From the NCBI RefSeq assembly GCF_011250645.1, contig NZ_JAANNO010000009.1, positions 62,001 to 126,000 on the forward strand: a DNA stretch of 64,000 bases, given 5' to 3'. The notes beneath the pieces were generated by a model. That model worked only from the letters and a program-made list of their open reading frames with translations, ran no database searches and was not told the DNA's origin. The translations under genes were made by a program, and so were the position numbers. The stretch is from Motilibacter aurantiacus (lineage in GTDB: Bacteria > Actinomycetota > Actinomycetes > Motilibacterales > Motilibacteraceae). How positions within the stretch are numbered: the stretch's first letter is position 1; every line of letters begins with the position of its first letter. Below, one piece after another: positions 1 to 64,000 of the stretch.

Positions 1-944
1 CCTACGGCCAGTACCCGCAGGCCGAGACCGGCCAGCGTGACGAGAACGCGAAGCTCTACGGGCTCCCGCTGCTGGGGGACACCTGGGCGATGATCTACCG
101 CAAGGACCTCATCGGCGAGAAGCCCCCGGCCACGTGGGACGAGATGATCGCGACGGCCAAGAAGTGCCAGGAGGACAACCCCGGCGTCAGCGGCCTCGCC
201 TTCCACCAGTCCAACGGCTCGGACGCCGCGGCCGTCACGTACAACACCGTGAACGGCGTCTACGGCGGCAAGCTGTGGGACCCCAAGGAGAAGCAGATCG
301 AGGGGATCATCAACGACGAGGCCGGCAAGAAGGCCATGGACGTCCTCGTCAACCAGATGAAGCCGCTGGCGCCCAAGGGCTCGGGCAACTGGTTCATCGA
401 CGAGGTCAACGCCGCCATCGGGCAAGGCAAGGTCTGCATCGGGTTCAACTGGCTCGCCGCGATCGGCGGCCTGCTCGACCCCGGCCAGTCGACGCTCGGC
501 AAGTCCAAGGAGGAGATCCTCACCAAGCTCGGCTTCGCCACGCTGCCGACGCAGGATGCCGACATCGTGCCGCTAGGCGGCATGGGCATGCACATCTCGA
601 AGTACGCCCCGGCGGAGCGCCAGGCCGAGGCGCTCAACTTCATGAAGTGGTTCGAGCAGGCGGACGTGCAGAAGAAGTGGGCGGCCGCCGGCGGGGTGCC
701 GGCGCGCACCGACGCGATCAACTCCCCGGAGTTCCTGAACGCGGCCCCGTGGAACAAGGTGTTCGCCGACTCGGTGCCTCGCCTGCGGGACATGTGGAAC
801 GTCCCGGAGTACGCGAAGCTCATCGACATCGAGAACACGAACGTCAACGCGGCGCTCAACGGGGCCAAGGACCCCATGGACGCCCTGGACGCGATCGCGA
901 AGGAGCAGCAGGCAGTGCTGGACCAGAGCGGCGGGATCCGGTAA
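1..944 (+). CDS. Sugar ABC transporter substrate-binding protein (5' truncated)
   Basis: The reading frame is open from base 3, so the N-terminus and lipobox lie left of the window; about 313 residues are visible. The text is that of an extracellular family 1 (MalE/UgpB-like) solute receptor: a GLPLLGDTWAMIYRKD segment, then the Trp/Gly-rich ligand cleft and a C-terminal helix with AALNGAKDPMDALD, the usual end of the family. It should capture a sugar or polyol outside the membrane and deliver it to the permeases that follow. The permease start lies 6 bases after the stop, so this is the first visible gene of a five-gene uptake operon. The ligand cannot be read from sequence. Confidence 0.93.
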   Translation, partial: YGQYPQAETGQRDENAKLYGLPLLGDTWAMIYRKDLIGEKPPATWDEMIATAKKCQEDNPGVSGLAFHQSNGSDAAAVTYNTVNGVYGGKLWDPKEKQIEGIINDEAGKKAMDVLVNQMKPLAPKGSGNWFIDEVNAAIGQGKVCIGFNWLAAIGGLLDPGQSTLGKSKEEILTKLGFATLPTQDADIVPLGGMGMHISKYAPAERQAEALNFMKWFEQADVQKKWAAAGGVPARTDAINSPEFLNAAPWNKVFADSVPRLRDMWNVPEYAKLIDIENTNVNAALNGAKDPMDALDAIAKEQQAVLDQSGGIR

Positions 945-950
945 CTGCTG

Positions 951-1892
951 ATGGCTACCACGATCTCGCCCGCGGAGCCGGCGGCGCCCCTGGTGGCGCC
1001 GCCGGCGGCGCGGCGCTTCCGCTGGCTCGGCGACCGGCGCCTGTCCGCGATGTTCATCGCGCCGGCCCTCGCCCTGCTCCTGTTCCTCTCCGTGTTCCCG
1101 CTGCTCTGGGCGCTGTACCTCTCGTTCACGAACTACTCGGCCACCCGCGACACCCCCGCCCAGTGGGTGTGGTTCGACAACTACCGCGACATCCTCACCT
1201 CGGCCACGGTCCACCAGCGGGCCCTCACCACGCTGATGTACGTCATCGGCGCCGTCGGCCTGCAGACGGTGCTCGGCTTCTCGATCGCGTACCTGATCTC
1301 CCGCCGGGTCCGCGGCCGCGGCCTCATGACGACGCTGTTCCTCGTGCCGATGATGCTCTCGCCCGTGGTCGTCGGCCTCTTCTGGCGGTTCATGCTCGAC
1401 ACGCAGTTCGGCGTGGTCAACTCGCTGCTCAACTCGCTGGGCTTCGGCTCCGTCGAGTGGCTCACCAAGCAGCGGACCGCCCTGCTGTCGCTGATCGTCG
1501 TCGACACCTGGCAGTGGACGCCGTTCATCATGCTGATCGCCCTGGCCGGCCTCACGGCGGTGCCGAAGTACCTCTACGAGGCCGCGTCCATCGACCGGGC
1601 GTCGGAGTGGTTCCGCTTCCGGCACATCACGCTGCCGCTCGTGTGGCCGCTCCTGCTGATCGCCGTGCTGTTCCGGGCGATCGAGGCGTTCCGGCTCTTC
1701 GACCTCGTCTACATCCTGACGAACGGCGGCCCCGGCGTGTCGACCGAGACGCTGTCCTTCCACGTCTACAAGGTCGCGTTCCTCGGCTTCGACACCGGCG
1801 CCGCGTCGGCGTACGGGATCCTCATGGTCCTCGTCGTGATCGTCCTGGCGCAGTTCTACCTGCGCTACCTCGAGAAGCTGCGGAGCACCTGA
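951..1892 (+). CDS. Carbohydrate ABC permease, MalF/UgpA type
   Basis: This 313-residue membrane protein has a short cytoplasmic N-terminus, a first helix near residues 33-55 and five further hydrophobic segments, as in binding-protein-dependent sugar permeases. The cytoplasmic EAA loop, which docks on the ATPase, is EAASIDRASEWFRFRHITLP; the usual Gly after Asp is Arg here. It should form a heterodimeric channel with the next gene. Its stop overlaps the next start (ATGA at 1889-1893), which indicates translational coupling and equal dosage of the two permeases. Confidence 0.95.
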   Translation: MATTISPAEPAAPLVAPPAARRFRWLGDRRLSAMFIAPALALLLFLSVFPLLWALYLSFTNYSATRDTPAQWVWFDNYRDILTSATVHQRALTTLMYVIGAVGLQTVLGFSIAYLISRRVRGRGLMTTLFLVPMMLSPVVVGLFWRFMLDTQFGVVNSLLNSLGFGSVEWLTKQRTALLSLIVVDTWQWTPFIMLIALAGLTAVPKYLYEAASIDRASEWFRFRHITLPLVWPLLLIAVLFRAIEAFRLFDLVYILTNGGPGVSTETLSFHVYKVAFLGFDTGAASAYGILMVLVVIVLAQFYLRYLEKLRST

Positions 1893-2818
1893 TGGCGCTG
1901 CACATCGACGAGACCGTCGCCGCCGAGGCCGGGGCGGCACACCGCAACCCTCCCCGCGGGCCACAGCGCCGCCGGCGCGGGACGCTGCGCACCTGGCTCG
2001 AGATCGTCGTGCTGGCCGCCTTCGCCGTCGTCATGCTCTTCCCGGTCGTCTGGATGCTGGAGACGTCCCTCAAGGAGAACCGCGACGTCTACGCCGTCCC
2101 GGCGCAGTTCTTCCGGTTCGACGTCACCCTCGACCACTACAAGGACGTGTTCGTGCAGCGCGACGGGTCGGGTACCTCCGACCTGGCGGTGTCGTACAAG
2201 AACTCGATCCTCGTCGCCGGCACGTCGACCATCCTCGCGACGCTGCTCGGCGTGCCCGCCGCGTGGGCCTACTCGCGCTTCGCGCTGAAGGCGAAGAAGG
2301 ACCAGCTGTTCTTCATCCTCTCGACGCGTTTCATGCCACCGGTGGTCGTGGTCATCCCGATCTTCCTGATGTACCGCGACCTCGGGCTCATCAACACCAA
2401 GCTCGGGCTGGTCCTCATCTACGCGGCCTTCAACCTGCCCTTCACCATCTGGATGATGAAGGGCTTCGTGGACGAGGTGCCCGCGGAGTACGAGGACGCC
2501 GCGATGCTCGACGGGTACTCACGCTTCGAGGCCTTCTGGCGGTTCACCCTGCCGCTCCTCGTCCCCGGTATCGCCGCGACCGCGGTGTTCGCCCTCATCT
2601 TCTCCTGGAACGAGTTCGTGTTCGCCATCTTCCTGACCTCGAGCGACTCCGCCCGCACCGCCCCACCGGCGATCGCCGGGCTCATCGGAGGGACGACCAT
2701 CGACTGGGGCCTGGTGGCGGCATCGGCCATGGTCTTCGCCGTTCCGGTGCTGCTCTTCGCCTTCCTCGTCCGCAAGCACCTCGTCGCGGGCGTGACCCTC
2801 GGGGCGGTGCGACGCTGA
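1892..2818 (+). CDS. Carbohydrate ABC permease, MalG/UgpE type
   Basis: The start is the ATG that overlaps the previous stop, giving 308 residues. A 35-residue Arg-rich cytoplasmic tail precedes the first membrane helix (about residues 37-58). Then come the MalG-type periplasmic segment and a canonical EAA loop (EYEDAAMLDGYSRFEAFWRF). The C-terminus is the usual short cytoplasmic tail. It partners the preceding permease. The stop again overlaps the next start (TGATG), so coupling continues into the ATPase gene. Confidence 0.95.
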   Translation: MALHIDETVAAEAGAAHRNPPRGPQRRRRGTLRTWLEIVVLAAFAVVMLFPVVWMLETSLKENRDVYAVPAQFFRFDVTLDHYKDVFVQRDGSGTSDLAVSYKNSILVAGTSTILATLLGVPAAWAYSRFALKAKKDQLFFILSTRFMPPVVVVIPIFLMYRDLGLINTKLGLVLIYAAFNLPFTIWMMKGFVDEVPAEYEDAAMLDGYSRFEAFWRFTLPLLVPGIAATAVFALIFSWNEFVFAIFLTSSDSARTAPPAIAGLIGGTTIDWGLVAASAMVFAVPVLLFAFLVRKHLVAGVTLGAVRR

Positions 2819-3882
2819 TGGCCGGCATCGAGATCAGCGCCCTGCACAAGCGCTTCCCCGACGGCACGGTCGCGGTGGAGCATCTCGACCTCTCGATCGG
2901 CCAGGGCGAGCTGTTCGTCATGCTCGGCCCCTCCGGCTGCGGGAAGACGACGACGCTGCGCGCGATCGCCGGGCTCGAGCGGCAGTCCTCGGGCGACATC
3001 CGCATCGGCGACAAGCTGGTCAACGACCTCCCGCCGGCCGAGCGCGACATCGCGATGGTGTTCCAGTTCTACGCGCTCTACCCGCACCTGCGCGCGCGGG
3101 ACAACATCGCCTTCCCGCTGCGCGCCGAAGGGGTCCCCGAGCCCGAGGTCAAGGCCCGGGTCGCGGACGCCGCGCGCATGCTGCGGCTCGAGCCCCTGCT
3201 CGGCCGCCGCCCCAACCAGCTGTCCGGTGGCGAGCAGCAGCGGGTCGCGCTGGCGCGTGCCCTGATCCGCCAGCCGCTCGCCTTCCTCATGGACGAGCCG
3301 TTGACCAACCTCGACGCGGAGCTGCGGGCGGACATGCGGACGCAGATCAAGCACCTGCAGCAGCGGCTCGGCACCACGATGGTCTACGTCACCCACGACC
3401 AGCTCGAGGCCATGTCGCTCGGGGACCGGATCGCGATCCTCAACAAGGGCAAGCTCGAGCAGGTCGGGACGCCGCTCGAGGTCTACAACCGGCCGGCCTC
3501 GCTGTTCTGCGCCGGGTTCATCGGCTCCCCGCCCATGAACCTCGTCGACGTCGAGCTCGCGGACGGCGCGCTGCGCGCGGGCGGCGGCCTCTCGATGGCG
3601 CCTCCGCACGGGCTGGACCGCAGTCGCAGGCTGGTCGCCGGCGTACGCCCCGAGGCGCTGGAGCTCACCGCGCCGGAGGCCGTGGGGGCGATCCCCGCCC
3701 GCGTCGTCTCCGAGGAGATGCTCGGCGACGAGACCATCTACGTCGTGCAGACGGGAGGCAGCGACCTGCGGGTCCGCATGCCACCCACCGCCCGCTACGG
3801 GCCCGAGGCACCGGTCGGGCTCAGACACGTCGGCGGTCCGCCCCCGGTCTACGACCTCGAGTCCCGGCAGTTGGTGGCCTGA
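2818..3882 (+). CDS. Sugar ABC transporter ATPase, MalK/UgpC type (first of two)
   Basis: This 354-residue ATPase has every motif of an active subunit: Walker [10 protein letters not shown], a Q-loop in VFQFYALYP, signature [15 protein letters not shown], Walker B FLMDEP, D-loop NLD and switch histidine in VTHDQ. After about residue 235 follows the OB-fold regulatory domain typical of MalK/UgpC. It would energise the two upstream permeases. A second, non-identical ATPase follows after 1 base, so this is likely one half of a heterodimer rather than the usual homodimer. Confidence 0.94.
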
Positions 3883-3883
3883 C

Positions 3884-4954
3884 GTGAGCGCTATCTCGAC
3901 CGTCGGCCTGCGCAAGGCCTTCGGCACCGTGCAGGCACTGGAGGACGTCACCATCGACGTCCCGCAGGGGTCCTTCTTCGTCATCCTGGGACCCTCCGGA
4001 GCGGGGAAGACGACCACGCTGCGGGCGATCGCCGGGCTGGAGAAGCTCGACGGCGGGTCCGTGCACCTCGACGGCCTCGACGCGACCCGCTCGACCCCTG
4101 CCGAGCGGGACCTCGCAATGGTGTTCCAGAGCTACGCGCTCTACCCGAAGCAGACGGCGTACGCGAACATCGCCTCGCCACTGAAGGCACGGCGTGTCCC
4201 GTCCCCGGAGATCGCCAAGCGCGTGGAGGAGGTCTCCGCGCTGCTGCACATCGAGAAGCTGATGCAGCGGCGGCCGGCCCAGATGTCCGGCGGCGAGATG
4301 CAACGTGTCGCCCTCGCCCGCGCCCTCGTCCGCACGCCCCGCGCGTTCCTCATGGACGAGCCGCTGACCAACCTCGACCTCAAGCTCCGCGTGGAGATGC
4401 GCACCGAGCTGACCCGCATCCACAGAACGCTCGGCGGGACCTTCCTCTACGTCACCAACGACCAGGTCGAGGCCATGTCGATGGCGGACCAGGTGGCGGT
4501 GCTGCGCGCGGGCAAGGTCCAGCAGGTGGGGTCCCCGCGCGACATCTACGAACGCCCCGCCAACTCGTGGGTGGCGGCCTTCGTCGGCAACCCGCGGATC
4601 GCTCTGCTGCCCTGCCGGGCCGCGGGTGACCGGTTGATCGGGGAGAGCGGGTGGTCCCTGCCCCGCCCGCGTGGCTCCGGCGCCGACGACGGGCGGCCAC
4701 TGCTGCTGGGGCTGCGGGCCGAGGACCTCTCGATCGACCGGCGCGAGCCGTCCGCGTCGCTCGACGGCGAGCTCTACGCCCTCGAGCCGCTCGGGGACCG
4801 CACGGTCGTGGACGTACGCGTCGGGGACGCGATGCTCAAGGTCAAGGCCCGGCCGTCGGTGTCGGGCCAGCCCGGCGACCCCCTGCGGGTGGCCGTGGAC
4901 CTGGACCGGGCGCACGTGTTCGACGCGCAGACGGGCCTCGCCCTCGCCCGATGA
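3884..4954 (+). CDS. Sugar ABC transporter ATPase with Asn in place of the switch His
   Basis: A GTG start one base after the previous stop gives 356 residues. Walker A (GPSGAGKTT), Q-loop (VFQSYALYP), signature ([15 protein letters not shown]) and Walker B (FLMDEP) are intact. The switch region reads YVTNDQVEAM: the H-loop histidine that positions the gamma-phosphate is Asn, encoded by AAC. The C-terminal third is the MalK-type OB domain. Paired ATPases occur in some glycerol/polyol importers (GlpS/GlpT of rhizobia), so this is probably the degenerate half of an asymmetric pair. It is the last gene of the operon and ends 23 bases from the convergent LarA-like gene. Confidence 0.93.
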   Translation: MSAISTVGLRKAFGTVQALEDVTIDVPQGSFFVILGPSGAGKTTTLRAIAGLEKLDGGSVHLDGLDATRSTPAERDLAMVFQSYALYPKQTAYANIASPLKARRVPSPEIAKRVEEVSALLHIEKLMQRRPAQMSGGEMQRVALARALVRTPRAFLMDEPLTNLDLKLRVEMRTELTRIHRTLGGTFLYVTNDQVEAMSMADQVAVLRAGKVQQVGSPRDIYERPANSWVAAFVGNPRIALLPCRAAGDRLIGESGWSLPRPRGSGADDGRPLLLGLRAEDLSIDRREPSASLDGELYALEPLGDRTVVDVRVGDAMLKVKARPSVSGQPGDPLRVAVDLDRAHVFDAQTGLALAR

Positions 4955-4977
4955 GGACGCGACCCCCGCGCGGCCCG

Positions 4978-6306
4978 CTACCGGTCGGCGGCCTCGTCGC
5001 CCCATGGGGCGAGGGCCGACCCGCCCCCGTCCACCAGCGGGACGGGGCCGCCGACCAGCTCGAGCTCGGAGTGCTGCTGGACCTGCGGCAGCAACGCGGG
5101 CGACACGAGCAGGTCGGCCACGTCGAGCGTGTCGTGCATCCGTACGAGCCGGACGTCGGCCGGTGCGGCTCGACCGCACGTCAGCACCGCTGCGCTGACG
5201 GCGGATACCGGGTCGGCGAGGACCATGGGAAGCGCGACCCGGCGCGTTCCCACCACCCCGGCGGTGAGCGCGTTGGTGTACATCGCGTGCAGGTCGAGGG
5301 AGGCGGCGACCTCACGCGTCGTGAAGTCCGCCAGCCCGATGCCGTAGCCGTTGCCCTCCGAGTCCGGGGTCAGGCCGAGGGCGACGACGTTGGCGATCCG
5401 CGGCTCGACGGGCTCCTCCACCCCGTGGATGCGGCGGCGGCCGATGACGTTCGTGTCCATCCCCGAGCCCGAGACGTTCTTGCCGAAGCTGTCGACCACG
5501 AGGACGTCGAGCTCGTCGAACGGCAGCGTCCCCAGCAGGCGTCGGGCCTCGGCCAGCAAGGCGGCCTCCTCGGCACCGCCGATGCCCTGCGGCGGGACCC
5601 AGGCGACGCCCGCGGTCTGCCCCCGCCCGTTCTCCACCACGCCGAGGCCGCCGATCACCTTGCCCCGTGCGACGACCGCCCGGGCCACGGCGACGATCGA
5701 CTCGGACAGCCGGGCCGGGCCGAGCGCGTGCAGCGTCGCCGCGCCCGCCTGGTTGCCCAGCCCGATCGCCGCCATCTTCGCCAGGCCGCTCTCGTGCGGG
5801 CCGTGGAAGTCGGTGTGCGGCTTCACGCGGTTGACCACGAGCACACCGTCCGCCTCGGCGGCGAGGGCGTCCATGTGCACCGGCACCCCTGCGGGCCCGC
5901 CGCCCAGGTCGACCGTCGCCATGCCGGAGCGGATCGGCGCGCCCACGCTCGCCTCGGTCACGCCGAGCTGGACGAGCAGGGACTGCTGGCCCTCCGCGGT
6001 GGCATGTCCGTGCGACCCCATCGCGGGCACGACGAACGGCTCCGCGCCCTGCACGCGCAGCCATTCGACCGCTGCCCGGACGAGCTCGACCAGGTCGTGC
6101 AAGCCGCGGCTGCCCACCGTGATCGCGATCCGCGAGCCGGGAGCCAGGGAGAGGCCGGCGCGGGCCAGCTCGCGCCGCACCGCCCCCGCCACGTCCGGCT
6201 CCTGCGGCTGGCGGCCGTGGCGGCGTACGCGATGGACGGCGGGCAGTGGGCAGGAGGCAGTGACCTCGTCGAGCCGGATGAACGAGCCCGTGGTCGATAC
6301 CGTCAT
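4978..6306 (-). CDS. LarA-family nickel-pincer racemase/epimerase, divergent member
   Basis: I chose the ATG at 6306 (442 residues), which has a GGAG motif 8 bases upstream and lies 2 bases after the larE stop; a TTG at 6318 is possible. The protein aligns with the lactate racemase superfamily: GSHGH (His99, His101), a His cluster at 174/178/181, Lys187, and His203 exactly 16 residues after the Lys. That is the Lys184-His200 spacing of LarA, where Lys carries the pincer nucleotide and His binds nickel. The PDGTR motif of canonical LarA is replaced by GSRG. Some databases treat such proteins as a separate nickel-pincer isomerase group. The substrate is unknown; the company of larE, larB and a GH2 glycosidase suggests a sugar-derived hydroxyacid. 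Confidence 0.82.
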   Translation of the reverse strand: MTVSTTGSFIRLDEVTASCPLPAVHRVRRHGRQPQEPDVAGAVRRELARAGLSLAPGSRIAITVGSRGLHDLVELVRAAVEWLRVQGAEPFVVPAMGSHGHATAEGQQSLLVQLGVTEASVGAPIRSGMATVDLGGGPAGVPVHMDALAAEADGVLVVNRVKPHTDFHGPHESGLAKMAAIGLGNQAGAATLHALGPARLSESIVAVARAVVARGKVIGGLGVVENGRGQTAGVAWVPPQGIGGAEEAALLAEARRLLGTLPFDELDVLVVDSFGKNVSGSGMDTNVIGRRRIHGVEEPVEPRIANVVALGLTPDSEGNGYGIGLADFTTREVAASLDLHAMYTNALTAGVVGTRRVALPMVLADPVSAVSAAVLTCGRAAPADVRLVRMHDTLDVADLLVSPALLPQVQQHSELELVGGPVPLVDGGGSALAPWGDEAADR

Positions 6307-6308
6307 CG

Positions 6309-7166
6309 TCAACTCCAACTGGCGGGGGCTTGAAGCATCGCATTCAGCGAGCCGGATGTGAAGGCTCGTACGTTGAACGCTTCAGAGAAGCCTGCTTCCT
6401 GCAACACGCCACTGAGAGCCCGGAGCCCCTGCACGGCCGAGACGATCTCCTCGTCGACCTCGACCCGGGCCTCGTCGCCGAGGTCGCGCACCCGGACGTT
6501 CCCCCGCGGAAGGCCGGAGGCGGCCAGGAGCTCACGCAGGCCTGCCTCTGCCCTGCCCACGCGGTGCAGCCGGGCCGGGGTGATCTCCAGTCCGTAGGCG
6601 ATGCGGCTGGACAGGCAGGCCGCGGCCGGCTTGTCCCAGGTGCGCAGCCCCCACAGGCGGCTGACCGCACGAACCATCGGCTTGGACATCCCGCACTCGG
6701 CCAGCGGCTCGCGGGCGCCCCGCTCGGCAGCCGCCCGCATGCCCGGGCGGAAGCCCGCCACCCGGTCGTCGGCGTTGGTGCCGGTGAGCACGACGGCTCC
6801 GCGCTCGCGGGCGATCGGGCCGACAGTGTCCAACAACGTCGACTTGCAGAAGTAGCAGCGGTTCCCGGCGTTCGCACGGTAGCCGTCGACGGACATCTCG
6901 TCCGTCCGCACGAGCAGGTGCTCGACCCCGAGCTCCCGTGCGAAGATCTCGGCGGCACGGGCCTCCACCTCGGGCAAGGAGTCCGAGCTGGCCGTGGCCG
7001 CCACGACGGAGCCGGGCCCGAGCGTACGGGCGGCGGCAGCGAGGACCAGAGCCGAGTCGGCCCCACCCGAGAACGCGACGAGGACGCATCCATGACCGTT
7101 GAACCAGCCCGACAGCCGCTCGGCGGCGCCGGCCGCCCCGTCCGCGTCGATGAGCACGTCGACCAT
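6309..7166 (-). CDS. larE: LarE, sulfur insertase for nickel-pincer cofactor (copy 1)
   Basis: This is a 285-residue PP-loop ATP pyrophosphatase with the P-loop SGGADS at 33-38. LarE adenylates the carboxylates of the LarB product and inserts the two sulfurs of the nickel-pincer nucleotide. Three cysteines stand out: Cys104 and Cys107 (RCYFCK) and Cys174 (AACLSSR), the last in the context of the sacrificial Cys of Lactobacillus LarE. A GGGAGG ribosome site lies about 8 bases before the ATG. The gene precedes the LarA-like gene by 2 bases, so cofactor supply and user are co-transcribed. Its start codon abuts that of larB on the other strand. Confidence 0.93.
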   Translation of the reverse strand: MVDVLIDADGAAGAAERLSGWFNGHGCVLVAFSGGADSALVLAAAARTLGPGSVVAATASSDSLPEVEARAAEIFARELGVEHLLVRTDEMSVDGYRANAGNRCYFCKSTLLDTVGPIARERGAVVLTGTNADDRVAGFRPGMRAAAERGAREPLAECGMSKPMVRAVSRLWGLRTWDKPAAACLSSRIAYGLEITPARLHRVGRAEAGLRELLAASGLPRGNVRVRDLGDEARVEVDEEIVSAVQGLRALSGVLQEAGFSEAFNVRAFTSGSLNAMLQAPASWS

Positions 7167-7898
7167 GTGCCGATCCTCCCACCGGACACGGGTTTTGCCG
7201 ATCTCGGATTCGCTTGTGTCGACACGGCCCGGGCGGCGCGCACCGGTGACCCCGAAGTCGTCTTCGCCCAAGGGAAGCGGCCCCACGAGGTGGTCGCGAT
7301 CCTGCGACGGCTCGCGGAGGCGCACCCCGACCGGGCCGTCCTGGCGACGCGCTGCCAGGAGGAGGCGGTGCTGGCGTGCGCGGACTCGCTGGGCGACCGG
7401 GCGACGATCGACCGGGTCGCCGGCACGGTGGTGGTGGGCCCGCTGCCCGCCCCGGTGGGCCGGGTGGCCGTCGTGGCCGCCGGCACGTCCGACCTGGACG
7501 TCGCCCGCGAGTGCCTCACCACCGTGCGGGTGCACGGCGCCGGGGCCGACCTCGTCAGCGACGTCGGGATCGCCGGCCTGCACCGGCTGCTCGCCCGGCT
7601 GGACGACATCCGGGCCGCCGACGTCGTGGTGGCCGTGGCCGGGATGGAGGGCGCCCTGCCCAGCGTCCTCGGCGGGCTGGTCGCCACGCCGCTCATCGCG
7701 CTGCCCACCAGCGTCGGCTACGGACTGTCGATGGACGGGCTCACGGCCCTGCTGGCGATGCTGAACTCCTGCTCCCCCGGCGCCACGGTGGTCAACGTGG
7801 ACAACGGGTACGGCGCCGGGGTCGCGGCCGCGCGCATCGCCCGCACCGTCGGGGCGCTCCGCGCGGCCGCGCAGATCGCTCCGCCCGCTCACGGTTAG
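7167..7898 (+). CDS. larB: LarB, nickel-pincer cofactor carboxylase/hydrolase (copy 1)
   Basis: LarB carboxylates nicotinic acid adenine dinucleotide and hydrolyses it, the first step of pincer cofactor synthesis. The family signature is clear: GFACVDTARAAR, PEVVFAQGKRP, then the AIR-carboxylase-like domain with AAGTSDLDVA, SDVGIAGLHR, AGMEGALPSVLGG, PTSVGYG and VNVDNGYGA. The GTG at 7167 gives 243 residues and the same N-terminal length as the second LarB in the window, but lacks a ribosome site. An in-frame ATG at 7092 has GAGGA upstream but would overlap larE head to head by 75 bases. The GH2 gene follows after 29 bases, probably in the same transcript. Confidence 0.92.
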   Translation: MPILPPDTGFADLGFACVDTARAARTGDPEVVFAQGKRPHEVVAILRRLAEAHPDRAVLATRCQEEAVLACADSLGDRATIDRVAGTVVVGPLPAPVGRVAVVAAGTSDLDVARECLTTVRVHGAGADLVSDVGIAGLHRLLARLDDIRAADVVVAVAGMEGALPSVLGGLVATPLIALPTSVGYGLSMDGLTALLAMLNSCSPGATVVNVDNGYGAGVAAARIARTVGALRAAAQIAPPAHG

Positions 7899-7927
7899 CG
7901 GGTCGCGCACCGGGCACGCCCGCGCCC

Positions 7928-9826
7928 ATGCCGACCCTGCACCCGACGCCCCAGCTGACCCGTGAGCCATGGATCGACCTGACGGGCACCTGGCAGTTCG
8001 CGTACGACGACGCCGACGTCGGCCTGCTCGAGCGCTGGCCCGAGCGCCCGGAGGCCTTCGACCGGGTGATCGAGGTGCCGTTCCCGCCCGAGTCGGCCGC
8101 GAGCGGCATCGCGGATCCCGGCTTTCACCCGGTCGTCTGGTACCGCCGGGAGCTCACCCACCGGCTCGCGCCGGGACGGCGGCTGCTGCTCCGCTTCGGG
8201 GCGGTGGACTACCGGGCCTCGGTGTGGGTCGACGGGCAGCTCGTCGTCACACACGAGGGCGGCCACACCCCCTTCGGCGCCGACGTCACCTCGGCGCTGC
8301 GCCCCGGCGACTCCCACGAGATCGTCGTCCGGGCCGAGGACCGTCCCGGCGACCTGCAGCAGCCGCGCGGCAAGCAGGACTGGGAGGAGCAGCCGCACGC
8401 GATCTGGTACGCCCGGACGACGGGGATCTGGCAGCCGGTCTGGGTGGAGGAGGTGCCCGAGACCTACATCGAGACGGTGCGCTGGACCCCGGACGTCGAC
8501 CGGTGCGCGCTGCGGATGCAGGTCCGCGTACGCCGGACGGAGCCCGGGCGGCCGTTGCGGCTGCGTGCCCGGCTCACCCAGCACGGCCAGGTCGTCGCGG
8601 ACTCCGTGCACACGCTGACCGGGCAGGACCTCGACGTCGAGGTCTACCTTCCGCAGTCCGGGATGAGCCTGCGCCGGCACGACGTGCTCTGGTCGCCGGA
8701 GCACCCGAACCTCATCGACGCGGACCTCGAGCTGCTCGACGAGGGAACGGTCGACAGCGTCCGCAGCTACACCGCCATGCGCACGGTCCGCACGAGCGAC
8801 GGCCGGTTCCTGCTCAACGGCCAGCCCTACTTCCTCCGCCTCGTGCTCGCGCAGGGGTACTGGCCGGAGAGCCACCTGGCCGCACCCGACGCCGACGCGC
8901 TGCGCCGGGAGGTCGAGCTGGCCAAGAGCCTGGGCTTCAACGGCGTCCGGGTGCACCAGAAGATCGAGGACCCGCGCTTCCTGCACTGGTGCGACCGCCT
9001 CGGGCTCATGGTCTGGGCGGAGATGCCGGCGGCGTACGAGTTCTCCGAGCGCACGGTCCAGCGCGTCACCCGCGAGTGGCTGGAGGCCCTCGACCGTGAC
9101 TACAGCGTCCCGTCGGTGATCGCGTGGGTGCCGGTCAACGAGAGCTGGGGCGTGCCGGCACTGCGCGAGCGTGCCGAGCAGCGCGACTTCGTCCGCTCCC
9201 TCTACTTCCTGACCCGCTCGATCGACCACACCCGCCCTGTGATCGGCAACGACGGCTGGGAGCAGGTCGTGTCGGACGTGCTCACGATCCACGACTACAG
9301 CCGGGAGGCCGCGACGCTGCGCGCGCGCTACGGGGACTACGAGTGCGTCGAGCGGACGCTGCAGCGCAGCCAGCCCGGCTACCGCTCGGTCCTGCTCCCG
9401 GGCACGCGGCGCGGCGACGAGCCGGTGATGGTGACGGAGTTCGGCGGGATCACGTACGACGTGGGCGGCGACGGCGAGACCTGGCACGGGTACGGCTCGG
9501 TGCACGACAGGACCGAGTTCCTGGAGCGCTACCGAGCGCTCGTCGACGCGCTGCTCGACAGCCCCGCGCTCACCGGCTTCTGCTACACCCAGCTCACCGA
9601 CACCCTGCAGGAGAAGAACGGGCTGCTGACCGACGACCGGGCGCCGAAGCTCCCGCCCGAGGAGCTCTGCGCCATCAACCGGCGCACCTCCGCCGCCGTG
9701 CCGGCCGACGCGATCGGAGCGTTCGAGTTCGAGTTCGGTGACTACCCGGTCGGCCCCCAGGAGCGGGTGGACCAAGAAGCGAGCACAGGGTCCAGCACAG
9801 GGCCGTCGGGACGGCCGGAGGTGTGA
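7928..9826 (+). CDS. Glycoside hydrolase family 2 (beta-galactosidase/glucuronidase-like)
   Basis: This 632-residue enzyme shows the GH2 order: N-terminal jelly-roll sugar-binding domain (about 1-180, with TGTWQF and WYRRE), immunoglobulin-like domain (about 185-285), and a TIM barrel. The predicted acid/base is Glu405 (PVNESWG) and the nucleophile Glu504 (VTEFGG). No signal peptide is present, so it acts in the cytoplasm on imported glycosides. Position behind larB hints that the released sugar acid or aldose feeds a nickel-pincer reaction, and beta-glucuronidase activity would fit. GH2 covers galactosidases, mannosidases and glucuronidases, so specificity stays open. Confidence 0.9.
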   Translation: MPTLHPTPQLTREPWIDLTGTWQFAYDDADVGLLERWPERPEAFDRVIEVPFPPESAASGIADPGFHPVVWYRRELTHRLAPGRRLLLRFGAVDYRASVWVDGQLVVTHEGGHTPFGADVTSALRPGDSHEIVVRAEDRPGDLQQPRGKQDWEEQPHAIWYARTTGIWQPVWVEEVPETYIETVRWTPDVDRCALRMQVRVRRTEPGRPLRLRARLTQHGQVVADSVHTLTGQDLDVEVYLPQSGMSLRRHDVLWSPEHPNLIDADLELLDEGTVDSVRSYTAMRTVRTSDGRFLLNGQPYFLRLVLAQGYWPESHLAAPDADALRREVELAKSLGFNGVRVHQKIEDPRFLHWCDRLGLMVWAEMPAAYEFSERTVQRVTREWLEALDRDYSVPSVIAWVPVNESWGVPALRERAEQRDFVRSLYFLTRSIDHTRPVIGNDGWEQVVSDVLTIHDYSREAATLRARYGDYECVERTLQRSQPGYRSVLLPGTRRGDEPVMVTEFGGITYDVGGDGETWHGYGSVHDRTEFLERYRALVDALLDSPALTGFCYTQLTDTLQEKNGLLTDDRAPKLPPEELCAINRRTSAAVPADAIGAFEFEFGDYPVGPQERVDQEASTGSSTGPSGRPEV

Positions 9827-9856
9827 GGCCGGGCGGGGCCACCGCGCTGACGGCCT
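9826..9856. terminator. Weak hairpin between convergent genes
   Basis: AGGCCG at 9826-9831 pairs with CGGCCT at 9851-9856 across a 19-base loop, overlapping the ends of the GH2 and tetR genes. The stem is short and has no T-run, so its function is doubtful. Confidence 0.3.
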
Positions 9857-10532
9857 AAGGGCTCGTGCCGGGTCCGCCCGTGCCCTGCGCGGCCGAGCGG
9901 TGCCGGCCCGCCCCGGCCTCCAGCGCCGCGAACACCTCCTCGACCGCGGCCGTCGCCGCCCCGCGCAGCCGGGCCGGCCCGTCCCCCGCCAGGATCCCGC
10001 GGCGTACGACAGTGTCGATCGCACGGTGGGCGGCGACCAGCTGCCCGGCGAGCAGCTCGACCTCGACCTCGCCGGCACCCGGCCCGAGGACCTCGGCCAG
10101 GGCCGCCTGGAGCTCCTCGCGGCGGCGTACCTCGATCCACCGCTCGCGCGCCCGCAGGGTCTCGCTGCCGGCGAGGACGGTGAGGAAGCGGCGGTATCCG
10201 GCCATCGCGTCCGGCTCCTGCTTGGCCGTGACGCGCTGCTCCTCGTAGCGGCGGACGGCGTCCAGCACGCGCTCCCCCGGCCCGGCCGCACGGACCGCAT
10301 CGGCCAGCGCGCGCTCGTCGGCGGGCTGGTTCCAGAAGACGAGGTCTTCCTTGGTGCGGAAGTGGTTGAAGACCGTCGCCACGGACACGTCGGCGGCATC
10401 CGCGACCTCGGCGATCGTCACCGGGTCGAACCCGCGCTCGAGGAACAGCGGGCGGGCGGCGTCCAGGATCGCCTGCCGGGTGGCGAGCTTCTTGCGCTCG
10501 CGGCGGCCGGGCGTGTCCTCCATGCCCTCCAC
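9855..10532 (-). CDS. TetR-family transcriptional regulator
   Basis: The protein has 225 residues from a GTG, or 222 from the ATG at 10523; neither has a well-spaced ribosome site. The N-terminal TetR helix-turn-helix reads TRQAILDAARPLFLERG, then TIAEVADAADVSVATVFNHF, followed by an all-helical ligand domain of ordinary length. It is divergent from an MFS exporter across 105 bases that hold two inverted repeats, the standard layout of a drug- or metabolite-sensing repressor. It probably represses the exporter and itself; the inducer is unknown. Confidence 0.92.
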   Translation of the reverse strand: MEGMEDTPGRRERKKLATRQAILDAARPLFLERGFDPVTIAEVADAADVSVATVFNHFRTKEDLVFWNQPADERALADAVRAAGPGERVLDAVRRYEEQRVTAKQEPDAMAGYRRFLTVLAGSETLRARERWIEVRRREELQAALAEVLGPGAGEVEVELLAGQLVAAHRAIDTVVRRGILAGDGPARLRGAATAAVEEVFAALEAGAGRHRSAAQGTGGPGTSP

Positions 10533-10590
10533 GGTACCGCGAGTTGCTCCAGGAATAGGCCGGATGAGTTCTTGAGTTGGTCACAACGCT

Positions 10591-10619
10591 GTAGCAGCTC
10601 TACTGTTGCAGCAGGCAAC
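10591..10619. promoter_or_regulatory. Twin inverted repeats, probable TetR operators
   Basis: Two adjacent 13-15 bp inverted repeats lie here: GTAG-cagct-CTAC (10591-10603) and GTTGC-agcag-GCAAC (10605-10619), with centres 15 bp apart. A plausible promoter for the MFS gene (TTGGTC at 10577 and TACTGT at 10601, 18 bp spacer) overlaps both, so a bound repressor would block polymerase. The start codon follows 19 bases later. Confidence 0.55.
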
Positions 10620-10637
10620 CAGCAGGACGAGGGACTC

Positions 10638-12092
10638 ATGACCACGCAGACCGCACCGCCCCCCGTGGCGCACACGCACGGCAACACGCACGCCCACTTC
10701 CCGAGCTGGGCGGTGCTGCTCATCGCCTGCGCCGCGCAGTTCATGGTCATCCTCGACGTCTCCATCGTGAACGTCGCGCTCCCGTCGATGCAGCACGACC
10801 TCCGGCTGACCACCGACGGGCTGCAGTGGGTGGTCAACGCCTACACGCTGACGTTCGCCGGGTTCCTGCTCTTCGGCGGGCGGGCCGCGGACCTCTTCGG
10901 CCGCAAGCGCGTCTTCCTGTTCGGCCTCGTCGTCTTCACGCTGGCGAGCCTGGTGGGTGGCTTCGCCCAGGACGAGGCCACGATCGTCGCCGCGCGCGCC
11001 GTGCAGGGCCTCGGCGGCGCCGTCCTCGCGCCGGCCACGCTCAGCCTGCTCACCACCACGTACACCGAGCCGCACGCCCGGGCCCGCGCCCTCGGCATCT
11101 GGGGGTCCGTGGTGGGGGCCGGCGGCGCGCTGGGGGCCCTGGCCGGCGGCGTCCTCACGGACCTGCTGTCCTGGCGGTGGGTGCTCTTCGTCAACGGGCC
11201 CATCGGCCTCGCGCTCCTGGTGGGCGCGGTCGTGGTCCTGCTCGAGTCCAAGGGCCAGGCCCGCGGCGTGCGCAGCCTCGACATCCCCGGCACCGCGACG
11301 GTGACGCTCGGCCTCACGGCGATCGTGTACGCGATCGTCAGCACCGACACGTACGCCTGGGGCTCGGCCCGCACCCTCGTCCCGCTCGTGGCGGGCATCG
11401 CGCTGCTGGGCGTGTTCCTCCTCGTCGAGTCGCGGTCGCGCCAGCCGCTCGTGCCGCTCGCGATCTTCCGGCTGCGGGCGCTCTCTGCGGCCAACGGCGT
11501 CGCCGCGTTCGTGGGCGGCGGCATGTTCGCCTACTGGTTCTTCCTCACGCTGTACCTGCAGCAGGTGCACGGGTACAGCCCGCTCGCGGCCGGCTTCGCC
11601 TTCCTGCCCAGCAGCGTCTCGATCGTGATCGCCTCGCAGATCTCCGGCAAGCTGGTCCGCCGGGTCGGCCCGCGCCCGTTGCTGGTCGTCGGCCCGCTGC
11701 TCACGGCCACCGGCCTCGCCTGGCTCTCCCGGTTCTCGGCCGACGGCTCCTACGCCACCGACGTCCTGCCCGCGACCATCGCGCTCTCGCTCGGGCTCGG
11801 CCTGACGATGGTGCCGATGACCGTCGCCGCCACCGCCGGTGTCGGCCCCCGCGAGGCGGGGCTCGCGTCCGGGCTGCTCAACACGTCCCGCCAGGTCGGC
11901 GGCGCGGTCGGGCTCGCCGTGCTGTCGACGATCGCGAACACGCATGCCGCCGGGCTGCGCGACGCCGGCCGGCCGGTCGCCGAGGCGCTGACGGCCGGGT
12001 ACGGCCGCGGCCTGCTCGTCTCGGCGGGGATCCTCGTGCTGGCCGGGGTCGCCGGTGCCCTGCTCCCGGGGCGGGCCCGGCAGCAGGCCTAG
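10638..12092 (+). CDS. MFS exporter, DHA2 (14-TM) drug:H+ antiporter type
   Basis: This 484-residue membrane protein matches EmrB/QacA-type exporters. It has LDVSIVNVALPSMQ in helix 1 (motif D1), GRAADLFGRKRVFLFG as motif A after helix 2, and a Gly-rich antiporter motif C in helix 5 (GSVVGAGGALGALAGG). About 14 hydrophobic segments can be counted, and the His-rich N-terminus (HTHGNTHAH) is cytoplasmic. GACGAGGG precedes the ATG. Divergence from tetR suggests induction by its own substrate, which could be an antibiotic, toxic metabolite or dye. Confidence 0.93.
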   Translation: MTTQTAPPPVAHTHGNTHAHFPSWAVLLIACAAQFMVILDVSIVNVALPSMQHDLRLTTDGLQWVVNAYTLTFAGFLLFGGRAADLFGRKRVFLFGLVVFTLASLVGGFAQDEATIVAARAVQGLGGAVLAPATLSLLTTTYTEPHARARALGIWGSVVGAGGALGALAGGVLTDLLSWRWVLFVNGPIGLALLVGAVVVLLESKGQARGVRSLDIPGTATVTLGLTAIVYAIVSTDTYAWGSARTLVPLVAGIALLGVFLLVESRSRQPLVPLAIFRLRALSAANGVAAFVGGGMFAYWFFLTLYLQQVHGYSPLAAGFAFLPSSVSIVIASQISGKLVRRVGPRPLLVVGPLLTATGLAWLSRFSADGSYATDVLPATIALSLGLGLTMVPMTVAATAGVGPREAGLASGLLNTSRQVGGAVGLAVLSTIANTHAAGLRDAGRPVAEALTAGYGRGLLVSAGILVLAGVAGALLPGRARQQA

Positions 12093-12139
12093 CTGTCCTG
12101 CCCAGGGAGGTTGATCGACCTTCCTGGGCAGTACAGCTA
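12090..12139. terminator. Bidirectional terminator containing both stop codons
   Basis: A near-perfect hairpin spans the whole gap between two convergent genes: TAGCTGT and ACAGCTA form the base of the stem, CTGCCCAGG and CCTGGGCAG the middle, and AGGT/ACCT close on a TTGATCG-like loop. The outermost TAG triplets are the stop codons of the MFS gene (+) and the flavin oxidoreductase gene (-). Being symmetric, it can stop transcription from both sides. Confidence 0.85.
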
Positions 12140-13114
12140 GCCCATCGCCTCCGCGGTCAGGGTGAGCGAGCGCAGCCGGGCCTCGGTCGTCGGGGCCTGG
12201 TGGACGGTGATCAGCTCGTCGGCATCGGCCTGCTTGCGGAACCGCTCGAGGTAGTCACCGACCTCGAGCGGGGTGCCGACGGCGGCGTAGGTGAACATCT
12301 GGTCCACGTGCCGCCCGGCGCCCTGGCGCAGCAGCTCGTCGGCCTGGTCGTCGGTGAAGCTGCGGCCCCGCCCGAAGAGCCCCACCGCCATCGTGCGCCG
12401 GACGGCCTCGAGGCTGTCGTTGGCGGCGCTCGTGGTGTCCGCCGCGATGACGTTGACCCCCGCGATGACGTACGGCGCGGCGAGCTGCGCGGACGGCGTG
12501 AACTCGCGGCGGTAGAGCGACACCGCTGCCTCGAGGGCCTGCGGCGCGAAGTGGCTGGCGAACGCGTACGGCAGCCCGAGCGCCGCGGCGAGCTGAGCAC
12601 CGAACAGCGACGAGCCGAGCACGTAGAGCGGCACGTTCGAGCCCTTGCCGGGGACCGCGTCCACTCCCGGGACCCGGGACTGGCCGCTGAGGTACGCCTG
12701 CAGCTCCAGCACGTCCTGCGGGAAGGCGTCGGCCGAGCCGGCGTCCCGGCGCAGGGCGTACATCGTGTTCTGGTCCGAGCCGGGGGCGCGGCCGAGCCCG
12801 AGGTCGATCCGGCCGGGGTACATCGCGTCGAGCGTGCCGAACTGCTCCGCGATCACCAGCGGGGAGTGGTTCGGCAGCATCACGCCGCCGGCGCCGAGCC
12901 GGATCGTCGACGTGTGCGCCCCGACGTGGGCGATGAGCACGCTGGTCGCCGACGACGCGATGGTGGGCATGTTGTGGTGCTCGGCGTACCAGACCCGGCG
13001 GTAGCCGAGCTCCTCCGCCCGCTGGGCCAGCGCGACGCTGGCCGCGAAGCTGCTGCTCGCGGACTCACCGCGGGCGATGGGGGCGAGGTCGAGGACGGAC
13101 AGCGGCATGCGCAT
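12137..13114 (-). CDS. LLM-class flavin-dependent oxidoreductase
   Basis: This 325-residue protein has the bacterial luciferase-like monooxygenase fold signature: [11 protein letters not shown] at the N-terminus, [33 protein letters not shown] and [14 protein letters not shown], with the conserved His pair and phosphate-binding stretch of the family. Members use FMNH2 or F420H2 for oxidations such as cleavage of alkyl or xenobiotic compounds. The gene stands alone between two hairpins, so it is monocistronic. The substrate cannot be inferred. Confidence 0.9.
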
Positions 13115-13200
13115 GCGGGGGCCTTTCGATCGGTCTTCCCGGGGAACGCCCGTGACCGCCGAACTCCTTCCCCGGCTCGGGGTGACCCTTGCCGCGCGCC

Positions 13201-13230
13201 GACCGACGTCGCCCTTCGCCGCCGTCGGTC
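13201..13230 (-). terminator. Hairpin downstream of the DUF2254 gene
   Basis: GACCGACG (13201-13208) pairs perfectly with CGTCGGTC (13223-13230) over a 14-base loop, 10 bases after the stop of the minus-strand DUF2254 gene. It is a likely intrinsic stop without a T-run. Confidence 0.45.
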
Positions 13231-13239
13231 AGGCGGGGG

Positions 13240-14601
13240 TCACAGCGAGCGCGTCTCCCCGCTGCGGTCGCGGTAGGCCCCTCCGACGTCGCCGTCCAGC
13301 GCCGCGCGTACCCGGGTGGCCAGGTCGACGACGCCGTCGACGTCGGCCTTGGTGAGGGAGTCGGGCATCTCGTCCATCACGAGCGCGACCTGCCGGCTCA
13401 CCTCGGCACGCTGACCCTCGTCGCGGGCGTTCACCGCGACGTCGCGCAGCATGCGCAGCAGCGCCACCAGGACGGTGGGCTCGCGCGCCCCGTAGCGGCG
13501 CACTTGTCCGCACACCAGGTCCAGGTAGTAGCGCAGATCGCGGTCCCCGACGACGACCCGCCCCGTGCCGTCGGCGTCCGCGTGCAGGGTCGGGCCCAGG
13601 TGCCGTCCCGTGAGCGCCACCAGCAGGTCACTGGCGTACCCGACGGCGTGGACGGCGGTCACCGGGTCGTTGATCCCCGGGGAGAGCGCCTTCACCGCGA
13701 TGTCGGTCAGCTGCCGGAAGCCGAACGCCGCGTCCTGCTCGATGGTGCGCTCGTAGCCGAGGACGACGGCCTCGGCGACCGCCCGCCGCAGGCCCTCGTC
13801 GCCCAGCCGCTGCGCCCCTCCGTCGGCCGCGAGCAGGGTCGCCACGGGCGCCCCGACGGTGACGTGGTCGCCCGGCCGGGACTCGACCCAGACGCGGACG
13901 CGGTGGGCCGCGGCGAGGTCGACCAGCGTGTCGACGTCGACGAGCCGGACGAACCCGCTGCGGCGCGCCACCACCAGGGCGCCCTCGCCGAGGTCGACGG
14001 GCCCGAGCTCGTCCGGCGCACGTGGGCGGTCGTCGTCGTACGCCGGGTAGAAGGTGGCGATCGCGCGCGCGGCCTCGTCGTGGACGACCCGCATCATCGT
14101 GTCGACCCGCAGCAGGCGGACGATGTGGTCGATGAAGACGAGGACGGCGATGACGGAGGCGACCCCCAGGGCGAACGCGACGAGGAGGGCGGGCACCGGG
14201 ACCTCGCGCTCGGCGTCCAGCCCGCGCAGGACCGTGACGGCGAAGACGAAGGTCGCCACGAGGACCGCGAGCACGGACTTCGTGACACGGTCCCTGGTGA
14301 AGTCGCGCAGCAGCCGCGGCGAGAACTGCTGCGACGCCAGCTGGAGGGCCACGACGGTCAGGCTGAAGGTCAGCGTGATCGTCGCGATGGACGCGGCCGT
14401 CAGCGTCTGGAGCATCGCCGACGCGGCGTCGACGTCGCCCGGCCACGCCCACCGGGCGAGCCACGTGCCCTCGTCCGGACGTAGCGGTGACAGCAGCAGC
14501 CCTGCGCCGAGAGCCATCGCCCCCGCCGCCACCGGCCACAGCCACAGCTCCGCCCGGGACTCCTCGGCCCGCCGCACGTTCCGGCCCGTCGCCCTCGCCA
14601 C
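13240..14601 (-). CDS. DUF2254 membrane protein
   Basis: This 453-residue protein begins at a GTG. It carries four hydrophobic helices in the first 170 residues (near 22-40, 62-90, 110-128 and 138-160) and a soluble C-terminal part. The stretches SIATITLTFSLTVVALQLASQQFSPR and SPGINDPVTA are hallmarks of DUF2254, a widespread predicted membrane family of unknown role. It is divergent from an FNT channel gene with 105 bases between, so they may share a control region but not a transcript. Confidence 0.88.
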   Translation of the reverse strand: MARATGRNVRRAEESRAELWLWPVAAGAMALGAGLLLSPLRPDEGTWLARWAWPGDVDAASAMLQTLTAASIATITLTFSLTVVALQLASQQFSPRLLRDFTRDRVTKSVLAVLVATFVFAVTVLRGLDAEREVPVPALLVAFALGVASVIAVLVFIDHIVRLLRVDTMMRVVHDEAARAIATFYPAYDDDRPRAPDELGPVDLGEGALVVARRSGFVRLVDVDTLVDLAAAHRVRVWVESRPGDHVTVGAPVATLLAADGGAQRLGDEGLRRAVAEAVVLGYERTIEQDAAFGFRQLTDIAVKALSPGINDPVTAVHAVGYASDLLVALTGRHLGPTLHADADGTGRVVVGDRDLRYYLDLVCGQVRRYGAREPTVLVALLRMLRDVAVNARDEGQRAEVSRQVALVMDEMPDSLTKADVDGVVDLATRVRAALDGDVGGAYRDRSGETRSL

Positions 14602-14706
14602 CCGCGCCCGCTACCCCGTCCCCGGCGGGAATCACGCCCGCCCGCGACGGATGCTCCAGCCGCTCCGGGCGCTTCGCGAGGGCGGGGCCGGGTAGTCGGG
14701 TCCGCC

Positions 14707-15519
14707 GTGAGCACCCAGCGCACCAGCGAGTCCAGCCAGGACAACGACGCCCGGCTCGAGTCGGCCGTCGACGACGCCTTCGACCGGCTGGCCGACGAGG
14801 GCGAGCAACGGCTGGACCGGACGTGGAAGGCGCTCGTGAGCACCGGACTCATGGGCGGCATCGACGTGGCCGTCGGCCTGCTCGCGATGCTCGTCGTCAT
14901 CGAGCAGACCGGCAGCACACTGCTCGGCGCGCTCGCCTTCTCCATCGGGTTCGTCGCGCTGCTGCTGGCCGACAGCGAGCTGTTCACCGAGGGCTTCCTG
15001 GTGCCCGTCACCGCCGTCGCGGCGAAGCGCGGCCGTCCCTCCGCGCTGGCCCGGCTCTGGGGGGTCACCCTCGTCGCGAACCTGATCGGCGGCTGGGTGA
15101 TGGCCTGGCTCATCGCGCACGCCTTCCCCCACCTGCATGCACTGGCGGTCGAGACCGCCGCCCACTACGCCACCGCCGGGCTCTCGCTGCGCACCGCGTG
15201 CCTGGCCGTGCTCGCGGGCGCCGCGATCACGCTGATGACCCGGATGCAGCACGGCACGGACTCGGACATCGCGCGGGTGGTGGCAGCGGTGGCCGGCGGG
15301 TTCGTCCTGGCCGGGACGCAGGTCTTCCACTCGGTCCTGGACTCGCTGCTGATCTTCACCGCGCTGGCCGGCGGCTCGGCTCCCTACGGCTACCTCGACT
15401 GGCTGCAGTGGTTCTGGTACACCGCCCTGCTCAACGTCGCCGGCGGGCTCGGCCTGGTCACCCTGCTGCGCCTGGTGCGCACCAAGGAGCGGGTGCAGCA
15501 GGAGCGGGCGGCGCGCTGA
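14707..15519 (+). CDS. FNT-family formate/nitrite transporter-like protein
   Basis: The GTG start gives 270 residues with a hydrophilic N-terminal 40 and six hydrophobic segments, the aquaporin-like FNT fold. Family cues are the Gly-rich first helix (GLMGGIDVAVGLL), ADSELFTEGFLVP, NLIGGWVMAW, and VLAGTQVFHSVLDSL with a central-channel His. FNT proteins are pentameric channels for small monovalent anions such as formate, nitrite or hydrosulfide. This is a distant actinobacterial branch, so the anion is uncertain. No formate or nitrite enzyme is nearby. Confidence 0.85.
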   Translation: MSTQRTSESSQDNDARLESAVDDAFDRLADEGEQRLDRTWKALVSTGLMGGIDVAVGLLAMLVVIEQTGSTLLGALAFSIGFVALLLADSELFTEGFLVPVTAVAAKRGRPSALARLWGVTLVANLIGGWVMAWLIAHAFPHLHALAVETAAHYATAGLSLRTACLAVLAGAAITLMTRMQHGTDSDIARVVAAVAGGFVLAGTQVFHSVLDSLLIFTALAGGSAPYGYLDWLQWFWYTALLNVAGGLGLVTLLRLVRTKERVQQERAAR

Positions 15520-15651
15520 CGCACGCGCGAGAAAGGGCCCCGCGAGGCGTGCCGGGTGGCGCACGCGCCGGGTTGCGACATGCTCGACACCCACTCGGGG
15601 ACATGGAAGGCGACGCCGAAGCGGCGCCGAGCGACAGGGTAGGAGGTGCTC

Positions 15652-18198
15652 GTGATCCGGCGGAGACCGACCGCCAGGGCGGCGCTGGTCGCCGCCCTGC
15701 TCGGCCTGCTCCTCGTGGACGCCGCGGCGGGCTCCGTGCTGTCCGCTCAGCGCAGCAGCCGGCAGGAGCGGGTCGACGAGCAGCTGACCCCGGCGCGCAC
15801 GCAGCTGGCGGCCCTGTCGAAGGCCTTCGTGGACCAGGAGACCGGCGTCCGTGGCTTCGTGGTGACCGGCGCCGAGGAGTTCCTCGAGCCGTACGTCGCC
15901 GGGCGCCGGGAACAGGCGCGGCTCGCCTCCGACCTCGGCCGCCTGTGGCGGGAGGACCGGGCGCTCTCCGACCGGCTGGACGAGGTCCTCGCCGCGGCCG
16001 AGGACTGGCGGCAGAACGCCGCGGAGCCGGAGATCGCGTACCGGCGGGCGGGGGACGAGGCCCGGTCGGTCGCGCTGGTCACCAACCGCACGGGCAAGGT
16101 CCGCTTCGACCGGCTGCGTGCGCTGGTCGCGGACCTGCAGGGGCACCTGGACGCGGAAGCCGACCGGGTCAACGACCAGACCCGCCGGTCCGCGGACCTG
16201 GCCAACGCGATCGTGGTGGCCAGCGCGATGCTGGCCCTCCTGCTCGCTGCGGCCCTGTCGACCCAGGTGCAGCGCCGTGTCCTCGGCCCGCTGCGCCGGC
16301 TGCGGCCCCGGGCGGAAGCGGCCGCCCGCGATCCCCGCTCGGGGCAGGTCCCCATCCCGACCGGGGACCCCGACGTACGCGCGGTCGCGCGGTCCGCGGA
16401 GCAACTGCGCAGGACGGCGGTGCGCAACGAGGAGTCCGCCGCCCGCGCGCAGCAGGCACTGGCTCAGGAAGCGCCCAGCGTGGCGGCGATCAGCGCGGAG
16501 CTCGCGCCGACGGCTGGGGCACTGCCGGCGGGGCTGCGGTGGGCCGGCAGGACCGTTCCCGCGGAGGGGGACGTCCCCGGCGACGTGTACGACGTCTTCG
16601 CCGTCAGCCCACAGCAGGTGGCCGTGCTCGTCGCGGACGCCGCCGGCCACGGCCCGCAGGCGGGGCTGGTCGCGCTGCGGGCGAAGCACGTCCTCGCCGG
16701 CGCCGTGCGGCACGGCCTCGACCCCGCCGGGGCAGTCGCGCGCCTCGCCGAGGAGCTGGGCGACACGGGCGAGGGCTTCCTCAGCGTCTTCCTCGCGACG
16801 GTTGACCTGCCGGGCGGCGCTCTGCGGTACGCGAGCGCCGGGCACCCGGCCGCCGTGCTGCTCTCCACGGGCGCGGTCGAGCGCCTTCCCCCGACCGGGC
16901 CGCTGCTCGGGCCCGTGCCCGGCCGGTGGGCCACGGCTTCGGCGGTGCTGCCGCCGCACGGCACCCTCGCGGTCACCACGGACGGGGTGTCCGGCACCGC
17001 GGTGGGCGAGGCGCGGGTGTCCGGCGTCGAGCGGCTGGTCGAGCACCTGGGCGACGCGACCAGGACCACCGCGCGCGCAGAGGGCTCCCTGGACCTCGGC
17101 TCCGTGATCGACGCCGTCCTGGCGGACCCCTCCCCTGCCGCGGGACCCGCTCGCGCCCGGCCGCAGGACGACCGGACCGTCGTCCTGCTGCACCGCCCCG
17201 CTCACGCCGCCGCGGACCAGCAGTGGACGACGCTGCCGGCCGTGCCGGCGAGCGCCGGCGCAGCCCGCCGGCTGCTGCGCGAGACGGTCCCGCCCCCGGG
17301 CGACGACCTCCTCGAAGCCGCCGAGCTCTGCCTGACCGAGCTGGTGACGAACGCGGTCCTGCACGGCGGCGGCACCGAGATCGCGGTGAGCCTCGCACTG
17401 GAGCAGGGCGTGCTGCGCCTGGGGGTGCGCGACCGCTCGGACAGCCACCCTCGGCTCCTGGTGCACAGCGCCTCCGCCGGAACGGGCAGGGGGCTCGCGC
17501 TCGTCGCCGAGCTCAGCGAGCGGTGGGGCAGCGACCCGAGCCCCGCCGGCGGGAAGGTCGTCTGGTGCGAGCTGACCGAGGAGTCCGCCGGACGCGGCGC
17601 CGGAGCCGGCGACGCGTGGCTCGCCGACCTTGCCGAGCTGCTCGACGCCGACCTCGACGCCGACCTCGACGCCGGCCTGCTCGACGGCGTGCCCCGCGAC
17701 GGGACCGGGCCCGACGACGCTCCGCCGCGCGCGGCCGCTCTCCTCCTGCGCTACCCCGTCCGGCTCGGGATGCGGGCCCGCGAGCACTACCGGTCGCTGC
17801 TGCGCGAGTGCCAGCTGCGCGTCCTGCACGCACCCAGGGACGCGGACGCGGCGGCGACCCGAGCGGCGGCCGAGCTCCTCGCCGACGTCTACACCCGGCG
17901 GCTGCGCGTGCAGGACGTGACCGGTGGCGGCCCCGGCGTCGAGGACACCCTGCTCGCGGCCTTCACCCGAGGGGACAGGACGGCGGACCTGCTCCTCTCC
18001 CTGGGCGAGCGACCGGAGGAGCTGCTGGCAGCCGCCGCCGGGGCGCTCGATCAGGTGCGCCGCGCGACCGCCACCGGCGAGCTCCTGACCGAGCGGACGC
18101 CCTCCGGTGTCGCCGAGCTCGACGCGTGGGCGATCGAGGAGTGCGAGCGTCAGCTGGCCGGCCGCAGCGCGACGCCCTGGCCCGGCCCGCTCGACTGA
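15652..18198 (+). CDS. CHASE3-SpoIIE phosphatase-HATPase fusion protein
   Basis: I chose the GTG at 15652 because AGGAGG ends 5 bases before it; a GTG at 15646 is inside that motif. The protein has 848 residues. Order: TM helix (about 8-28), CHASE3 sensor (about 35-180, with FVDQETGVRGFVVTG), second TM (about 190-210), HAMP-like linker, PP2C/SpoIIE phosphatase (about 280-525) with its acidic motifs (GDVYDVF, VADAAGHG, TTDGV, DDRTVV), an RsbW-like ATPase domain (about 530-650, LTELVTNAVLHGG), and a C-terminal alpha-helical domain often attached to these proteins. It can in principle dephosphorylate an anti-anti-sigma factor and bind one within one chain, linking an extracytoplasmic signal to a stress sigma factor. 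Confidence 0.9.
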   Translation: MIRRRPTARAALVAALLGLLLVDAAAGSVLSAQRSSRQERVDEQLTPARTQLAALSKAFVDQETGVRGFVVTGAEEFLEPYVAGRREQARLASDLGRLWREDRALSDRLDEVLAAAEDWRQNAAEPEIAYRRAGDEARSVALVTNRTGKVRFDRLRALVADLQGHLDAEADRVNDQTRRSADLANAIVVASAMLALLLAAALSTQVQRRVLGPLRRLRPRAEAAARDPRSGQVPIPTGDPDVRAVARSAEQLRRTAVRNEESAARAQQALAQEAPSVAAISAELAPTAGALPAGLRWAGRTVPAEGDVPGDVYDVFAVSPQQVAVLVADAAGHGPQAGLVALRAKHVLAGAVRHGLDPAGAVARLAEELGDTGEGFLSVFLATVDLPGGALRYASAGHPAAVLLSTGAVERLPPTGPLLGPVPGRWATASAVLPPHGTLAVTTDGVSGTAVGEARVSGVERLVEHLGDATRTTARAEGSLDLGSVIDAVLADPSPAAGPARARPQDDRTVVLLHRPAHAAADQQWTTLPAVPASAGAARRLLRETVPPPGDDLLEAAELCLTELVTNAVLHGGGTEIAVSLALEQGVLRLGVRDRSDSHPRLLVHSASAGTGRGLALVAELSERWGSDPSPAGGKVVWCELTEESAGRGAGAGDAWLADLAELLDADLDADLDAGLLDGVPRDGTGPDDAPPRAAALLLRYPVRLGMRAREHYRSLLRECQLRVLHAPRDADAAATRAAAELLADVYTRRLRVQDVTGGGPGVEDTLLAAFTRGDRTADLLLSLGERPEELLAAAAGALDQVRRATATGELLTERTPSGVAELDAWAIEECERQLAGRSATPWPGPLD
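17641..17676 (+). repeat. Three tandem 12-base units inside the CHASE3-SpoIIE gene
   Basis: The unit CTCGACGCCGAC occurs three times in register (the last ends GGC), encoding an acidic LDAD repeat between the ATPase and C-terminal domains. It can vary in length by slippage without breaking the frame. Confidence 0.8.
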
Positions 18199-18211
18199 GG
18201 TGGCCGTGGGC

Positions 18212-20668
18212 TCACGCGCTCGCGCGCAGCGCCGCCGCCGGCGGGCCTACCGGCTCCGGGCCCGTCGACGCCAGCGGCAGCCAGAGGTGCAGGACCGAGC
18301 CCTGGGCCGGCGCGCCCTCCTCGTCGGCCGGCCTGTCGTCGATCCACAGCCGGCCCGCGTGCCGCTCGACGATCCGCCGGCACGTGGCGAGGCCGATCCC
18401 GGTGCCCTCGTAGCCGGACGTCGGCTCACGGTGGAACATGCGGAAGACCTTGTCCCTGGCGTCGGCCGGGATCCCGATCCCGTTGTCCGCGATCTCGATC
18501 GCCCAACCGTCGCCCGTGGGGCGAGCCGTGAGGTCCACCCGCGGCGGCACTCCGGGCGCGACGTACTTGACCGCGTTGCCGATCAGGTTCGCCAGCACCT
18601 GGCGCAACAGGACGGGGTGGGCCGCGACGATGGGCAGCGCGCCGGCGCGCAGGGCGCCGCCCGACCGCTCGAGGAGCGGTGCGAGGTCGAGCGCGACCTC
18701 CTCGACGACCTGATTGACGTCCACGGGCTCGAGGGCGAGGGGCGCACTGCTCGCGCGCGCGTAGGCCAGCAGGCCGTCGATGAGTGCGCGCATGCGGTCG
18801 GCGCCGCGTTGGATCGCGGCGACCGCCGTGGCCTCGACGCTGTCCGCGTCGAAGTCCCCGAGGTCGTGGAGGAGCTCGGCATAACCGGCGACGGTCGTGA
18901 TCGGGTTCTTCAGGTCGTGCGCCACGCTCGCGGTGAAGCGGTCGAGCTCCGCGTTGACCTGCTGCAGCGCGGAGTTCGCGGCCCCGAGGTCGGCGTTCGC
19001 CGCGGCCAGGCGCCTCCGGTCGGCCTGCCGTTCGGTGATGTCACGGGAGGCGATGGAGGCGCCGACGACCTCTCCGGCCGCGTCGAGCACCGGCGACACG
19101 GCGACGGACACCTCGACCGTCGAGCCGTCCCGGCGCCGGCCGGTGCTGTCGAGGGGATCGACGTGCTCGCCCGCGACGGCCCGCTGCAGCCACCCGGCGA
19201 GCTGGTCGTCGCCGGCGGGGGCGAGCGTCGCCACCTGCGCGCCGACGACGGCGTCGGCGCCGTAGCCGTAGAGCTGCTCGGCAGCTCGGTTCCACGACGT
19301 GATGGTTCCTTCGAGGTCGACGGAGACGATGGCGTCGCGGGCACCGGAGACGATCCCGGCCAGCGACCGCAGCTCCTGCTCGAGCCGGCGACGCTCGGTG
19401 ACGTCGCGGATCGCCGCGTAGACCCGCCATCGGCCGCCCACCAGCACGGGGGTGACGGTCAGCTCCACGACGAGCTCGGCGCCGTCCCGGTGCCGGGCGG
19501 GCACCTCCACCGCGCCGGCCAGCGTGGGAGCACCGCTCCGGATGAACCGTGCGAAGCCGTCGTGGTGCGCCGAGGCCAGCCGGGTCGGCAGGATGGTCGC
19601 GCGGAGCGTCCGGCCGAGGGCCTGCTCGGCCGACCAGCCGAACAGGCGCACGGCGGCGGGGTTCCACGCGATGATCCGCTCGTCCTCGTCGACCGCGACG
19701 AAGGCGTCGCTACTGGCCGCCAGCACGTGGCGGAGCTCGGCCTCACGAGCCGCCAACTGCTCCTGCAGCGCATGGGCGGCCTGCAACTGCTCGTACTGCT
19801 CGGCCAGCGTCTCGGCGTGAGCACGTAGCCGCGAGTAGAGGGTGGTGATCTCGCGGAGCAGGGACGCGAGGACGACGAGCGCAGCCGCGAGTGCGAGCAG
19901 CCTCGCGGCGTACCACCCGGCGGTGAAGCGCCCCGTGGCCCACAGGGTGAGGACGACGTCGCCGCAGGACGCGACGACGGCGACGACCGCCCAGGTCTCC
20001 AGCCCGCGCCTGCTCCCGCGGGCCAGTACCCCGGCGACGGCTGCGCCGAGCGCGACGACGTTGACGCCGACGATCCACGGCCCGAAGCGGTCGGTGAGAA
20101 CGGCGTAGCTGCCGTTGCTGATGATGACGGGCAGGTGCCGGGCGCCCGCCGTGACCAGCCCCGTGACCCCGCCGGCGGCGACGGCCAGCCCCGTGAGGCT
20201 GGCCAGGACGACGAGGCCGCGGTGCTGCAGTGCGTCGAGGGCGGCCTCGAGCCGTGCAGGCCACGGCGCCAGCGCGAGGCCGATGAGCGCGGGCAGCCCG
20301 ACGTGCCATGCGGTCCAGAGCCAGGGCGCGCTGCTGGGCGTCGCGCCGAGCAGCCCCTGGGCGGTGAAGAGCCCGGAGAAGACGAGCGCGTGGGGCACGA
20401 CGATGAGCGCGGACCACGCGTACGCCCAGGACAGCACGAGGAGCCTTGCCCGCCCGCCGGACACGTACTGGCTGAGCAGCAGGACGACCGTGATCACGTC
20501 GAGCACGAGCACGGTGGCGAGGAAGCCGGGCATGAAAGCGGGGATCTGGCCGAGGGGCTTGCCGGCGGCGTGCAGCACGGCCGCGACGAGCGCGGGAACG
20601 GCACAGGCCGACACGAGTGGCATCAGCCCGACTCGCGCCTCCGGCACCCCCGACGACAGCTCCGACAC
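18212..20668 (-). CDS. Membrane-anchored PAS-PAS sensor histidine kinase
   Basis: A GTG start gives 818 residues. Seven to eight hydrophobic segments fill roughly the first 270 residues, then a coiled stretch (about 275-325) leads to two PAS domains (about 325-430 and 445-555). After a second coil comes the HisKA dimerisation domain, with the phospho-acceptor His in SVAHDLKNPITT, and a HATPase_c domain with N-box NLIGNAVKY and DNGIGIP. No receiver or response regulator gene is adjacent, so it is an orphan kinase. The membrane part may sense a lipophilic or membrane signal. It overlaps nothing and converges on the SpoIIE gene 14 bases away. Confidence 0.92.
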   Translation of the reverse strand: MSELSSGVPEARVGLMPLVSACAVPALVAAVLHAAGKPLGQIPAFMPGFLATVLVLDVITVVLLLSQYVSGGRARLLVLSWAYAWSALIVVPHALVFSGLFTAQGLLGATPSSAPWLWTAWHVGLPALIGLALAPWPARLEAALDALQHRGLVVLASLTGLAVAAGGVTGLVTAGARHLPVIISNGSYAVLTDRFGPWIVGVNVVALGAAVAGVLARGSRRGLETWAVVAVVASCGDVVLTLWATGRFTAGWYAARLLALAAALVVLASLLREITTLYSRLRAHAETLAEQYEQLQAAHALQEQLAAREAELRHVLAASSDAFVAVDEDERIIAWNPAAVRLFGWSAEQALGRTLRATILPTRLASAHHDGFARFIRSGAPTLAGAVEVPARHRDGAELVVELTVTPVLVGGRWRVYAAIRDVTERRRLEQELRSLAGIVSGARDAIVSVDLEGTITSWNRAAEQLYGYGADAVVGAQVATLAPAGDDQLAGWLQRAVAGEHVDPLDSTGRRRDGSTVEVSVAVSPVLDAAGEVVGASIASRDITERQADRRRLAAANADLGAANSALQQVNAELDRFTASVAHDLKNPITTVAGYAELLHDLGDFDADSVEATAVAAIQRGADRMRALIDGLLAYARASSAPLALEPVDVNQVVEEVALDLAPLLERSGGALRAGALPIVAAHPVLLRQVLANLIGNAVKYVAPGVPPRVDLTARPTGDGWAIEIADNGIGIPADARDKVFRMFHREPTSGYEGTGIGLATCRRIVERHAGRLWIDDRPADEEGAPAQGSVLHLWLPLASTGPEPVGPPAAALRASA

Positions 20669-20848
20669 GGACCCTCACATCGGCCCCTGACGCGGCGGCC
20701 TGAGCAGTTCTCGTCGGGCGGCCGAGCAGCCACCGCGGGAGCCGCGGCAGCCCGGCGTTCTCCTCAGCCCGGCGGGGCACCGTCCGATCCCTAGTCCGAC
20801 CGGGCTCGCGGCTCGGCACCTCGCACGGCACATAGGACGGTGGGCAGG

Positions 20849-22474
20849 ATGAGCGCGACGGAGAAGGCTGCGGTCGGCAGTCGCGGAGGGTGGGCTCGCG
20901 GGCTGAGCGTCCGCACGAAGATCCTCGCGGCCGTCACGGTGGCGGTGCTCGCCGGCTGCGTGGTCGGGACGCTGGGCATCAGGGGGCTGGCCGCGACGAA
21001 CACGGAGGCTCAGGCTCTCTACACGGAGAACTTCGCCGGCCTCGACCAGGCGGCCAAGATGCGGCGCCTGATGGTGCAGGAGCGCCTCGACGTCGTCAAC
21101 CACGGCATCTCGTTCGACCAGGCGACGATGGACACCTACGAGGCCGCGGCCGAGGACACCGAGCAGCAGCTGACCGCCGTCATCGACGAGTACGCCGCCT
21201 CGAACCCCAGCCCGGCTCAGGCCGAGGCTCTCGACGCCTTCCGCGCCGCGCTCGCCGACTACACCCGGATCCGTGACACCGAGCTGTTCCCCGCGTCGCG
21301 CGCGAACGACCTGAAGCGGTGGACCGCGGTCCGGGACAACGAGGCTGCGGCCACGATCAAGGCCATGACGGACGCGGTCGCGACCATGGTTACCGAGGAG
21401 CAGAAGCTCGGCGCGGAGGCCGCGGGCGACGCCCGCGACACGTACCAGGCCAACCGCCTCTCGATGATCGTCGCGCTGCTCCTGGGAGCTCTGCTGTCGC
21501 TGGCACTGGGCTGGCTCGTCGCCCGGGTCATCATGTCCGGGCTCCGACGGGTGCAGCAGGCGGCCGAGGGGCTCCAGGCCGGGGACCTGACGCGCTCGGC
21601 CGATGTGCCGGGCACCGACGAGGTCGGGCGCACCGGGGCCGCGCTCGACGCCGCCCTGGCCGACCTGCGCGGCGTCGTCACCACGATCGATGCCTCCTCC
21701 AGCGGGGTGGCCGCCGCGGCTGCCCAGGTGTCGGCCGCCGCCAGCCAGATCGCCGCCGGCGCCGAGGAGACCTCGGCTCAGGCCGACGTGGTGTCCCGGG
21801 CGGCCGGGGTCGTCTCCACGACCGTGCAGACCGTCGCGGCCGGGTCCGAGGAGATGGGCGCGTCCATTCGGGAGATCTCCACGAACGCCAACGAGGCGGC
21901 GCGCGTGGCGGCCCAGGCCGTCGACGTCGCCGAGGCGACGAACCAGACCATCACCTCCCTCGGGGCCTCCTCCCGCGAGATCGGCGAGGTCGTCAAGGTC
22001 ATCACCTCGATCGCGGAGCAGACCAACCTGCTCGCCCTCAACGCCACCATCGAGGCCGCCCGCGCCGGTGAGGCCGGCAAGGGCTTCGCCGTCGTGGCCG
22101 GCGAGGTCAAGGAGCTGGCGCAGGAGACCGCTCGGGCGACCGAGGACATCGGGCGCCGCGTGGAGGCCATCCAGCACGACACCGGTGAGGCGGTGGAGGC
22201 CATCGGCGAGATCGCGGCGATCATCGCCCGCATCAACGACTTCCAGGTCACCATCGCCTCGGCCGTCGAGGAGCAGACCGCGACCACGTCGGAGATGAAC
22301 CGCAACGTCTCGGCCACCGCGACGTCCTCGGAGGAGATCGCGGGCAACATCACCGGCGTCGCCGAGGCGGCTCAGTCGACCGCTCAGGCGGTCACGGAAG
22401 CCCAGCAGGCCACCAACGCCCTCGCCGGGATGTCGGAGGAGCTGCGCGAGCTCGTGGGCCGCTTCCGCTTCTGA
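20849..22474 (+). CDS. Methyl-accepting chemotaxis protein
   Basis: The ATG at 20849 gives 541 residues. TM1 lies near 24-46, an extracytoplasmic four-helix-bundle type sensor at about 47-195, TM2 near 200-222, a HAMP domain, and the long signalling hairpin. The hairpin tip shows the invariant motif around [20 protein letters not shown], which contacts CheA and CheW. No CheA/W or flagellar genes are in the window, so the receptor is an orphan that must join a core complex encoded elsewhere. It indicates a motile cell. Confidence 0.95.
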
Positions 22475-22476
22475 GC

Positions 22477-22500
22477 GGGCGGGCGGCCTCGCCCGGCCCG
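22477..22500. terminator. GC-rich hairpin between convergent genes
   Basis: GGGCGGGCG pairs with CGCCCGGCCC (one bulged G) across GCCT, between the chemoreceptor stop and the convergent phosphatase gene. It has no T-run, as is common in actinobacteria. Confidence 0.5.
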
Positions 22501-22510
22501 GCCGGGTCGA

Positions 22511-25141
22511 TCAGGGCTCGGGGTCGAGGAACGGCGGCACCCGGTTGGGCCCCGCCTCCACCGGGCGGGGCCGGTCCTGCCGGTGCAGGCGCACCGCGAC
22601 GAGGGCGACGTCGTCCTCGGGCTGACGGGGCAGCATCCGGGCCAGCGCGCGGTCGCACAGCTCGTCGAGCCCGACGCCCTCGGCGGCCAGCGCTGCGAGG
22701 GTGTCGCGCAGCTGCACGAGCCCGGCGTCGAGGGACTGCCCCCGGCGCTCGACCAGGCCATCGGTGTAGAGCAGGACGGTCGACCCCCGGTCCACCGTGA
22801 CCTCGGACTCGACCCGCTGGGCGTCGGGCATGATCCCGAGCAGCAGGTCGGCCTCCAGGCCGACCAGCGGGACGACGGTCCCGTCGGGGTTGACGACCAT
22901 GGGCGGCGGGTGGCCGGCGTTCGACCAGCGCAGCCTGCTGACCCCGCGGGCGCGCTCGTCGGCGGTCTGCTCCAGCCGGGCGACGACGGCGGTGGCGGTG
23001 GTGCCGACCTGCAGGGTGTGCATCACCCGGTCCGCGCGGCGCAGGATCTCCGCCGGGCTGTCGCTGCCCTCCGCGCCGACCGTGCGGACGATGCCGCGCA
23101 CCTGGCCCATGGCCGCCGCCGCGACGACGTCGTGGCCGATGACGTCCCCGATCACCAGGACGGTGGCCCCGTCGGGCTGGACGAACGCGTCGTACCAGTC
23201 GCCGCCGACCTGCGTGGCCTCGGCGGCCGGGGAGTAGCGCACGACGACCTGCATGTGGTCGGGCTCGGGCGGCGCGGTCAGCATCGCGCGCTGCAGCTCC
23301 TCGGCGACGCGGCGCTGCTGGCGGTAGAGCCGGGCGTTGTCCAGGGCGAGCCCGGCGCGGCCTGCCACCTCACCCGCGGTCGCCAGGTCATCCGGGGCGA
23401 ACCGCCCGCGCGCGGCGCCGTTGAAGAGGCTGAGCAGCCCGACCGTGCGGCCGCGCCCGCGCAACGGCAGCACGGTGAACGACTCGGGGGCGAGCTCGCC
23501 GAGCAGCTCGTACGCCTCCCCCGGGCGCAGGACGCGACGGATCGCGGCGGCGGCCCCGGTCGCAGCTCCGATGGGGCGGCCGGTGCGCAGGGCGCGGTGG
23601 ACGAAGGAGTTGTCCAGCAGTGCCTCGAGGCGCAGCCCCGCGTAGCGGGCGACCAGCGGCTCGAGGCTGGGGTCCACGTGCGCCCAGCCGACGTCGCGCA
23701 GCCCGCGGCGGGCTCCGGCGTGCTCGTCGTCGTCGACGAGGGTGACGAGGCACCAGTCGGCGAGGGCGGGGACGACGAGCTCGGCGAGCCGGGCGACCGC
23801 CTGCTCCGGGTCGAGGGTCTCGGCGAGCTCCGCGGTGACCTCGCCCAGCAGCTCCGCGCGCACGGCGGCGCGATGGGCCTGCTCCTGGGCTGCGCGCCGG
23901 GCGGTGATCTCGAGGAAGTAGACCGCGATGCCCTCGCCGCTCGGCCAGACGCGGACCTCATACCAGCCGTTCAGCGGCTCGGGGTAGTAGGCCTCGAACG
24001 TGACGTGCTCGCCGCTCGCCGATGCGCGCCGGTAGCTCGCCTCGAAGTCCGACCCGACGGCGGCCGGGAACAGCTCCCAGATGCTCCCGCCGAGCAGCTC
24101 GCCACGCGGCCGGCCGAGCAGCCGCTCCGCTTCCGCGTTGACGTACGTGAACCGCCAGTCCCGGTCCAGCGAGTAGAACGCCGCGGACATGGCCTCCAGG
24201 ACGCGGGTGACGCGGGCCTCGCCCTCCTGGCGGGCGGTGATGTCGTACGCCGTGCCGAGCACCCGCGTGGCCATGCCGGCCGCGTCGCCGAGCGCGCGGC
24301 CACGGGCGGCCACCCAGCGCACCGTGCCGTCGGGCAGCACCACGCGGTAGTCCGCCTCGTACTCCCCGCAGCAGTCGATCGCCTGCTGCAGGGCCGCCGT
24401 GACCCGGGGCAGGTCGTCCGGGTGCAGCCGCGCGTTGAACGCCTCGATGGACTGGGTGAACGTCGCCGTGTCGTAGCCGAACAGCTCGACCAGCCTGTCG
24501 TCCCAGCGCAGCGTCCCGGAGCCGAGGTCCCAGTCGAACGTCCCGATGCCGCCCGCGCGCACCGCGAGCTCCCAGGCGACGCGGCTGGCCTCGTACTCAT
24601 TCGCGAGGGCCGCCAGCTCCAGCTCGGCGACCGCGGACGCCGCCAGCTGGGCGAGCACCGCGACGTCAGCATCGGTCCAGGGCCGGGGCACCGGGTCGAA
24701 CACGCAGAGCGCCCCGACGGTCTGCCCGTCGTCCGCGACCAGCGGCACGCCGAGGTAGGACGCGACCTGCCCGGTCACGACCGGGGGGAGGGCGGCCACG
24801 CGGCTGTCCGCCCGGGCGTCGGGCACGACCAGCGGCCCGCCCAGCGCAGCGGTCACCGTGCACAGGGAGTCGGTGAGCGCTCCCTGGCTGCCCACCGCGC
24901 CGGCCGGCAGCCCGGCACCCCCCGCGACGGTCTGCACGTCCGTGAGTAACGACACCTGGGCGGCAGGCGCCCGGAGCAGCTGCGCGGCGAGGCCTGACAG
25001 CCGGTCCAGCCCGGGATGGCTGCCCAGGGCGGGAAGCAGGCGCCGCGCGGCCGCCGCGCCGTCCGGATGCGGCCGGTGCGCGGGCAGGTCGACGGCCTCC
25101 CGCTGGGTGGGCGTCGGTCGACCGCCCCCGTCCGCTGCCAC
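22511..25141 (-). CDS. GAF-PAS-PAS-GAF SpoIIE-type serine phosphatase
   Basis: A GTG start gives 876 residues without membrane helices. Order: GAF (about 45-190), PAS_3 (about 200-305, with GTFDWDLGSG), a second PAS (about 315-420), GAF (about 440-610), and a PP2C/SpoIIE phosphatase (about 635-850). The phosphatase motifs are intact: GGDWYDAF, VIGDVIGHD, LLYTDGLVE and EDDVALVAV. It is a soluble input module of a partner-switching pathway, expected to dephosphorylate an anti-anti-sigma factor (STAS protein) in response to small molecules, redox or light. No STAS or sigma gene is in the window. Confidence 0.92.
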   Translation of the reverse strand: MAADGGGRPTPTQREAVDLPAHRPHPDGAAAARRLLPALGSHPGLDRLSGLAAQLLRAPAAQVSLLTDVQTVAGGAGLPAGAVGSQGALTDSLCTVTAALGGPLVVPDARADSRVAALPPVVTGQVASYLGVPLVADDGQTVGALCVFDPVPRPWTDADVAVLAQLAASAVAELELAALANEYEASRVAWELAVRAGGIGTFDWDLGSGTLRWDDRLVELFGYDTATFTQSIEAFNARLHPDDLPRVTAALQQAIDCCGEYEADYRVVLPDGTVRWVAARGRALGDAAGMATRVLGTAYDITARQEGEARVTRVLEAMSAAFYSLDRDWRFTYVNAEAERLLGRPRGELLGGSIWELFPAAVGSDFEASYRRASASGEHVTFEAYYPEPLNGWYEVRVWPSGEGIAVYFLEITARRAAQEQAHRAAVRAELLGEVTAELAETLDPEQAVARLAELVVPALADWCLVTLVDDDEHAGARRGLRDVGWAHVDPSLEPLVARYAGLRLEALLDNSFVHRALRTGRPIGAATGAAAAIRRVLRPGEAYELLGELAPESFTVLPLRGRGRTVGLLSLFNGAARGRFAPDDLATAGEVAGRAGLALDNARLYRQQRRVAEELQRAMLTAPPEPDHMQVVVRYSPAAEATQVGGDWYDAFVQPDGATVLVIGDVIGHDVVAAAAMGQVRGIVRTVGAEGSDSPAEILRRADRVMHTLQVGTTATAVVARLEQTADERARGVSRLRWSNAGHPPPMVVNPDGTVVPLVGLEADLLLGIMPDAQRVESEVTVDRGSTVLLYTDGLVERRGQSLDAGLVQLRDTLAALAAEGVGLDELCDRALARMLPRQPEDDVALVAVRLHRQDRPRPVEAGPNRVPPFLDPEP

Positions 25142-25266
25142 TGCGCGCTCCCCCTACGACAACGAAGCCGCGGCCCGATGGCCGCGGCGCCACCATTGTG
25201 CGGCACCGACGGGGGTGGGCGGGGGGCTCCGGGTGAGCGGCAGGGGCGCCTGGGTAGGAGCCGCCG

Positions 25267-25680
25267 GTGGACAGAGAGCTGCGCGACGGCGCCGAACGGC
25301 TGATCGAGCTTCCGGACGACCTGCGGGCGGCGCGCGTGGCGCGGCAGGCGGTCGCCGACACGCTCGAGCAGTGGGGCGTCGGCGATCGGGTCGACGAGGC
25401 CCTCCTCGCCGTGAGCGAGGTCGCCGGCAACGCCGCGCGCCACGGGCGCCCCCCGATCGACCTCCACCTGTCGCTCGCCGACGGGCGGGTCACGATCAGC
25501 GTGGCCGACCATGACGCCGCGTGCGTCGGGCCGCCGCCACCCGAGGCAGCGCTGGCCGACGAGGGCGCCGAGAGCGGCCGCGGGCTGGCGCTGGTCGACG
25601 CGGTGGCCGACGAGTGGGGGTGCTGCACCCGGCAGGGCCGCAAGCAGGTGTGGTTCGCGCTCTCGACGAGCGCTCCGTGA
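25267..25680 (+). CDS. RsbW-like anti-sigma kinase (HATPase_c)
   Basis: From a GTG start, this 137-residue protein is a stand-alone GHKL ATPase of the RsbW/SpoIIAB class. N-box: LLAVSEVAGNAARHG; G1-like: VADHDA; G2-like: GRGLALVDAVADEWG. Such proteins phosphorylate an anti-anti-sigma factor and sequester a sigma factor. It is divergent from the GAF-PAS phosphatase (125 bases) and followed by another phosphatase, so the three may form one switch. Confidence 0.88.
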   Translation: MDRELRDGAERLIELPDDLRAARVARQAVADTLEQWGVGDRVDEALLAVSEVAGNAARHGRPPIDLHLSLADGRVTISVADHDAACVGPPPPEAALADEGAESGRGLALVDAVADEWGCCTRQGRKQVWFALSTSAP

Positions 25681-25775
25681 CCGTCGCGCTGCCGTGCAGG
25701 CGGGGCGTGGAGGCGGCCGCGGGATCTTCGACCGGCGCGGCAGCGTTCCGCTGATGTGTACGGACGGCTGCGCCC

Positions 25776-26933
25776 TTGACTGCCCCTGACGTCGCGGGCG
25801 GCTCGCCCCGCTCAGACCGGACGACGACCGTCGGCGCCCCGGCCCGGCAGCGCGCTCGCCCGGCCTCCGCCGGGGCCGTGGCGGGGGCGGTCGCGCCCGC
25901 GGCCGTGATCGCGGCAGTCATCGGGCTGGAGCTGGCCACGAGCTCGAAGGCGGTCGTGCTCGCCCTCGTCGTCGTCGCGCCCCTGCTGGCGTCCAGCCTG
26001 GTCGGCCCCGTCTCCACGCTGGCGTACGCCGTCGCCTCCCTCGGCGTCGGGGCCGCGCTGGGCGCGTGGTCCCACCAGTACACGGACGGCCGCCTGGGCG
26101 ACCAGATCACCCGCCTGGCGACCATCCTGGTCGGCGGCGCGCTCGCCGTCGGCGCGGCGCGCGCCCGCGTCCGCCGTGAGGCCCGGCTCGCCCGCGTGCT
26201 GCGCATCGCCGCCGTCGCCCAGCAGACGATCCTGCCCCCGGTCCCCGAGCGGCTGGGGCCGCTGCGACTGGCCGCCTCGTACGACAGCGCCCAGGAGGAG
26301 GCCTCCATCGGTGGCGACGTGTACGCCGCGGTGGACACGCCGCACGGGCAACGGCTGCTCATCGCGGACGTGCGCGGTCATGGGCTGGACGCCGTCCGGC
26401 TGGCCTCGACCGTCCTCGGGGCGTTCCGGGAGCGCGCCGACGAGCGGGCAAGCCTCACCGAGCTCGCCACGGACCTGGACCGCGCGGTGTCGCGGGCAGC
26501 GGACGCGGAGGACTTCGTGACCGCCGTCCTGCTCCAGGTGTCCGGCGCCGAGCTGCAGGTCGCCAACGCCGGTCATCCGGACCCGCTGCTCCTGCGGGAC
26601 GGCGTGGCCGTGCCGCTCCCCCCGTCCGGGCCCACGCCCCCGCTGGGCATCGGCGCGCGCCCGCGCCCGGTGCGCGTCCGGCTCGAGGAGGGCGACCGGC
26701 TGCTGCTCCACACCGACGGGGTGACGGAGGCGCGCAGGCCCTCCGACGCCGCGTTCTTCCCCCTCTCGCGGCTGGTCGCCCCCTGCCTCGGCAGCGGGAC
26801 GCTGGAGCAGGGCCTGGCCGGCCTGCGCGCGGCCCTGATCGAGTGGGCGGGCGGGTCCCTCAGCGACGACGTGACCCTGCTGGCGGTCGAGTTCACCGGC
26901 GACGCGAGCCGGCGGGCGAGCGACGGCCCCTGA
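25776..26933 (+). CDS. Membrane-bound SpoIIE-type PP2C phosphatase
   Basis: The only upstream start in this frame is the TTG at 25776, giving 385 residues; it is 95 bases after the RsbW-like gene. Three or four hydrophobic segments (about residues 30-130) are followed by a short coiled linker and a PP2C domain with GGDVYAAVD, IADVRGHGLDA, LLHTDGVTEAR and LSDDVTLLAV. The short membrane sensor without GAF/PAS domains differs from the other two phosphatases of the block. A partner-switching role is inferred. Confidence 0.88.
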   Translation: MTAPDVAGGSPRSDRTTTVGAPARQRARPASAGAVAGAVAPAAVIAAVIGLELATSSKAVVLALVVVAPLLASSLVGPVSTLAYAVASLGVGAALGAWSHQYTDGRLGDQITRLATILVGGALAVGAARARVRREARLARVLRIAAVAQQTILPPVPERLGPLRLAASYDSAQEEASIGGDVYAAVDTPHGQRLLIADVRGHGLDAVRLASTVLGAFRERADERASLTELATDLDRAVSRAADAEDFVTAVLLQVSGAELQVANAGHPDPLLLRDGVAVPLPPSGPTPPLGIGARPRPVRVRLEEGDRLLLHTDGVTEARRPSDAAFFPLSRLVAPCLGSGTLEQGLAGLRAALIEWAGGSLSDDVTLLAVEFTGDASRRASDGP

Positions 26934-26973
26934 CCCGTGCGAGGGCCGCGCCCGCCCACGCCTGCACGTAATG

Positions 26974-26997
26974 CGACAACTGGTGACAACCGCTTGC
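26974..26997 (+). promoter_or_regulatory. LacI-type operator B, upstream of the larE-larB-larC-lacI operon
   Basis: Within this 24-bp element a half-site CGACAAC stands exactly 10 bp before a palindrome TGACAA-CCGC-TTGCCA (26984-26999). The same half-site-plus-palindrome layout occurs at 32376-32399 (18 of 24 positions equal) and, on the minus strand, at 44855-44878 (19 of 24). It ends 88 bases before the larE start. The CG-centred palindrome is typical of LacI-family sites, and a LacI protein is the last gene of this operon. Confidence 0.65.
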
Positions 26998-27085
26998 CAT
27001 CGTCAGGTGACGGCGTGGTTGCATCCGTGTGAACGGCAGGTCGAGGCGCGAGGGACCCGGCAGCGATGGGCGGAAGGCGGGGCGG

Positions 27086-27937
27086 ATGCAGCTCACCACC
27101 TTGGCGAGGGCCGAGCGGGCCGCCGCCGACAGGGTCGTCGACGCCTTGCGCGGCCAGGGCCGGGTCGGGGTGGCGTTCTCCGGCGGGGTGGACTCCTCGG
27201 TGCTCCTGGCCCTGGCTGCCGCGGCGGTCGGCGGCGACAACGTCCTCGCCGTGCTGGGGGTGTCGCCCAGCCTGGCGAGCAGGGAGCGGGCCGCTGCCCA
27301 CCGGGTGGCCGAGCACATCGGGGCCCCCCTCCTCGAGCTGGAGACGTCCGAGGCCGGCCTGGAGGCCTACCGGCGCAACGCGCCCGACCGGTGCTTCCAC
27401 TGCAAGAACGAGCTGTTCGCGGCCATCGACGACGACGTCGTGCGGCAGCACGGGCTGACCGCCGTCGCGTACGGGGAGAACGCGGACGACGCGCGGCGCC
27501 CGGACCGCCCGGGGGCGCGCGCCGCGGCCGCCCACCGCGTCCTCCGGCCCCTCGCGGACGCCGGGATGGGCAAGTCGACCGTACGCGCCATCGCCCGGGC
27601 CCTCGCCCTTCCGTGCGCCGACAAGCCCGCGGCCCCCTGCCTGGCGTCACGGATCCCGCACTTCAGCGAGGTCACCCCCGAGAAGCTACGCCAGGTCGAG
27701 GATGCCGAGGCAGGTTTGGCAGAACTCGGGTTCGCCGAACTCCGCGTCCGCCATCACGGAGCGGTCGCGCGGGTCGAGTTGCTCCCCGAGGACCTGTCGA
27801 GGGCGGCTGCGGAGCCGATGCGCACGCAGATCGTCCGGACGGTGCGCGCCGCCGGCTTCGACTTCGTGGCCGTCGACCTCGCCGGGATCCAGTCCGGCGC
27901 CTTCACCCTCCCGCTGGTGGAGGCGCGGCATGGCTGA
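27086..27937 (+). CDS. larE: LarE, sulfur insertase for nickel-pincer cofactor (copy 2)
   Basis: This 283-residue PP-loop protein has the P-loop SGGVDS at 32-37 and the LarE-specific NAPDRCFHCKNELF, YGENADD and PAAPCLASRIPH segments. Cys103, Cys106 and Cys185 repeat the three-cysteine pattern of the first LarE. It opens a tight operon: larB starts inside its last codons (8-base overlap). A purine-rich GGAAGGCGGGGCGG precedes the ATG. It is clearly paralogous to, not a copy of, the larE at 6.3-7.2 kb, so the two loci were acquired or diverged long ago. Confidence 0.94.
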   Translation: MQLTTLARAERAAADRVVDALRGQGRVGVAFSGGVDSSVLLALAAAAVGGDNVLAVLGVSPSLASRERAAAHRVAEHIGAPLLELETSEAGLEAYRRNAPDRCFHCKNELFAAIDDDVVRQHGLTAVAYGENADDARRPDRPGARAAAAHRVLRPLADAGMGKSTVRAIARALALPCADKPAAPCLASRIPHFSEVTPEKLRQVEDAEAGLAELGFAELRVRHHGAVARVELLPEDLSRAAAEPMRTQIVRTVRAAGFDFVAVDLAGIQSGAFTLPLVEARHG

Positions 27938-28607
27938 GCTCGCGGCCACGGCCGCTCCGCTGTCGGCCTTCGCCGACCTGGACTACGACCGCGCCCGGCG
28001 CAGGGGCTATGCCGAAGCGGTCTTCTGTGAAGGCAAGACGCCGGAGCAGGTGCGGGCCATCGCCGCGGCCCTGCGGGAGCGCGAGGTGCCGACCTTGTTC
28101 ACCCGGGCGAGCGAGGGCCACGCCCGCGCCGTCCGACAGGAGCTCCCGGACGCGGCCCACGACCCGGAGGCCCGGCTGCTCGCATGGCCGTCCGAGCCCC
28201 CGGAGCCGTCGGGCGGCCTGGTGGTGGTCGTGGCCGCCGGCACGTCGGACCTGCCCGTCGCGCGAGAGGCCGTGCTCACCGCCCTGCACCTGGGCCGGCA
28301 GTGCGAGCTGGTCGTCGACGTGGGGGTGGCGGGGCTGCACCGGGTGCTCGCGCGCCTGGAGCTCCTGCGCCGCGCCAGGGTCGTCGTGGTGGTCGCGGGC
28401 ATGGACGGCGCCCTCCCTGCCGTGGTCGCCGGCCTGGTGAGCGCCCCCGTCGTCGCAGTCCCCACCTCGGTCGGGTACGGCGCCGCCTTCGGCGGGCTCG
28501 CCCCCCTGCTCGCCATGCTGAACGCCTGCGCTCCCGGTGTCGCCGTCGTGAACATCGACAACGGGTACGGCGCCGGCCACCTAGCCGCGCAGATCGCGCA
28601 GGCATGA
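27930..28607 (+). CDS. larB: LarB, nickel-pincer cofactor carboxylase/hydrolase (copy 2)
   Basis: The 225-residue protein carries the LarB core: DYDRARRRGYAEAVFCEGKTPEQV, AAGTSDLPVA, VDVGVAGLHR, AGMDGALPAVVAGL, PTSVGYGAAFGG and VNIDNGYGAGH. It supplies the dicarboxylated pyridinium nucleotide used by LarE. Translation is coupled both ways: the start overlaps larE, and the stop overlaps the larC start (ATGA). It differs widely from the LarB at 7.2-7.9 kb outside the motifs. Confidence 0.95.
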   Translation: MAELAATAAPLSAFADLDYDRARRRGYAEAVFCEGKTPEQVRAIAAALREREVPTLFTRASEGHARAVRQELPDAAHDPEARLLAWPSEPPEPSGGLVVVVAAGTSDLPVAREAVLTALHLGRQCELVVDVGVAGLHRVLARLELLRRARVVVVVAGMDGALPAVVAGLVSAPVVAVPTSVGYGAAFGGLAPLLAMLNACAPGVAVVNIDNGYGAGHLAAQIAQA

Positions 28608-29788
28608 GCGCGCGGGCCGTCGGCTGGGTCGACGCCTCCTGCGGGGCGAGCGGAGACATGCTGCTCGGCGCCCTGACCGACCTGGGCGCGGTGGACGTCG
28701 GCGACGTCGCCGAGCGGCTGCAGCTGGCCGTCTCGGTGGAGACCGAGCCGGTCCTGCGCGCAGGCATCGGCGCCACCGCGGTACGCCTCCGGCCGGCTCA
28801 CGAGCAGCCCAGCCGCACCTGGAGGGACATCCGCACGCTGCTCGAGACGCTCCCGCTCCCGGAGGCGGTGGGCCGGCGCGCGCTGTCCACCTTCGCCCGG
28901 CTCGCGGCGGCCGAGGGCGCGGTGCACCGGGTGGCGCCCGAGGACGTGCACTTCCACGAGGTGGGGGCCGTGGACTCGTTGATGGACGTGGTGGGAGCGT
29001 GCTGGGGCCTCGCCGCCCTGCGCCTCGACACGCTGCACTGCACGCCACTCGCGCTCGGCGCCGGCACCGTACGCACCGCCCACGGCGTCCTGCCGGTGCC
29101 CGGCCCGGCGGTCGTGCGCGTCCTGGCCGACGCGGCGGTGCCGGCGCACGGCGGGCCGGTGCCCGTCGAGCTGTGCACCCCGACGGGTGCTGCCCTGCTC
29201 GCGGAGCACGTGGACGTCTGGGGGCCCATGCCGGCGCTCGTGCTCGACCGCGTCGGCACCGGCGCGGGCTCGCGCTCCTTGCCCGACCGCCCGAACGTGC
29301 TGCGCGTGCTCGTCGGGGCCGCCGCGGCCGCCGCGGCCGACGCGGCGAGCGAGCGCGAGATCCTGATGGAGACCAACGTCGACGACCTCGACCCCCGGCT
29401 CTGGCCGGCGGTGCTCCGCCGGCTGATGGACGCGGGGGCTCGGGACGCGTGGCTGACGCCGATCCTCATGAAGAAGGGGCGCCCCGCCCACACGTTGAGC
29501 GTGCTGGCCGGCGCGGCCGATGCCCACGCGCTTCGCGAGCTCGTCTTCCGCGAGACCTCTGCTCTCGGCGTGCGCGAGCGGGCGGTTGCCAAGCACGCGC
29601 TGGAGCGCAGCTTCCGGACCGTCGAGGTCGACGGAGCGGTGGTCCGGGTCAAGGTCGGGCTCCTACACGGACAGGTGGTCAACGTGCAGCCGGAGTACGA
29701 GGACGTGGCAGCCGCCGGCGCCGCGCTCGGTCGCTCGGAGAAGTCGGTTCTCGCGGCGGCGATCGCGGCCGCGGAAGCGGCCCGATGA
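28604..29788 (+). CDS. larC: LarC, nickel insertase for the pincer cofactor (single ORF)
   Basis: This is a 394-residue CTP-dependent cyclometallase that installs nickel in the pincer nucleotide. The LarC signature begins with WVDASCGASGDMLLGAL; further motifs are HRVAPEDVHFHEVGAVDS (His-rich), TPTGAALL, METNVDDLDPRLW and TPILMKKGRPAH. In Lactobacillus the gene needs a programmed frameshift (larC1/C2), whereas here it is one uninterrupted frame. It is the only larC in the window and must serve both LarA-type enzymes unless another copy exists elsewhere. It overlaps the lacI start by ATGA. Confidence 0.95.
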   Translation: MSARAVGWVDASCGASGDMLLGALTDLGAVDVGDVAERLQLAVSVETEPVLRAGIGATAVRLRPAHEQPSRTWRDIRTLLETLPLPEAVGRRALSTFARLAAAEGAVHRVAPEDVHFHEVGAVDSLMDVVGACWGLAALRLDTLHCTPLALGAGTVRTAHGVLPVPGPAVVRVLADAAVPAHGGPVPVELCTPTGAALLAEHVDVWGPMPALVLDRVGTGAGSRSLPDRPNVLRVLVGAAAAAAADAASEREILMETNVDDLDPRLWPAVLRRLMDAGARDAWLTPILMKKGRPAHTLSVLAGAADAHALRELVFRETSALGVRERAVAKHALERSFRTVEVDGAVVRVKVGLLHGQVVNVQPEYEDVAAAGAALGRSEKSVLAAAIAAAEAAR

Positions 29789-30918
29789 CCACCGGGCCGC
29801 TCCCACGGGCGCGCCAGGTGCCCGACCCGGCCGACCGCATCCGCTACGGCGAGGAGGGCAGGAGCGGGGCAACGCCGACCATCTACGACATCGCCCGCGA
29901 GTGCGGTGTCGCGGCCTCGACCGTCTCGCGCGCCTTCTCCCGGCCGGGGCGCGTCAAGGCGGAGACCGCACAGCGGATCCGGGACACCGCGGAGCGCCTG
30001 GGCTACCGGACGAACCCGCTGGCGAGGGCCCTGCCCACCGGCCGCACGTCGATGATCGGGCTCGTCCTCTCCGACATCACCAACCCGGTCTACTTCGAGG
30101 TCATCCGGGGGGCGCAGTCCGCCGCCGCCGAGGCGGGGTTCACCATGCTGCTGGCCGACACCCAGGAGAGCGGCGAGCTCGAGCGGTCGGCGCTGGAGCA
30201 CTCGCTGCCGGTCGTCGAGGGCATCGTGCTGGGCGGCTCGCGCATGTCCGACTCGGCCATCCGCATGGCCGCGAAGCAACGGCCCATGGTCGTGCTCAAC
30301 CGCCTCGTCGCCGACGTGCCGAGCATCGTGTCCGACAGCGCGCGGGGCATGCGGCGCGCGGCCGAGCACCTGGGCGAGCTGGGCCACGAGAGCATCACGT
30401 ACGTGGCCGGCCCGGAGGCCTCCTGGGCGGACGGCATGCGCTGGCGGGCCCTGCGCGAGGCCGGGACCGAGCTCGAGCTGAAGACGCGCCGTCTGGGGCC
30501 GTACCCGCCGACGCTCAAGGGCGGGATCCGTGCGGCGGAGGACCTGCTCGGCCAGCCGAACACCACCGCGGTGGTGGCCTACAACGACCTGCTCGCGATC
30601 GGCCTGGTCCGCGGCCTGGCCCGGCTCGGCGTGCAGGTGCCCGAGCAGGTCAGCGTGGTGGGCTTCGACAACATCTTCGGCGCGGACTTCTGCAGCCCGG
30701 CGCTGACGACGGTGGCGTCGCCGTTGCGGGCACTGGGAACGGCGGCCGTGCGCGACCTGGTGGCACAGCTCGCCGGCGCCCCGGTGCGGACCGGGCAGGC
30801 GGCTGTCCTGCCGGTCCGCCTCGTGGTCCGGGAGTCGACCGCGGCGCCGCTCACCCGGCGGCGGGGCGCGTCGCGCCTGCGCCGCATGACGGCCCCGGTG
30901 CCGGCGGGCAGCGCCTGA
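29785..30918 (+). CDS. LacI-family transcriptional regulator
   Basis: This 377-residue protein has about 30 extra N-terminal residues, then a LacI helix-turn-helix (TIYDIARECGVAASTVSRAFS), hinge helix (NPLARALPTG) and periplasmic-binding-protein-like effector domain (IGLVLSDITNPVYFEVIRGAQ onwards), ending with a short basic tail. It is the last gene of the larE-larB-larC operon, joined by ATGA. Four shared 24-bp palindrome-containing elements near larE, larA, uxaC and the 44 kb operon are its likely targets. The effector is probably a hexuronate, a hexonate or their derivative. The regulator is probably a repressor of its own operon. Confidence 0.93.
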   Translation: MTTGPLPRARQVPDPADRIRYGEEGRSGATPTIYDIARECGVAASTVSRAFSRPGRVKAETAQRIRDTAERLGYRTNPLARALPTGRTSMIGLVLSDITNPVYFEVIRGAQSAAAEAGFTMLLADTQESGELERSALEHSLPVVEGIVLGGSRMSDSAIRMAAKQRPMVVLNRLVADVPSIVSDSARGMRRAAEHLGELGHESITYVAGPEASWADGMRWRALREAGTELELKTRRLGPYPPTLKGGIRAAEDLLGQPNTTAVVAYNDLLAIGLVRGLARLGVQVPEQVSVVGFDNIFGADFCSPALTTVASPLRALGTAAVRDLVAQLAGAPVRTGQAAVLPVRLVVRESTAAPLTRRRGASRLRRMTAPVPAGSA

Positions 30919-30962
30919 GCCTGCCGCTCACCCGCGGCCGACCGCGTGCGCGTGCGCCGGGG

Positions 30963-32234
30963 CTAGGCGCGGGGGCGCACCCGGAAGAGCACCTCCCCGG
31001 CCTGCGGCACGACGAGGGTGTCGGGATCGGCCTGCCATCCGGCCACGTCCAGAGTCGCCGGGTCGAGGTACTCGAGGCCTGCCGCCCTCGTCGCCTCCTC
31101 GCTGATGCCCGTGGCGAGGGTGACCGTGATCCGGCAGTGCTCGCCGGCCTGCTCGTCGTACGTCCCCTGCCCCCGCAGGTGGGTCGAGTGCGCCAGCACT
31201 CCCCAGTGGTGGTGGCGGTAGCGGTCCCACTGCTTGAGGAAGAAGTCCCGACAGTGGAAGCCGATTTCGGTGATTTCCTTGTGCACCCGGCTGAAGTCCG
31301 TGACGTGCGGAGCGTAGATCACGACCTCCCCGCCGTCGGCCACCGCAGGCTCGACCTTGTACATCCCCTTCGCCGCGGTCCACATGTCGTCGTACCGGTC
31401 CGGCATGAGGGAGAGGACGCGCCGGACGGGGCGGTCGAGGTACCGCACGTGCACCAGGGCCGACACCTCCGCCGCTGCCGCCCACGACTCCTCGGGGGAG
31501 CCGAAGGCGACCGCGTGCAGCGCTCCGGTCCCCGACTGGACGACGACGCTCAGGGCGTACTGCCGGCTGGGGACGAGCGCGGCGGCGTCGTGGATGAGCG
31601 CGCGCACCGGCGTGACGCCGGGAGAGCCGATCATCTCGGCACTGGTGATGAGGGCCCCCAGCCAGTGGGAGAGGTCGATCACCTCCTGACCCGCGACTCC
31701 CGGGAAGAGGTATTTCGCCCCTCCGGAGAAGCCGACGACCTCGTGGGGGAACACCGGCCCCAGGATCAGCGTGACGTCGTTCTCGACGACGGCCCGGTTG
31801 ACGCGGACGTCGACGGCGACGTCGAGCATCCCGCCCGACAGCTCGTTGACCCGCGCGGGGCCGATGGCGCCCAGCGACACGAAGGTCTCCGGGTCCCACC
31901 ACTCGTGGTTCTGCACCGTCATGCCGGGGTAGCGCTCGGCGAGCCCGCCTTCGGGCAGCTGCAGGAGCCGGGCGATCTCCTCCTCGGACATCGGCGCATG
32001 GGTGCCCAGTGCGATCAGCACGGTCATCCGCGCGACGCGCGGGGCGAGCGCCTGGTGCACCGCGTCCAGCAGCGCGGGCAGCGGGCAGCTCCGGGTCCCG
32101 TCGGGCACCAGGACCACGACGCTGCGACCGTCGACGTCCTGCCCGTCCAACTGCCGCCGGACGAATTGCCGCACCTGGCCCGCGGAGAGGATGCCCTGTC
32201 CGTCTCCGAGAATTGCCGCGCTCGAGGCGCTCAT
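30963..32234 (-). CDS. larA: Canonical LarA-family nickel-pincer 2-hydroxyacid racemase/epimerase
   Basis: All catalytic positions of lactate racemase are present in this 423-residue protein: Asp45/Arg48 (PDGTR), His79 (GTHAPM), His164 (FPHEVVGFSGG), Lys174 (AKYLFPG), which would bind the pincer nucleotide, and His190, 16 residues later, as nickel ligand. The 10 and 16 residue spacings equal those of Lactobacillus LarA (174-184-200). GGGAG precedes the ATG. It is divergent from uxaC and shares the control region. Members of this superfamily racemise lactate, malate and phenyllactate or epimerise aldonates such as D-gluconate. Given the neighbours, D-mannonate/D-gluconate 2-epimerase is my preferred reading; lactate racemase is the alternative. 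The symbol names the family, not a proven activity. Confidence 0.9.
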   Translation of the reverse strand: MSASSAAILGDGQGILSAGQVRQFVRRQLDGQDVDGRSVVVLVPDGTRSCPLPALLDAVHQALAPRVARMTVLIALGTHAPMSEEEIARLLQLPEGGLAERYPGMTVQNHEWWDPETFVSLGAIGPARVNELSGGMLDVAVDVRVNRAVVENDVTLILGPVFPHEVVGFSGGAKYLFPGVAGQEVIDLSHWLGALITSAEMIGSPGVTPVRALIHDAAALVPSRQYALSVVVQSGTGALHAVAFGSPEESWAAAAEVSALVHVRYLDRPVRRVLSLMPDRYDDMWTAAKGMYKVEPAVADGGEVVIYAPHVTDFSRVHKEITEIGFHCRDFFLKQWDRYRHHHWGVLAHSTHLRGQGTYDEQAGEHCRITVTLATGISEEATRAAGLEYLDPATLDVAGWQADPDTLVVPQAGEVLFRVRPRA

Positions 32235-32293
32235 GGTCGTCTCCCGTGTGCGATGAGCTTCCGGTTCATGCAGTCATCCGGCAGGGCCCACGC

Positions 32294-32317
32294 ACAACAC
32301 CTTGCCGTGAATTGCCG
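32294..32317 (-). promoter_or_regulatory. LacI-type operator D, facing larA
   Basis: Read on the minus strand, CGGCAATTCA then CGGCAAGGTGTTGT gives a half-site and an imperfect palindrome with the same 10-bp offset as operator A (17 of 24 positions equal). On the plus strand this appears as two TTGCCGTG units 10 bp apart. It lies 59 bases upstream of the larA start, in the larA-uxaC intergenic region. Confidence 0.5.
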
Positions 32318-32375
32318 TGCTTTTTCCGGGGTGCCAGAACTCGCCCGATCGGCGGTGCAGGGTGTCAAGGGCACG

Positions 32376-32399
32376 CGGCAACTGACGGCAAGCGATTGC
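32376..32399 (+). promoter_or_regulatory. LacI-type operator A, facing uxaC
   Basis: CGGCAACTGA is followed 10 bp later by CGGCAAGCGATTGC, in which GCAA-GCGA-TTGC (32388-32399) is a CG-centred palindrome. It ends 31 bases before the uxaC ATG, where a repressor would block initiation. It matches operators B (26974) and C (44855) in 18 of 24 positions. Confidence 0.65.
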
Positions 32400-32430
32400 T
32401 GACGAAGCTGCCGGATTGCAGCATGACGAC

Positions 32431-33864
32431 ATGCTCACCGACACCCGGATGATCAGTGCGCAGCTGGACGTGCACCCGGACAGGCTGCTTCCGGCTGACC
32501 CGGGGACGCGGGAGATCGCCCGGCGCCTCTACCGGGCCGTGGCCGACCTCCCGATCGTGTCGCCGCACGGGCACGTGGACCCGCAGCTGCTCCTCCACGA
32601 CCGCCCGTTCGCCGAGCCGGCGAGCCTCTTCGTCACTCCGGACCACTATGTGACCCGCTTGCTGCACGCGAGCGGCGTACCGCTGGCCGAGCTGGGTGTC
32701 GGCGAGGAAGTGCTCGACGAGAAGGCCTCCCGGACGGCATGGCGGCGCTTCTGCGAGAACTGGCACGTCTTTCGGGGAACGCCGGTCCGCGGCTGGCTCG
32801 AGTCCGAGCTCTTCGAGATCTTCGGGGTGCGGCTGCGGCCGAGCTGGGACACGGCGGACGTGATCTACGACCAGGTCGTCGAGTGCCTGGGGCAGCCCGC
32901 GTTCCGGCCACGCGCCCTGTTCGACCGCTTCGGCATCAGCGTGCTGGCGACGACCGACGACCCCTGCGACGACCTGTCGGCCCACCGGGCGCTTGCGGCG
33001 GACCCGAGCTTCTCCGGACGTGTGCTTCCGACGTTCCGGCCCGATCGGCTCCTCGAGGCGGGCGACCCCGGCTGGGCCGAAGCCGTCGCGCTGCTCGGCG
33101 ACGCGGCCGCGACCTCCACCGGGACGTACGCCGGATGGGTCGCGGCGATGGAGGCCCGCCGCCGGTACTTCATCGACCACGGCGCCACCTCGGCCGACCA
33201 CAGCCACGAGGACGTCGGCACGGAGCCGTTGCCGCCCGAGGACGCCGAACGTGTCTACCAGGCAGCGCTGCGTGGGTCCGCTGACGCGAGGGACACGGCT
33301 GCGCTGCGCCGGCACATGCTGCTGGAGATGGCCCGCATGTCGTGCGAGGACGGCCTGGTGATGACGCTGCACCCGGGGGTACGCCGGGGGCACCACCGTC
33401 CGACCCTCGCGCGCTTCGGGGCCGACACGGGCCATGACATCCCGCTGCACGGCTCCTTCACGGACCCGCTCCGACCGCTCCTGGAGCGGTTCGGCACCCA
33501 TCCCAACCTGCACCTGGTCCTGTTCACCCTGGACGAGACGACGTTCTCCCGCGAGCTCGCGCCGCTGGCCGGCTTCTACCCCTCGGTGTACGTCGGGGCG
33601 CCGTGGTGGTTCCTCGACGCGCCCGACGCCATCCGGCGCTTCCGCTCGGCGGTCACCGAGACGGCGGGGTTCACCCGCACGTCCGGCTTCATCGACGACA
33701 CCCGCGCCTTCTGCTCGATCCCGGCACGGCACGACATGGCCCGCCGTCTCGACAGCGGCTATCTCGCCGGGCTGGTGGCCGAGCACCGGCTCGGCGAGGA
33801 CGAGGCGTACGAGACAGCGGTGGACCTCGTCACGCAACGGCCCCGGCACGTGTTCAAGCTGTGA
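32431..33864 (+). CDS. uxaC: Glucuronate isomerase (uronate isomerase)
   Basis: I chose the ATG at 32431 (477 residues); TTG 32416 and ATG 32449 are alternatives, and none has a strong ribosome site. UxaC converts D-glucuronate to D-fructuronate and D-galacturonate to D-tagaturonate. The amidohydrolase-fold metal site starts with PHGHVDPQLLLHDRPF; further motifs are FGISVLATTDDP, LPTFRPD, TLHPGVRRGHH, YVGAPWWFLD and GFIDDTRAFCSIPARHD, with the length usual for the family. The stop overlaps the next start (GTGA), so isomerase and reductase are made together. The gene is under operator A. Confidence 0.95.
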   Translation: MLTDTRMISAQLDVHPDRLLPADPGTREIARRLYRAVADLPIVSPHGHVDPQLLLHDRPFAEPASLFVTPDHYVTRLLHASGVPLAELGVGEEVLDEKASRTAWRRFCENWHVFRGTPVRGWLESELFEIFGVRLRPSWDTADVIYDQVVECLGQPAFRPRALFDRFGISVLATTDDPCDDLSAHRALAADPSFSGRVLPTFRPDRLLEAGDPGWAEAVALLGDAAATSTGTYAGWVAAMEARRRYFIDHGATSADHSHEDVGTEPLPPEDAERVYQAALRGSADARDTAALRRHMLLEMARMSCEDGLVMTLHPGVRRGHHRPTLARFGADTGHDIPLHGSFTDPLRPLLERFGTHPNLHLVLFTLDETTFSRELAPLAGFYPSVYVGAPWWFLDAPDAIRRFRSAVTETAGFTRTSGFIDDTRAFCSIPARHDMARRLDSGYLAGLVAEHRLGEDEAYETAVDLVTQRPRHVFKL

Positions 33865-35210
33865 GCCACGAGCGACCCGGCCGTCCCGTCACCGCGCTCC
33901 ACCTCGGCCTCGGCTCGTTCTTCCGAGCCCACCAGGCGTGGTACACCGACCGGGCCGACGACGCCGAGTCCTGGGGCATCGCCGCCTTCGCCGGGCGACG
34001 GCCAGATCTGGCCACGGCTCTGGCGGCGCAGCAGAACGCCTACACGCTCGTCACCCGCAACGCCGGGGGAGACGAGTACGCCACCGTCCGGTCCCTGGCG
34101 GCCTGCCACGTCGCGGACGACGGCGAGGCCTGGGGCGGCTACTTCGCCTCCCCCGAGGTCCGGGTCGTCACCCTGACGGTGACCGAGGCGGGCTACCGAC
34201 GCGACGGCTCCGGCCGGCTCGACCGGCGGGACCCGCAGGTGGAGGCGGACATCTCGGCGCTGCGGTCCGGCCACGGCGCCGACGTGCGGACCGCGCCCGC
34301 GAGGCTGCTGGCGGGGCTCCGTGCCCGACGGGCCGCCGACGCCGGGCCGATCGCGCTCGTGCCCTGCGACAACCTCGCGGACAACGGCGCCGCGCTGCAG
34401 CAGGTCCTGCTGGACATGGCGGAGGCGGCGGACCCCTCGCTGCTGCCGTGGATGCAGGAGCAGGCCCGCGTCGTGGCCACGATGGTGGACCGCATCACGC
34501 CGGAGCCCACGGCCGCCGACCGGCAGAGCGTCGCAGCCGCCACAGGCGTCGACGACCGGTGCCCCGTCGTCACCGAGCCCTTCACCGAGTGGGCCCTGGC
34601 CGGGGACTTCCCCGGCGGCCGGCCGGGCTGGGAGAGCGCCGGCGCCGTCTTCACCGCGGACGTCCGGCCGTTCGAGGAGCGCAAGCTCTGGCTGCTGAAC
34701 GGCGCGCACTCCCTGCTGGCGTACGCGGGTGGGCTGCGCGGGCACGCGACCGTCGCGGAGGCAGTGCGCGACGGCGCCTGCCGGGAGTGGGTGCTCGCCT
34801 GGTGGGACACGTGCACCCCGCACCTGCGCCTGCCCGGCGCGGACGTCGAGCTCTACCGGCAGGCGCTGCTGGAGCGCTTCGGGAACCCGCGGTTGCAGCA
34901 CCGGCTCGAGCAGATCGCCACGGACGGCTCTCAGAAGCTGCCGGTGCGCATCGTTCCCGTGCTCCGCGCCGAGCGTGCCCGCGGCAACGTCCCCACGGCA
35001 GCGGCCCTCGTGCTGGCGGCGTGGCTGACGTGCCTGCGGGACAGGGGCTCCGCCGTGCGCGACGTGCGGGCCGCCGAGCTGCTCGGGCTGGCGGAGGGGC
35101 GGCTCGAGGACGCCGCGCGCCGCGTCCTGGCCGCCCTGGGCGACGACCTCGGCGACGACGACGAGCTGGCCCGCGCCGTCGTGGCGGCCACCGGCGGCCT
35201 TCGCGGCTGA
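33861..35210 (+). CDS. Mannitol dehydrogenase-family hexuronate reductase (UxuB/UxaB-like)
   Basis: This 449-residue protein starts at a GTG that overlaps the uxaC stop. The N-terminal NAD(H)-binding region begins LHLGLGSFFRAHQAWYTD, and VPCDNLADNG, VTEPFTEWALAGDFPGGRP and the catalytic FEERKLWLLNGAHSLLAY (Lys, Asn, His) define polyol/hexuronate dehydrogenases. Following UxaC it should reduce D-fructuronate to D-mannonate, or D-tagaturonate to D-altronate. The expected next enzyme, mannonate or altronate dehydratase, is absent here. It ends before a strong hairpin. Confidence 0.92.
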   Translation: MSHERPGRPVTALHLGLGSFFRAHQAWYTDRADDAESWGIAAFAGRRPDLATALAAQQNAYTLVTRNAGGDEYATVRSLAACHVADDGEAWGGYFASPEVRVVTLTVTEAGYRRDGSGRLDRRDPQVEADISALRSGHGADVRTAPARLLAGLRARRAADAGPIALVPCDNLADNGAALQQVLLDMAEAADPSLLPWMQEQARVVATMVDRITPEPTAADRQSVAAATGVDDRCPVVTEPFTEWALAGDFPGGRPGWESAGAVFTADVRPFEERKLWLLNGAHSLLAYAGGLRGHATVAEAVRDGACREWVLAWWDTCTPHLRLPGADVELYRQALLERFGNPRLQHRLEQIATDGSQKLPVRIVPVLRAERARGNVPTAAALVLAAWLTCLRDRGSAVRDVRAAELLGLAEGRLEDAARRVLAALGDDLGDDDELARAVVAATGGLRG

Positions 35211-35368
35211 GCCGCCGGAGCCCGCAGCGCGCGGCCCGGCCGGTCGTCAAACGGCTCGAGTCGGCACTGCCGTCGCGCCCGTCACCTTCGGCACTGCGTC
35301 GTCGTCTGCGGCGCGGTCGTGCCGGCTCCCACCGGTTTCCGACAACAGCCGAGCGGGCGTCGGCCGCG

Positions 35369-35417
35369 CACAGCACGGGGCCCGCGCTGCTCATGGCAGC
35401 GCGGGCCCCGTGCTGTG
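35369..35417. terminator. Strong 22-bp bidirectional hairpin
   Basis: The arms 35369-35390 and 35396-35417 are perfectly complementary over 22 bp with a 5-base loop (TCATG). It sits between the convergent hexuronate reductase gene and the large secreted dehydrogenase gene, whose stop is 11 bases away. Confidence 0.85.
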
Positions 35418-35427
35418 GCGTAGTGCG

Positions 35428-38400
35428 TCAGTAGCGCAGCTGCTCGAGGTAGGCCATGCTGTTGCAGGCCGAGGTGATGCCGTCCGGCCGCGGGTTGTCG
35501 TGCTCCACGAAGCCGTACTCCAGCCCGGCGAGCTCGGCGTTGGCGAACACCGAGGCGAAGTCGATCGTCCCCGTGCCCACGTCGGCGAAGGTGCCGTTCG
35601 CCAGGTCCTTCAGGTGCATCAGCGGGAAGCGCCCCGGGTACTGCTGCAGCAGCCCGACCAGGTCCGTGCCCACACGGGCCGCCCAGTGCAGGTCGAGCTC
35701 CATCGCCACGTACTCGGGGTTGGTCTCCCGGATCAGGATGTCCAGGCCGCGCACGCCGTTCCCGAGGTCGACCAGCTCGTAGTCGTGGTTGTGGAACGCG
35801 ACCGTGATCCCCTCGGCGGCGAGCTTCTCACCGACCTCGTTGAGGATCGCGGCGACCTCCGCGTACCGCTGCGCGTTCCAGCTCGCCGAGCCGGAGATGC
35901 GGACGTACGTGGCCCCCGCCGCCTTGGCCTCCGCGATCACGCCGGGGAGGTCGTTCTGCAGGTTGCCCAGGCTCACTCCCAGCGACGGCACCTGGAGGCC
36001 GGCCGCCTTCGCCAGCGGGGCGAGCTGCGCCGCGGTGTAGCCGTAGAAGCTGCGCACGCTGCCCGAGGGCTCGATGTTCTGGTACCCGCAGGAGCTCAGG
36101 GCCTGCAGCGTGGCTGTGGTGCTCGGTGCCGGCAGCTGCGCGCGGACCGTGTACCCCACCAGCCCGATCCTGCTCATGTCGAGCGCCCGGTCGCGCGTGA
36201 CGGGCTGTGCCCGGCCGATCCGGGACGCCTCGGCCGCTGCGCGGATCGCGGTGCGCTGGGCCGCGGACAGCACCCCGTCGTCTACGAGCCCGGCGGTGAC
36301 CCGGTCCACGGTCCCGAGGAACGCGCTGTGGGTCGTGAAGGGCGCGTCCCGCATGACGGCGTCCATCACCGTGCAGCCGTCGCCGAGGTCGTAGTTGGGC
36401 ACCCCGGACGCAGCGTCCCCGGTGCCGAAGTGCACCGTGTGGGACGGGCCGTAGCCGTACTGGCAGGAGTCCTCGGTGTCGTCCACGGTCTGCAGCTCGG
36501 CGATGGCCGCCTCGGCCGCGGAGACCAGCGCCTGCCGCGCCGCCAGGTCCGCGGCGTCGCCCTTCACCTGGTTCTCCACGCGGGCCACGAACTGCTCGAG
36601 GTACCCGATCGCCCGCAGCTCACTGCCGGCGGCGAGCTCCCGGATCGCCCGGTCCAGCGGGAAGCGGACGTTCGCCGCGGTCCGCTCGCTGATCGTGCCG
36701 TCGGTGGTGTAGCCCGACAGAGCGGTGGCGATGCCGTCGAGCGCCGTGCCCGCCGCCACTGCGGGGACGGAGAGCCGGATCGTCGTCCAGTCGCGTGCCC
36801 CCTCGCTGTCCGAGGCGATGAGCCGCGCCGTGTACTGCCCGGCGTGGGCGTAGGTGTGGCTGACGCGCGCGCCCTCCGCGGTGGTGCCGTCGCCGAAGTC
36901 CCAGGTGTAGGAGTCGATCTGACGGCCCTCGGGTGCGAAGGCGAAGCCGTTGAACGAGACCGTGCGGGCGTTGTTGCCGCTGCCCCGGGCGGCCGTTGCC
37001 GTCACCGTGGGAGCGGCGTCGTCGGCCACCCCGCGGCCGTGGAAGACCAGCCAGTCCAGGCTGAGGGCGTCGGCGCCGCCCGCCGGCTGCCCCGCAGCCT
37101 TGAACACCAGGTAGAGCGTCGTGGTGCCGGGCCGGTCGCCCACCGGGATCGTGGGCGACGTCGGCTGGCCCGCGGCGGTGGCAGCAGCGACCTTGACCTC
37201 GCCGACCTTCGGGCCCGTGGGGCTGTCGACCCGTACCTCGATGACGGAGTCGTACGCGCCGCGCCGGGCACCGAGGGTGAGGCTGTGGATCCCGCTCAGG
37301 TCCACCGGGTCGAAGGACACCCAGTCGCCGTCGTCGATGTCGCCGACGTAGCGGTCGCCCCGGGCGCTCGTGTCCGTCACGGTCTGGACCCCGCTGCCCT
37401 GGGTGTAGAACTCGGCCTCCTTGTCGCGGACCTGGAGCTGGATCCGGTCCTGCCCGCTCAGGGCCGGCACGCCCGGTGCGCCGAGGTCGGTGTAGCCGGC
37501 GCCGAGCACCGGGTAGACGTTCTGGCCCGGCCCGTGGTCCGCGGGGTCGAGGTACACCGAGCCGCTGCACCCCGTGTAGTTGTCCAACGGGTGCGCGTGC
37601 GTGTCGTGGCCCAGCTGAGTGTTGACCGCGACCTCGTCGCAGTCGATCGTCCCGGCGGTGGAGGACCCGTCCTCGGCGTCGGTGACGCGGACCGCGTACG
37701 GCACGGTGTCACCGAGCTCGGCGAAGCCACCGGCCAGCGGGGTGGTGAACGCCACCGTCGGTCGGGTGTTCCCGACGGTGACCGTGCGGACCGAGACGCC
37801 GGTGGAGCCGTCGGTGTCCGTCACGGTGAGGCGCGCCGTGTACTGCCCGTTCGCGGTGTAGGTGTAGGTGGGGTTCGGGGCGGTGGAGTCGACGACCTTG
37901 TCGTTGTTGAAGTCCCACGCGTACGTGATGTTCAGCCCGTCGGGGCTGTGGCTGCCCGCGCTGTGAAACTGCACCGCGAGCGGCGCCTGCCCGGAGTCGA
38001 CGTTGCTCGTGAAGGAGGCCACCGGACGACGGCCCTCGGCCACGTAGTCGATCCGGTAGATGCCTGCATCGGTGTTCGTGCTGCCACGTCCCGCGCCGTT
38101 GCCTCGGCCGAAGTCGATGATGTAGAGCGACCCGTCCGGCCCGAACTCCGCCTCGAACGGCGAGACGAAGGTCTGGTTCGGGAGCCAGCGCTGCAGTGCC
38201 TGCAACTGGCTCGTCTGCTCGTCGAGCGTCGCCACCAGGTAGCGGTTGCGCGTGTACTCGGAGACGAACCACTTGCCGTCGAAGTACTGCGGGAACTTGG
38301 TCTTGACGTCGAGGTCGGGGTCGTAGCGGTAGACCGGCCCGGCCATCGGGCCGGCGCCACCCGAGCCGAGGTCGGGGTACTGCGCGTGGGCGCCGTACCC

Positions 38401-39489
38401 GTAGGCGAGCATCGGCGCCTGCGACGGCGGAAGCTCGCGCAGGCCGGTGTTGTTGGGCGACTCGTTCACCGGGGCGGCACAGTTGAAGGTCGCGCCGGAC
38501 TGGCGTGTCGCCCAGTCGTAGTCGACGTACGGCTGGTTGTTGCCGTGACAGTACGGCCACCCGTGGTTCCCGGGGCCGGTCATCCGGACCAGCTCGACCA
38601 TGCCCTCCGGTCCGCGCAGCGGGTTGGCCGAGCGGGCGTCGGGCCCGTAGTCACCGATCAGCACGGCGTCGGTCTCCGGGTCGACCGTGATGCGGAAGGG
38701 GTTCCGGAACCCCATGCCGTAGATCTCCGGCCTGGTCTTCTCGGTGCCCGCGGTGAAGAGGTTGCCGGCCGGGATGGAGTAGGTGCCGTCCGCCTCCGGG
38801 TGGATCCGCAGGATCTTGCCACGCAGGTCGTTGGTGTTGGCCGACGTCGCCTGCGCGTCCCAGGCCCTGCGGCCGGGCCGCTCGTCCAGCGGGGTGAACC
38901 CGGACTGGTCGAAGGGGTCGGCATTGTCGCCGGTGGCGGCGTACAGGTTGCCCGCGGAGTCCATGGCGAGGGACCCGCCCATGTGCGAGTTCGCCCGGCC
39001 CTCGCCGCGCCAGATGGTGAAGTCGAGCAGCCGCTTCTCCGACGCGCGGTCGATGACGTTGTTCGCCCCCATGGTGAACCGGGACAGGTTCATCTTCGGC
39101 ACCTGCGGGTCGCTCCACATGAGGTAGAGCCAGCCGTTCTGCTGGAAGTCGTTGTCCAGCGTGAGGCCGAGCAGCCCGTCCGACTGGGTGAGCAGGCTCA
39201 GCGGGTAGTCGAGGTCGAGCGCCGTCGTCACCTGCAGGGTCTCCTGGTCGATGACCCTGACCTCGCCGGTGCGCTGGATGTAGATGACCCGGCCGTCGTC
39301 GGCGACGTCGAGCTCGAACGGGTCGGCCAGGCCCTGGGTGACGAGCGGCACCTTGTCGAAGTTCGACGGGTCCATCGGGTTCGCGGGGTCGGCCGCGTGG
39401 GCTGCCCCCGTCACGGCTGGTGCGGTCATGAGCCCGGCTGCGACGACGACGCCCAATGCCGCGGTCAGGGCACGACGATGTGCTCTCAT
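35428..39489 (-). CDS. Secreted sugar dehydrogenase-PKD-CBM6-PKD-TIM barrel fusion
   Basis: The ATG at 39489, with GGAG 7 bases upstream, gives 1353 residues. Order: signal peptide (1-33, cleavage after AHA); glucose/sorbosone dehydrogenase beta-propeller (about 45-500; SDGLLGLTLD, NSHMGGSLAMD, EIYGMGFRNPFR, GNHGWPYC); PKD domain (about 510-595); linker with a Cys pair; CBM6-like sugar-binding domain (about 700-840); second PKD (about 845-935; YTWDFGDGTTAEG); a FIMAH-like helical segment (about 945-1020); and a C-terminal TIM-barrel isomerase/epimerase domain (about 1090-1353; FHNHDYELVD, MELDLHWAARVG, PLMHLKDL). The first domain would oxidise sugars at the surface, possibly with PQQ. A secreted TIM-barrel isomerase on the same chain is unusual. 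Confidence 0.9.
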   Translation of the reverse strand: MRAHRRALTAALGVVVAAGLMTAPAVTGAAHAADPANPMDPSNFDKVPLVTQGLADPFELDVADDGRVIYIQRTGEVRVIDQETLQVTTALDLDYPLSLLTQSDGLLGLTLDNDFQQNGWLYLMWSDPQVPKMNLSRFTMGANNVIDRASEKRLLDFTIWRGEGRANSHMGGSLAMDSAGNLYAATGDNADPFDQSGFTPLDERPGRRAWDAQATSANTNDLRGKILRIHPEADGTYSIPAGNLFTAGTEKTRPEIYGMGFRNPFRITVDPETDAVLIGDYGPDARSANPLRGPEGMVELVRMTGPGNHGWPYCHGNNQPYVDYDWATRQSGATFNCAAPVNESPNNTGLRELPPSQAPMLAYGYGAHAQYPDLGSGGAGPMAGPVYRYDPDLDVKTKFPQYFDGKWFVSEYTRNRYLVATLDEQTSQLQALQRWLPNQTFVSPFEAEFGPDGSLYIIDFGRGNGAGRGSTNTDAGIYRIDYVAEGRRPVASFTSNVDSGQAPLAVQFHSAGSHSPDGLNITYAWDFNNDKVVDSTAPNPTYTYTANGQYTARLTVTDTDGSTGVSVRTVTVGNTRPTVAFTTPLAGGFAELGDTVPYAVRVTDAEDGSSTAGTIDCDEVAVNTQLGHDTHAHPLDNYTGCSGSVYLDPADHGPGQNVYPVLGAGYTDLGAPGVPALSGQDRIQLQVRDKEAEFYTQGSGVQTVTDTSARGDRYVGDIDDGDWVSFDPVDLSGIHSLTLGARRGAYDSVIEVRVDSPTGPKVGEVKVAAATAAGQPTSPTIPVGDRPGTTTLYLVFKAAGQPAGGADALSLDWLVFHGRGVADDAAPTVTATAARGSGNNARTVSFNGFAFAPEGRQIDSYTWDFGDGTTAEGARVSHTYAHAGQYTARLIASDSEGARDWTTIRLSVPAVAAGTALDGIATALSGYTTDGTISERTAANVRFPLDRAIRELAAGSELRAIGYLEQFVARVENQVKGDAADLAARQALVSAAEAAIAELQTVDDTEDSCQYGYGPSHTVHFGTGDAASGVPNYDLGDGCTVMDAVMRDAPFTTHSAFLGTVDRVTAGLVDDGVLSAAQRTAIRAAAEASRIGRAQPVTRDRALDMSRIGLVGYTVRAQLPAPSTTATLQALSSCGYQNIEPSGSVRSFYGYTAAQLAPLAKAAGLQVPSLGVSLGNLQNDLPGVIAEAKAAGATYVRISGSASWNAQRYAEVAAILNEVGEKLAAEGITVAFHNHDYELVDLGNGVRGLDILIRETNPEYVAMELDLHWAARVGTDLVGLLQQYPGRFPLMHLKDLANGTFADVGTGTIDFASVFANAELAGLEYGFVEHDNPRPDGITSACNSMAYLEQLRY

Positions 39490-39513
39490 GAAGACTCCAT
39501 AGGTCAGCAAAGG

Positions 39514-39537
39514 CGCTCGACGGGAGCCCGTCGAGCG
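39514..39537 (-). terminator. Hairpin just upstream of the secreted dehydrogenase gene
   Basis: CGCTCGACGG and CCGTCGAGCG form a perfect 10-bp stem over GAGC, followed on the minus strand by a short CCTTTG. It ends the Gfo/Idh operon or acts as an attenuator, since it stands only 24 bases before the next start codon, too close to place a promoter between. Confidence 0.55.
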
Positions 39538-39627
39538 GATCCGTCTGTGCGAGGGGGTCACCCCCCGTGCGGCCCCGCTCCCCCTGCCCGGGGACGATCG
39601 GTGGAGCGCGGGCCGGAGCCCGTGCGG

Positions 39628-40671
39628 TCAGTGCACCGCTGCGCCGAGCTCGGCCGGCCGGGCCTGCGCCCCGGTCCCCGCGGCCGCGTAGATCGCCGCC
39701 AGCAGGCGCACGGTCTCGACGGCGTCGTCCGGGCCGTTCAGCGGCTCGACCCCGTCGTCGAGGGCGCGGAGCACGTCACGCCACTGGTTGAGGTGCCCCG
39801 CATGCCCGATCGCGAGCGGGTCGGCGGCCCCGCTGGCGATCCTCGCCGGGTCGGCCGGTGGCGGAGGGACACCGTCGACGTCCCAGCGCAGCACCTCGCC
39901 CTGCCCCAGCTGGACCACTCCACGGGAGGTGTGGAGCGTGAGGGTCGCGGGGTCTCCGGGCGGCGTGGCCGTGGACGTGCTCACCACGCCGAGGGCGCCG
40001 GACTCGAAGCGCAGCGTGGCGACCGTGGTGTCCTCGGCCTCCATCGCGTGCCCGAGCGTCCCGTAGTGAGCCGTGACGCTCTCGACCGGGCCGCACAGCC
40101 AACGCAGCAGGTCCACGTTGTGCACCCCCTGGTTCATCAGGGAGCCGCCCCCGCCGGCCATCGACGTGCGCCACGGTGCGCTCCGGTAGTAGGCCTCGTC
40201 GCGGTACCAGTGGACGTGCGTGATCGCGAGGCGTACGTGCCCGAGGGCTCCGGAGTCCAGCGCGTGCTTGAGGTAGCGGTACTCGCTCTCGAACCGTCGC
40301 TGGGAGACCATCGAGACCACGAGGCCCTGCTGGCGAGCGAGACGGGCGACCTCGAGCGCATCGCCGACGGTGAGGGCCAGCGGCTTCTCCACGACGATGT
40401 GACGCCCGGCCTTGAGGGCGTCCCGCGCCAGGGCGGCGTGGGTCTGGGAGGGCGAGCAGATGGCGACGACGCTCACCCGGGGGTGGGAGAGCACCTCCTC
40501 GGGCGCGAGCATCGGCGTGCCGGGCCAACCGGCTCCTGCGGCGGATGCTCCTTCGACGCCGCTGTATGCGACGAGCTCGACCCTGTCCGCCAGCTCGTGC
40601 AGCGCCTGGGCGTGGATCAGGCCGATGCCGCCGAGGCCGATGATCCCGACGCCGAGCCTGCCCTCTGTCAC
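39628..40671 (-). CDS. Gfo/Idh/MocA-family sugar oxidoreductase
   Basis: A GTG start with AAGGAG 8 bases upstream gives 347 residues. The N-terminal Rossmann domain opens with VGIIGLGGIGLIHAQAL; the EKPLAL motif (catalytic Lys) and the C-terminal substrate domain with NQGVHNVDLLRWL are typical. Such enzymes oxidise or reduce a ring or C-3 hydroxyl of sugars and inositols with NAD(P). It is the last gene of a minus-strand operon with a TIM-barrel isomerase and an ABC importer, the combination seen in 3-keto-sugar and inositol breakdown. Confidence 0.92.
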   Translation of the reverse strand: MTEGRLGVGIIGLGGIGLIHAQALHELADRVELVAYSGVEGASAAGAGWPGTPMLAPEEVLSHPRVSVVAICSPSQTHAALARDALKAGRHIVVEKPLALTVGDALEVARLARQQGLVVSMVSQRRFESEYRYLKHALDSGALGHVRLAITHVHWYRDEAYYRSAPWRTSMAGGGGSLMNQGVHNVDLLRWLCGPVESVTAHYGTLGHAMEAEDTTVATLRFESGALGVVSTSTATPPGDPATLTLHTSRGVVQLGQGEVLRWDVDGVPPPPADPARIASGAADPLAIGHAGHLNQWRDVLRALDDGVEPLNGPDDAVETVRLLAAIYAAAGTGAQARPAELGAAVH

Positions 40672-40731
40672 CGCGTGCTCCTTCCGCTGCAGGCGCGGGC
40701 GACGGTCGTGCGGGACGAGGCCGGCAGTCGC

Positions 40732-41550
40732 TCAGTCATGGGCGGACGCCGCGCCGAGCAGGACCCGGATGCGCTCGGTGGCACGGGCGAAGCGGGGGTC
40801 GACCATCGTCGCGGCGTAGTCCCTCACGTCCGGCAGGCCGGGTGTGAGCGTCTCCACGACGCGGCCGGGGCGCGCGCTCATGATGACGATCCTGTTCCCG
40901 AGGTAGACAGCCTCCGCGACCGAGTGGGTGACCAGGACGATCGTGGTGCCCGTCTCCCGCCAGACCCGGTTCATCTCGAGGTTCATCTGCTCGCGGGTCA
41001 GCGCGTCCAGCGCGCCGAACGGCTCGTCCATGAGCAGGACCCTGGGCTCGTGGAGAAGAGCGCGGCACAGGGCGACGCGCTGCTGCATCCCGCCCGAGAG
41101 CTCGTGCGGCAGCGCCTGCTCGAAGCCGGTCAGCCCGGTCAGTGCGATGAGCTCGTCGGCACGCGCCTCTGCCTTCCGCTTGTCCATGCCGCGCATCTCC
41201 GCCTGCAGCAGGATGTTCTTGCGCACGCCCCGCCATTGGAGCAGCGCGGATCGCTGGAACGCGAAGCCGATGTCACGCTGCGGGCCCGTCACGGGCTTCC
41301 CGTACAGCGCCACCTTCCCCTCCGTCACCGGCGTGAGGCCGGCGATGAGCTTGAGGAGGGTCGACTTGCCGCAGCCGGACGGCCCGGCGATCGTCACGAA
41401 CTCCCCGGGAGCGACCACCATCTCCACGTCGTCGAGGGCGACGGTCACCGACCGCTTCGTCGTGAACCGCTGGGTCAGGCCACGGACCTCGATGACCGGC
41501 TCGGCCGTGCGGCCGGCGTGCCCCGACTCCGCCATGGTCGGGGCCGTCAC
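40732..41550 (-). CDS. ABC transporter ATPase, SsuB/TauB type
   Basis: The GTG start overlaps the binding-protein stop (GTGA), giving 272 residues; an ATG at 41535 is also possible. Motifs: Walker A GPSGCGKST, Q-loop FAFQRSALLQWRG, signature LSGGMQQRVALCRAL, Walker B LLMDEPFGALD and switch His in VTHSVAEA. The length and lack of an OB domain place it with nitrate/sulfonate/taurine/pyrimidine-precursor importers, not with MalK-type sugar importers. It works with the next two genes upstream in the operon. Confidence 0.94.
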   Translation of the reverse strand: MTAPTMAESGHAGRTAEPVIEVRGLTQRFTTKRSVTVALDDVEMVVAPGEFVTIAGPSGCGKSTLLKLIAGLTPVTEGKVALYGKPVTGPQRDIGFAFQRSALLQWRGVRKNILLQAEMRGMDKRKAEARADELIALTGLTGFEQALPHELSGGMQQRVALCRALLHEPRVLLMDEPFGALDALTREQMNLEMNRVWRETGTTIVLVTHSVAEAVYLGNRIVIMSARPGRVVETLTPGLPDVRDYAATMVDPRFARATERIRVLLGAASAHD

Positions 41551-42578
41551 AGCTCGGCCCCGAACTGGGAGGCCCAGTACGCCGCCGGGTCGTCCTTGCC
41601 CTCGAAGTCCGTGTTCTGCGCGAGGAACGAGATCGTGCGCGCCCACTGGTCCTCGGTGTTGGCTCCGGGGGCGGGAGCGGCGTCGAGGCCCAACAGGCCC
41701 ACGGTCAGGTCCATCTGGGCCTTGAGGACCTCAGGGGCAGGGGCTTGCTCCGCCATCTCCGACATGGCCGCGACAGCGGCGTCCTGGTTCGCCGCAGCCT
41801 GCTTGAACGCCTGCGAGGTCGCCCGGACCATCGACTCGACCAGCTCGGGGTCGTCCTCGATCGTCGAGTCGCTCGCGACCAGGCCGGTGCCCAGCAGGTT
41901 CATGCCGAAGTCCGCGAACGGCAGGGCCTCGACCTCCTTGCCGGTCTGGTTCTCGATGGTCGGCGCCTGGTCGTGGTAGAACCCCTGGATCGCGTCCACC
42001 TTGCCCTCGATGAGGGCAGCGATCTTCCCGGACGCGTCCATGTTGACCACCTGCACGTCGTCCGGGTCGACGCCGTTGAGCTCGAGCCAGGCGGGGAACG
42101 TGCCGTACATCGCGTCCCCGGGCGTGCCGCCGACCCGCTTGCCGACGAGGTCGGCCGGCTTGGTGATGCCCTTGTCGGCGAAGAACTCCACCGAGCTCGG
42201 CCCCTTCTGCAGGAAGACGCCGGCGCTCTTCACCTTCATCCCCGAGTTGATGCCCTTGAGCAGCGGCGGCGTGTCGGCCCACCCGAAGTCGGTGTTGCGC
42301 TGCGCGACCTGCTGCACGGTGTTCCCGGAGCCGTTGCCCGGCTGGATCGTGAGGTCGATCCCCTCGGCCTCGTAGAGGCCTTCCTTGACCCCGTAGTAGA
42401 AGGCGGCGTGCTCGCCGTAGGGCACCCAGTTCAGCGTCAGGGTGACCTCCTCGAGGCCGCCCTCGCTGCCCGCCGGCTGGGCGTCGGGCTCGTCGGAGTC
42501 GCCCCCGCACCCGCTGAGCACCAGTGCTGCGGCCGCCGCCAGCGGAAGGATCGATGTCAGGGAGCCAAAGCGTCGCAT
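41547..42578 (-). CDS. SsuA/THI5-like ABC substrate-binding lipoprotein
   Basis: This 343-residue lipoprotein has a signal with the lipobox LVLSGC (lipid on the Cys) followed by an acidic linker. The mature part shows the NMT1/THI5-like fold: LTLNWVPYGEHAAFYYGVKEGLYEAEGIDL, DFGWADTPPLLKGI, and KRVGGTPGDAMYGTFPAWL. These receptors bind sulfonates, nitrate, riboflavin or thiamine precursors and aromatic acids. Its place in a sugar-type operon makes the ligand uncertain. Confidence 0.93.
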   Translation of the reverse strand: MRRFGSLTSILPLAAAAALVLSGCGGDSDEPDAQPAGSEGGLEEVTLTLNWVPYGEHAAFYYGVKEGLYEAEGIDLTIQPGNGSGNTVQQVAQRNTDFGWADTPPLLKGINSGMKVKSAGVFLQKGPSSVEFFADKGITKPADLVGKRVGGTPGDAMYGTFPAWLELNGVDPDDVQVVNMDASGKIAALIEGKVDAIQGFYHDQAPTIENQTGKEVEALPFADFGMNLLGTGLVASDSTIEDDPELVESMVRATSQAFKQAAANQDAAVAAMSEMAEQAPAPEVLKAQMDLTVGLLGLDAAPAPGANTEDQWARTISFLAQNTDFEGKDDPAAYWASQFGAEL

Positions 42579-42625
42579 CGTGTGGGACCTCTCTCGAAGG
42601 AACGCGGACAGCAGGACGGGACGAG

Positions 42626-43633
42626 CTACGAGCCCGACAGCAGGGGGTTCTCGCGCCGGCTCGAATGCCAGGGGATGAGGAGGCCCTCGAGTGCCTCGAT
42701 CGCGACGAAGAGCAGGATGCCGATGGCGGACATGAGGATCAGGTCCGCGAACAGCAGCGGCGCGTCCAGGTTGCCGCTCGCCAGCAGGAGCACGTACCCG
42801 AGGCCGCGGTCCGCGCCGACGAACTCACCGACCACAGCCCCGACGACGGCGAGCGTCACCGCGACCTTCAACCCGGACATGAGCTGGGGCAGGCTGGTGG
42901 GGAAGCGGATCTTCGTGAACGTCTTCCACCGGGAGGCGCCCATCGTGGCGGAGAGCTCGAGCAGCTCCGGGTCGACCGACCGCAGTCCCGCGACGCCGGA
43001 GACCACCACCGGGAAGAACGCGATCAGCACGGCGAGGACGATCTTCGGCGTGAGGCCGAAGCCGAACCACACCACCAGGATCGGCGCGATCGCGATCTTG
43101 GGGATCACCTGGGCGAAGAGGATCAGCGGGTAGAGGGCCTTCTCCGCCGTCTTCGAGTAGACGAGCAGGACGGCGGTGGCGACCCCGATCACGGTCGCGA
43201 GCACGAAGCCGATGATGGTCTCCTGCGTGGTGACCCACGTGTGCTCGAGCAGCATCCGCCACTCCTCGACGAGCGTCTCGGCGACGGCTCCGGGCGGCGG
43301 GACGAGGTATGAGGCGACCATCTCGCGCCAGGCGACGAACCACCACACGAGCAGGAGGAAGGCCAGCACGAGGGCGGGCCTCCAGGACACGGAGAGCAGG
43401 GCGAGCGCTCGACGCCCCACGCGGCCGGCGACACCCGGCCTGCTGACCGCGTCCGCCCGGTCACCGCCCCTCGGGCCGCCGGCTTCCGGGACACCACCCG
43501 ACGTGGCCGTTCCCTTCCGCTCCAGGACGTGCGGGCCGTGCGTCCTCATCTCCGCTTCCCCTCGTCGATCCTCGTGTGCTCGGGTTGCCTGCGCCGCGAG
43601 CCGCGCCGTCGCCGGGCCGCTCGTCCCGCTCAT
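42626..43633 (-). CDS. ABC transporter permease, SsuC/TauC type
   Basis: I chose the ATG at 43633, which overlaps the stop of the upstream gene (ATGA), giving 335 residues with a long, 75-residue hydrophilic N-terminus. Six membrane helices follow. The EAA-type loop ELLELSATMGASRWKTFTKIRFPTSLP is characteristic of SsuC/TauC/NrtB permeases. It forms the membrane pore for the SBP and ATPase encoded next. The long N-terminal extension is low-complexity and of unknown use. Confidence 0.93.
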   Translation of the reverse strand: MSGTSGPATARLAAQATRAHEDRRGEAEMRTHGPHVLERKGTATSGGVPEAGGPRGGDRADAVSRPGVAGRVGRRALALLSVSWRPALVLAFLLLVWWFVAWREMVASYLVPPPGAVAETLVEEWRMLLEHTWVTTQETIIGFVLATVIGVATAVLLVYSKTAEKALYPLILFAQVIPKIAIAPILVVWFGFGLTPKIVLAVLIAFFPVVVSGVAGLRSVDPELLELSATMGASRWKTFTKIRFPTSLPQLMSGLKVAVTLAVVGAVVGEFVGADRGLGYVLLLASGNLDAPLLFADLILMSAIGILLFVAIEALEGLLIPWHSSRRENPLLSGS

Positions 43634-44457
43634 TTGAAGGGCACCTTCTCCGCCTTCAAGATCTCGGCGAAGGCCTCCCATGCCTCCGCGAACAGCGCCG
43701 GCCCGGAGTAGCCGCCCATCGTGTGGGCCTCGCTCAGGTGGGGCTCCAACGAGAAGAAGCCGTCGAACCCGTCAGCCCAGAGGGCCCTGATCGTCTCCAC
43801 GACCTCGCCGTCGCCGCGTCCGGCAGGGACGACCTCGCCGCTGGCGCGGACGGCGTCCTTGATCTGCACGTACTCCAGGTGGGGGCGCAGCAGCTCGTAG
43901 CCGTCCACGTACGGGCGGACCCCGACCTGCACGAAGTTGGCCGGGTCCCAGGCCAGCGCGAGGCTGAGCGAGCTCACCGACTCGACGATGTCGGCGCACC
44001 TGCGCGGGATGTCCCCGTAGATGCCCTTCTCGTTCTCGTGCAGGAGGACGACGTCGTACTCCTCCGCGACGCGGGCGAGGCGCGCCATCCGCCGGAGCAC
44101 CTCGCTCCGGTGCATCTCGGGGTCGTCGCCCTCGGGGATGAAGAACGAGAAGACGCGCACGTAGGACGACCCGAGGAGCGCCGCGACCTCCATGGCACGC
44201 TCCATGCGGCGCAGGTGCGCGTCGAAGTCCTCGTCGACCCGGATCTTGCCGATGGGCGAGCCGATGCTCGAGACCCCGAGGCCGTGGTCGGCCAGCACCC
44301 GGCTCACCGTGGCCAACTGCTCGTCGTCCAGGTCCAGGACGTTGACGTTCCAGGCGCTACGGAACTCGATGTACTTGAGCCCCAACGAGGCTGCGACCTT
44401 GCACTGCTCGTCGAAGTCGGCGGAGATCTCGTCCGAGAACCCGGAGAGCGTCCACAT
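43630..44457 (-). CDS. Sugar phosphate isomerase/epimerase-type TIM barrel
   Basis: This 275-residue protein begins MWTLSGFSDEIS and has the xylose-isomerase-like barrel cues YIEFRSAW, LLHENEKGIYGD, LALAWDPANFVQVG, YVQIKDAV and FFSLEPHL. The Glu, Asp, His and Glu ligands of the divalent metal are in place. AGGG precedes the ATG at a spacing of 8. It is the first clear gene of a minus-strand operon (isomerase, permease, binding protein, ATPase, Gfo/Idh). With the Gfo/Idh enzyme it may epimerise or cleave an oxidised sugar. A LacI-type operator lies about 400 bases upstream. Confidence 0.92.
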   Translation of the reverse strand: MWTLSGFSDEISADFDEQCKVAASLGLKYIEFRSAWNVNVLDLDDEQLATVSRVLADHGLGVSSIGSPIGKIRVDEDFDAHLRRMERAMEVAALLGSSYVRVFSFFIPEGDDPEMHRSEVLRRMARLARVAEEYDVVLLHENEKGIYGDIPRRCADIVESVSSLSLALAWDPANFVQVGVRPYVDGYELLRPHLEYVQIKDAVRASGEVVPAGRGDGEVVETIRALWADGFDGFFSLEPHLSEAHTMGGYSGPALFAEAWEAFAEILKAEKVPFK

Positions 44458-44516
44458 CGAGCATTCCCTGCTTCCTCTTGTCGTTGGGCGAGCTCATTGC
44501 GCAGTGGACGGCGCCG

Positions 44517-44822
44517 CTATTGTGGTGGCCACAGACAGAGGAGTTCGCCGACCAGCGGACAGTGCTCTGCACCAGCTCGGGGAACGGAGGCCGGCGACTG
44601 CGCGGCGAATTGCGCCCGGCTCGCGGCGCCATATTCGGCCCCGCGCAGCAGCGCGTCAACCGTGTTGCCGACAGTTGCTCCGCGACGATCCCCCGTGCGC
44701 CGGCATCCCCCGGCGCCGGGCGTCGCCCGCGGGGCGGCACCATGGCAGGTCGCGACACACACGAAGTGGTGCAGGAGGCGCCTTCGCCCCGCCACGGTGT
44801 CGCCGGTGACGACCGAGAACAT
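44517..44822 (-). CDS. Possible small protein gene behind operator C (doubtful)
   Basis: The frame from an ATG at 44822 to a TAG at 44517-44519 encodes 101 residues (MFSVVTGDTVAGRRRLLHHF onwards) with six Cys. The ATG lies 32 bases past operator C, nearly the same distance as operator A to uxaC. Against it: third-position GC is well below that of neighbouring genes, no ribosome site is evident, and I recognise no family. It could equally be an untranslated leader. Confidence 0.2.
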   Translation of the reverse strand: MFSVVTGDTVAGRRRLLHHFVCVATCHGAAPRATPGAGGCRRTGDRRGATVGNTVDALLRGAEYGAASRAQFAAQSPASVPRAGAEHCPLVGELLCLWPPQ

Positions 44823-44854
44823 GCCGGAAGCATTGCCAGGGGGTTCCTCGGCTG

Positions 44855-44878
44855 GCAATCGGTTGTCAGAAGTTGCCA
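44855..44878 (-). promoter_or_regulatory. LacI-type operator C, upstream of the isomerase-transporter operon
   Basis: On the minus strand TGGCAACTTC is followed 10 bp later by TGACAACCGATTGC. On the plus strand the palindrome is TGGCAATCGGTTGTCA (44853-44868), identical in 15 of 16 positions to the minus-strand palindrome of operator B. It lies 397 bases upstream of the isomerase start, so either the leader is long or a small gene lies between. Confidence 0.55.
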
Positions 44879-45811
44879 GCCGACCGGCATAACAATCAAG
44901 ACACGCTCTCGGCAGGCACCGCAGGGGCACTGTCGGTTGATTAGGGCAGTCACACCGATAATCGAGCCCGCCGCCCGCACGTCGACATGCACGCCGCGCC
45001 CGCTCGGCCGGCTCGAGGGCGTGCGCGCAACTTCGCGCAATCAATTGCAGTCGCCGGCGGCCCCACGATGCTCAGCGGCGCGAGCGACGGGCCCCGCTCG
45101 GGCGGCTTCTTCACGCCCGCCGCGGTCGCACTACCCTGCCGCGAGGGAGCCGCTCCACGACGACGGGAGCCCGGCTCGTCGGCGCGCGGCTCCCCCGCGA
45201 CGACAACACCCGGGGCGCCGGACGCGTCCCTCCGGGAGCTGGGCTCCCACGTGCCGGCGCGGTCAAGGGCGAGTGCCGGCTCGAGCACGTATGCGCGTCT
45301 CGGCGGGGAAGGGCTTCCCCGGCGTGCGCGTGTCAGTGCCGTTGACCTGGGTGGGCTGCTCCTCGACGCTCGCAGCACCGCTCGTCGCGAGCGGCTTCCC
45401 GCGGCGGTCGTCGCCCCGCAGGGAGGAACAGCTGGGACGGCATCGCAGGCGCAACCGTCGCCCGAAGCGTGCTCGACCGGGTCGGCGGCACGCTGCTTCA
45501 GCAATGGCGCTGCGCCGACCCGCACTCGCTGGATGCAGCGGACGACGGTGCGGATCAGCAGCGAGAGCGTTCGAACGTCGGGCTCGCCCTGTGCCTCCGC
45601 GGCGAAGTCGTCTGTGGTCTTCCGACATCCGTGGCGCAGCCGCCGGGAAGCAGGCTCAGGCCCGCCGTGGCTGCCACGACGGAAGCTCCCGCACGGGAGC
45701 GCTCCAGGTGCACACGAGCAGGATGCCGGCCCAGCACGTCCCCGGACGTTGCCTGATCGCCGTCCCCCGCCGCCGGTGCGGCAGGGGACAGCGGTCCTCA
45801 GGCCGACCGGG
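44879..45811. other. Gene-poor stretch with operator-like sequences
   Basis: No frame here has the codon pattern of a gene. A further perfect inverted repeat, GCAAT-CA-ATTGC at 45037-45048, resembles the LacI half-sites, and TTGATTA and similar AT-rich spots near 44936-44965 could be promoter elements. The stretch probably holds the control region of the minus-strand operon plus decayed sequence. Confidence 0.4.
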
Positions 45812-46372
45812 TCACAGCGAGCGGCACTGCCCCTCCTTGCCCTCGCCCGCCTGGTTCCCGCTGCCGGTCGGTGCCGGCCTGTTCTCCTTGCACTGCAGGG
45901 CGCCGTCGATCCGGTTCTCGACGACGCGGACCCCGCCGGTGTTCTTCACGATCTGGATGTTGCCGCCGACGACGTTGCTGCTCGCCTCGAGCGACTGGGT
46001 CATCTCGTCGTACTGGATGTCCCCGCTGATGCGGTTGTTCGTCACGACCGCACCGCCGCCCTGCTTGATCTGGACGCTGCCGCCGACCGTGGAGGAGCTG
46101 AGCCGGACCGAGCGTGCGCCCTCACCCTGCACGTTGCCCACCACGCGCACGGCGCCGGCGGTGAGCGAGGCCCGCGTCTCGACCTTGAGGGTTCCCTTGA
46201 CGGTCGTGCCCTGCAGGGTGCAGGAGGCTCCGCTCGGCACGCGCAGGTTGTCCACGGTGACGGCACCGAGGGTGCCGCGGCAGACCCGCTCGTCAGCGGC
46301 GGCAGGGGCTGCCTGGACGGCGAACGCACCGGTCGCGAGGCCGGCAGCCGTGAGAACTGACAGAAGACGCAT
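45812..46372 (-). CDS. Secreted repeat protein, beta-helix-like
   Basis: The ATG at 46372 with GGAG upstream gives 186 residues: a signal peptide (about 1-26, cleavage near AAA-DE), then repeating short strands rich in Val, Gly, Ser and Asn (TTVKGTLKVE, SSSTVGGSVQIKQG, NVVGGNIQIVKN), the spacing of a small right-handed beta-helix. Three Cys (residues near 33, 51 and 159) and a final Cys near the C-terminus may form disulfides. I recognise no enzymatic motif. Similar small secreted proteins are common in actinomycetes but uncharacterised. Confidence 0.8.
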   Translation of the reverse strand: MRLLSVLTAAGLATGAFAVQAAPAAADERVCRGTLGAVTVDNLRVPSGASCTLQGTTVKGTLKVETRASLTAGAVRVVGNVQGEGARSVRLSSSTVGGSVQIKQGGGAVVTNNRISGDIQYDEMTQSLEASSNVVGGNIQIVKNTGGVRVVENRIDGALQCKENRPAPTGSGNQAGEGKEGQCRSL

Positions 46373-46822
46373 CGTTGCTCCTCGGGTCGGGAGGGACGGG
46401 TTCCCTCGCACCCGGAATCTGGCGCCGGTCGATGAGCCGGCTGTGAGGCGACGATGAGGAAGCGCTCATCTGCGCTCACGACCGGGACCGTCGATCGCGG
46501 GCGGCCGAGCGACCGGGGGTGGCGTCGACGTGAAGAGCCGCCCGCAGCCGGGGCACGACGTCGCCCCTCGCGTACGAGGCGACGAAGGCCACCGGCTCCG
46601 GGCCTACGACTACGCCGGTCCCGGCGCCCTCTCAGCTCATACGGAGGGGGCGCCTCGATCCCGGCAACGGGGCGCCGCGACAGCCCGCCACCATCGCACG
46701 CGAGCCGCGGCCGGGAGCGCCGAGAAAGCAGTGCGGCAGCGCCGGTCGCCGGTCGCGAGCCGCGCCGGCACCTGGCCCCCGAGCTGCGGACCCGGCGCAC
46801 GGCGGGTCGGCTCACGCCGGCC
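46373..46822. other. Intergenic stretch, no gene seen
   Basis: This 450-base gap lies between two minus-strand genes. It holds only a short hairpin (GATGAG/CTCATC at 46453-46470) and no frame with gene-like codon use. The promoter of the secreted protein is presumably in its left part. Confidence 0.5.
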
Positions 46823-47368
46823 TCAGTGCAGCCCGGCGACGACCGCGTGCCCCTTGCCACGCCGGACGAGGGCGTAGTTCACCGGCACCGTGACGACGAA
46901 CGCCACCGCCAGTGCGACGGCCATCGCGCCCCAGAAGAGGACGTCCGTCAGGCCGGCGTCCATGGCGCCCGGCCACCCCAGCATCACCGCGTTGTCGATC
47001 GTCTCCATGGAGATCAGCGACACCGTGTCCGCCGCGAGCGCGAGGCGCAATGCCTGCCCGAGCGGAAGCCCTGCTCGCAGGACGGGACGGATGGTCAGGG
47101 CGTACCCGAACAGGAAGGCGAGGGTGACGGCCAGCGCGATGCTGGGCAGGTCCGGCCAGCCCCACCAGGTCGCAAGCACCATCCCGAGGACCTCGCCGAT
47201 CGCGCAGCCGGTGAGGCAGTGCACGGTTGCGGAGACCGCCAGCCGGCCCAGCTGCCGCTGCTCGGGAGAGCCCGCCGCGGGGCGATGGCCGCCCCGTGCG
47301 GGAGCATGCTGCCCGGGCACGCGTGGCACGTCGAGGTGCTGCCGGGGCCCGCCCTGGGCCGGTGTCAC
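46823..47368 (-). CDS. DUF4396 membrane protein
   Basis: The GTG start overlaps the stop of the upstream hydrolase gene (GTGA), giving 181 residues. A hydrophilic N-terminus of about 45 residues is followed by four hydrophobic helices. The motif VHCLTGCAIGEVLGM (His, two Cys) and SISMET-type stretch VSLISMETIDNAVML define DUF4396, a small membrane family of unknown function; the conserved His/Cys/Met residues suggest metal or heme contact, which is inference. It is co-transcribed with the hydrolase. Confidence 0.88.
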   Translation of the reverse strand: MTPAQGGPRQHLDVPRVPGQHAPARGGHRPAAGSPEQRQLGRLAVSATVHCLTGCAIGEVLGMVLATWWGWPDLPSIALAVTLAFLFGYALTIRPVLRAGLPLGQALRLALAADTVSLISMETIDNAVMLGWPGAMDAGLTDVLFWGAMAVALAVAFVVTVPVNYALVRRGKGHAVVAGLH

Positions 47369-48291
47369 GCCCGCGCCTCGTCGGCCGCCGCTGCGGTGCG
47401 CTGGGCGACCACCGTCGGGGAGGGCTGCTCCGCGGCGCCCGGCGTCACGGGCAGGTGCCGGGACACGAAGCCGAGCGCGGTCTCGGCGACCTCGCGCCAC
47501 CCCGAGTCGATCGTCAACGAATGCCCTCGGCCCAGGATCTCGACGATCTTCGTGGTCCCCGGGTTGTGCCGCTGCCGCTTGAACGCGGCGTTCGTCAGCG
47601 CCCATGGGACGGTGTTGTCCTGCTCACCGGAGATGAGCAGCAGCGGGCCGCGGTCCGGGTTGTGCACGTCGACGCGCACCTCGGTGAACGGGTTGAGGTT
47701 CGCCGCAGCGGCCTGGAAGAGCGGCACACCCGAGGCCGCGACGTGGAACTCGTCGTACAGCGCCCGCGACTCCTCCTCCGACACGACGTTCGTCCATCCG
47801 TAGCGGAACTGCTCGTACGTGAGGGCCACGGCCCGCCCGATGTTCGCCGGGTTCGCCAGCACCGGGGCTGCGGAGCGCAACGAAGAGACCGGCAGCGGCA
47901 GCACACCCCGGAAGGGCGCCGGGTCGATGGCGACGGTGACCGCGGACAGGCCCTCACCTGCGAGGCGCTGCGCGATGAGCCCACCGAACGAGTGCCCGAC
48001 CACAGCCGGGGCAGCGCGCAACTGCCCGAGGGCGGACGCGTAGTGGTCCGAGACCTGCTTGACCATCTTGTGCGCGAAGGCCTGCGGCTCCGCCCGTGCG
48101 TCCTCCACGCTCGCCGGGTCGTCCGGCCACCCGGGCGCGATCGTGGCGTACCCGGCCTCCTCGAACGCTGCCCGCCACCGGTCCCAGCTGCTCGACAGCA
48201 GCCACAACCCGTGCACGAAGACGACGACCGGCCTCCCGGAGTCGTTGGCGCGCTCGATCTCCCCCTGCTCGACCTGCGTCAGCTCGCCCAT
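47365..48291 (-). CDS. Alpha/beta-hydrolase fold protein
   Basis: The 308-residue protein opens with a short hydrophilic lead, then VVVFVHGLWLLSSSWDRW (oxyanion region), the nucleophile elbow VVGHSFGGLIAQ with catalytic Ser, LLLISGEQDNTVPW (Asp) and GRGHSLTID (His). It has no signal peptide, so it is cytoplasmic. Substrates of this family range from esters to lactones. AGGG precedes the ATG. It is divergent from a GlxA-type regulator with 99 bases between, which may control it. Confidence 0.92.
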   Translation of the reverse strand: MGELTQVEQGEIERANDSGRPVVVFVHGLWLLSSSWDRWRAAFEEAGYATIAPGWPDDPASVEDARAEPQAFAHKMVKQVSDHYASALGQLRAAPAVVGHSFGGLIAQRLAGEGLSAVTVAIDPAPFRGVLPLPVSSLRSAAPVLANPANIGRAVALTYEQFRYGWTNVVSEEESRALYDEFHVAASGVPLFQAAAANLNPFTEVRVDVHNPDRGPLLLISGEQDNTVPWALTNAAFKRQRHNPGTTKIVEILGRGHSLTIDSGWREVAETALGFVSRHLPVTPGAAEQPSPTVVAQRTAAAADEARA

Positions 48292-48390
48292 GGTCGGCCC
48301 TCGCCCCTTCTGTGACAGCTGGTGGTCAACCTGGTGAAGGCTGACGACGCATGACCGTAGGGGCGCGGATGACCTTCCTACGCTGGGTCG

Positions 48391-49410
48391 ATGGTCAACA
48401 TCCCCACGGATCCGGCCAGTCGCGCGCAGGGGCCGCACCCGCACCGGGTCGTCGTCGTGGTGCAGTCCGGCATGGTCGCCCTCGACCTGGCCATCCCGCT
48501 GCAGGTGTTCGGGCGGTGGCCCGCCTACCTCTACGAGGCCCTCGGGGCGACCGACAGCCCGTACGCGCTCTCCATCGCCTGCGCCGATCCTGCCGGTCTG
48601 GGCGAGGACCTGCTCGTCCCGCGCACGACCGCGTCCCTCGATGCCGTCGCGGGGGCCGACACCGTCATCGTTCCGGGCGTCCACGACCCGGACGCTTCGG
48701 TCGACCACGACGTGGCGGATGCGCTGCGCACCGCCCACGCGAACGGCGCACGCCTGCTCTCGATCTGCACCGGGGCCTTCGCGCTCGCGGCCGCCGGGGT
48801 CCTGGACGGGCGGCGCGCCACCACGCACTGGTACTGGGCACGCGAGCTCCAGCGACGCCACCCCGCCGTACGCGTGATCGAGTCAGAGCTCTACGTGGAG
48901 GACACCGGGGTGCTCACCTCGGCCGGCGTCCTCGCGGGCGCAGACCTCTGCCTCCATGTCCTGCGCTCGGACCTGGGACAGGCCGCCGCCAACCGCATGG
49001 CCCGCTTCCTCGTCAGCCCACCTCACCGGGCCGGCGGGCAGGCGCAGTACATCGAGGCCGTTCCGCCTCCGGACCGCGACGACGAGGTCGGCGGCCTCAT
49101 GACGTGGATCCTCGACCACCTCGACGAGCCGCTCGACCTGGCCACCATCAGCCGACAGAGCCACATGAGCGACCGCACGCTCCGCCGGCGCTTCCGTGCC
49201 ACGACGGGTAGCAGCGTGACGGCCTGGGTCACGTGCCAGCGGGTCGCGCGGGCGCGCGAGCTGCTCGAGGGCACCCAGCTCTCCGTCGAGCAGATCGCGC
49301 ACCGCTGCGGGTTCGGGTCGAGCGAGGCGCTGCGGCGCAACTTCGTCGCGGCCACCAAGGTCAGCCCGGCGCAGTACCGCCGGACCTTCGCGGCGCGCGG
49401 GGCTGGGTGA
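48391..49410 (+). CDS. GlxA-type AraC regulator with DJ-1/PfpI domain
   Basis: This 339-residue protein has an N-terminal class I glutamine amidotransferase-like (DJ-1/PfpI) domain (about 18-200) with the Cys of LLSICTGAFALAAAG and RRATTHWYWARELQ. The C-terminal AraC-type double helix-turn-helix (about 235-335) shows the second HTH signature SVEQIAHRCGFGSSEALRRNFV. Such regulators sense small molecules through the DJ-1-like domain. It faces away from the hydrolase gene and probably regulates it and the DUF4396 gene. Confidence 0.93.
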   Translation: MVNIPTDPASRAQGPHPHRVVVVVQSGMVALDLAIPLQVFGRWPAYLYEALGATDSPYALSIACADPAGLGEDLLVPRTTASLDAVAGADTVIVPGVHDPDASVDHDVADALRTAHANGARLLSICTGAFALAAAGVLDGRRATTHWYWARELQRRHPAVRVIESELYVEDTGVLTSAGVLAGADLCLHVLRSDLGQAAANRMARFLVSPPHRAGGQAQYIEAVPPPDRDDEVGGLMTWILDHLDEPLDLATISRQSHMSDRTLRRRFRATTGSSVTAWVTCQRVARARELLEGTQLSVEQIAHRCGFGSSEALRRNFVAATKVSPAQYRRTFAARGAG

Positions 49411-49549
49411 GCCGGCGCCGTGGCCCGGGCCCATCGGCAGGCGCCGGGGTCGATCGAGGGGGCGCCCACCCCGGTGGGTGACCGCCCCCGAGCGGTGCGG
49501 TGGGCTCCGCCGATCGGGGCACTCCGTACCGCCGGGCACAATCTCAGCC

Positions 49550-51289
49550 GTGTCGTACCGGGACGAGGCGGTGGAAGCGCTCGCTCAGGCTGTCGCGCTC
49601 CACCCCACCGACGGCGTCGTCGTCATGCGCGCCGTCCGAGACGCCGACGGTCGCGTCTACGACCTCCGCCACGAGCTCGTCAACGCGCGGGCCGAGCAGA
49701 ACGCCGGCCGCGAGCTGCTCGGCCGCACGCTGCTGGAGGTGTTCGCTCCTGAGGACGCCACGCTGATCGATGCCTTCGCGGAGCTCTTGACGACCGGCGG
49801 CTCCCTGGACGGGGAGTACGCCAGGGACGAGAGCAACGACCCGCAGCTGGCCGGCCGGGTCTTCGCGATGAACGCGCGCGCGGTGGGCGGGGAGTGGATC
49901 GTCGCGCAGTACCGCGACATCACCGAGCTGCGCGAGCTGCAGCGTGGGCTGGAGCACGCCGCGCTGCACGACGCGCTCACCGGGCTGCCGAACCGCCGGC
50001 TGTTCATGCACGACCTCGAGCAGGCCCTTGCCCGGCTCCCGCGCACGGAGCGGGCCATCGGGGTGGTCTTCTGCGACGTCGACGGGCTGAAGCTGGTCAA
50101 CGACACCTTCGGTCACGCCGTGGGTGACCAGGCCCTGCTCCACGTCGCCGACAGCCTGCACACGGCGCTGCGTCCCAGCGACTCGCTGGCCCGGCTGTCC
50201 GGGGACGAGTTCGTGGTCCTGGCCCAGGACCTCGACGGGGCTCAGGACGCGCTGTCGCTGGCCACCAGGCTGCACCAGGCGATCAAGCCGCTACCGGCGA
50301 GCTCGAGCGCCGCCGTGCGCGTCGGCCTGTCCATGGGGGTCACCGTCGCCCATGACGCGGTGCCCGTGGACCAGGTGCTCTCGGAGGCCGACGCCGCCCT
50401 CTACGAGGCCAAGCGACGCGGGCGCGGCCGCGTGGTGCTGTTCGACGCGGGAATGGGGGAGCGGTCCCGGCACCGCTACCACCTCGAGAACGACCTGCGG
50501 GCTGCCGTCCAGCGCGGCGAGTTCGCGCTGCACTACCAGCCCAAGTACGACCTGGCCACCGGCCGCCCGGTCGGGGTCGAGGCGCTGCTGCGCTGGCAGC
50601 ACCCGACCCGCGGCCTGCTTCACCCCGGCGTCTTCCTCGAGGCGCTGGAGGAGACCGGGCTCATCGTCGAGGTCGGCGCCTGGGTTCTGCGCACGGCCTG
50701 TGCCGAAGCATGTGGCTGGGCAGCGGTCACGCCGCAGCCACCGGTCGTGGAGGTCAACCTCGCAGCCGCTCAGCTGGCGACGACCGACATCGTCGACCAG
50801 GTGCACCAGGTCCTCACGGGTACCGGTCTCGCGCCCGAGCGCCTCGAGCTCGAGGTGACCGAGCACCAGGCACTCACCGACCTCCCCCACGTCATCGCGT
50901 CCCTCGGGCGCTTGCGGCGTCTGGGCGTCGGCGTAGCGCTCGACGACTTCGGCGCCGGGTACTCCTCGCTGTCCTGGCTGCAGCGTCTGCCGGCTTGCAC
51001 GCTCAAGCTCGACCGCAGCCTGCTCGCAGCCGCCTCGGACACCTCCACCGGCACTCCCGTCGCCCGCGCCGTCATCGATCTCGGTCACGCCCTCGGGCTC
51101 CAGGTGGTGGCCGAGGGCGTCGAGACCGCGCAGCAGCTCGACCTGGTCCGGAAGCTCGGCGCGGACCAGGCGCAGGGGTTCTACCTGTCACGCCCACTGC
51201 CGCAGGAGCAGGTGCGCGGGCTGCTGGCCCGATCAGAGGCCGACGGCTACCTGGGCCGCCCCGGCGTCGCCCGAGCCCCAGAGGCTTGA
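49550..51289 (+). CDS. PAS-GGDEF-EAL cyclic-di-GMP turnover protein
   Basis: The GTG at 49550 gives 579 residues. A PAS-like sensor (about 15-125) precedes a diguanylate cyclase domain (about 130-295) and an EAL phosphodiesterase (about 310-560). The cyclase active site reads SGDEF instead of GGDEF, with an RPSD inhibitory I-site five residues upstream. The EAL domain has GVEALLRW, EVNLAAAQL, LEVTEHQ, DDFGAGYSS and VAEGVET, so it should cleave c-di-GMP. No membrane helix is present. The balance of synthesis and breakdown cannot be told. Confidence 0.93.
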   Translation: MSYRDEAVEALAQAVALHPTDGVVVMRAVRDADGRVYDLRHELVNARAEQNAGRELLGRTLLEVFAPEDATLIDAFAELLTTGGSLDGEYARDESNDPQLAGRVFAMNARAVGGEWIVAQYRDITELRELQRGLEHAALHDALTGLPNRRLFMHDLEQALARLPRTERAIGVVFCDVDGLKLVNDTFGHAVGDQALLHVADSLHTALRPSDSLARLSGDEFVVLAQDLDGAQDALSLATRLHQAIKPLPASSSAAVRVGLSMGVTVAHDAVPVDQVLSEADAALYEAKRRGRGRVVLFDAGMGERSRHRYHLENDLRAAVQRGEFALHYQPKYDLATGRPVGVEALLRWQHPTRGLLHPGVFLEALEETGLIVEVGAWVLRTACAEACGWAAVTPQPPVVEVNLAAAQLATTDIVDQVHQVLTGTGLAPERLELEVTEHQALTDLPHVIASLGRLRRLGVGVALDDFGAGYSSLSWLQRLPACTLKLDRSLLAAASDTSTGTPVARAVIDLGHALGLQVVAEGVETAQQLDLVRKLGADQAQGFYLSRPLPQEQVRGLLARSEADGYLGRPGVARAPEA

Positions 51290-51300
51290 CAGCGCGCCCT

Positions 51301-51320
51301 GCCTGCCGGGCTCGGCGGGC
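51301..51320. terminator. Short hairpin between convergent genes
   Basis: GCCTGCCG (51301-51308) pairs with CGGCGGGC (51313-51320), with one G-T wobble, over GGCT. It lies between the GGDEF-EAL stop and the convergent NmrA-like gene stop. Confidence 0.5.
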
Positions 51321-51323
51321 GTC

Positions 51324-52181
51324 TCAGCCGTCGCTGCCCGCGAGGGCCTGGCGCACCCAGCCGGTCGCGCTGGTCCGGCCCCGGACGAGGGCGGCGTCCT
51401 CCGGCAGGGCGGGCGGCGGTCCCGTCTCGGCGTACGCCCCGGCGACTCCCGCCGCAGCGCGCTCGCCGAGGTGCGGGCGCAGCAGCTGCTCGTACCGCGC
51501 GGGGCTGATGGTCTGCCACTCGACCTCACGGCCCATCCCCGCGGACAGGGCTCGTGCCAGCTGTAGGCCCTGCAGGTCCTCCGGGCCCGCCACGACCGTC
51601 AGCCGAGCGGGCCGCTCCGCGTCGACGAGCTCGACGACCACGTCAGCGAGATCGGACCCTGCGACCCACGGGATCGGCGCCTCCGCCGGCAGCGGGTACT
51701 CGAGCACCCCCTCGCGCAGGAGGGGCAGGGACCACGGGGCCACCAGGTTCTCCAGGTAGGTCGCGGCGGGATGGACCACGGCGGTGACGGCGCCACTGGC
51801 AGCCAGCTCGTCCGCCAGCCATCGGCGGGTGTCGAGGAAGGGCACCCCGACAGCGGTCGGTGGCAGCGGCGTCCCCGTGTTGAGGACGACCCTGCCGACG
51901 CCGGTCTTCTGCACCGCGAGCAACAGGTTCTCGGCCTGGCGCCGGGCCGCGCCGGCCTCGAACTCGAGCGGAAGGCCGACGACAGCGGCCTGCACTCCGT
52001 CCAGGGCACGGACGAGCGAGTCCGGCTCGAGCAGATCGGCTGGTGCCGCCTCGTCCCACGCGGCGAGGACGCGGCCCTGCGGGCGGTGCAGGGCCCGTAC
52101 GCGGTGGCCGGTCGCGCGCAGGGCGCGGACCACGGGGGTCATCTGGCTGCTGGCCGCTGAGGTGACTGCGATGTTCGTCAT
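51324..52181 (-). CDS. NmrA-like NAD(P)-binding protein
   Basis: This 285-residue protein is an atypical short-chain dehydrogenase. The nucleotide-binding N-terminus reads IAVTSAASSQMTPVVRALRATGHRVRAL, lacking the usual GATG. Next come a short acidic segment and VVLNTGTPLP, then the family's C-terminal region with PWVAGSDLADVVVELVDAE. Most such proteins are NADPH sensors or quinone oxidoreductases; QorB-type activity is possible. It is divergent from an HxlR regulator with 55 bases between, a pairing typical of electrophile- or quinone-responsive loci. Confidence 0.88.
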   Translation of the reverse strand: MTNIAVTSAASSQMTPVVRALRATGHRVRALHRPQGRVLAAWDEAAPADLLEPDSLVRALDGVQAAVVGLPLEFEAGAARRQAENLLLAVQKTGVGRVVLNTGTPLPPTAVGVPFLDTRRWLADELAASGAVTAVVHPAATYLENLVAPWSLPLLREGVLEYPLPAEAPIPWVAGSDLADVVVELVDAERPARLTVVAGPEDLQGLQLARALSAGMGREVEWQTISPARYEQLLRPHLGERAAAGVAGAYAETGPPPALPEDAALVRGRTSATGWVRQALAGSDG

Positions 52182-52211
52182 GGAGCGGACGCTAGTTCCT
52201 TCTCTGAAGCA

Positions 52212-52231
52212 GTACCTAGCACGTAACCTAG
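52212..52231. promoter_or_regulatory. Direct repeats in the NmrA-HxlR divergent promoter
   Basis: GTACCTAG (52212-52219) and GTAACCTAG (52223-52231) are direct repeats about one helical turn apart within the 55-base gap between divergent genes. They are a candidate HxlR binding site. Confidence 0.35.
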
Positions 52232-52236
52232 AGACC

Positions 52237-52617
52237 GTGGAGGAACCATTGGCGGACGAGCTGCTGCGCGCGCCCGCGGCCGGGTGCGGGGTCGAGCGCG
52301 CCCTGGAGATCCTCGAGGGCAAGTGGTCGACCCTGGTGCTGCGCGAGCTGCTCTCCGGCCCGCTGCGCTTCACCGAGCTGCGCGCACGGCTCGGCGGCCC
52401 CAGCCCGAAGACGCTCACCGACAGGCTGCGGATGCTCGAGCACCAGGGCGTGCTCACCCGCACGGTCCACGCGGAGGTGCCGCCGCGGGTGGTCTACGAG
52501 CTGACGGCGCGCGGGCACAGCATCCGCCCGGTGCTCATGGCCATGCTCCAGTGGGGCGAGCAGGACGCTGCGGCAGACGTCGGCGGCAGGCAGGCGGGCG
52601 TCGCCGTGAGGCGCTGA
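52237..52617 (+). CDS. HxlR-family winged-helix regulator
   Basis: The GTG at 52237 gives 126 residues; a TTG at 52249 lies 4 bases after a GGAGGA and is a good alternative. HxlR features are the N-terminal Cys (AAGCGVERALEILEGKWSTL), LLSGPLRFTELRARL, PKTLTDRLRMLEHQGVLTR and VVYELTARGHSI. Such regulators respond to aldehydes or quinones through the Cys and typically control the divergent oxidoreductase, here the NmrA-like gene. Confidence 0.92.
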   Translation: MEEPLADELLRAPAAGCGVERALEILEGKWSTLVLRELLSGPLRFTELRARLGGPSPKTLTDRLRMLEHQGVLTRTVHAEVPPRVVYELTARGHSIRPVLMAMLQWGEQDAAADVGGRQAGVAVRR

Positions 52618-53135
52618 CAGAACCGCAGCTCGCCGTGTCCGGGTGCAGCCTCGCCGCCGGCCGCTGGGATAACGCAAGCGGCTGGCCGACGTTCGCACAG
52701 CCCTGTCGGTGGGCCCGTGGGCGGGCTGGTGAGTCCTGCTGGGACCAGCCCAGCCTCGCCACTCCGACAGAATGCGCGCATCTGAAGAGAAGCGTGAGAG
52801 GGAACCTGCGGGTCGTCGGCGCACATCTGGATCAGCAGATCGCCACCGGTGCGCGAGCTCATCAGCTGGTCACCGAGGAAGGCCGGCAATGGCTCGAGCT
52901 GGACCGACCTTGTGCGGCGCCGTTGCAGGTGCTGGCCAGGCTGTTGCAGCAGTGGACGTTGCCGGCGGCGCTCTCCCGTGGGGAGCCAGCGCCCGCCCGT
53001 CCGGGCCGGTGCCGGGTGCCCGTAGTGACTCGTGTATCGCACTACGGCTGTTTCCAGCCCGGGCTGACCGTCGCCTTCGGCTTCGGCCCCAAGCTCTTCG
53101 GAGAGCCGGCTCGGGCTTGCCGGAGCTTCCCAGCC
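52618..53135. other. Long intergenic stretch without a recognisable gene
   Basis: This 518-base stretch lies between the HxlR gene and the convergent chemoreceptor gene. One frame near 52790-52980 has a partly protein-like sequence (NLRVVGAHLDQQIATGARAH) but no start or family I can name; it may be a decayed gene. Confidence 0.35.
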
Positions 53136-54716
53136 TTAGTACTTGAAGCGGGCGACCAGCGCCTGAAGCTCCCCGGACAACGACGCGAGCCCAGTGGCTG
53201 CCCGTTGCGTCTCGCCCACGCCGTCGCTGGTCGAGGACGTGGCGGAGGCGACGGAGGCGATGTTGCTGGCGATCTCGGTCGCGCTCGCCGCGGCTTCGGA
53301 CACGCTGCGGCCCATTTCCGCAGTGGTGGCCGACTGCTCCTCCACTGCGGAGGCGATGGTGGTCTGGTAGTCGTTGATGCGCGAGATGATGGCCGCGATC
53401 TCGCCGATGGCGCTGACCGCCGTGGCGGTGACCGACTGGATCTTCTCGACGCGCGAGACGATGTCACCGGTGGCGCGTGCCGTCTCCTGAGCCAGGTCCT
53501 TTACCTCTCCAGCGACGACGGCGAACCCCTTGCCGGCCTCACCGGCCCGAGCGGCCTCGATGGTGGCGTTGAGCGCCAGCAGGTTGGTCTGCTCGGCGAT
53601 CGACGTGATGACCTTGACCACGTCGCTGATCTCGCGGGAGCTCTCGCCCAGCTCAGCCATGGTGGCATTGGTCTGCTCAGCGACCAGGACTGCTTGGCCG
53701 GCCACCTCGGCCGCCTGCGAGGTGCTGTGCGCGATCTCCTGGATCGACGCGCCCATCTCCTCGGCTCCAGCCGACACCGTCTGCACGCTGGCCGAGACCT
53801 GCTCGGCTGCGGCAGCCACGCCCCCGGCCTCTGCCGAAGCGAGCTCGGCCGAGGTAGCGATCGAGGCGGACGATGCGGTCAGTTCCTCGCTCGCGGAGGC
53901 GACCGCCTGGGCGGATCGGCTGGCTGCAGCCACGGTCTCCTGGATCTTCGCGACGAACCCGTTGAAGGAGCGTCCGAGGGCGCCGAACTCGTCGTTGCGG
54001 TCCGCGTCCACCCGTGAGGTCAGGTCACCGTCGCCGTCGGCGATCTGCTCGAGGCGCTCGGTGAGGCGGTTCAGGGGTCGGCCGATCGCACGGGCGATCA
54101 GCAGCCCGATCACGATGAAGGCGACGGTGCCCAGCAGGGTGCCCCCGATGACGACGGCGCGGACCGCGCTCGCAGCAGCCGCGGAAGCGTCCGCGCGCTC
54201 GGTGAGCAGAGAGCTCTCCTCGGTCGTCATCGCATCGGTCAGCTCACGGATGTCGTCCATCACCGCCTTCCCCGTGTCCGTCAGGACGACGGCCTGAGCA
54301 GCCTCGAACCCTTCGCTTCGCCGCAGCGAGATCGTCTGCTCCATCTCGGCGAACTTGGCCGTCACCAGCGGTCGAAGTGCCTCGATGCGCTGCTGCTGCT
54401 CGGCGTTGTCCGACGTGAGGCGGGCGATCTCGTCGAGGTGCTCCTCGGAGGCCGTCGTGGCGGCCTCGTACGGCTCGAGGTAGGCGTCGACACCAGTGAT
54501 GAGGAAGCCTCGCTGGCCCGTCTCGGCGTTCTGGAGGTCGCCAAGGACGGCATCGATGCCGTCGAGTACCTCGTGCGTATGTTCGACCGCGGCGGCGTCT
54601 CGCTCCATCAGGCCGACGTTGCGCAAGGAGGTGCCGCCGATGACCACCAGCAGCAGCACGGCTGCGGCGAACCCTGCGGCGAGTCGGCGCCCGACAGTCC
54701 AGCGGATCTTCGACAT
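53136..54716 (-). CDS. Methyl-accepting chemotaxis protein with CHASE3 sensor
   Basis: This 526-residue receptor has TM1 at about 12-34, a CHASE3-type four-helix sensor at about 35-185 ([22 protein letters not shown]), TM2 at about 187-210, a HAMP domain (about 211-265) and a signalling hairpin with the invariant [20 protein letters not shown] tip. The signalling half resembles the receptor at 20.8-22.5 kb, while the sensors differ, so the two report different stimuli to the same CheA array. No other chemotaxis genes are near. Confidence 0.95.
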
Positions 54717-54895
54717 GTGGGCCCTCGCTCACTCGGTTCCAGCAGGCCGCCCAGCTGGGAGCCATGAGTGGTGCCCGGCCGGAGGCCCTGTTCGCAGGAC
54801 CATCGGTAGTCCGTGACCCGATCTGAGAGCTTCGGCGCGCCGAGCCGAGACACGGCAGACGTCACCACGAACTGAGCCGCCTCGGGTCGTATGGA

Positions 54896-55032
54896 GGGGG
54901 TCAATCAGGCCGAGGTCCAGAGCGGGCACAAGCCGGGCACTCGACCGACGACCGGCAGCGGATCGCCGAGGTCGAGCGTGAGGTCCATGATCTGCACCGG
55001 GCGAAGGCCCACCCGCCATCAAGCCGCATTCT
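54896..55032 (+). pseudogene. IS3-type transposase OrfA remnant
   Basis: Two frames joined by a shift give VNQAEVQSGHKPGT then TDDRQRIAEVEREVHDLHRAK, the C-terminal half of IS3-family OrfA (usually QAE..GHKPGTTTDDR.RI.ELEREVRELRRAN.ILK). The following bases match the ILKSASAFF part only with further shifts. Nothing of the HTH start or of OrfB is left. It lies 250 bases outside the tRNA-Arg junction. Confidence 0.7.
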
Positions 55033-55233
55033 GCGCGACTCGTTCATGACCAACGGCCGTCAGAGCGAATCTCTACTACCGCGTGATCCCGAGCGTTGGG
55101 TCGTGGGGCCGCAGACCGGACCGCGCTCGCCCTACAGATCACCCCGGCGGCGTATGTCAGCGGGGCGTCAGCGCGGGGCGCTGACGGGGGCTCAGGGCAC
55201 CATGAACGCCCGCGCCTCCCCGTGAGCAGCACA

Positions 55234-55267
55234 AGGCCCCGGCCGCGTTTCCGCAGGCCAGGGCCTC
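55234..55267 (-). terminator. Hairpin behind the tRNA-Arg fragment
   Basis: AGGCCC(C)GGCCGCG and CGC-A-GGCCAGGGCCT form a long stem with one wobble and one bulge around TTTC. It lies 22 bases beyond the tRNA 3' end on the minus strand and is probably the original tRNA terminator, left with the chromosome. Confidence 0.6.
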
Positions 55268-55289
55268 GTCCTACTGTCTCGACACAGCG

Positions 55290-55331
55290 TGCGCCCGAAG
55301 GGACTCGAACCCCTAACCTTCTGATCCGTAG
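55290..55331 (-). tRNA. Truncated tRNA-Arg(ACG), 3' part only (attachment site)
   Basis: On the minus strand the sequence runs from the anticodon loop (CTACGGA, anticodon ACG) through TCAGA, variable loop, T-arm (AGGGG-TTCGAGT-CCCTT) to the acceptor strand CGGGCGC and discriminator A. The 5' half (acceptor, D-arm, 5' anticodon stem) is absent: the bases at 55332 onward do not match. The fragment cannot be a functional tRNA. It is the duplicated att core left when an element integrated into a tRNA-Arg gene; the element extends to the right. CCA is not encoded. Confidence 0.85.
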
Positions 55332-55533
55332 GCAGCCTGGTGCTGGTACGGCTCGTGCCGCGTAGTAGTGGCAGGGCCGTGACCTGCGGTTTCGTGCGTC
55401 CGCCTGGTGCCGATGAGCCCGCGGAGTACGGCTGGTCCGTGCAGAGCCGCGGCGTTCCCTAGCGCGCTGCCAACGCGGCGACCCTCGTTGCCGCGAAGTG
55501 CGCTTCCGGTGTGCACGGAGGGACGGCACTGTC

Positions 55534-55785
55534 ATGCGCTCGCACGTGTGCGAGAACCCAGTGTGCGACGACCCCGCCGTCGTCGTCCTGAACGGTCGAG
55601 CCGGCGGGCGCGTCTACCTCTGCCGCCGACACTGGGAAGCCGCCCGGTACGGGGCGCGGCTTGGGGCAGGCGCAGTCCTGCTCGCCCCCGCGCCGGCTCA
55701 ACCCCCCAACGCTCGCTGCCCGTCGTGCGGCTGCGCGCTTGCCCGTTCTGCGAACGCGCGGACCGGCACCGGGAGGCCAGCGTGA
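55534..55785 (+). CDS. Small zinc-ribbon-like protein of the island
   Basis: The ATG at 55534 (GGAGGG upstream) gives 83 residues. Cysteines and histidines fall in two clusters: CENPVCDD...CRRHW in the first half and CPSCGCA near the end, suggesting two zinc sites. The stop overlaps the start of the next gene (GTGA), so the pair is co-translated. I know no function for it, but such small proteins often stand before the replication genes of actinobacterial integrative elements. Confidence 0.7.
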   Translation: MRSHVCENPVCDDPAVVVLNGRAGGRVYLCRRHWEAARYGARLGAGAVLLAPAPAQPPNARCPSCGCALARSANARTGTGRPA

Positions 55786-56762
55786 CCGTCAGCGAGTCAG
55801 ACAGGGAGCTCGGGGACGCCGGCTCGCTGTTCGTCGAGGAGCAGCGCTTCTCGATCGTCCCCGAGTGGGTGATCGACGCGGACCTGTCGGACGCTGCCTT
55901 CCGGCTTTACACGTTGCTTCTCCGCTACGGCAACAGCTCCGGCTGCCGGATGCCGTCGCGGTCCCTCCTCGCCCGCCGGCTGCACCGGTCGGTGGACTCG
56001 GTCGACCGGGCGATGCGCGAGCTCGAGACCGCCGGCGTCGTACACGTGGAGCGCCGACGGGTTGGCCGGCAGAACCTGACCAACCGCTACCAGGTACGGA
56101 CCTCCGGGCCGCTGCTACAAAGCGGCAGCTCAACCAGTGACCGCACATCTGCGGCTACCCGTTCCAACGGACCTGGAGGTGGCCGTAGAACTACGGCCAC
56201 CCCTGGCCGCACGCCTGCGGCGACCGTGGCCGCACCCCTGCGGCCCAACCCAGACCCATCTACCGACACTCCCCCTCCCCCGCCCCCCGCTCGAGCCCGG
56301 CGTCACCTCGACCTCGCGGACGGCCTGCTCGCCGCCTGCGGCATCGACGACCTGGCCGCCCTGGCCGCCCGATGCGCGGCCGCCCGACAAGCGCAATGCC
56401 TGCCCGTCGGGCGCTGGTCCCCCGCCGGGCTGCTGCCGGCGATCCAGCTGGCCGTGCATCACCGCGGCTGGCCGCCCCACGCGGTCCCGGCCGCGCTGCT
56501 CGCCGTCGCCGGCGATCCAGCTACCCGCTCCCCCATGCGGCTGGCCGAAGCCGGGCCGTGGTGGCAGCCGGCCAAAACCACCCCGGCCACAAACTCCCCT
56601 GACCTCACCGCGTACGAGGAACGGCTCGACGCGGTCGATGGGCTTCGTGTAACCCTGCAAGCGCGCGCCCGGCAGGCATTGAGCGCAGAGGGAGTCCCGC
56701 TTACCCGCGCCAGCGTTGTACGGCGCGCATGCGAACTGCTCGACGAGCGGCTAGACGAATGA
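55782..56762 (+). CDS. Helix-turn-helix replication/maintenance-type protein
   Basis: The GTG at 55782 with GGGAGG 5 bases upstream gives 326 residues. The N-terminal winged helix (about 25-100) reads FSIVPEWVIDADLSDAAFRLYTLLLRYG, MPSRSLLARRL and SVDSVDRAMRELETAGVV, the layout of plasmid and mobile-element HTH proteins. A Pro/Thr-rich linker (about 110-170) leads to a helical C-terminal domain. Earlier in-frame starts lack coding character. Its place at the front of the island suits replication initiation or copy control of the element; this is inference. Confidence 0.8.
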   Translation: MTVSESDRELGDAGSLFVEEQRFSIVPEWVIDADLSDAAFRLYTLLLRYGNSSGCRMPSRSLLARRLHRSVDSVDRAMRELETAGVVHVERRRVGRQNLTNRYQVRTSGPLLQSGSSTSDRTSAATRSNGPGGGRRTTATPGRTPAATVAAPLRPNPDPSTDTPPPPPPARARRHLDLADGLLAACGIDDLAALAARCAAARQAQCLPVGRWSPAGLLPAIQLAVHHRGWPPHAVPAALLAVAGDPATRSPMRLAEAGPWWQPAKTTPATNSPDLTAYEERLDAVDGLRVTLQARARQALSAEGVPLTRASVVRRACELLDERLDE

Positions 56763-56812
56763 CGCTGCCACCGTTCTCCCGGCTTGGCCTCGCCCGGGGA
56801 GCGGGGTCGTGA
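56759..56812 (+). CDS. Possible 17-residue coupling peptide
   Basis: The ATG overlaps the previous stop (ATGA) and the TGA overlaps the next start (GTGA), so a ribosome could pass from one gene to the next through this frame of 17 codons. The peptide itself is probably not functional. Confidence 0.35.
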   Translation: MTLPPFSRLGLARGAGS

Positions 56813-58389
56813 CGGCGTCCGCGGGTGCCGCTGGCACCGCCGCGGGCGCCGCGTTCGTCCTCGCCGTCGCGTCCCTCACCGTGGTCGGCACGTCGACGAC
56901 CGAGGCACTGGCCTGCTTGCCGCCGTCCGTGGCGGTGTCCGGGTCCGTGCCCTCCTCCGCCGGCCTCGACGAGGCCCAAGCCCGCAACGCCACCACGATC
57001 GTGTCCGAGGTGGTGCAGCGCCGGATGCCCACCCGCGCCGCGGTCGTCGCGATCGCCACCGCGCTGCAGGAGTCGACCTTGCGCAACCTTGCCTCGTTCG
57101 CTGTGCCCGATTCGCTGAGCTTCCCCAACGACGGCGTCGCTCCGGGCGACCACGACTCGGTCGGCATCTTCCAGCAGCGCGCCGGTTGGGGCTCGATCCA
57201 GCAGCGCATGACCCCCACCTACGCGGCAGGCGAGTTCCTCGACGAGCTGGGGAACGTCGAGGGCTGGCAGGCCATGCCGATCACCGTCGCCGCCCAGGCC
57301 GTGCAGGTGTCCGCCTACCCGGACGCCTACGCCAAGTGGGAGGACCGGGCGGCCCAGATCGTCGCCGGGCTGCTCGGCCGCCCCACCGCCACCGGCACCG
57401 TCGTCGCGCAGACCGTCCTCGACGCGCCCGGACTGCTCCTGGTGGGCGACGACCTTGCCGAGGACATCCGCGACGCGCTCCCCATCACCTACCAGGGCGG
57501 CGCTGTGACCCTTTCGGTCGCCAACGGGCGCACCACCTTCCAGGGCCTGGCCGACCTGCAGGCCCGCGCCGCGGCCCTTCCGGGCACTCTCTTGGTCAGC
57601 CTCGGCGGGCAGGACGGCTTGGACAGCGACGCCGACGCGGCCGCGTTCACCAGCCGAGCGAAGAAGGTTCTCGAGGCTGGCGGCGCAAACCGCACCGTCT
57701 ACTGGGTCACCCCGCCACGCTCCACCCGCGCGGCCACGGCCCTGCGTGCTCTCGCCAACGCCGACGACCGGCTACAGCTGATAGACGTCGCCGCGTTCGC
57801 CGTAGCCAACGCCGGCTGGCTCGGCCCCCATGGCGGGCTCACCGAGGCCGGCGTCAAAGGCGTGGGCAAGCTCGTCAGGAACGCCCTCGCCGAGAACGAG
57901 GAGGACGACCCGGTCAACGCCGGCGGCGCCGGGTGCGCGGACGGGCTCGGCGGCTACAGCGGCGTCCCCGTCGCTGACTGCACGTTCACGCTGCCCCGGG
58001 GCAACCCGCGCACCTGCCAGCAGGCGATCCAGTGGGCGCTAGCCCAGCAGGACGGCCCGGCCCAGTGGTACCGCCGGTGCCTCAACTTCGTGGCCCACGC
58101 CTACGGCTGGAGCTACTCCGGAGCTCCCGCACCGCACCACGCCCGCACGTTCTGGCAGGTGTCCGACCACAAGCACCCCGGCGACCTCAACCCGCCCGCC
58201 GGCGCACTCGTCTTCTGGAACGGCGGCAGCGCCGGCCACGTCGCTCTCTCCGCCGGCAACGGCATGGTCATCAGCAACGACGTCCGCGGCGCCGGGACCA
58301 TTGCTCTGGTCCCGATGAGCGCCATCACCGACGGCTGGAACAGCCCCTACCTCGGCTGGACCGACCCCTACTTCCCCAACGGCGGCTGA
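56809..58389 (+). CDS. Three-domain cell-wall hydrolase of the island
   Basis: A GTG with GGGGAG upstream gives 526 residues. An N-terminal helix (about 8-30) exports or anchors it. Next is a lysozyme/transglycosylase-like domain (about 45-190; ATALQESTLRNLA, VGIFQQRAGWGS), then an SGNH-like domain (about 205-365) whose expected GDS nucleophile motif is GDD (LLLVGDDLAED) though GPHGGLTEAG keeps the His, and a C-terminal NlpC/P60-like peptidase (about 410-525; Cys in RCLNFVAHAYG, His in GHVALSAG). Such proteins open peptidoglycan for conjugation machinery. The SGNH part is probably non-catalytic. No transfer genes are in view. Confidence 0.85.
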   Translation: MTASAGAAGTAAGAAFVLAVASLTVVGTSTTEALACLPPSVAVSGSVPSSAGLDEAQARNATTIVSEVVQRRMPTRAAVVAIATALQESTLRNLASFAVPDSLSFPNDGVAPGDHDSVGIFQQRAGWGSIQQRMTPTYAAGEFLDELGNVEGWQAMPITVAAQAVQVSAYPDAYAKWEDRAAQIVAGLLGRPTATGTVVAQTVLDAPGLLLVGDDLAEDIRDALPITYQGGAVTLSVANGRTTFQGLADLQARAAALPGTLLVSLGGQDGLDSDADAAAFTSRAKKVLEAGGANRTVYWVTPPRSTRAATALRALANADDRLQLIDVAAFAVANAGWLGPHGGLTEAGVKGVGKLVRNALAENEEDDPVNAGGAGCADGLGGYSGVPVADCTFTLPRGNPRTCQQAIQWALAQQDGPAQWYRRCLNFVAHAYGWSYSGAPAPHHARTFWQVSDHKHPGDLNPPAGALVFWNGGSAGHVALSAGNGMVISNDVRGAGTIALVPMSAITDGWNSPYLGWTDPYFPNGG

Positions 58390-58474
58390 CCGGTCGAGCC
58401 ACGGAGAGGGGGCGGTGCCGACTGGCGCCGCACCCTTCTGCTGTCCGCCCATGAGCAGTCACTGCGGACCCGCC

Positions 58475-58653
58475 GGGGCTGCCTGTGGGAGGCCGCACGT
58501 CCTCGGCCCAGCGTCCCTGGTGGCACTTCAGGCCGGCGAACTTGCTGTAGGTGACGATGGCCGCCAGCGCTCGCCCTGCCGATACCAGGAGAGGACCTGG
58601 CCGGGCCACCACTGGCCCTCGTCAAGGACCTCGCACGGCTTGGACTCGCGCAC
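58475..58653 (-). pseudogene. Frameshifted small accessory protein gene
   Basis: From a GTG at 58653 the frame reads VRESKPCEVLDEGQWWPG and VLSWYRQGERWR. After a shift near 58560 it continues AIVTYSKFAGLKCHQGRW and AEDVRP. The two parts together look like one small protein with conserved aromatic residues, of a kind found on actinobacterial mobile elements. The frame break and the neighbouring truncated IS suggest decay. Confidence 0.55.
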
Positions 58654-58728
58654 CTTCCCAGCGTCCGGCACGCGCCGAACGGGGGCTCCCGCCGGTCAGG
58701 CGGCGTACGTGACGCTCGCCGGCCACGT

Positions 58729-59369
58729 TCCGCGCTACGCGCTTGCGGTTGACCGGCTCGCTCAGCTCGCGGGAGGCGAGCGCGGCGATCATCCGGGTGC
58801 CGTCGAGCGGGTTCGCCTTCGCCACCTCCACGATCGCCTCGTCCCCGGGCCGCCCGGCGCCAGGGCCGGCACCGGCTGGGCGGCGGGCTCGGCGGCGGTA
58901 GAGCGCCTGACGGGACACCTTCGCGACGCGCGCCACCGCCGAAGGGCGATAGCCCTTGGCCACGAGTACGCGGGACCGGACGACGCGCTCGTTTCCTCCC
59001 AGTCCCGCGACAGTTCCCCGGCGTTCTCCAACTCGTAGGTCTTGCGCCCGAGCGCCCGCTCGAGCTGGCCGACCTTCTTCTTCAGCTCCGCGAGCTCCTG
59101 GGCCTCGGACGAGGGCTTGTCCCGCGGGGTCGCCAACGCCGTCTTGCCGCCCTCGAGCAGCCGGTCACGCCACTGGTAGTACAGCGTCTCGGCGATCTCG
59201 TACTCGCGGCACACGTCCCGCACCGACGGTCACCAAACAGCCCGGCCAGCACGAACTCGGCCTTCTGCTCCGGTGTGAACACCCGGTACTTGCGCTTCTC
59301 GCTCATCAGCCCCTCCAGGGCGGTCAGAGCGACCAACGTCCTCAAGCCCCACAGCTCAGGGAAGTGTCA
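58729..59369 (-). mobile_element. Truncated IS3-family insertion sequence
   Basis: OrfA starts at 59306 (MSEKRKYRVFTPEQKAEFVLAGL), loses its frame by one missing base near 59230, and resumes as VRDVCREYEIAETLYYQWRD with the leucine-rich AELKKKVGQLERALGRKTYEL. OrfB follows in another frame (VAKGYRPSAVARVAKVSRQALYRR onwards to NRKRVAR) and stops near 58729, so about two thirds, including the DDE core, is gone. A TTGACACTTCCC at 59358-59369 is the probable left end. It is not mobile. Confidence 0.85.
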
Positions 59370-59521
59370 ACGCCATCGAGGGGTCCTCGTCACACGGCTA
59401 CAGCGGTCAGATGACACCCGCCCCCCCTGCCAGCCCGCCATAGCAGCGCGGGCGCGGTCGTGCGGCTGGGTGCTTAGGCGCGAACGCGACGCGCGCCCAG
59501 AGCAGCAGGCGGCCCTGTCGC

Positions 59522-60742
59522 TCATCTGGCGGCTGGCCGCAGCTCCGCGGTTGTTGAAGTGCTCGCTTTGATGCGGGAGGCAAGAGCCGCGATCTGTGCC
59601 AGCAGCTCCGCGGGTGGCAGCGCGGTATCGAGCCGGTCCACAGTGAGGCTGGCCTGGGCTCCGGGCAGCTCGTGCACGCGGCGGGGCGCGCCGTCGGCGT
59701 AGATGAGCCAGCCGCTGCGCAAGCCGGCGGCGGTGATGTACGCAAGTAACTGATAGAGGTCGGAGCTGGCCCCGGCCCCGGTGTCCTGCTTGTACTTCAC
59801 GTCCCCTACCCAGCGGCAGCGGGCGCCTTCCCACCAGGACAGGTCGGGGTTGAGCGGCACCTGCCTGGCGCGGTCGAGCCAGAGCGGGGTGGCGCGGCCG
59901 GGGGCGGGGAACTGCTGCTCGGTGAGCCCGAGCGCGTCGCGCAGGGCGGCGCGCACGAAGCTTTCGAAGACGCGGTTCATGTCCAGGACCAGCGCGGCGC
60001 CTGCCCCGTCCCCGCCGCGAAGCTCTGGTGCTGCGGCGCCGAGCAGCATCCGGGCGAGCTCGACGGCCGGGCGGTAGTGGGCGTTCAGGCGGGTCCACGT
60101 CACGTGGGGCACGGCGTTCGGGGGGAACCAGATGTGGCTGGTGAGCTCGAAGGCGCCGAGCAGGCGGTACAGCGACCGGCGGGTGCCGGCGGACCGGATC
60201 GGCAGCTTGCCCAGCAGGTGCGTGGCGGCGAGCAGGAGCTGGTTCTCCAGGACGTTCTCGTCGAAGCCCTGGTAGCGGACGGCGATTGGCAGATCGATGC
60301 CGGGCCGGCGGCGCAGCTGCCCGGCGAGGTTGACGCGGCCGCGGATCGTGGTGAGGTCGTCGTCCACGGTGTGGTAGCCGTGCAGCAGCCCGGCGTTGAC
60401 CGCGTGGTGGGCGCGGCCGGCGAATAAGGCTGCGGCTCCTTCGAGCAGGTCCTCTTCGTGCTCGAGGCCGGTGTCCTGCTGCCAGCCGGGCGGCGCGCTG
60501 GCGTAGGCGGCGAGGAACAGGACCCGGGGCACGGGAAGCTTGGGCTCGATGCTGACTTGCCACTCTGCGGCCGCGGCTACGCCCACCCGGCTGCCGGGCA
60601 GCACGTCAAACGTTCCCGGCACGGTGGTGGAAGGCTCCACCCTCGCGCGGAAGGTGTGCCGGAGCAGCCTGATGACGGGTGCGGGTAACGCGAGGGCCGG
60701 CGCGGGCGCCCACTCACGCAGGCGCAGCTGGCTCATCGTCAT
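59522..60742 (-). CDS. mcrC: McrC-type restriction nuclease subunit
   Basis: This 406-residue protein has an N-terminal beta-rich segment (about 1-75), a central helical region with QGFDENVLENQLLLAATHLL (the McrC hallmark) and a PD-(D/E)xK nuclease core with NPDLSWW and VGDVKYK. McrC supplies the nuclease and GTPase-stimulating part of the McrBC complex, which cuts DNA with modified cytosines. Its start overlaps the end of mcrB by 29 bases, so they are translated together. The second ATG at 60736 is also possible. Confidence 0.92.
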   Translation of the reverse strand: MTMSQLRLREWAPAPALALPAPVIRLLRHTFRARVEPSTTVPGTFDVLPGSRVGVAAAAEWQVSIEPKLPVPRVLFLAAYASAPPGWQQDTGLEHEEDLLEGAAALFAGRAHHAVNAGLLHGYHTVDDDLTTIRGRVNLAGQLRRRPGIDLPIAVRYQGFDENVLENQLLLAATHLLGKLPIRSAGTRRSLYRLLGAFELTSHIWFPPNAVPHVTWTRLNAHYRPAVELARMLLGAAAPELRGGDGAGAALVLDMNRVFESFVRAALRDALGLTEQQFPAPGRATPLWLDRARQVPLNPDLSWWEGARCRWVGDVKYKQDTGAGASSDLYQLLAYITAAGLRSGWLIYADGAPRRVHELPGAQASLTVDRLDTALPPAELLAQIAALASRIKASTSTTAELRPAAR

Positions 60743-63344
60743 CGCCGTCGCTGTTGCGGGCGAGGGCTGTGCGCAGCCCGTCGAGGCTGAACTGCGCCAG
60801 CCGGGCGGGCTGGCCGAAGAAGCGGTCCTCCAGCGCGGGCATGACGGAGTGTTCCCAAGCCCGCTGGATCTGCCGTTCGTCCAAACCTGGCCGCAGGAAG
60901 TGGCTCGGCCCGATCGCGGCGGACGGGTCGCCCAGCAGTGTGTTCGCCTGGTCGACTAGGTCTGCGACCCACAACAAGTCGGGTGCGTGGATGGCCAGAT
61001 AGCGGCGCAGCAGCCCGCGCACCGGCTCTTCGTCCGGGGTGAACGCGACGAAGTAGAACCTGCGGCGCAGCGCGCTGTCCAGCAGCGCAATGGACCGGTC
61101 GGCGCTGTTCATGGTGGCCAGCAGCAGCAGGTTCTCGGGCAGGGAGAACGGCTCATTGCTGTAGAGCAGGGTGGCGTCCTCGCCGCGGTACTCCAGCAGA
61201 AAGTACAGCTCCCCGAAGACCCGGGCCACGTTGCCCCGGTTCAGCTCATCAATGACCAGGACGTAGGTATGGGCGGGGTCGGCCGCGGCCGCCCGGGCCA
61301 TCTGCTTCAGCGGACCATCGGTGAGGGCGAACCCTTGTCCCTCCGGCCGCGGGCGCAGCCCCTCGACAAAGTCCTCGTAGGCATACGAGGGGTGGAACTG
61401 CACCAACTGGACACGGCCGCGGTCCCCGGCCAGCCAGGCCGCGAGCTCGCGCGCCACGAAGGTCTTGCCCGTGCCCGGAGGGCCGTAGAAGACCGCCTGC
61501 TTCTTGTCGCGCAGCAGCTCCACCGCGTCGTCGAGGAACGGCTCGTCGAGCAGCAGCTGCGCCGCGAGGTCCGCGAGCGAACGCTCCGGCCCCGGCTGGC
61601 CGGGAGGCTTCGGCCGTTCGCCCGCCGCCGGGCCCGCTGGCCCTGCCGGAGGGCCGGCCACCGGCTCGGCCGGCTTGCCCCCGCGCCAGCTGCGCAGAGC
61701 GGCCACCTGGCTGGTTGCCCAGCCCGCAGGCGCCTCGCCCTCCAACAGTGCCCGGACCAGGGCCTGGGCTGTCACCCGGTCCGGTACCGCCAGCCCGTCC
61801 TGCGCGGCGTCCTCGCGTACTTGGTCAAGGAACTTGGCCCAGTAGTCATAGACCTCCGAGGGCGGCGCCGCGCTAGCCGGCCGGTACGCCTCCCACGTGC
61901 GGTACGCGCTGTCGGCGAGAGACGCCCGCCACAGCGGATGCAGCGTCGCGGGCAGCGCGCCCAGAAGGAAAGACCCGGCGGTCAGCCGGGTGGCGGAGGT
62001 GGGCAGCAAGTCCGGCGGGGCGGCCGCTGCTGTCCCATCGAGTACCGCCTTCTCATCCGCGGACGCCCACAGGTCACGCAGAACGCTGGCCAGCGCCGCG
62101 GGGTCCCGGTCAGCCCACGCCCGCAGGGAGGCGGCAACGGCCGGCTCGAGCAAGGGAGCGCTCGTGCCCTCCCCCAGGGCCTGCATCCACGCACTGCCCC
62201 CGGCGAGCAAGTCCTCCCGTGCTGCCTGCAGCGCCGGGGCGTGCCCGGCCTCCTGAGCCGCGAGTGCCGCGAGGTCGACATGCTGGGCCAGCGCCTGTGC
62301 CCACCGGCCCGCCAGCGCCCATGCCTTGGGCCGCCCCTGCCACTTGCGGGCGTACGGCGCTGCGTACAGGTCCACGTAGCTGTCCTGCCCGCCGCCCAGA
62401 GCGGTGGCCACGCGGCTGAGCCGGGCCGACTGCGGAGCGGGCGGCCCGGCCAGCTCCGGCCAGGCGTCCAGCACCAACCCGCGGTGCTTGCGGCTAACGA
62501 GCGGGACGTAGACGTCGGGGAACAGCAAGTGCTCCAGGGCGAACCGCTGCGTGTAGGCGCCCCGCTCGGGCAGGGCTTCGGTCAGCTCGAGGAGGGCTTC
62601 AGGCTCGGCGAGGGTCCGGCGGCGCTCGGCGTCATTCTGCTCGGCTACCCGCAGCGCGAAGTCAATGAGATAGGCAAACTGCTTCCACCGCTGGGAGTGG
62701 AAGGCGGTGCCCGGGCTCACGAGGCCGCCGTCGAGCGCTGGAGCCAGGGCTTGCGGGATCGCCGGCAGGCCGTCGCGGAAGCCGAGGACGGCCTCGACGA
62801 CTTCCCGCTTGCGGCTGCTGCCGACGGCGCTGGTGTGCGCCACCAGGAAGTGCACGAACAGGAGCTCGGCTGCCAGCTGCGGCACAGCGTCCGGTGCCCC
62901 GCTCAGCTGGCGCCGCAGCTTGACCAGGAAGCCGTCGCTGCTTTCGTCCGGCTGCTCGGTGAACGCCTCGCGCAGCTGCAGCAAGTCGGCGGGCCGGTAC
63001 AGCGCACGGTCATCAAACAGGCCCTGCTGGCCCAGCAGGCACCGCCCGGCCCAGAGCTGTGCGGCGGCATAGGCGGGCGCGGCGCTTGGCCGCGGGACGC
63101 GTGTAGCGGACAGAGCGACCTCCGTGGGCAGGCGGGGGCTGGCGTGAAGGGCGATCCTGCCACGGCCCCGCGCCGGCCGCGCTTGCGAAACTGCCTCTCG
63201 CCCCCCCGGCCCCGTGTGGCGCAGCCCGCCAGCGCGCCGGGCAGATCTGCAGCAGTGCTTCGCGCCGCCCGGCCTGCTGCCCGCGCCATCCGCGCACGCC
63301 AGATACGGCGGCGTCCTCGACAGCGCCGGTAACCGGTACGCCAA
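60714..63344 (-). CDS. mcrB: McrB-type AAA+ GTPase of a McrBC restriction system
   Basis: The C-terminal AAA+ domain is diagnostic: Walker A GPPGTGKT (near 61463-61488), HPSYAYEDFVEG, Walker B VIDELNRGNVARVFGEL, and TMNSADRS. The N-terminal 550 residues, which should bind modified DNA, do not resemble E. coli McrB and are mostly helical. The start is unresolved: the only usual start in this frame ahead of the convincing coding sequence (from about 63100) is a TTG at 63344, and the first 80 codons look non-coding. Possibly the start is a rare codon or the gene was joined to its upstream region by rearrangement. Confidence 0.85.
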   Translation of the reverse strand: MAYRLPALSRTPPYLACADGAGSRPGGAKHCCRSARRAGGLRHTGPGGREAVSQARPARGRGRIALHASPRLPTEVALSATRVPRPSAAPAYAAAQLWAGRCLLGQQGLFDDRALYRPADLLQLREAFTEQPDESSDGFLVKLRRQLSGAPDAVPQLAAELLFVHFLVAHTSAVGSSRKREVVEAVLGFRDGLPAIPQALAPALDGGLVSPGTAFHSQRWKQFAYLIDFALRVAEQNDAERRRTLAEPEALLELTEALPERGAYTQRFALEHLLFPDVYVPLVSRKHRGLVLDAWPELAGPPAPQSARLSRVATALGGGQDSYVDLYAAPYARKWQGRPKAWALAGRWAQALAQHVDLAALAAQEAGHAPALQAAREDLLAGGSAWMQALGEGTSAPLLEPAVAASLRAWADRDPAALASVLRDLWASADEKAVLDGTAAAAPPDLLPTSATRLTAGSFLLGALPATLHPLWRASLADSAYRTWEAYRPASAAPPSEVYDYWAKFLDQVREDAAQDGLAVPDRVTAQALVRALLEGEAPAGWATSQVAALRSWRGGKPAEPVAGPPAGPAGPAAGERPKPPGQPGPERSLADLAAQLLLDEPFLDDAVELLRDKKQAVFYGPPGTGKTFVARELAAWLAGDRGRVQLVQFHPSYAYEDFVEGLRPRPEGQGFALTDGPLKQMARAAAADPAHTYVLVIDELNRGNVARVFGELYFLLEYRGEDATLLYSNEPFSLPENLLLLATMNSADRSIALLDSALRRRFYFVAFTPDEEPVRGLLRRYLAIHAPDLLWVADLVDQANTLLGDPSAAIGPSHFLRPGLDERQIQRAWEHSVMPALEDRFFGQPARLAQFSLDGLRTALARNSDGDDDEPAAPA

Positions 63345-63361
63345 GAGGTGCGGGGCGTTCT

Positions 63362-63697
63362 GGCCCGCCCACGCTCAACACCTTCGCGACCGCGCGAGAA
63401 GGGCAGGCTTTCTCAGCGACGTGGACGCCCGCCTTCAGCCAGGAACAGATCAACGCGCTCGCGTGCCTCAGCAGCCGTTACGGTGCCGGGATCCTCGAGC
63501 CGGACTCCCGGCTGCTCGGCCGGCAAGGGCCGCGCGACCGGGACGGAGACACCGCCACGTCTGACCTGCCCGACGCTGAGCATGACGTCGGCTGGATGGA
63601 CCTCGCGGCGAACGCCTCCCCCCGCGTCACCGCTGCCGCCAGCCTGCTCAGGGCCGGCCAGCTGATACGACGGCTGTGGCCTAGTCCTCCGGCCTGA
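63362..63697 (+). CDS. Hypothetical protein, start not found
   Basis: This frame has strong third-position G/C and reads like protein (TPAFSQEQINALACLSSRYG, ILEPDSRLLGRQ, DVGWMDLAANASPRVTAAAS) up to a TGA at 63695-63697, but holds no ATG, GTG or TTG before it. A GTG at 63421 with a purine run upstream is in another frame, so a one-base error or mutation could have split the gene. No family recognised. It is divergent from mcrB. Confidence 0.4.
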   Translation, partial: GPPTLNTFATAREGQAFSATWTPAFSQEQINALACLSSRYGAGILEPDSRLLGRQGPRDRDGDTATSDLPDAEHDVGWMDLAANASPRVTAAASLLRAGQLIRRLWPSPPA

Positions 63698-63702
63698 CTC
63701 CC

Positions 63703-64000
63703 ATGGCGAGCGCGAAGCCCCGGGTGTCCTTTGAGCTCGCTTCCTCGCGCTGGGCGCTCAGCCTGGCTGCGACGGCCTTCTGCGGGCAGGAGGGCGGGAA
63801 ACGCGCGTGGTGCATCTTCGGGCAGACCCGGGCATACGTCAGCCACGGCTTCCGGAGCAACACCTCCGTGCCGTTCTGCCTCACGCAGGCCTGCGAGTGC
63901 CCGGTCAACCCCGCTGCCTACGCCAGCCACCCCGCGCAGGGGGACGGCGACACCAAGGCGCAGAAGACCGCGGTGGCTTGTCACCCCGGACTTGCGGCGG
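63703..64000 (+). CDS. Hypothetical Cys-rich protein, cut by the right edge
   Basis: The frame is open from an ATG at 63703 to the end of the window (99 codons). Codon use is gene-like. Cysteines and a histidine are spaced as in FCGQ, WCIF, FCLTQACECP and VACHPG, suggesting metal binding. It begins 5 bases after the previous frame ends, so they may be one operon. No family recognised. Confidence 0.5.
   Translation, partial: MASAKPRVSFELASSRWALSLAATAFCGQEGGKRAWCIFGQTRAYVSHGFRSNTSVPFCLTQACECPVNPAAYASHPAQGDGDTKAQKTAVACHPGLAA

Follow-up and report, generated by a model that had tools for sequence, protein, structure and literature searches.

Homologs of LarA that epimerise D-mannonate and D-gluconate were shown in 2020, and this activity has been measured (PMC7583248, PMC11770544). 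GntE2 of Thermotoga maritima, whose structure is 4nar, interconverts these two hexonates (PMC7583248), and the same species carries the operon gnd-uxaRED-gntEK (PMC3750489). The wiring through D-mannonate and D-gluconate had been proposed for T. maritima by Rodionova et al. in 2012, as that work is cited in two later papers (PMC7583248, PMC6978723). Within the LarA superfamily, the hexonate groups 18, 19 and 20 are marked by an E-V/S loop after the catalytic histidine and by a tryptophan in alpha-11 (PMC7583248).

In the current study, we describe a LarA-type gene of Motilibacter aurantiacus, which is located on a 64,000-nucleotide stretch of DNA with a G+C content of 73% (hereafter 'the window', meaning the whole stretch that was analysed). 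We estimate a probability of roughly 0.85 that the cluster formed by this gene, uxaC and a reductase gene serves to break down the plant sugar acid glucuronate by way of a nickel-pincer epimerase. The original prediction for this locus held that no pathway with such wiring had been described, a claim that gives way to the T. maritima proposal as the two later papers report it. The type of enzyme and the idea of the pathway were therefore already published, and what is new here is that UxuA was not found in this genome or in 43 of 50 genomes that carry an ortholog.

Organization of the cluster

The LarA-type ORF (positions 30963 to 32234, minus strand) codes for a protein of 423 amino acids and forms a head-to-head pair with uxaC (32416 to 33864, plus strand). 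The product of uxaC is a glucuronate/galacturonate isomerase that scores 536.6 bits with the NCBIfam model PRK02925, for which the cut-off is 387. Next on the same strand is a gene for a long-chain reductase of the mannitol dehydrogenase family (33888 to 35210, start approximate), which we propose to be a fructuronate reductase. This ORF as listed (33603 to 35210) overlaps uxaC, and its start is likely to lie near position 33888. Both the N- and the C-terminal Mannitol_dh domains of Pfam (PF01232 and PF08125) are present, and on this basis the sequence assigns the protein to the family with certainty. Its best NCBIfam models are those for D-arabinitol 4-dehydrogenase (282 bits) and fructuronate reductase (239.9 bits, cut-off 603), both of which are far below their cut-offs; the tagaturonate reductase model, likewise below its cut-off, gives 143 bits to the 240 of fructuronate reductase. 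Thus, of the mannitol-dehydrogenase-family hexuronate reductase that had been predicted, the family stands, whereas no NCBIfam cut-off is passed for the substrate, and we infer the UxuB role (fructuronate to D-mannonate) from context only.

The genes for synthesis of the NPN cofactor precede the LarA-type gene in an operon on the plus strand, and each of them scores above its NCBIfam cut-off. These are larE (27029 to 27937; TIGR00268, 268.8 bits against a cut-off of 150), which codes for the sulfur transferase, larB (27930 to 28607, start approximate; NF033503, 279.2 bits against 175), which codes for the first enzyme of the synthesis, and larC (28604 to 29788; TIGR00299 and NF052512 above their cut-offs; PF01969, 5.5e-123), whose product is assigned to nickel insertion. 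The last gene of this operon (29785 to 30918), which overlaps larC by 4 bases, encodes a LacI-family regulator with the Pfam domains LacI and Peripla_BP_3. The arrangement is as originally predicted, both for larE-larB-larC and for a LarA-type gene divergent from uxaC and the reductase gene, and the LacI regulator is an addition that the prediction did not mention.

A second nickel-pincer set is present elsewhere in the window (4978 to 7898), where it adjoins genes for a GH2 glycosidase and an ABC sugar transporter. It includes a LarA-like protein of NCBIfam group 22 (4978 to 6318, minus strand; 472.8 bits against a cut-off of 400), for which no relative of solved structure was found by sequence, together with a LarE-like frame on the minus strand and a LarB-like frame on the plus strand. 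A second larC was not seen in this set.

Characteristics of the LarA-type protein

The LarA-type protein has a Lar_N domain (Pfam; 1.5e-21, 77 bits against a cut-off of 23.3) and a predicted LarA fold across its whole length, and on these grounds it is placed in the LarA superfamily. All six residues named in the original prediction (D45, R48, H79, H164, K174 and H190) are invariant among 33 aligned orthologs, and the same holds for K289, which corresponds to K298 of LarA. The protein thereby retains both the cofactor-binding residues (R48, K174 and H190) and the catalytic residues (D45, H79, H164 and K289). The same ortholog alignment shows E165, V166 and W285 to be invariant, and these correspond to the loop and the tryptophan that mark the hexonate groups.

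Among solved structures, the nearest relative by sequence is 4nar (201.9 bits in a phmmer search), with which the protein is approximately 33% identical; the next, a lactate racemase, scores 39.4 bits. An AlphaFold2 model built from 30 orthologs (mean pLDDT 93.7) leads to the same relative, matching 4nar with a Z of 49.9 and an rmsd of 1.8 Å over 403 residues, compared with a Z of 33 to 36 over more than 360 residues for lactate racemases and a Z of 28 for malate racemase. Thus, by both sequence and modelled fold, the closest characterised relative among solved structures is a GntE. We also considered NCBIfam NF052594, the putative hexonate epimerase of group 18, as a home for this protein and rejected it on a score of 163.3 bits against a cut-off of 500. 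With GntE2 as the closest solved relative and the signature residues kept, the originally predicted conversion of D-mannonate to D-gluconate is well supported by sequence and model, and we regard the protein as a putative D-mannonate/D-gluconate 2-epimerase.

Fate of mannonate and gluconate in the genome

The genome of this organism, which is 98.8% complete, was searched for single protein families. A uxuA gene elsewhere, which the original prediction had named as one of the observations that would count against it, was looked for throughout this genome and not found. There is likewise no candidate for an enolase-type mannonate dehydratase, as the MR_MLE_C matches in the genome are MenC (o-succinylbenzoate synthase) and enolase only. 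Edd was not found in the genome, where the sole ILVD_EDD protein is IlvD, and both the KDPG aldolase family and the small-type gluconokinase (TIGR01313) are absent from it.

On contig C1, which is not the contig of the larA cluster, one strand carries gntP, gnd and a gene for an FGGY kinase, in this order. The best model for this kinase is gluconokinase, with 446 bits (cut-off 648.55, not reached), and the next is xylulokinase, with 303. The location of an FGGY-type kinase beside gnd resolves the apparent break in the pathway that the lack of TIGR01313 creates. Because gntP, gnd and gntK are present, the uptake, phosphorylation and decarboxylation of gluconate would be possible if these assignments hold. 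The search for a gluconokinase that had been suggested yielded both this sub-cut-off candidate and a 6-phosphogluconate dehydrogenase. In this genome, gluconate has an exit through gntP-gnd-gntK, and for mannonate no exit except epimerisation was found.

Distribution and gene associations of orthologs

In a small sample of five genomes from the same family, three carry both LarA and UxaC and two lack the pair, and UxuA is found in none of the five. The two genes are far apart in two of the three genomes that carry both, and thus their link is not due to position alone.

A larger set of 50 ortholog-bearing genomes was gathered by sequence pattern. UxuA is present in seven of these and gave no match in the other 43, several of which are metagenome bins whose completeness is unknown. 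As UxuA was found neither here nor in those 43, nickel-pincer epimerisation looks obligatory. In a neighbourhood of 10 kb around the 50 orthologs, we observed genes for UxaC (12 cases), a mannitol-dehydrogenase-family reductase (10), a D-mannonate oxidoreductase of the SDR type (14), the 6-phosphogluconate dehydrogenase Gnd (8), beta-glucuronidase (4) and gluconokinase (4). The two reductase families are unrelated and substitute for each other between actinobacteria and other phyla, and this exchange supports a mannonate-forming role for the reductase in the window despite its failure to pass any cut-off.

Individual loci exhibit still tighter associations. An FGGY kinase gene adjoins those for the reductase and UxaC in Blastococcus mobilis (locus L003) and in an actinomycete bin (L007), and in Embleya NBC_00896 (L075) the genes for the kinase, UxaC, LarB, LarE, the reductase, LarA, LarC and LacI are found in one stretch. 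Beyond this clade, in Catenovulum adriaticum, uxaC is followed in turn by genes for a TRAP transporter, gluconokinase and LarA and then by larC and larB. A distant homolog in Saccharobesus litoralis (L077, 6449 to 8218) is a fusion of gluconokinase and LarA with 589 residues (kinase domain 10 to 159, Lar_N 170 to 343), and it is followed by larB, a gene of the tagaturonate-epimerase family and gnd. This fusion is annotated merely as a gluconokinase.

The orthologs of Kribbella and Actinoallomurus are located without these uronate and gluconate neighbours. In Kribbella and relatives (L008 to L018 and L029), where the orthologs are 62 to 65% identical to the protein in the window, genes for a flavin-dependent monooxygenase and a berberine-type oxidase are found alongside.

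A candidate operator

In relatives, the palindrome TGGCAANCGNTTGCCA is found repeatedly in the regions upstream of larA, uxaC, lacI and uidA. When up to two mismatches are allowed, 17 of 20 sites fall in upstream windows, which account for 3.8% of the sequence; this enrichment is partly circular because it was in windows of this kind that the motif had been discovered. An operator-like copy just upstream of larE (TGACAACCGCTTGCCA, 26984 to 26999) has one mismatch, and a degenerate copy between larA and uxaC (CGGCAAGCGATTGCTG, 32386 to 32401) has three and is weak when taken alone. The number of matches inside the window alone is not above chance, and no operator-like site for LacI was found upstream of the gntP-gnd-gntK operon. 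An ortholog of the LacI regulator adjoins larA/uxaC clusters in other actinobacteria, and we consider that this protein probably acts as a repressor of larA, uxaC and the cofactor operon.

Operator-like palindromes are also located approximately 30 bases upstream of the orthologs in L008 and L010, which are among the loci of Kribbella and relatives. Another such sequence in the window (TGGCAATCGGTTGTCA, 44853 to 44868) is situated about 395 bases upstream of a series of minus-strand genes, with which it occupies positions 35428 to 44868. These genes code for a 1377-amino-acid GSDH/PKD/CBM6/FIMAH protein with a xylose-isomerase-like TIM barrel at its C-terminal end, a Gfo/Idh/MocA oxidoreductase, an ABC transporter with an NMT1-type binding protein and a sugar-isomerase-like protein, and they could be part of this LacI regulon or of a different one.

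Alternative functions

Other substrates for the LarA-type protein were weighed against D-mannonate. The substrate might be a different C6 sugar acid from uronate metabolism, such as D-glucarate/D-mannarate or D-altronate/D-allonate: a KM has been the reason to suggest a uronic or aldaric acid as the substrate of group 19 (PMC7583248), UxaC also takes galacturonate, and fructuronate is only a candidate substrate for the reductase in the window. We judge this very improbable, however, as relatives in several phyla adjoin genes for D-mannonate oxidoreductase and Gnd, and the glycosidase encoded beside the closer relatives is a beta-glucuronidase. It is similarly improbable, in our assessment, that a kinase acts earlier to make 6-phosphomannonate, which the LarA-type enzyme would then epimerise to 6-phosphogluconate. 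Cell extracts of Lactobacillus suebicus do provide a described route of this kind (PMC6978723), and the FGGY kinase of the present genome is below the gluconokinase cut-off; yet no gene is known for the L. suebicus epimerase, the characterised relatives use free D-mannonate (PMC7583248), and the gluconate permease of the GntP type encoded next to gnd-gntK suggests that the kinase acts on free gluconate.

An ordinary racemase for lactate or another short hydroxyacid, located beside uronate genes by chance, would share the superfamily and the cofactor genes. Nevertheless, the protein scores 69 bits with the lactate racemase model against a cut-off of 460, the bulky Phe-Phe loop is replaced by Glu-Val, and LarA and UxaC co-occur even when they are unlinked, such that we find this explanation hardly credible. 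D-mannonate/D-gluconate epimerisation is the function we favour.

Proposed pathway and its implications

From the genes found present and those not found, together with the conserved residues, the fold and the neighbourhoods reported above, we propose all of the following reactions, along with their direction of flux and their regulation. UxaC would convert D-glucuronate to D-fructuronate, which the mannitol-dehydrogenase-family enzyme is predicted to reduce to D-mannonate. LarB, LarE and LarC would make the NPN cofactor for the LarA-type protein, which could then invert C2 of D-mannonate by proton-coupled hydride transfer to give D-gluconate, with H79 and H164 as the putative acid/base pair and with K174, R48 and H190 expected to hold the cofactor. 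Finally, two enzymes whose genes lie elsewhere beside that of the GntP permease, the FGGY-type gluconokinase and the 6-phosphogluconate dehydrogenase, would carry D-gluconate to ribulose 5-phosphate.

A broader possibility, which we favour with some reserve, is that this organism and many other ortholog-bearing bacteria use glucuronate only via the nickel-pincer epimerase, with UxuA, Edd and KDPG aldolase gone. Growth on glucuronate would then need nickel and larBCE, and all of the carbon would enter the pentose phosphate pathway. If this is true, D-mannonate would be settled as the native substrate of the uronate-linked actinobacterial LarA homologs, a matter left open in 2020. The findings give strong comparative evidence for the role of a broad, uncharacterised clade of LarA homologs. 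Nickel-dependent growth on glucuronate is predicted for bacteria without the textbook dehydratase route, and pathway annotation that looks for UxuA in genomes would call such organisms non-users of glucuronate.

Comparison with known systems

The closest described system is that of GntE2 (LarAH20, 4nar) in T. maritima, which shares with the protein in the window its modelled fold, its catalytic and cofactor residues and the hexonate loop signature. A link to hexuronate genes, Gnd and GntK is also common to both. The two systems differ in regulation, with a LacI-family protein here and a GntR-type regulator (the UxaR-regulated operon) in T. maritima. Moreover, T. maritima keeps kdgA-kdgK-uxuB-uxuA (PMC3750489), and its epimerase is one of two exits, whereas UxuA and KDPG aldolase were not found here. 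GntE1 (LarAH19) of Corynebacterium glutamicum is likewise actinobacterial and found in a uronate gene context, and it acts as a D-mannonate 2-epimerase in vitro (PMC7583248). The galacturonate pathway of L. suebicus similarly joins the upper isomerase pathway to 6-phosphogluconate through C2 epimerisation of a mannonate, but its epimerisation follows phosphorylation and its genes were not identified (PMC6978723), whereas the cluster described here would act on the free acid.
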